Source of the DNA: Thiotrichaceae bacterium
GTDB lineage: Bacteria > Pseudomonadota > Gammaproteobacteria > SZUA-229
Assembly: GCA_002746365.1 (NCBI GenBank)
Contig: NVWZ01000004.1
Span: 152,997-172,290, forward strand
Length of the DNA stretch: 19,294 bases
Direction: 5' to 3'
Shown here one piece after another: positions 1 to 19,294 of the stretch. The position numbers and the translations under genes are program-made. Under the pieces are notes generated by a model, which had not been told where the DNA came from, did not search any database, and saw only the letters and a program-made list of their open reading frames with translations. Numbering within the stretch: the stretch's first letter is position 1; the number at the start of each line of letters is the position of its first letter.

Positions 1-157
1 TTTCAGCATTGCCATACTGTGCAATGCTGATGCTTGTTTCTTCATTCAATGCAAGTTCCAGGTATTCTGGCTCTGCAATACCTGCAAAGCTAAGTTGAAT
101 ACTTGCAAGCCAGATTAGAATAGTTGCTGTGGATGTAAAGGATAAGAGGGTTGTCAC
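1..157 (-). CDS. 5' end of a secreted or outer-membrane protein, partial
   Basis: Reading the reverse strand from a GTG at 157 gives an open frame that runs off the window edge. It begins with a textbook signal peptide: a hydrophobic stretch containing TATILIWLASIQLSFA, with likely cleavage after SFA. The mature start is GIAEPEYLELALNEETSISI. The pattern of acidic residues followed by 'LEL-L-EE' resembles the segment just before the plug of some TonB-dependent receptors, but too little is visible to claim this. The frame is open upstream to a stop at 227-229, so the true start could be further up (for example an ATT at 200-202). No clear Shine-Dalgarno supports the GTG. About 52 codons are visible. 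The coding call is moderately sure; the function is unknown. Confidence 0.55.
   Translation of the reverse strand, partial: MTTLLSFTSTATILIWLASIQLSFAGIAEPEYLELALNEETSISIAQYGNAE
3..30. repeat. Inverted repeat, 10-bp perfect arms
   Basis: TCAGCATTGC at 3-12 and GCAATGCTGA at 21-30 form a perfect 10-bp stem with an 8-nt loop. It lies inside the partial reverse-strand reading frame, just after the predicted signal peptide. It may be a coincidence of codons (AQYGNAE) or an RNA structure; no T-tract follows. Confidence 0.5.
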
Positions 158-420
158 GTTTTGTATAATTTTGTTGTTGGGTGATTTATGTCGCTGGTTA
201 ATTAAGCCTGCCCATTTGCATTCGGGTTATCCATTTATCGGTGCTGTGAAATACGATAAAGAATTTTTCATTGCTTAATGCTTGCGGCATTATCGGCGTA
301 TTGCAACATATAATCAATAAAAGAGATTGGTTTCTGATTTCTCACGATTGTTTCTTATTGCATAATAAACTTCGCATTGTTATGAGTTTGGATATCTACA
401 ATGTTTTTCGCTTGAGTACT
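158..420. other. Non-coding stretch between the partial gene and dinB
   Basis: The short frames here look like chance: none has a ribosome binding site or protein-like composition. The sequence is AT-rich and must hold the promoter of the reverse-strand gene at 1-157 and the 3' flank of dinB. I see no convincing terminator hairpin. Confidence 0.4.
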
Positions 421-1488
421 TTAAAAAAGAGGCAGTTGATGATTGGTGTAATCTTTGCTGTTTAGCAGATGAGAAAAAGAGATGCCCAGCAGTCTCACAC
501 TTTTTGTTCCGGCTTCGGTTTTATCGAGCAATGCAGGAATAAGTGCCATGGCTTTTTCACGTATTGAGATAATGCCATCATCCGTGTGACTTCTGGTTAC
601 CTGTGTGAAATCGGCATATTTTACTTTCAGTGTGAGGGTGTAAGCGAGCAGTTCGCGCTGTAATAAACTCGCAAGTACTTCATCCAGTAAGCTGAAGAGT
701 TGTTGAAGCATCTCGTTAACATTGGAGATATCCTTTTGGAAGGTGGTCTCTGAGCCTAAAGATTTACGACTGCGTTTATTCGACACTGGGCGATGGTCTA
801 TGCCACGTGCGATGTCAAAATAATACTCTGCAGAATTACCGACTATTTTTTGTAGCTGCAACAGGCTCTTTTTCTTTAAGTCACCACCGGTATGGATATC
901 AAACGATTTCATCCTAGCTTCGGTCACCTTACCTACGCCATAAAATCGATCGATAGGTAAGTCGTGCAGATAATGTTCGGCTTCGCCGGGTCTTATGACG
1001 AACTGTCCATCTGGTTTGTTCTGGTCTGAGCCTAACTTCGCCAAAAATTTATTGTATGAGATACCTGCCGATGCGGTTAACTGTAATCCCTTGAATATCT
1101 TACTGCGAATCTCTTTAGCCATAAGACTTGCTGAGTGCTCGCACCGATCGACATCGGTGACATCAAGATAGGCTTCATCCAGAGATAATGGCTCGATGAT
1201 GTCGGTGTACTGTTTAAAAATTTTGTGAATTTCTTCCGAGACCTGTTTGTATGCAGAGAACCGGGGGCGAACGAATATGGCTTGCGGACACAGCTGGTAG
1301 GCGCGAGAGGAAGGCATGGCAGAATAGATGCCAAATTTTCTGGCTTCATAGCTGCTGGCGGCAACCACGCCACGACTACCCGGTGGGCCACCGACGATGA
1401 CGGGTTTGCCTTTTAATTCAGCTGAATCGCGTTGTTCAACCGCAGCAAAAAAGGCATCCATATCGAGATGAATTATCTTGCGGTTCAT
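421..1488 (-). CDS. dinB: DNA polymerase IV (Y-family translesion polymerase)
   Basis: This 355-aa protein has the full Y-family layout and normal Pol IV length. The start HLDMDAFFAAVE (residues 7-18) carries the first catalytic aspartate, D9. SLDEAYLD (102-109) carries the D104/E105 pair. The thumb and little-finger region follows, and the protein ends in QLPLF, a C-terminal sliding-clamp binding motif. It copies past damaged template bases in the cytoplasm. The ATG is fixed by the canonical N-terminus MNRKIIHLDMDAFF, although there is no obvious Shine-Dalgarno. The gene lies 68 nt downstream of a CadC-like regulator on the same strand, separated by an inverted repeat. I see no canonical LexA box (CTGT-N8-ACAG) in the 68 nt upstream, so SOS control is not evident from this sequence. 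Confidence 0.96.
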   Translation of the reverse strand: MNRKIIHLDMDAFFAAVEQRDSAELKGKPVIVGGPPGSRGVVAASSYEARKFGIYSAMPSSRAYQLCPQAIFVRPRFSAYKQVSEEIHKIFKQYTDIIEPLSLDEAYLDVTDVDRCEHSASLMAKEIRSKIFKGLQLTASAGISYNKFLAKLGSDQNKPDGQFVIRPGEAEHYLHDLPIDRFYGVGKVTEARMKSFDIHTGGDLKKKSLLQLQKIVGNSAEYYFDIARGIDHRPVSNKRSRKSLGSETTFQKDISNVNEMLQQLFSLLDEVLASLLQRELLAYTLTLKVKYADFTQVTRSHTDDGIISIREKAMALIPALLDKTEAGTKSVRLLGISFSHLLNSKDYTNHQLPLF

Positions 1489-1493
1489 CGAGG

Positions 1494-1539
1494 CTGTTTA
1501 TCTTGCTGACAGTTTTGCATTGGGATAAAAGATAAACAG
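1494..1539 (-). promoter_or_regulatory. Inverted repeat immediately upstream of dinB
   Basis: CTGTTTATCTT at 1494-1504 and AAGATAAACAG at 1529-1539 are perfect 11-bp arms around a 24-nt spacer. The dyad fills most of the space between the upstream regulator's stop codon (1557) and the dinB ATG (1488) and ends 6 nt before that ATG. It could be an operator or an RNA stem that limits read-through or dinB translation. It lacks a T-tract, so it is not a standard intrinsic terminator. Confidence 0.5.
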
Positions 1540-1556
1540 TTTGTAGTGACAGGCGA

Positions 1557-3227
1557 TTAATGGATGCCAGCAAGTCGTAGATTATGAATAATGTTCTGTA
1601 ACTGTTTTTTATCTTTTACAGGAAATATCCTGTAGGCATCGTCTGCACGAAAGTTTGGAGCGATAGTGTGGAGCTGATCAGCCTGCCAGCTGGCTTCATC
1701 ATTTTTGCCCAGTTGGCTTAATGTTGCGGTTAACATCATATGGGCGGTCAGCAGGCTAAAGTTTTTATCGATGGCACTGCGAAACACAGGCAGTGCATCT
1801 TCGTATTCTTGCAACGAATAATGCGCCTGGCCTAATACTGACAGGTACTGAGCAGGGTAGTTCGGGTTGAGTTGCATGGCGCGTCGTATCGTCTTTAAGC
1901 CCTGTTCCGGGTTATCGTTATAGAGATGAATTAGCGCGAGAAAGGCATAACCATCAGCGTAGTTTGGCCTTACTTCGAGCGCGCGTTTAAGTGATGTGAT
2001 TGCTTGGGGGTAGTTGTGTAGATGTGTCTGTGCGTAAGCCAGTGCCCAGTGTGCCTGAGGCAGTTGCTTATCGATAGCAACGGCTTTGTTGGCAAGCGTG
2101 ATTGCTGTCGACAGAGATTTATCATTGCTGAAATACCAGCGGTAGCGATAGTCATCAACATGCGTCAGCGCGAGAGCACCATAGGCACGGGAAAAATTCG
2201 GGTCTATTTCGATAGCGTGTTGAAAGTGCTGCCTGGCGAGTACATTTTCGTTATTTGTGCGTTGGGTGTATAAAGCCTGACCTCTGAGGAATTGGTCATA
2301 GGCATTTATATTGTTAGTGTAGCGATGCGCGATACGCTGTTTTTCTTCAGCCGTTAATTTTATTGATAAGGCGGTGATGATGCTGCTGGTGATGTTGTCT
2401 TGCACGGCAAAGACTTCGGTTATCTCGCGATCATAACTCTCAGCCCATAATTGCTGCTGTGTGCTGCTATCGACGAGGATGACATTGACGCGCAATTTAT
2501 TTTTGGCGCGTTGTACGCTGCCAGTTAGGATATAACGGGCCAGTTGTTCTGTATGTTCAGCCTGTTTCGATGGTGTGGCGATTACCCGTAGTGCAGACAG
2601 CTTTGACAGGGCGATGCTGATGTCAGCAGTAATACCGTCACTGAAATATCCCTGATTAGTCTGACCGCTTAAGTTATCAAACGGAAGCACCACGATCGAT
2701 GGCGTGCTGTTTAGTTCACTTATGGGCTCTATGACGTTTGGCATAGTTGTTATCACTATATAGCCGCTGATCACCACCACCGTGAGGAGGATGAGCAGTA
2801 CGGTGCTGCGTATGCTGTGGCTGAAGTCTCGGTTGTTTTCCGGCTGATCTGTACTCGCTGTTAAGCTGCCATTGATTTGTTTATTACTGGTTTGTTTATC
2901 ACTCGGGTGCGATTTTTTTGCCCAGCGCACAGACGCGATTAGGCGATAGCCTTTTTTTGGTACGGTTTCGATATACAGTGGTTTGCGTGAATCATCGCCC
3001 AGAACTTTTCGTAAGCGTGTGATGCAGCTAGTCAGGGCGTCATAACTGATAACTCGATCTGTCCAGACATCGGCCTCCAGCTGATTTCTGCTGATGACTT
3101 CTCCTGGATGATTTGCCAGATACACCAGCAGGGTCATCACCTTGCCTTCCAGTTTGATGTCTTGTTCAGCGTTATGGATACGGTTTGTATCGACATCGAC
3201 GTACCAGTCAGCGATAAAAAAATTCAT
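1557..3227 (-). CDS. CadC-like membrane-anchored winged-helix regulator with TPR repeats
   Basis: This 556-aa one-component regulator has three parts. Residues 1-100 form an OmpR/PhoB-type winged helix (the SRNQLEADVW...RLRKVLGDD...IETVPKKGYRL pattern is diagnostic). A single transmembrane segment lies at about 141-161. The periplasmic part starts with a TolB/FlgO-like segment (VVLPFDNLSGQ, 179-189; YFSDGITADI, 194-203) and continues into several TPR units from about 310 to 520 (for example PNFSRAYGALALTHV and RALEVRPNYADGYAFLALIH). Such ToxR/CadC-type proteins bind DNA while anchored in the inner membrane and sense periplasmic cues. It is divergent from the thioredoxin/TolC/HlyD operon, which makes that operon its most likely target; this is inferred from position. 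dinB follows on the same strand. The signal it senses is unknown. Confidence 0.88.
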   Translation of the reverse strand: MNFFIADWYVDVDTNRIHNAEQDIKLEGKVMTLLVYLANHPGEVISRNQLEADVWTDRVISYDALTSCITRLRKVLGDDSRKPLYIETVPKKGYRLIASVRWAKKSHPSDKQTSNKQINGSLTASTDQPENNRDFSHSIRSTVLLILLTVVVISGYIVITTMPNVIEPISELNSTPSIVVLPFDNLSGQTNQGYFSDGITADISIALSKLSALRVIATPSKQAEHTEQLARYILTGSVQRAKNKLRVNVILVDSSTQQQLWAESYDREITEVFAVQDNITSSIITALSIKLTAEEKQRIAHRYTNNINAYDQFLRGQALYTQRTNNENVLARQHFQHAIEIDPNFSRAYGALALTHVDDYRYRWYFSNDKSLSTAITLANKAVAIDKQLPQAHWALAYAQTHLHNYPQAITSLKRALEVRPNYADGYAFLALIHLYNDNPEQGLKTIRRAMQLNPNYPAQYLSVLGQAHYSLQEYEDALPVFRSAIDKNFSLLTAHMMLTATLSQLGKNDEASWQADQLHTIAPNFRADDAYRIFPVKDKKQLQNIIHNLRLAGIH

Positions 3228-3329
3228 GCTTTATAGCCATTATTGAGCTGATAAGGTCATTTTTCTTCAGCTCTAAGTTTATGTTTATCATAGATATATA
3301 GTTTGCCAGATTATCGTCGTGTTTTCGTC

Positions 3330-3355
3330 ATAACTTTTAAACCGTTTTAAGTTAT
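3330..3355. promoter_or_regulatory. Dyad in the divergent promoter region
   Basis: ATAACTT (3330-3336) and AAGTTAT (3349-3355) are perfect 7-bp arms 12 nt apart, and the interior is also partly symmetric (TTAAA...TTTTAA). The dyad lies in the 172-nt gap between the winged-helix regulator and the thioredoxin/TolC/HlyD operon. It overlaps the region where promoters of both directions should be. A smaller palindrome, ATTAA-TACG-TTAAT, follows at 3354-3367. It is a candidate operator for the neighbouring regulator; the assignment is by position only. Confidence 0.4.
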
Positions 3356-3399
3356 TAATACGTTAATCCATTAGATAGCGACAGACTTTAGAGGGTACC

Positions 3400-4029
3400 A
3401 TGATATCAATAAATCAGCATCTAATCAGACCACAGGCAGGTCTTATATCGACAGGCTTGCTGCTGTTTGTAGTGTTATCTTTTTTTAGTGTAAGTATTTT
3501 TGCTGACAATGCTTTGTCATCTAGCGACAGCAAAATGCCTCGTGACTCGATGGAATACTTTTTTCACCAGAGTTTCAATGATCTGGCAGAAGAACTGGAT
3601 ATCGTGGCCGAAGAAAATAAAAAGGGTGTTTTTATCATGTTCACTGATAAGGACTGCCCCTGGTGTGCAAAGATGAAAGCAACCGTGATGAATCAGGTAG
3701 CCGTACAGGATTACTATCAAGCGAATTTTCGTGTACTGACTATCGATATACGCGGTGATGCGATGATCGTTGATTTCGATGGTAATGAAATTTCGGAGAA
3801 GGACTTTGCTTTCAAGCAGCACCGTGTTCGAGCCACCCCCGTAGTCATGTTTTTTGATGCCAGTGGTAAAAAAATGATGCGTTTTACCGGCATTGTGCGT
3901 GACGTTAAAGAGTTTCTCTGGATGGGTGAATACGTGGTGAATGATGAGTTTAAAAAAATGAATTTTACAAAATATAAGCGTGAAAGGAAGAAACGCGATG
4001 AGCTTGTTTCTTTAGGTGAAACATCTTAG
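3400..4029 (+). CDS. Periplasmic thioredoxin-fold protein (SoxW/DsbD-gamma-like)
   Basis: This 209-aa protein has an N-terminal hydrophobic export segment (about residues 14-35, ending near FADNA) and a thioredoxin fold. The redox motif is DKDCPWCAKMK with C86/C89, and the conserved cis-proline loop is RATPVV (about 144-149). It resembles thioredoxins that act as periplasmic reductants (SoxW, the C-terminal domain of DsbD). The start at 3400 has a GAGGG ribosome binding site 4 nt upstream. It is the first gene of an operon: 14 nt separate it from the TolC-family gene. The pairing suggests disulfide maintenance for the export apparatus or its cargo. The C-terminus is basic (KYKRERKKRDE), which is unusual for a periplasmic protein of this fold. 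The fold is certain; the role is inferred. Confidence 0.85.
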   Translation: MISINQHLIRPQAGLISTGLLLFVVLSFFSVSIFADNALSSSDSKMPRDSMEYFFHQSFNDLAEELDIVAEENKKGVFIMFTDKDCPWCAKMKATVMNQVAVQDYYQANFRVLTIDIRGDAMIVDFDGNEISEKDFAFKQHRVRATPVVMFFDASGKKMMRFTGIVRDVKEFLWMGEYVVNDEFKKMNFTKYKRERKKRDELVSLGETS

Positions 4030-4043
4030 AACGAGTAGCGACG

Positions 4044-5339
4044 ATGCGGGTGTTTTCAAGGGTGAATAAATTATTATTAGTAATGTTTATTGCCGTTAGT
4101 TTTTTTGTCGAGACTGCTACGGGTGAGGCGCTGCCAAACCCGCTAACATTAGATCAGGCATTGTCGTATGCGGCGACAGGCCATCCAAATTTATCACTTG
4201 CTGATGCGCAGCTGGCTTTTGCCGTTTCCAGAAAACTGCAGGTTGAAACCATCAATAATATTGATGCCTATATAGAATTGGCACCTTACGCAGCGATACC
4301 CAGTACCAATAATGATTTTGTAAATGATAGTTACGCCCGGCTGTCAGTCACCAAAACACTGTATGACTTCGGCTACAGTGCATCGCTAGAAGATTCGGCT
4401 GATGAAGACATTTCAAGTCAGCAGCTACTCGCCGCGGCAACACGCAATAAGCAATACATTATTATCATGCAGCGCTATTTTAATGTCATTCTTGCCGACC
4501 TTCATTTCTCTGCGGTGGATGAGGAGATGACTATCCTGTATGTGAAATATGACAAATTACTGGAGCGTCATTCATTAGGTATGATCTCGGATGTGATACT
4601 GATGGAAGCAGAGTCAATCTATCGGGAAGCAGCAGATCGGCGTACCGCCAGCGAGAAGAATCAGTTTTCCAGTCGGCAGCGTCTTGCTATTGCATTAAAT
4701 AAACCCGAAGACATTCCTGCTGACCTGATAAGGCCGCAGCTACCGCAACTGGAACTGACTATTCCTGAACTGGCTGGCTTACTAGATAAGGCACTGATGG
4801 GTAACCTGACGATTACAGCATTGCAGCATGCAGTGCGTGCTAATAAGGCGGCATTGGCGGCATCAAAGCAGGAGTATGGTCCAACGCTTCTGGCAGGTCT
4901 GGAATTAAACAAATATGACCGTCAACTGCGAGGCCGTAACGATGCCAGCATTGGTTTTAACTTGCGCATTCCTTTTGCTAATGGCAGCAGGACACAGGCT
5001 AAATCCGCGCGTATCGTCTCTGTACTGTCAGCATCGCAAGCACGTTATGACCAGGCAAAATTTGCCCTGCGCCAACAATTGTCAGATCTGATCAGTAAGC
5101 TGGAAATATTGAAATTTAAACGTGAAAGTGATGAGCAGCGGCTAGATAGCCGGGGGCTTACTCTGGATAAAAATCGCGCGCGTTACGAGCTGGAGATGCA
5201 GACGACTCTGGGTAGCTCGATGGCGAGATATACCGAAGCAGAATGGATGTCTGCAAAAAATGATTTTGAAGTCGCCACCATCTGGGCGCAGATCGATACC
5301 CTAACGGGCAAAAAACTTTATCAACAAAAGGATAATTAA
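4044..5339 (+). CDS. TolC-family outer-membrane efflux protein
   Basis: This 431-aa protein has a signal peptide (about 1-27, cleavage near ATG-EA) and the repeated helical architecture of TolC/OEP channel proteins. LTLDQALSYAATGHPNLSLA is the family's opening motif. A second half begins around ELAGLLDKALMGNLTITALQ, which repeats the 'L---AL--N--I--L' pattern. Long coiled-coil segments and LRIPFANGSRTQAKSA match the conserved 'L--P-F-GG--RA----A' region. It would trimerise into an outer-membrane duct crossing the periplasm. It is translationally close to its neighbours (14 nt after the thioredoxin gene, 4 nt before the adaptor), so the three are one operon. Length is typical for the family. 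Substrate unknown. Confidence 0.88.
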   Translation: MRVFSRVNKLLLVMFIAVSFFVETATGEALPNPLTLDQALSYAATGHPNLSLADAQLAFAVSRKLQVETINNIDAYIELAPYAAIPSTNNDFVNDSYARLSVTKTLYDFGYSASLEDSADEDISSQQLLAAATRNKQYIIIMQRYFNVILADLHFSAVDEEMTILYVKYDKLLERHSLGMISDVILMEAESIYREAADRRTASEKNQFSSRQRLAIALNKPEDIPADLIRPQLPQLELTIPELAGLLDKALMGNLTITALQHAVRANKAALAASKQEYGPTLLAGLELNKYDRQLRGRNDASIGFNLRIPFANGSRTQAKSARIVSVLSASQARYDQAKFALRQQLSDLISKLEILKFKRESDEQRLDSRGLTLDKNRARYELEMQTTLGSSMARYTEAEWMSAKNDFEVATIWAQIDTLTGKKLYQQKDN

Positions 5340-5343
5340 TCAC

Positions 5344-6114
5344 ATGAAAATTATTGACGGATTATTAGTTATTGCATTATCCATACTTTGTACTTTCACC
5401 TCTGCGGCAGATTATGACGCAATGATTGAGTTGCCTGATCCGATAGAATTAAGTCTGCCAGTATCGGGTGTCATCAAAACGCTAGAAGTGGTCGCTGGCC
5501 AATACGTTAAACAGGGTGAAAAAATGCTGACGCTCGATCAGGTTCCTTTTCAGGCAGCAAAGGTGCATGCAGAATCACGTGTTGCTGTTCAGCAGACATT
5601 GTTGGTCGAATCATTACGTGATTTTAGCAATCGACAGGAGTTATTTGATCGTACCGTGTTGTCGACAGTGCGACTGGAAAATTCTGAACTCAAAGTAAAA
5701 AGAGATAAGGCTTTTTTGAAAAGTGCTGAGGCACAACTTGCGGTGGCAAACTATGATTTATCTTATAGTAGATTAAGTGCGCCTTTTGATGCTCTGGTGC
5801 TGTTTGTGTCTGTGAATCAGGGGCAGTCGATCAATAATGCCATAGAAAGCAAAACACTGATTGCGCTGGTCAGACGAGGGCGTTATCTGGCCAGGTTTAT
5901 GGTTTCAGCTGAGGCCTATAACGGATTACAGATTGGTCGATCGGTAACGGTTAAAACACAGGGTAACATTTATCAGGGTAGTATTAGCAGTATTGCATTT
6001 GAGCTGGTGAGAACAGAGGGCGTCCAGCGTAAATCATATTTGATAGATGCAGCATTCTCATCGGATGAACAGTTACTTCTCATCGGGGATAAAGCCAGTG
6101 TACATATCAATTAA
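5344..6114 (+). CDS. Short HlyD/RND-type periplasmic adaptor
   Basis: This 256-aa protein begins with a signal peptide (about 1-21, cleavage after TSA). It then shows the split barrel-sandwich (lipoyl-like) domain: ELSLPVSGVIKTLEVVAGQ...VKQGEKMLTLD at about 35-65, with its second half at about 140-165 (SYSRLSAPFDALV...VNQGQSI). Between them is a short alpha-hairpin (71-140), followed by a beta-barrel domain (about 170-256). Membrane-fusion proteins of this kind join an inner-membrane transporter to a TolC duct. This one is shorter than most (usually 330-400 aa) and ends without the membrane-proximal domain. No transporter gene follows; the next 220 nt are non-coding and the next gene is on the other strand. 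It may serve a pump encoded elsewhere. No lipobox cysteine is visible at the cleavage site. Confidence 0.82.
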   Translation: MKIIDGLLVIALSILCTFTSAADYDAMIELPDPIELSLPVSGVIKTLEVVAGQYVKQGEKMLTLDQVPFQAAKVHAESRVAVQQTLLVESLRDFSNRQELFDRTVLSTVRLENSELKVKRDKAFLKSAEAQLAVANYDLSYSRLSAPFDALVLFVSVNQGQSINNAIESKTLIALVRRGRYLARFMVSAEAYNGLQIGRSVTVKTQGNIYQGSISSIAFELVRTEGVQRKSYLIDAAFSSDEQLLLIGDKASVHIN

Positions 6115-6337
6115 ATATGTAGCGAATATGTATAAATATCAAGCTGTTTTATGCGCTGTGCCGCTTTACTCTGCTCCGTATGTAATGACCCGTTAACTTA
6201 AAGTGTTAATGTCCGTTTCTACTCATAATTTCATTGGTTGAAAAAGTCGTTCAATGTCGCTTATGTGTGTTTTGAGTCATTCTGGTAAATACAGATTTGT
6301 AATGCTTGGCGCGTATACGTTCCGTAACCTGTCAGCT

Positions 6338-7456
6338 TCATGCTATTCTCGCATTTAATACCTGCCAGTCTTTTTTCTGTTGCATAAAATTCTCTCTTAG
6401 CTCACTGGCTTTTTCTTTTAAAGCGTCCAAGTCGTAGCTTTCCTGAACGACTGTTTTTCTGGCTTCCACCCACAATCGCCTTGCCTGAGAAAATGCATTT
6501 ATCTTTTTCAGAAGGATATCGTATTCGGTCTGCAAGCGAAGAATCATGAGGTCTGCGTGTGGTAGGCCAGCCAATTTGCGTGACGTTTTTGTCAACAACA
6601 TCTGTGCCCGTGATCGTTCTATTTTTTCTAGCGGAGTACGGTAAAGATGTGTCGCCAGGCCCATCCATGCGAGACTGCGGATCAACCATTTGGTTGGATC
6701 AAATTGCCACCAGCGGATACCATTACGGTAATCACGCTGAAAGTTGTGGTGGTAATTATGATAACCCTCACCCATGGTTAATAGTGCAATCAGGCCATTA
6801 TCTCTGGATGAGTTAGTATCAGAATAGGGCTGTCTGCCCCAGACATGAGCCAGTGAGTTGATTAAAAAAGTCATGTGATGTGAGATCGCCAACCGGGCTG
6901 CACCGGCAAGAATCAGCATACCGAGCAGGTCGCCGTGCCACAGGCCAAGAGCAATGGGAATTCCGAAATTGAGAGCTAACACCAGCGGCAGATAATGTTT
7001 ATGCTGCCACATGACGATCTTGTCCTGTTTAAGGTCGCGGCAGTTTGAATATTCTGTGTCTATGGTTGCCGGGTAGTGCCTCAGCATCCATCCGATGTGT
7101 GAATGCCAGAAACCACGCTGGGCAGAATAGGGGTCTTTATCTTTATCGTCAACATAACGATGGTGTCGACGGTGGTCAGATGCCCAGTGCAGAATACTAT
7201 TCTGAGTGGCGTATGTGCCACCGAGTGCGAGTAATAATCTTACAGTCCAGTGTGCCTGATAAGCACGATGAGTCCATAGGCGATGATAACCGGCGGTGAT
7301 GGAAATCTCACAGATGAAAACCCCAACGACCATAGCGGTAATCTGCCAGCCATCAAATCCGTGATAGAAGGCATAAACTGGCACACCGATGACAGTAATT
7401 AACCCAGTAATGACGAAGACGCTGACATTCAACCAGATAATCCCGGGTTTTTTCAT
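6338..7456 (-). CDS. Membrane fatty-acid desaturase (acyl-CoA/acyl-lipid delta-9 type)
   Basis: This 372-aa integral membrane protein carries the three histidine boxes of the di-iron stearoyl-CoA-desaturase-like family: HRLWTH (58-63), HRRHH (95-99) and HNYHH (233-237, within GEGYHNYHHNF). Four or so hydrophobic segments surround them (about 5-30, 38-57, 70-85, 155-195). It would insert a cis double bond into saturated acyl chains using O2 and an electron donor, adjusting membrane fluidity. The C-terminal tail (about 290-372) is charged, probably helical, and not part of the catalytic core. The gene is divergent from fabR, which by homology represses unsaturated-fatty-acid genes. A matching operator-like dyad overlaps this gene's promoter region. 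AGGA lies 7 nt upstream of the ATG. Confidence 0.93.
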   Translation of the reverse strand: MKKPGIIWLNVSVFVITGLITVIGVPVYAFYHGFDGWQITAMVVGVFICEISITAGYHRLWTHRAYQAHWTVRLLLALGGTYATQNSILHWASDHRRHHRYVDDKDKDPYSAQRGFWHSHIGWMLRHYPATIDTEYSNCRDLKQDKIVMWQHKHYLPLVLALNFGIPIALGLWHGDLLGMLILAGAARLAISHHMTFLINSLAHVWGRQPYSDTNSSRDNGLIALLTMGEGYHNYHHNFQRDYRNGIRWWQFDPTKWLIRSLAWMGLATHLYRTPLEKIERSRAQMLLTKTSRKLAGLPHADLMILRLQTEYDILLKKINAFSQARRLWVEARKTVVQESYDLDALKEKASELRENFMQQKKDWQVLNARIA

Positions 7457-7478
7457 AAGATGTTCCTAATTATTTAAT

Positions 7479-7494
7479 GTATACAACTGTACGC
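7479..7494. promoter_or_regulatory. FabR/DesT-type operator candidate at the desaturase promoter
   Basis: GTATACAACTGTACGC is a dyad of the form GnnTACA-nn-TGTAnnC. On the reverse strand it occupies the 17-nt spacer between a possible -35 (TTTACA, complement of 7495-7500) and a weak -10 (TTAAAT, complement of 7472-7477). A repressor bound here would block desaturase transcription. A further TGTACA lies at 7509-7514 and a TGTACG at 7552-7557, closer to fabR. FabR-type proteins recognise TACA/TGTA-like dyads; the assignment is from the symmetric sequence and its position. Confidence 0.6.
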
Positions 7495-7596
7495 TGTAAA
7501 GTTGAAAATGTACAGGTAATCTTCTATATACGGCGTGATAAATGATACGTTTGTACGGTATATTATGTTTTATGCTAATATTTAGAGCTTATTGTT

Positions 7597-8217
7597 ATGA
7601 CTAAAAGCCGCGCCCAACAAAAAGAAATAACCCGTCGTCAGATTATTGATGCGGCTTTTCGCCTGCTCAGCCTGGATCGAAGTTATTCCAGCCTTAGCCT
7701 GCGTGAGGTAACTCGTGAGGCTGGCATCGCGCCGAACTCGTTCTACCGGCACTTTGAAGATATGGAGGAGCTTGGGTTAACGTTAGTCGATGAAGGCGGG
7801 GTTGCCCTGCGTCAGCTGATGAGAAAAGCAAGGCAGCGTATCGAGGACAGCAGTAGTGTCATACGTATTTCAGTCGAGACGTTTATGGAATTCATCCACA
7901 ACAGCCCGCAGGTATTTCACCTGTTATTGCGTGAACGTTCCGGCACTTCACTGGCTTTTCGTAAAGCGGTGTCGCGGGAGCTGCAGTATTTTATCGTCGA
8001 GCTTGCTGATTACATTCAGCACCGTCAGAATTATCCCACTGAAGATGCTCGGATTCAGGCAGAGGCAATGGTGATACTTGTGTTTAACGCCGGTGCTGAA
8101 GCGTTGGATTGCAAGCCTGCAGAGCTAAAGCAGCTTACGGAAAAAGCCATCATACAGCTGCGCTATATCGCAAGAGGTGCAGATGCTCTGTCGCAAGTAA
8201 AAAGAAAAGTTCACTAG
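7597..8217 (+). CDS. fabR: TetR-family repressor of unsaturated fatty-acid genes
   Basis: This 206-aa protein closely follows E. coli FabR as I recall it. The N-terminal helix-turn-helix contains [20 protein letters not shown] followed by [15 protein letters not shown]. Downstream blocks include [36 protein letters not shown] and [17 protein letters not shown]. FabR senses the ratio of unsaturated to saturated acyl-ACP/acyl-CoA and represses fabA/fabB-type genes. Here the neighbour is an aerobic desaturase, as in the Pseudomonas DesT-desC arrangement, so it probably controls that gene. The ATG at 7597 is chosen because the family N-terminus (RAQQKE-TR) starts just inside it. No strong ribosome binding site is visible. 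The 140-nt divergent gap holds the operator candidate. Confidence 0.92.
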
Positions 8218-8561
8218 CTGGGAAGGTCGTAAAATTCAGAGGGGAGTATCAGCAGGCTTTGGCGGCTCACGAAGCAACTTCATATCCTCGTTATCATACC
8301 GATATTAATCAGACAATATATCCTGAATTGTCTGTGGTGACGTAATCTGGATAAACGAATGCGTTGCACAAATTAATAATCAGCTTGTACTTAAATGTAT
8401 ACAACTTGGAGGCTGGGGAGATTATGTGCCACCAAAAAGGTAAGCTGTGAGCAAGAATTATTAACAGACAATATATGAAGTTCAATTTATAATCGAATGT
8501 TCGTGTGGAGTTGTTACACCATACAACCAAATAAACAGTGAAATAAATGGAGTGAAAATTA
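8218..8561. promoter_or_regulatory. Long leader/promoter region of the DUF3604 operon
   Basis: This 344-nt gap holds no convincing gene; a 73-codon reverse frame in it (8309-8530) looks accidental. It has several signals. CAGACAAT (8310-8317) and ATTGTCTG (8327-8334) form a perfect 8-bp inverted repeat. The 12-mer CAGACAATATAT occurs directly repeated at 8310-8321 and 8465-8476. AATGTATACAACT (8394-8406) is identical to 13 nt of the desaturase operator region (7476-7488). A promoter-like TATAAT is at 8488-8493. Confidence 0.55.
8465..8493 (+). promoter_or_regulatory. Candidate sigma-70 promoter for the DUF3604 gene
   Basis: CAGACA (8465-8470), a 17-nt spacer, and a perfect TATAAT -10 (8488-8493). 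The predicted transcript starts near 8500, leaving a leader of about 60 nt before the ATG at 8562, with GGAG (8549-8552) as the ribosome binding site. The -35 falls inside the second copy of the direct repeat CAGACAATATAT. Confidence 0.45.
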
Positions 8562-10505
8562 ATGAATAAACATAACCATTTAAGCAGTGTCGTACTGGCA
8601 TCTCTTATTTCTGTTACACCCGTTCAGGCAATGGACTTTGGAACCCCTAAAGCAGAGATTATCAAGACAGGCTTGTATCCCGGCATTGCTTATTCACCTT
8701 ATGCTCAACGTGATTTCCCGAGTAATGTCTATTGGGGTGATACGCATCTACATACTGGCTTGTCATTGGATGCGGGTCTGTTCGGTAATGTCCTTGGTCA
8801 TGAAGAAGCCTATCGTTTTGCGCGCGGCGAAGAAATCACTGCATCATCAGGAATACAGGTTAAGTTAGGCCGGCCACTGGATTGGCTGGTAATTACCGAC
8901 CACTCCGACATGATGGGCATCGCTACGGACATTCAGCAAGGGACACCCAATATACTGGCAATACCAAAAGGTAAGGAATGGCATGAAGGCTTTAAAAAAG
9001 GCGGCAAGGCGGCGGGTGAAGCCGCTTTCGATTTAATTTCGCACTTCTCGCAGATGACACTGCCTGAAAAAATGGTTTCAGACTATTCTCCTGGCGCTAA
9101 AGTGTATGATGATCTTTGGTACGACATAATCGATACTGCAGATCGTTTTAATGATCCGGGTAAGTTTACTACTCTGATTGGTTATGAGTGGACTTCAGTT
9201 CCTAAAGGTTTCAACATGCACCGAAACGTGATTCTGCGTGATAACGGAGATAAAGCGCGTCAGGTCATTCCGTTGACCACGCAGCCACCGCTTGGTACGA
9301 CCAATCCGCTAGACCTATACAAATGGCTGGACGATTATGAAAAGAAAACCGGTGGTCAAGCCTTTGCCATTTCACATAACGGTAACCTCTCTAACGGCTG
9401 GATGTTTCCCACAGAAATTACCTATGCTGGCGGCAAGGTCGATAAAAACTATGTAGAACTGCGTGCAAAATGGGAGCCACTTTATGAAGTCACGCAGATA
9501 AAAGGTGATGGTGAAGCGCATCCTATGCTTTCACCTGATGATGAGTTTGCCGATTATGAAACCTGGGATGTTGGTAATCTGGATGTCAGCCAGCTTAAAA
9601 CAAATGACATGCTACAGCGTGAATACGCGCGTGAAGCGCTGAAAAACGGTTTAAAACTAGAGAAAAAATTAGGTACTAATCCTTATAAATTCGGTTTGGT
9701 TGGCGCAACCGACAGTCATACTAGTTTGTCGACAGCCGAAGAAGAAAACTTTTTCGGCAAATCCACCAGTGTCGAACCTTCAAAAGATCGAGTATCACAT
9801 CCTTTTGTAACATCGGAACTTGGTGGGATTAGTGGTGATATGTTAGTTGCCTCTGGTTACCAAGGTGTCTGGGCGAAAGAAAATACGCGCGTAGCAATCT
9901 GGGATGCGATGGCGCGCAAAGAAACCTATGCTACAACTGGTCCACGTATTACTGTACGTTTCTTCGGTGGCTGGGATTATAACGACAATGATTTACGCAG
10001 CCGTATTCCGGCTTTCCCCGGTTATGAGAAAGGCGTGCCTATGGGGGGCGATTTGAAGAAAGCACCTAAAGGAAAAAAAGCGCCAAGCTTTATGGTCATT
10101 GCTTTGCGTGATCCTGTCGGTGCCAACCTCGATCGTATACAAATCGTCAAGGGATGGATGGATACAAAAGGTGAAACCTTTGAAAAAGTGTACAACGTGA
10201 GCTGGTCTGGTGATCGCAAACCTAATAGCAATGGTAAATTACCAGCCGTAGGTAACACGGTTGATTTGGAAGCGGCGAACTGGACCAACACCATAGGTGC
10301 TTCCGAATTAGCTACAATCTGGACCGATCCGGATTTTAACGCCAAAGAAAATGCTTTTTATTATGCTCGCATTATCGAAATACCAACACCACGCTGGATT
10401 GTCTATGACAAGGTACGTCTTGGTGCAGAACTTCCAAAGGACGCAACTTTGATCCATCAGGAGCGCGCTTATACTTCACCGATTTGGTACAATCCGAAAG
10501 GTTAA
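8562..10505 (+). CDS. Secreted DUF3604-family protein (PHP-like metal hydrolase fold)
   Basis: This 647-aa protein has a signal peptide (about 1-23, VQA/MDFG). The DUF3604 signature elements are [15 protein letters not shown] (56-70), [10 protein letters not shown] (107-116), IGYEW (206-210), FNMHRN (217-222), AISHNGN (269-275) and GATDSHT (381-387). The histidines and acidic residues match the metal-ligand pattern of PHP-type phosphoesterases, and the opening HLH-(n)-DHSD pattern is the PHP one. No member with a proven reaction comes to mind, so the substrate is left open. It is probably periplasmic. The start has a good ribosome binding site (GGAG). A hairpin follows the stop codon, and the next genes (prolyl isomerase, HupE-like) continue on the same strand. 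The three together look like one functional unit in the envelope. Confidence 0.87.
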
Positions 10506-10525
10506 GTTTGTAATCTATCAATTCT

Positions 10526-10557
10526 GCTAAACGGAGCGCACGGTCGCTCCGTTTAGC
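10526..10557 (+). terminator. Perfect 13-bp hairpin between DUF3604 and the isomerase gene
   Basis: GCTAAACGGAGCG (10526-10538) and CGCTCCGTTTAGC (10545-10557) pair perfectly around a 6-nt loop, 20 nt after the DUF3604 stop. No run of T follows (CATCTATATATC). It may be a weak or Rho-assisted terminator, or an mRNA-protecting stem that makes the first gene more abundant than the two downstream. On the reverse strand there is also no T-tract. Confidence 0.75.
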
Positions 10558-10583
10558 CATCTATATATCATGAAGCAACTATC

Positions 10584-11429
10584 ATGAAAAATTCTAAACT
10601 CACCACATTGTTACGTGAGCCTCTGTTGCATTTTTTGCTAATTGGGGCAGCTCTTTTCCTCTTTTATAATATGCAGAATGAAGGGCGTGTTGATAATAAT
10701 CAAATTATCATCAGCCAGGCTCAGATTGACCATCTGGTTACATTATGGAACAAAAAAAGACAAAGGACACCAACACAAACTGAACTGGGAAGCATGATTC
10801 AGCAGCAGATCCGTGAAGAAGTTATGGTGCGTGAAGCGCTGGCGATGGGGCTGGACAAAAATGACAGAATCATTCGTCGACGACTTGTTCAGAAGATCGA
10901 TTTTATAACATCTGATCTGGCAACACTGGCTGAGCCAACTGAAATACAACTAGCCGATTATCTTGAAACACATAGCGAACAGTTTTCTTTACCTGCTCGC
11001 ATCGATTTCGTGCAGGTTTTTATAAATCCCGAAAAGCATGGCTTAGATACAGATGACTATGCAAACAGTCTACTGAGCGAGCTGACACAGACCGGTGAAA
11101 ATAATGACATAGCAACACTCGGTGACTCTCTTATGATAGACCAACTACATGAACAGATGACCGAGCATGAAGTATCGCGACTGTTTGGCAAGGAATTCGC
11201 AAGGAAGTTGCTTACGCTATCTGTAGACAGCTGGCATGGCCCCATTCAGTCTGGTTATGGTTTTCACCTGATTCGCATCAGCAATAAAAGCGAAGCCCAA
11301 CTGCCGGAATTAAATGTAGTGCGTGAGAAAGTGCGTGTGGAATGGCAGGCTCAACAACGACAAGTCATGGATAAAGTGTTATATGAAAGTCTTCGTCAGC
11401 GTTATGAGATCATCATAGAAAATGATTAA
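10584..11429 (+). CDS. Membrane-anchored parvulin-type peptidyl-prolyl isomerase
   Basis: This 281-aa protein has an N-terminal anchor (LLREPLLHFLLIGAALFLFYN, about residues 9-29). Next comes an N-terminal helical region with REEVMVREALAMGLDKND (SurA/PpiD-like), then a parvulin domain at about 125-245 ending in the typical WHGPIQSGYGFHLIRI strand. It would help fold or assemble exported proteins in the periplasm. The usual parvulin active-site residues are only partly recognisable (FVQVFI in place of the common 'A-HIL'), so it may be more chaperone than enzyme. It overlaps the next gene by 8 nt, so the two are translationally coupled. A five-codon frame (10570-10587) overlaps its ATG. The Shine-Dalgarno is weak. 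Confidence 0.85.
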   Translation: MKNSKLTTLLREPLLHFLLIGAALFLFYNMQNEGRVDNNQIIISQAQIDHLVTLWNKKRQRTPTQTELGSMIQQQIREEVMVREALAMGLDKNDRIIRRRLVQKIDFITSDLATLAEPTEIQLADYLETHSEQFSLPARIDFVQVFINPEKHGLDTDDYANSLLSELTQTGENNDIATLGDSLMIDQLHEQMTEHEVSRLFGKEFARKLLTLSVDSWHGPIQSGYGFHLIRISNKSEAQLPELNVVREKVRVEWQAQQRQVMDKVLYESLRQRYEIIIEND

Positions 11430-12423
11430 GCGAAAAATTATCCAGAAAATTTCGATTGGTTTTGTTCTTCTCTGTTTAACTCAGCTTTCTTTCGCTGACG
11501 AAATCCGTCCTGGCTATCTAGAGATTAAAGAAAACAGCAAGGATGTTTTCTCTGTGTTGTGGAAGGTACCAGCTAAAGGGAATAAAAAATTAAGCCTGCA
11601 GGCGCAACTCCCCGCTAACTGTGTAAATAAAACACAGGCTAATACGCAATTTATCAATGCAGCCTATATACAACGCTGGATCACTTTTTGTGAAGGTGGG
11701 ATGATAGAACAATCTATTTCAATTACAGGCCTGGGATCAACTAACACTGATGTAATACTGCACCTGGAATTTATCAATGGTACTTCTCAGTCTGCGCAGC
11801 TTACGCCTACAAAAAACTTATACACTATTCCAGCTGAAGCTTCCTCGCTGCAGATTGTTAGCACTTATACAATATTTGGCGTTGAACACATTCTGATGGG
11901 TGTGGACCACTTATTGTTTGTCTTTGCGTTGCTATTAATTGTTAGTAGTACTCGAAAATTAGTAGTAACTATTACCGCCTTCACTCTTGCTCACAGCATT
12001 ACTCTAGCTGCTGCAACATTAGGTTTTGTGCACGTGCCACAACAACCGGTTGAAGCTATTATTGCATTAAGCATTTTGTTTCTTACAGTTGAAATCGTTC
12101 ATGGTCGGCAAGGTAGACCGGGTTATGCGGCAAGATGGCCATGGTTGGTCGCTTTCATCTTTGGCTTACTGCACGGCTTTGGTTTTGCAGGTGCCTTATC
12201 TGAAATTGGCTTACCTCAACAAGCTATTCCATTAGCACTTGTCTTCTTTAACGTTGGCGTTGAACTAGGGCAGCTACTCTTTGTGTTGGGTATTGTATTG
12301 CTTACATGGTTGCTACATCAATTTAATCAACAAAAGTTAGTCAGCCGAGCAGAGACAGTTGTTATCTATTCTATTGGTGGACTTTCATCATTCTGGTTAT
12401 TGGAACGGATTAGTTTGTTTTAA
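11422..12423 (+). CDS. HupE/UreJ-family membrane protein
   Basis: This 333-aa protein has a signal-like N-terminus (about 1-25, SFA-DE). A periplasmic beta-rich region of about 115 aa follows, with two cysteines (C67, C90) that could form a disulfide. About six transmembrane helices make up the rest (150-330). The membrane part has the family motifs EHILMGVDHLLFVFALLL (H156, D162, H163), TLAHSITLA (H191) and GLLHGFGFAGAL (H251). In HupE/UreJ, histidines of this kind are linked to nickel transport; this longer, periplasm-extended form is uncharacterised as far as I know. It overlaps the prolyl isomerase gene by 8 nt. No hydrogenase or urease genes are visible, so nickel supply to those enzymes is not supported here. 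A metal link to the PHP-like DUF3604 protein is conceivable. Confidence 0.85.
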   Translation: MIKRKIIQKISIGFVLLCLTQLSFADEIRPGYLEIKENSKDVFSVLWKVPAKGNKKLSLQAQLPANCVNKTQANTQFINAAYIQRWITFCEGGMIEQSISITGLGSTNTDVILHLEFINGTSQSAQLTPTKNLYTIPAEASSLQIVSTYTIFGVEHILMGVDHLLFVFALLLIVSSTRKLVVTITAFTLAHSITLAAATLGFVHVPQQPVEAIIALSILFLTVEIVHGRQGRPGYAARWPWLVAFIFGLLHGFGFAGALSEIGLPQQAIPLALVFFNVGVELGQLLFVLGIVLLTWLLHQFNQQKLVSRAETVVIYSIGGLSSFWLLERISLF

Positions 12424-12807
12424 AGTAGTTGGCACAAGGGTTGTAATATTTGGAATCAGAGTAAAGACTCTGAATGTCTCCTTTCGTGCAGAATTTTACT
12501 ACCTAAAAATTCCTCCAAGGTCGCTTTATGATTGAATTGAGAAGTAACGCTGAATCATTTAGATGTCTGCTTTAGTGACTTAGCATTTATACAAATAAAT
12601 CCCACCTATTAATAAGCCCTAATATTCTGATGACCTGGTTATAGTGCAAACTTTTGCGAGTCTTTGGTGCTTCTCCTCCTTTTTTAAATCCAGATAATAG
12701 GTCGTTAATCGCTGACCCATTAAACAGCCAATTCCTCTGCATTATTAATACCATTGCTTTGCGCATGTTACTTCTTGCGTCGTATTTATTATGAGTAGGG
12801 ATTTATA
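12424..12807. other. AT-rich gap between the HupE-like gene and the small-gene island
   Basis: A 7-bp hairpin, TCAGAGT (12456-12462) / ACTCTGA (12467-12473), lies 33 nt after the HupE stop and may be a weak terminator, though no T-tract follows. A possible 59-aa reverse-strand gene (12587-12766) is listed separately. Otherwise I see no coding or repeat signal. Confidence 0.4.
12587..12766 (-). CDS. Possible small protein (59 aa) or gene remnant
   Basis: The reverse strand has an ATG at 12766 and a stop at 12587-12589. The product has protein-like composition: it begins MRKAMVLIMQRNWLFNGSA, includes FKKGGEAPKTRKSLHYN and ends LGLINRWDLFV. It is basic and probably helical. The frame stays open 12 codons further upstream (including THNKYDARSN), so it could also be the tail of a decayed longer gene. 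AAGAAG lies just before the ATG as a weak ribosome binding site. Its start is only 41 nt from the divergent frame at 12808, leaving little space for two promoters. I recognise no family. Confidence 0.35.
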   Translation of the reverse strand: MRKAMVLIMQRNWLFNGSAINDLLSGFKKGGEAPKTRKSLHYNQVIRILGLINRWDLFV

Positions 12808-13092
12808 TTGAACAATATCATTTACATAGAGTTTAACAAAAACAATAAAAACGAGAATTATAGTGCAGATGTTTATTCGCATGATATGAAGAAATACCGG
12901 TACCAAACAGTCGCACAGTCAATAAGTGATGCTTATAACAACTTCATAAATGACGCCTTTGAAAGTGGTGTTTTAATCATTCAATGCATTGCTGTTTATT
13001 CCGGATTAATGGCTGATAGAGATACGTCACAACCGCCAGTAAAAGTTTGGTTGCAAGAGAACAAGGTCTCAGATCGACTAATCGAATATTAA
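12808..13092 (+). CDS. Small hypothetical protein (94 aa)
   Basis: The frame opens with a TTG at 12808, with GGG (12798-12800) 7 nt upstream. It encodes a hydrophilic protein with no signal peptide or membrane segment. The N-terminus is Asn/Lys-rich (FNKNNKNENYSADVYSH), and a likely alpha/beta part follows (SISDAYNNFINDAFESGVLI). I recognise no family. It is AT-rich like the genes after it. It sits 66 nt before the PH-domain gene, so it may open that cluster or be independent. The uncommon start codon lowers confidence; ATG at residue 27 is an alternative that would leave 68 aa. Confidence 0.5.
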   Translation: MNNIIYIEFNKNNKNENYSADVYSHDMKKYRYQTVAQSISDAYNNFINDAFESGVLIIQCIAVYSGLMADRDTSQPPVKVWLQENKVSDRLIEY

Positions 13093-13158
13093 ATATTGTC
13101 TCTAATTCGCACGCATGGAACTTTGAACGGCTAACAAACAGCGATATAACAGAATATT

Positions 13159-13734
13159 ATGAATGATACAGATCTAGAGCAATTAAAAAACAATGAAAAC
13201 ACAGATGTTTCATACAAGGATGAAACGATCGTATGGGAGGGTAGACCTTCACAGTGGGTCAATATGGGAACATACCTATGGTGGACGATATTTTTAGTTG
13301 GCTCCATTGTAGCGATGTCCTTCTGGAGTTCTGGCTTTGGTGAAGATTATCCTACAGGAATTAATAGTGCTGTTACCTGGGTAGGGAATGGGCTTATTTC
13401 CCTGTCAATAATAAGCATGTTATTAGCCTATCTAACTGTCCATTATGAACACACCGTTATCACACGCAACAAGATAAAAGAGTCTAAAGGCATCACCAGT
13501 ATTTTCCGACAAGACCTCTACTGTGAAATTAGCGATATCAAAGATATTAAAAGTCCGCCCGCCGGCGTTATGGGTGTTCTAGGTTTGTCGACACTTGTTA
13601 TTGAAACAAATGACGATGACCAGGCGTTGATTAAGATAAGAGGCATCAAACATCGTGAAGAATTAATTCAATTAATACTTCCTATATGGCGAAAGCTGAA
13701 AGTGGATCGCAAAGGATATTTTGGAGACAGATAA
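13159..13734 (+). CDS. Membrane protein with bacterial PH domain (bPH2/YdbT-like)
   Basis: This 191-aa protein begins with a cytosolic stretch containing ETIVWEGRPSQW, a motif typical of bacterial PH (DUF304/bPH2) proteins. Two transmembrane helices follow (about 37-57 and 76-96), then a PH-like beta domain (97-175): YEHTVITRNKIKESKGI, FRQDLYCEISDIKDI, GLSTLVIETNDD. The topology matches single-repeat YdbT-like proteins; the function of the family is poorly known. Its stop overlaps the next gene's ATG (TAATG at 13732-13736), so they are coupled. Its AT-rich composition matches the following two genes. Confidence 0.8.
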   Translation: MNDTDLEQLKNNENTDVSYKDETIVWEGRPSQWVNMGTYLWWTIFLVGSIVAMSFWSSGFGEDYPTGINSAVTWVGNGLISLSIISMLLAYLTVHYEHTVITRNKIKESKGITSIFRQDLYCEISDIKDIKSPPAGVMGVLGLSTLVIETNDDDQALIKIRGIKHREELIQLILPIWRKLKVDRKGYFGDR

Positions 13735-14228
13735 TGCGAAAGAATAAGGAAGTTATTATTTGTGTTTTCTTGTTAGTTTCAACGAATGTAATAGCAGGAC
13801 CCGTTAAAAAAACATACTATGCGATACCCGGCGGCAGCACGGAAGATACGGCATTAGCCTTTGTTGCGAAATACCATGAGCACCTTTATAGAGGCATGTC
13901 ATTAAACAACCTTCAGCAGTATTGGTCAGCCTCAAAGATTGATGAATTCATTTCTGTTGCAAAAGAAATTACCAACGTAAGCGGCAGTAGTCAATTTGTA
14001 GATAGGCAGAGATTACTTGATATTAAACATGCAAATGCGAGATGCGAAAAAGCCGAACTCGTTGATGTCCAGACCAGATGGAAAATTAGTCGTAAGGCAA
14101 AAGTAGAATATTCAGTGAAGAATATTTGTAAAGACTGGATGAAACCATGGAGTCGTCATATCGACATGCGATATTCACGTTCTGCTAATCGCTGGTCTAT
14201 ACATTCAATTATTAATTCGGAAATGTAA
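13734..14228 (+). CDS. Secreted protein of unknown function (164 aa)
   Basis: I chose the ATG at 13734 because it overlaps the previous stop (TAATG), has GGAG (13723-13726) upstream, and gives a clean signal peptide (MRKNKEVIICVFLLVSTNVIAG, cleavage about residue 21). A start 16 codons earlier would bury the signal peptide. The mature protein has two cysteines (in NARCEKAEL and VKNICKDW) that could form a disulfide. Its end alternates strand-like segments (WKISRKAKVEYSVKN...WSIHSII), like an NTF2-type or small beta-sheet domain, but I cannot place it in a family. The next gene begins on the base after its stop codon. Confidence 0.72.
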   Translation: MRKNKEVIICVFLLVSTNVIAGPVKKTYYAIPGGSTEDTALAFVAKYHEHLYRGMSLNNLQQYWSASKIDEFISVAKEITNVSGSSQFVDRQRLLDIKHANARCEKAELVDVQTRWKISRKAKVEYSVKNICKDWMKPWSRHIDMRYSRSANRWSIHSIINSEM

Positions 14229-15146
14229 ATGAACACTTTTATTAAGTCAGCACTAACGGTTGTGGCCTTAATGGCGTCAGTAAACAACGTATGTGCAGTT
14301 GTTGAAATTAAAGAGCCAACGGCTAAAAACGATGTAGATCAAAGCGTGATTTATAATAGTGTTTCAAGAAAGTTTTCACCTGAAGTGACACTGGATATTG
14401 TTCAAGAAATATTTGGTCATAATCTAGATACAAATGACACTACGTTAAGAACGCTATTGCTCGCTATTGGAATGGATCACACGACAAACGAGTCGCCCAA
14501 CTTTAAAAGTTCGATTGGCATACCTTTCATTGTCGATAGGGGACCGGGTTATTGGGTTAAACGATTAAATGCAGGAGATCATGAGATCGAAGTGTTGGTA
14601 AATAATGCATTATTACTGTTGTTTACAAAAGAAGTAATACCAAAGGCAAAAGAAACAGCATTTCAACTTATGGAAGCTGCTGCTGATCGAGGTTACTGGC
14701 CGGCAAGTTTTTATGTAGCTGAAAATAATCTAGTGAAATATTTAGCCGCAGAGATTAGTGAATCATCACCATTAACTAATGAGATGAAATCAAGCTCTAT
14801 TCAGATTATCGCCAAGGATACGATGAGCCGTTATAACGAATGCGCAAAAATGGGATTTGCACCTTGCCAATACCGTATTGGCTTCTGGTTAGTTGGCACT
14901 AAAAAAACGCTAAAAGATGGTTTAGAGGTCCTGCGTCTTTCCATAAATACAACCATGAAGGACTCACGATACAGCGGTGTACTTGATGATGCTCTTGTAT
15001 TGGCAGCTAGAGAAATTGTCTTTAATGGAGAAGAAGCAGGCCTTGATTTCGTTGTTCGTGAAGAATATACAAAACTAATAAAACATCAACTCAGCGCAAG
15101 ATCACAAGATATCGAGAAAGCTAAATTAAGCCAACAATCTAATTAA
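14229..15146 (+). CDS. Secreted Sel1/TPR-like repeat protein (305 aa)
   Basis: The ATG at 14229 directly abuts the previous stop. A signal peptide (about 1-23, VCA/VV) precedes a mostly helical protein. Two segments look like degenerate Sel1 repeats: AFQLMEAAADRGYWPASFYVA (about 144-164), and RYNECAKMGFAPCQYRIGFW followed by KDGLEVLRLS (about 201-238). The order 'A--G---A-Y-LG--' is recognisable but eroded. Sel1-like proteins usually scaffold protein-protein contacts; a partner cannot be named. It closes the PH-domain / secreted / Sel1 run and converges on the DsbA-like gene with a 19-nt gap, without a clear terminator. Confidence 0.7.
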   Translation: MNTFIKSALTVVALMASVNNVCAVVEIKEPTAKNDVDQSVIYNSVSRKFSPEVTLDIVQEIFGHNLDTNDTTLRTLLLAIGMDHTTNESPNFKSSIGIPFIVDRGPGYWVKRLNAGDHEIEVLVNNALLLLFTKEVIPKAKETAFQLMEAAADRGYWPASFYVAENNLVKYLAAEISESSPLTNEMKSSSIQIIAKDTMSRYNECAKMGFAPCQYRIGFWLVGTKKTLKDGLEVLRLSINTTMKDSRYSGVLDDALVLAAREIVFNGEEAGLDFVVREEYTKLIKHQLSARSQDIEKAKLSQQSN

Positions 15147-15165
15147 ATCATAGTTGCAGTTCTTA

Positions 15166-15981
15166 TCATTGAACGATTTTATGAATAGCTTGTAATATCA
15201 TTTCGGACGTTTTATATCCTTTTAGCAGATACTCTTTTCCGGTTTTGTTATCTACAATAAGAACGGCAGGCGTTGCTGTAACACCCGCATTTCGACCCTC
15301 TTCGTAATTGTTATTGATTGTGTCTTTATGATCGTTAGACGCTAAACAATTATTTATTAAACTGCCATTTAGTCCATTGGCACGTAGCACAGCCGTCATG
15401 TTTTTCATGCCTTTACCGTTACCTTCAGTTTCAGCGATAAACTGTTCTATCGCTATCCAGGCGACACGGTTGCCATATGACTCTTTGATGCATTCAATGG
15501 CTTGTGCTTCAACGGCAGCGACCGGGTTGTGACCTGCAAGCGGGAAGTGCTTAAACTCCCAGTTGATTACGCCTTCTGAATGGTCAATTACCTGCTTTAA
15601 GTCTGCATGCATTTTTCGGCAGTACGGACACTCGATGTCACTGAACCCTTGTAGTGTTATCCGTGCATTATTTTTACCGTAAATTAGACGGTTATCCAGA
15701 TTGTCTACAGACGCTAAGCTGTATTCACGTTGCAGGTTAGCCAATCGTTCTCTCGCTTTTTGTTTCTTAACCGATACAAGTCTTTCATCGACTATAGCCA
15801 CAATGTCTTCTTCGCTGAGGATGACGCTTGAAGCCGAATTGATGCATGGCACTATGACGGGCGTTGATGATGCTGTGCTGCTTCCATCGATACGTCTTAG
15901 TTCGTGGTAGAGATAGTAATTAGATACTGTAACTACGCTTGAAAGCAAGATAAATGCGCTCCAAAGACCTGTGTTCTTCAT
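15166..15981 (-). CDS. Membrane-anchored DsbA-family thiol oxidoreductase
   Basis: I chose the ATG at 15981 over the in-frame TTG at 15993 because GAGAG lies just upstream and MKNTGLWSAFILLSSVV is a normal anchor. The protein is 271 aa with a membrane segment at about 4-25. A coiled or helical linker follows (about 55-90, EEDIVAIVDERLVSVKKQKARERL), then a DsbA-type thioredoxin domain. It contains FSDIECPYCRKMH (C118/C121), helical-insert residues (FKHFPLAGHNPVA) and the cis-proline loop VTATPAVLIVDN. It would act on cysteines in the periplasm. Anchored DsbA/DsbC-like proteins are common in conjugative elements, where they help fold transfer proteins. The element-like context on its right fits that, but no transfer genes are in view. 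Confidence 0.85.
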   Translation of the reverse strand: MKNTGLWSAFILLSSVVTVSNYYLYHELRRIDGSSTASSTPVIVPCINSASSVILSEEDIVAIVDERLVSVKKQKARERLANLQREYSLASVDNLDNRLIYGKNNARITLQGFSDIECPYCRKMHADLKQVIDHSEGVINWEFKHFPLAGHNPVAAVEAQAIECIKESYGNRVAWIAIEQFIAETEGNGKGMKNMTAVLRANGLNGSLINNCLASNDHKDTINNNYEEGRNAGVTATPAVLIVDNKTGKEYLLKGYKTSEMILQAIHKIVQ

Positions 15982-15996
15982 GATTTCTCTCAAAAG

Positions 15997-16017
15997 ACAT
16001 AAAGAGTTACTTTATGT
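15997..16017. promoter_or_regulatory. Inverted repeat before the DsbA-like gene
   Basis: ACATAAAG (15997-16004) and CTTTATGT (16010-16017) are perfect 8-bp arms around AGTTA. The dyad lies 16 nt upstream of the DsbA-like ATG, so it is either an operator at the promoter or a stem in the 5' leader. Confidence 0.55.
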
Positions 16018-16090
16018 AAAAAAGGTGTTGGAGATCGTTTTTAAAGGGTCAGGAGTGAGTTACCTATTAGTGAGAGCTGAGAAAAAATAA

Positions 16091-16121
16091 ATCGTCTACG
16101 ATAGGGTGAATTTTTCACCCT
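16091..16121. promoter_or_regulatory. Two abutting dyads between the divergent dsbA-like and XRE genes
   Basis: ATCGT-CT-ACGAT (16091-16102) is followed without a gap by AGGGTGAA-TTT-TTCACCCT (16103-16121). Both are perfect. The second has an 8-bp stem with a 3-nt loop. They sit in the middle of the 220-nt divergent region and are likely protein-binding sites. A terminator role is less likely because neither strand shows a proper T-tract directly after the stem. Confidence 0.5.
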
Positions 16122-16177
16122 TACTGTAGGTGTTATTACTACCACAAAGAAGCAATATTTCTGCAATGTTGAATCTG

Positions 16178-16213
16178 TTGCATTTTTAATAGTGTGTAGT
16201 ATATACTACACAC
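16178..16213 (+). promoter_or_regulatory. XRE promoter with overlapping 22-bp palindromic operator; leaderless start
   Basis: A -35 TTGCAT (16178-16183), an 18-nt spacer and a -10 TATACT (16202-16207) form a good sigma-70 promoter. The -10 lies in a perfect 22-bp palindrome with arms GTGTGTAGTAT (16192-16202) and ATACTACACAC (16203-16213). The palindrome ends on the base before the XRE gene's ATG. Transcription would begin at or next to that ATG, and no Shine-Dalgarno exists, so the mRNA is probably leaderless. The palindrome is the expected site for autorepression by the dimeric repressor. Confidence 0.72.
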
Positions 16214-16561
16214 ATGCTAGGGGAGTATTTAAGAGAGCAACGCGAACGCCTGAAAGTGAATGACAAGAGTTATTCACTTCGCCAGGTGGCGCAGCGAGTG
16301 GGTATTAAGCCAACATATTTGAGCAAAATAGAACGTGAAGAGCTCCCGCCACCTTCAGAGGCTACGATTAAAAAGCTTTCTCAGGAGCTAGATCTGGACG
16401 CAGATATTTTGTTAGCAATGGCGGGCAAGGTCTCTGCCGACCTGCGCGAGATCATTTGTAAACGTCCTCAGTTATTTGCTGAGCTGATACGACAACTTAA
16501 AGAAGTACCTGATCAGGCGGTTTTACGCGTGGTGCGTGAGGTCACTGACGGTAACTGGTAA
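16214..16561 (+). CDS. XRE-family helix-turn-helix repressor
   Basis: This 115-aa protein has an N-terminal Cro/CI-type HTH: LGEYLREQRERLK, then SLRQVAQRVGIKPTYLSKIE (about 22-41), followed by PPPSEATIKKLSQELDLDADILLAMAGK. The C-terminal helices (about 80-115) probably mediate dimerisation. The start codon is fixed by the N-terminal family pattern and by the promoter, which places the transcript start at this ATG. It heads an operon with the 333-aa protein (12 nt away) and the degenerate GGDEF protein. It probably represses its own promoter through the palindrome covering the -10, and may set the quiet state of a mobile element. Regulators of this type with the 'GxKPTYLSKIE' helix are common in integrative elements and phages. 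Confidence 0.9.
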   Translation: MLGEYLREQRERLKVNDKSYSLRQVAQRVGIKPTYLSKIEREELPPPSEATIKKLSQELDLDADILLAMAGKVSADLREIICKRPQLFAELIRQLKEVPDQAVLRVVREVTDGNW

Positions 16562-16573
16562 CGGAGAATAGGT

Positions 16574-17575
16574 ATGATTGAATTAAAGAGCAATGAATTA
16601 ATCTTTCGATTTCCTGAAGTCCATGAGGACGCGGTCTGTAATATTGAGTTTCAGCGAACATTACGCATCCCTGATGATGGGAGTGAGTACCCATTGCCGG
16701 CCGGGATGGGACCTTTTCCATTAAGCCATATTGAGGATTATTCTGAGACGGCGCCTAAATCATGGATTAAACGAGGTGGCGTATTAATGCCAATGTATCA
16801 ATCAGAAGCCTTGTGGATTCAATTTTTTGGTGACTATCCCATGGCCATAAAGATTGCTGCAGGTAAAATTAACGCCGTTACTGGTAAGACCTGGACGGAT
16901 GCCTTAAATGATCATCCACAAGATTATGTTGTTTCAGACGCACAGCCTTGGCTGGATGGTTTTTGCGTTAAAAAAGGATATGTTCGCCAATTTGTGGCCA
17001 TGCCATTAGGAGATGGCTATAGTGCTGAAGAACAAATAACTGGTGAAGCGGAATTTGGTGGATTGCAGGTCATTGCGTATCCTATAAAAGCTGAATACTA
17101 CGAAAAGATGATAAAGGATCGTCACTGCTATGAAGATGCTATGTTTTGTCGTTGTGCAGAATCCAGTATTAGTGAGCCAGCTATGGGTATGGCACCTGGT
17201 GGTTTAATGCGTCAGGACATCTACGATGATGAGTACGGCATTGATTCATGGGATACCCGTTATGCTTCACGTTGTTTTGTGCATTTGGTTAATAGCGAAG
17301 CCTATGAATCAATCACTGGACAGAATCCTCCTCTACCACCAGTCAGCAAAAAAGATTACAAAAGATTTGGCATGCCCTGGTTTGATTATTATGCAGAAAA
17401 CAAATCATCGGTGTCCGGTAGCGGAGTACTTAACAAGCTGAAAAGCATTTCGAGTTTCTCGGAATCAAATAATAAAAAAATCTGGGATAACGGTTCAATG
17501 AATGTGGGTGAAGTGAAAGTTATTAGTGCTGAATCACACAGCACAACGAATATTGTGTCAGAGAAAGATTTTTAA
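16574..17575 (+). CDS. Conserved uncharacterised protein (333 aa), second gene of the XRE operon
   Basis: GGAG lies 8 nt upstream of the ATG. The protein has no signal peptide or membrane helix, so it is cytosolic. Distinctive blocks are GMGPFPLSHIEDY (44-56), IKRGGVLMPMYQSEALWIQF (65-84), AAGKINAVTGKTW (95-107), PQDYVVSDAQPWLDGF (115-130) and RQFVAMPLGDGYSAEEQITG (138-157). From memory, these blocks recur in uncharacterised proteins of very diverse bacteria; I know no function. The region at about 205-260 is acidic and aromatic. The last 50 residues (from about 282) are Ser/Asn/Lys-rich and probably disordered, unlike the compact core. It is followed after 5 nt by the degenerate GGDEF gene, so the two proteins are likely made together and may interact. 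Confidence 0.75.
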   Translation: MIELKSNELIFRFPEVHEDAVCNIEFQRTLRIPDDGSEYPLPAGMGPFPLSHIEDYSETAPKSWIKRGGVLMPMYQSEALWIQFFGDYPMAIKIAAGKINAVTGKTWTDALNDHPQDYVVSDAQPWLDGFCVKKGYVRQFVAMPLGDGYSAEEQITGEAEFGGLQVIAYPIKAEYYEKMIKDRHCYEDAMFCRCAESSISEPAMGMAPGGLMRQDIYDDEYGIDSWDTRYASRCFVHLVNSEAYESITGQNPPLPPVSKKDYKRFGMPWFDYYAENKSSVSGSGVLNKLKSISSFSESNNKKIWDNGSMNVGEVKVISAESHSTTNIVSEKDF

Positions 17576-17580
17576 ATACG

Positions 17581-18045
17581 ATGGATCAGAAATTAGAAAT
17601 AGAGTTATTAAGAGAGGCCCTCACAATTGATGATCTGACGGGTTTGTATACTCGCCGCGCCTATGATTTTGCCGACAATTTACCTGTGCACGTGAGTATT
17701 GACCATGTTGGCTTACACGATATTAACGAAAAGTATGGTCGTGGAATTGGCGACTGGATTTTATGCAGAACCGCTGACGTTATCAGTCAGCATAACAGCC
17801 ATGTTTACCGGATGTTTAGTGACCGTTATGTTTTCCAGGTTTTATCATTTGATGCAGCTCAAATGACTGTAAATAAGATCAAACAGGATCTATCAGATGT
17901 GAATGATGAATTAAAAACAGACGAAAATGAACATTATATCGTTTCAGGTATCCAGCTTTACTACGGGATTGGGCATTCTTTGAATGCCGCCTACGAGTCG
18001 AGTAATCGTGATAAACAAGCGTGGAAAATGCAGAGTAAGAAATGA
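17581..18045 (+). CDS. Degenerate GGDEF-domain protein (154 aa)
   Basis: The protein is essentially one GGDEF domain with no sensor part. The opening DDLTGLYTRRAYD (17-29) matches the canonical 'D-LTGL-NRR-', and IDHVGLHDINEKYGRGIGDWIL (40-61) matches 'D-D-FK-IND-YGH--GD--L'. The signature position reads YRMFSDRYVFQVL (76-88): GGDEF has become FSDRY. The first metal-ligand aspartate of the 'DID' motif is serine (S39). It therefore should not make cyclic di-GMP. N49 and D58 remain, so nucleotide binding is possible. It is also shorter than the usual 160-170-aa domain after the signature. It is the last gene of the XRE operon, 5 nt after the 333-aa gene, and convergent with the next gene. Likely a repurposed, non-catalytic GGDEF fold. 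Confidence 0.8.
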   Translation: MDQKLEIELLREALTIDDLTGLYTRRAYDFADNLPVHVSIDHVGLHDINEKYGRGIGDWILCRTADVISQHNSHVYRMFSDRYVFQVLSFDAAQMTVNKIKQDLSDVNDELKTDENEHYIVSGIQLYYGIGHSLNAAYESSNRDKQAWKMQSKK

Positions 18046-18126
18046 AGCATTAACATGTAGCGTTAAGATCTGATATTAATAGTTCAATATGAGTTTTTGC
18101 AGGGAGCGATGGAAAAAGTTTCAGTG

Positions 18127-18612
18127 CTAATTCGTTTTATAAAGAGCTGACGATCCACGAAGTGCAGCGATTAACAAACTCCCGTCACTTAACTCAGTTT
18201 GCTTTTGCAGCTGAGCGAGTACCAGTGCTGTAATTTGAAACGCCTGTCCAATAGGGACAGGCAAAGAGAAGTTATTGCCGGCACCTTGAGTGGCATTGAT
18301 ATACATCTTATTGGCCTGTCGCTCAATGATAATACCTTTGTCGGGTCGTTTGAATCGTGCTATTGGCAGGTAGCCTAAACACACACTGGCCAGTATCGGC
18401 AATTCGCTGTCACTTAATTGCAGTGTGATTTTTCTATCCCACTTAACGCCATCGCTGTCTTTTGGCGCCACATCGAGATTAACCGTGTCTCCGCAGACCT
18501 GTCCATTTTTATGAAGCTGTGTTGCCTCAACCGTTAACGCACCGGCTGAACCATAGCAACGTACCTTTGCCTGATCCGCAGGCGATAGTTCCGCTGGCTG
18601 CTTATCTAACAT
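18127..18612 (-). CDS. Uncharacterised protein (161 aa) behind the Tus-family gene
   Basis: The reverse frame runs from ATG at 18612. A TTG at 18654 would add 14 residues but would overlap the upstream gene by 53 nt rather than 11. Neither start has a clear Shine-Dalgarno. The protein is soluble in appearance and mostly beta-strand in the first two thirds (VRCYGSAGALTVEA, RKITLQLSDSELPILASVCLGYL, KGIIIERQANKMYINATQG). A helix follows near the end (GQAFQITALVLAQLQKQTEL). It has three cysteines. I do not recognise the family. Its overlap with the Tus-family gene suggests co-translation and a shared role in the element. Confidence 0.65.
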   Translation of the reverse strand: MLDKQPAELSPADQAKVRCYGSAGALTVEATQLHKNGQVCGDTVNLDVAPKDSDGVKWDRKITLQLSDSELPILASVCLGYLPIARFKRPDKGIIIERQANKMYINATQGAGNNFSLPVPIGQAFQITALVLAQLQKQTELSDGSLLIAALRGSSALYKTN

Positions 18613-19294
18613 AACGGTAAAGGCGCAGTGATGAAATGAATACTTCGTGCTCAATCGTGCTTAATCGATCTAGTTTCTTAACTTTAATGCCACTGACTTC
18701 CGGATTTTCACGCCAGAGCATACGCGGCAGGTTGGCTTGTTGTGCAATGACAATACCTGAGACCGGGCAGGACTTGCGTGTAAGGATATCGTGTTCTTTG
18801 TAGGCGTAATTTGCTCGCAGTTGATTTGGCAGTTTGAGTTTGCGCAAAAATACTTCATCGCGTGGGCATTGACTGAGGATATCGATAGCAACATCGCGTT
18901 TTCTATCATCTTTGAGACTTCGGGCAAGAGCTTCGGCTTCTACCATGGTTACTTTTTTACTGCGTGAATGTGTCGTCGCCCAGGTCCAGCTGAACACGTC
19001 CAAGTGTTCGGGCATGATACGTATCTTGGCGTAGCAACGTTTCAGATTCAGTGACTGGATACCTGCAGTCGCCATGGCATCTTTGATCGCACCTTCGCGT
19101 CTACCTTTATCTTCCATTTCATCACTGATGAGCTTGTCGATCTTCGCTACAGCGATGTCAGTCTTTGTCTGATACTGCCGAATCTCAGCAACAGCCTCTT
19201 TGAAGGCATCTTTTGCTTTGTTTAGCTGTTCAATCGTTGCCACCGTCTTAGGCGAGGCACACAGGACGCCGGCTTCTGCGAGGTATTCGTCTTC
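18602..19294 (-). CDS. Tus-family DNA replication terminus site-binding protein, 5' end outside window
   Basis: The frame is open to the window edge. A GTG at 19243 is internal, since the upstream codons (EAGVLCASPKT) are also conserved. The visible 230 residues follow the C-terminal two thirds of E. coli Tus, as I recall that sequence. GVLC matches GVLC, and LNKAKDAFKEAV matches INKLKTTFEHIV. AGIQSLNLKR...FSWTWATTH matches PGLITLNAYR...FGWANKH, whose final histidine is the Ter-locking H144. SCPVSGIVIA matches ACPTPLIALI, and SSLRLYRYVR matches PRLHLYVAD at the C-terminus. Tus binds Ter DNA and stops replication forks from one side. About 80-90 residues should lie beyond the window. Divergence and neighbourhood suggest an element-borne version with its own site. 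The family call is from remembered sequence, not a search. Confidence 0.75.
   Translation of the reverse strand, partial: EDEYLAEAGVLCASPKTVATIEQLNKAKDAFKEAVAEIRQYQTKTDIAVAKIDKLISDEMEDKGRREGAIKDAMATAGIQSLNLKRCYAKIRIMPEHLDVFSWTWATTHSRSKKVTMVEAEALARSLKDDRKRDVAIDILSQCPRDEVFLRKLKLPNQLRANYAYKEHDILTRKSCPVSGIVIAQQANLPRMLWRENPEVSGIKVKKLDRLSTIEHEVFISSLRLYRYVR

Follow-up and report, generated by a model that had tools for sequence, protein, structure and literature searches.

The window analysed here, a stretch of 19,294 nucleotides from a Thiotrichaceae bacterium, ends within an open reading frame on the reverse strand (18602..19294) that encodes the C-terminal 230 codons of a Tus-like gene and runs to the window end. 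Continuing the gene on its contig, C11 of genome G000, recovered the N-terminus: the start codon lies at G000:C11:172518, about 230 bp past the window end, and the full-length protein has 306 or 307 amino acids. The base directly beyond the window is ambiguous; the codon, CGN, encodes Arg either way, and Arg is also the residue that the protein's database copy (P0002) has there. The end of the Tus-like gene is overlapped over 11 bp by a second reverse-strand gene, which we call the partner gene (18127..18612, about 161 amino acids). We chose the ATG at 18612 as its start codon; the mechanical ORF starts with a TTG at 18654.

A database search with the Tus-like protein (E up to 10) returned 57 proteins, all with an E of 2.6e-37 or better, and 55 of these, two short ones being omitted, were aligned to define the family (alignment A1). 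Neither the single protein nor the family profile obtained a family name from Pfam, NCBIfam, PHROGs or the PDB sequences. The sequence-only reading had assigned the protein to the Tus family. A search against the Pfam Tus family PF05472 did not bear this out, giving no match at E up to 10, and the score of the Tus-like protein against NF002810 (12.7 bits) lies below the cut-off of 323, a model matched by 6 of the 55 family members with a best E of 8.3e-6. The protein is therefore filed as a divergent sister branch outside the curated families PF05472 and NF002810. Its Tus ancestry is nevertheless upheld by profile homology, since the family aligns with 59 halomonad-type Tus sequences with an hhalign probability of 99.7 and an E of 2.3e-26, and by structure, since structural alignment to E. 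coli Tus (PDB 1ecr) extends over 256 residues at 16% identity with the two-lobed fold entire. When viral contigs were scanned with the family and hits checked by tblastn, none was found.

The neighbouring genes had been taken to suggest a mobile element rather than a chromosomal terminus, and this proved correct. The same 99 bases stand at both ends of C11 (187,775 bases), which is therefore a circular molecule, a plasmid of 187,676 bp. Many of its ORFs match the Vibrio tubiashii plasmid p123 in matching order, among them MobH, ParA, ParB, TraD, an ICE-type transfer operon, RecT, an exonuclease, DsbA, the Tus-like gene with its partner and DUF1173; an initiator-like ORF (C11:29049-30104) has a weak RPA match (E 0.0015). 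C11 is circular and has its rep, par, MobH and ICE-type transfer genes arranged as in p123, which makes it a conjugative plasmid of the p123 type. In the window, a block formed by four small uncharacterised genes on the forward strand and a DsbA-like protein on the reverse strand (12808..15993) belongs to this backbone, each gene having a p123 counterpart between 55.2 and 59.6 kb with the order kept. Window positions 1-12400 hold chromosome-like genes (error-prone polymerase, desaturase, TolC- and HupE-like proteins) with no p123 counterpart, and these first 12.4 kb are probably cargo inserted in the plasmid. Elsewhere on C11 we observed a 1623-aa protein that combines NERD, protein-kinase and SF1 helicase domains (L002:11113-15981, C11 about 179.6-184.5 kb); its gene adjoins an IS-like transposase near the skew plateau and resembles a defence gene. 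C11 also has counterparts of the p123 BREX genes (23-50% identity) in a different place from p123 (C11:6151-20658), and a plasmid CsrA followed by a uracil-DNA-glycosylase-like protein (L002:7677-8553).

Nine of 72,556 plasmid records match the Tus-like protein, eight of them from Microbulbifer, Vibrio and Marinobacter at 41-54% identity and the ninth from Halomonas at 22.6%. A search with p123 RepB, considered over the best 60 of 1216 records, gave seven records with at least 48% identity followed by one at 32.8%, and all seven have the Tus-like gene, which is therefore part of the p123-type plasmid backbone. One locus, L006 (DBSW01000087.1), is a contig assigned to a Dehalococcoidia metagenome-assembled genome; its DNA is near-identical to Vibrio and Alteromonas plasmid loci, probably by a binning error.

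The partner gene overlaps the end of tus in 15 of the 16 loci of the family examined, L005 being the one without it, and occurs in none of five loci of other Tus families; the Halomonadaceae plasmid copy KO116 also lacks it. Its product had no family in Pfam, NCBIfam or PHROGs at the limits used. In NZ_CP152381.1 the Tus-like gene and its partner span the record start (216048-216927 and 1-471), and the gene table of this plasmid has no tus entry. In E. coli Tus a flipped cytosine is gripped by F140 and H144, among others, and the sequence-only reading had placed a histidine at the position of H144. In profile alignments, which are remote in this stretch, F140 has no counterpart in the family and H144 aligns with Lys or with no His. 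The invariant H185 of the family lies four residues past an invariant Trp, as E. coli H176 follows W172, and the histidine first noticed is therefore most likely the equivalent of H176. Loss of both lock residues and the strict linkage to a partner are what one would expect of a Tus-like protein that has lost fork arrest, its sole role being to regulate by binding DNA or to serve some other function of the plasmid together with its partner. We hold this to be very improbable, given that the whole two-lobed fold is retained, that the gene is kept in every plasmid with the closest RepB among the matches listed, and that the GC skew changes sign near the tus locus in several plasmids.

A Tus protein of an element had been expected to come with its own, possibly new, Ter sequence. 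An unbiased 12-mer count found TCTGGTATAATA, with at most one mismatch, in 7 of 9 representative upstream regions, compared with at most 3 in five shuffles. The exact TCTGGTATAGTA has two copies in the own genome, each a short way upstream of the Tus-like gene, and when ten more genomes or records are included, 13 of all 15 exact copies lie at most 1 kb upstream of a Tus-like gene. A 17-bp scoring matrix was built from 13 sites, mostly the ones it then finds, and with it each of the nine complete plasmids showed one inverted (divergent) pair of TCTGGTATARTA-like sites, 218-237 bp apart. No convergent pair was found in these plasmids and only one tandem pair, in p123, where it uses the promoter-proximal site. 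In the own plasmid the candidate Ter pair (G000:C11:172662-172896, sites about 220 bp apart) lies upstream of the Tus-like gene, outside the window. The matrix also found the pair in five of eight further loci, of which L006-L008 are near copies of p123, L005 was used in the matrix and L009 is independent; it did not find it in L010, L017 and L032, and L017 has a variant GGTTGGTATAATA pair, with some 180 bp between its sites, that was spotted by eye only. The distance from pair to tus is about 0.15 kb in the own plasmid, 2-4 kb in most Marinobacter plasmids and 55 kb in SBY-1. Of 369 gammaproteobacterial genomes, one, the own genome, contains TATACCAGA-N(200-229)-TCTGGTATA, and one other contains the reversed control pattern; the 69 stretches of IMG/VR that contain the forward pattern are taken as background for a collection of this size. 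By sequence the sites are not E. coli-like Ter, as their best matches are no better than those of shuffles (P 0.09 to 1.0). A conserved candidate site is present on the element, and the Tus-like protein probably binds it.

A third TCTGGTATARTA-like copy sits in or near the Tus-like gene's own promoter; in several loci this copy precedes the start codon by 40-100 bp. The core TGGTATAAT of the sites also fits the extended -10 promoter element, TGnTATAAT, and the outward site of NP-4 is some 85 bp ahead of umuD. One could thus suppose that the Tus fold is kept but that the sites serve as promoters for tus and for genes that face outward, perhaps under repression by Tus, with no terminus function. 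This seems unlikely to us because the spacing of the pair is held in 9/9 plasmids despite differing flanking genes, in NP-4 the inner site is directed into an opposite-strand ATPase gene at its 3' end and in M3C it falls within a response-regulator gene, and IncC plasmids show the same layout with another sequence. The promoter copy may serve tus autoregulation.

The DNA between the two sites holds a pyrimidine-rich tract with roughly 10-bp phasing in the own plasmid and eight others, and a small GC-rich hairpin in several. A 40-bp pyrimidine/purine extreme, with a bias reached by at most 0.0025 of plasmid windows, falls inside the pair in 7 of 10 plasmids and is absent there from NP-4, pMAQU02 and pMAD49a. 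Tract and hairpin, together with the integrase gene in the wider region and the remote tus of SBY-1, would suit another kind of cis site (a transfer origin, a dimer-resolution site or a site of lagging-strand priming) bound by another protein, with tus a mere neighbour. Besides the three plasmids without the extreme tract, the position of mobI speaks against this reading: the IncC oriT is placed beside mobI, and in the IncC plasmid pSX2_LC6 mobI is 15 kb from the pair. Another kind of site would also leave aside that the skew peaks near the pair and bottoms out at rep/par, and we consider it quite improbable.

The cumulative GC skew was computed with the origin set at rep/par. The skew maximum lies nearer to the pair than to the point opposite the origin in 8/8 plasmids: it falls inside tus, 1.1 kb from the pair, in p123, and is 0.4 kb from the pair in pTHAF38_a, 3.7 kb in NP-4 and pMAD49a, 8.8 kb in SBY-1 and about 30 kb in pMAQU02 and pHL2708Z5. 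For the own plasmid the distance is 14 kb on the raw curve and 1.4 kb on the detrended one. Expressed as a fraction of the circle, the median distance from the skew maximum is 0.036 for the pair, 0.048 for tus and 0.067 for the integrase (n = 7), against 0.185 for MobH, 0.264 for TraD and 0.294 for the opposite point, and a terminus opposite the origin was rejected on this ground. In 4/8 plasmids tus is closer to the maximum than the pair. The mean pair distance has a P of 2.5e-5 under eight independent random markers, but the plasmids are related and share a backbone. M3C, which lacks a RepB match and matches ParA/ParB weakly, was excluded from the distance medians and the likelihood; 2.7 kb separate its raw maximum from the pair, the origin being uncertain. 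In a two-replichore likelihood the pair beats the halfway point in 9/9 plasmids, IncC included, and one-way replication in 8/9, pMAQU02 being the exception. The local left-right skew contrast at the pair is in the top 5% in only 3/9 plasmids, at three scales in p123 and at two of three scales each in SBY-1 and M3C.

The IncC plasmid pSX2_LC6 (NZ_CP043904.1) is an independent replicate, having the same layout with another site sequence. Its annotated Tus (102,995-103,870) adjoins umuDC, and its cumulative skew bottoms out at 1,186, with repA at 1-1101, and peaks at 102,754. This maximum is straddled by a candidate Ter pair (102,722-102,937) of 16-bp inverted sites 200 bp apart, the sole inverted repeat of at least 12 bp at a spacing of 120-320 bp in the record. 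Four further plasmids with canonical Tus were inspected for the pair, pSX2_LC6 being the one of this group whose skew was computed, and three have it; an inverted pair of 16-19 bp lies upstream of the canonical tus genes of pSX2_LC6, L185, L187 and L188. The sites of pVb677-tet and pAsmA are near-identical to those of pSX2_LC6, and Proteus pG32-177 has a pair of another sequence, containing GTATGTTG as in E. coli Ter. Klebsiella pWP7-S18-CRE-02_1, which has no MOBH typing, showed no such pair in its tus flanks. IncC-type Tus was found in 1331 of 72,556 plasmid records (tblastn, all identity bands).

Taken together, these data make it likely that the product of the Tus-like gene is a divergent terminator protein with the Tus fold, belonging to a large conjugative plasmid of marine bacteria, and that the pair is a compact Tus/Ter replication terminus. 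Replication would start at rep/par and both forks would meet at the inverted pair, where the Tus-like protein would arrest them, so that the pair would act as a very small fork trap like the terminus of plasmid R6K; the partner protein and the pyrimidine-rich tract may also have a role. When best matches are followed from E. coli through Proteus and IncC to the Tus-like family, all share one direction, no step being significant (P 0.087-0.86). Blocking faces would therefore point inward and form a trap of about 220 bp, a tentative lead drawn from site comparison. The original observation was thus confirmed in part, and its interpretation is in part supported. More broadly, the chances seem to us about even that large gammaproteobacterial MOBH plasmids, IncC included, share a compact terminus in which a Ter pair about 160-280 bp apart encloses a pyrimidine-rich tract and works with a plasmid Tus, site and Tus co-diverging, and that in the marine branch Tus has shed the E. 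coli lock residues and gained an obligate partner.

Plasmid-borne Tus is already known, and as far as our searches reach the divergent subfamily, its partner and the candidate Ter are new; we found no prior description of these sites in the literature searched, which excluded subscription papers. The accessible text of PMC6549158 describes tus genes that are mobile or plasmid-borne, identified with PF05472, and proposes their domestication, that of PMC4036041 reports Tus of IncA/C, IncT and pAQU1, and that of PMC8707476 uses vicinal Ter as a search rule. In the accessible part of PMC7858055, a Pseudoalteromonas chromid was searched with the E. coli ter consensus and none was found, and that of PMC10331603 covers the R6K and R1 termini, the block of both forks at the former, and Ter-based tus autoregulation. 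Sites for Tus relatives outside the Enterobacterales were not known, and concrete candidates now exist for the divergent branch and for IncC. Fork arrest without the E. coli cytosine lock has become testable, as has the descent of chromosomal fork traps from a small plasmid terminus that is proposed in the accessible text of PMC6549158.

The family resembles E. coli Tus-Ter (PF05472, 1ecr) in fold, in length and in having a site upstream of the gene, and differs in its low identity, lock residues and site sequence; the E. coli trap spans many kb, whereas here two sites on a plasmid are about 220 bp apart. With the tus genes of IncC, IncT and pAQU1-type plasmids it shares a place on conjugative MOBH plasmids (PMC6549158 and PMC4036041, in their accessible parts) and, in pSX2_LC6, pVb677-tet, pAsmA and pG32-177, the inverted pair upstream of tus. 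Unlike it, those Tus proteins score above the PF05472 cut-off (3/3 tested), have another site sequence and show no partner gene in the flanks listed, and IncC Tus matches the window protein with a BLASTP E of 0.009 only. Halomonadaceae Tus shows clear profile homology to the family and, unlike it, is annotated on long contigs in many cases, according to the source database. The candidate pair resembles the R6K terminus, with its two inverted sites close together in mid-plasmid; R6K itself depends on host Tus and E. coli-type Ter.
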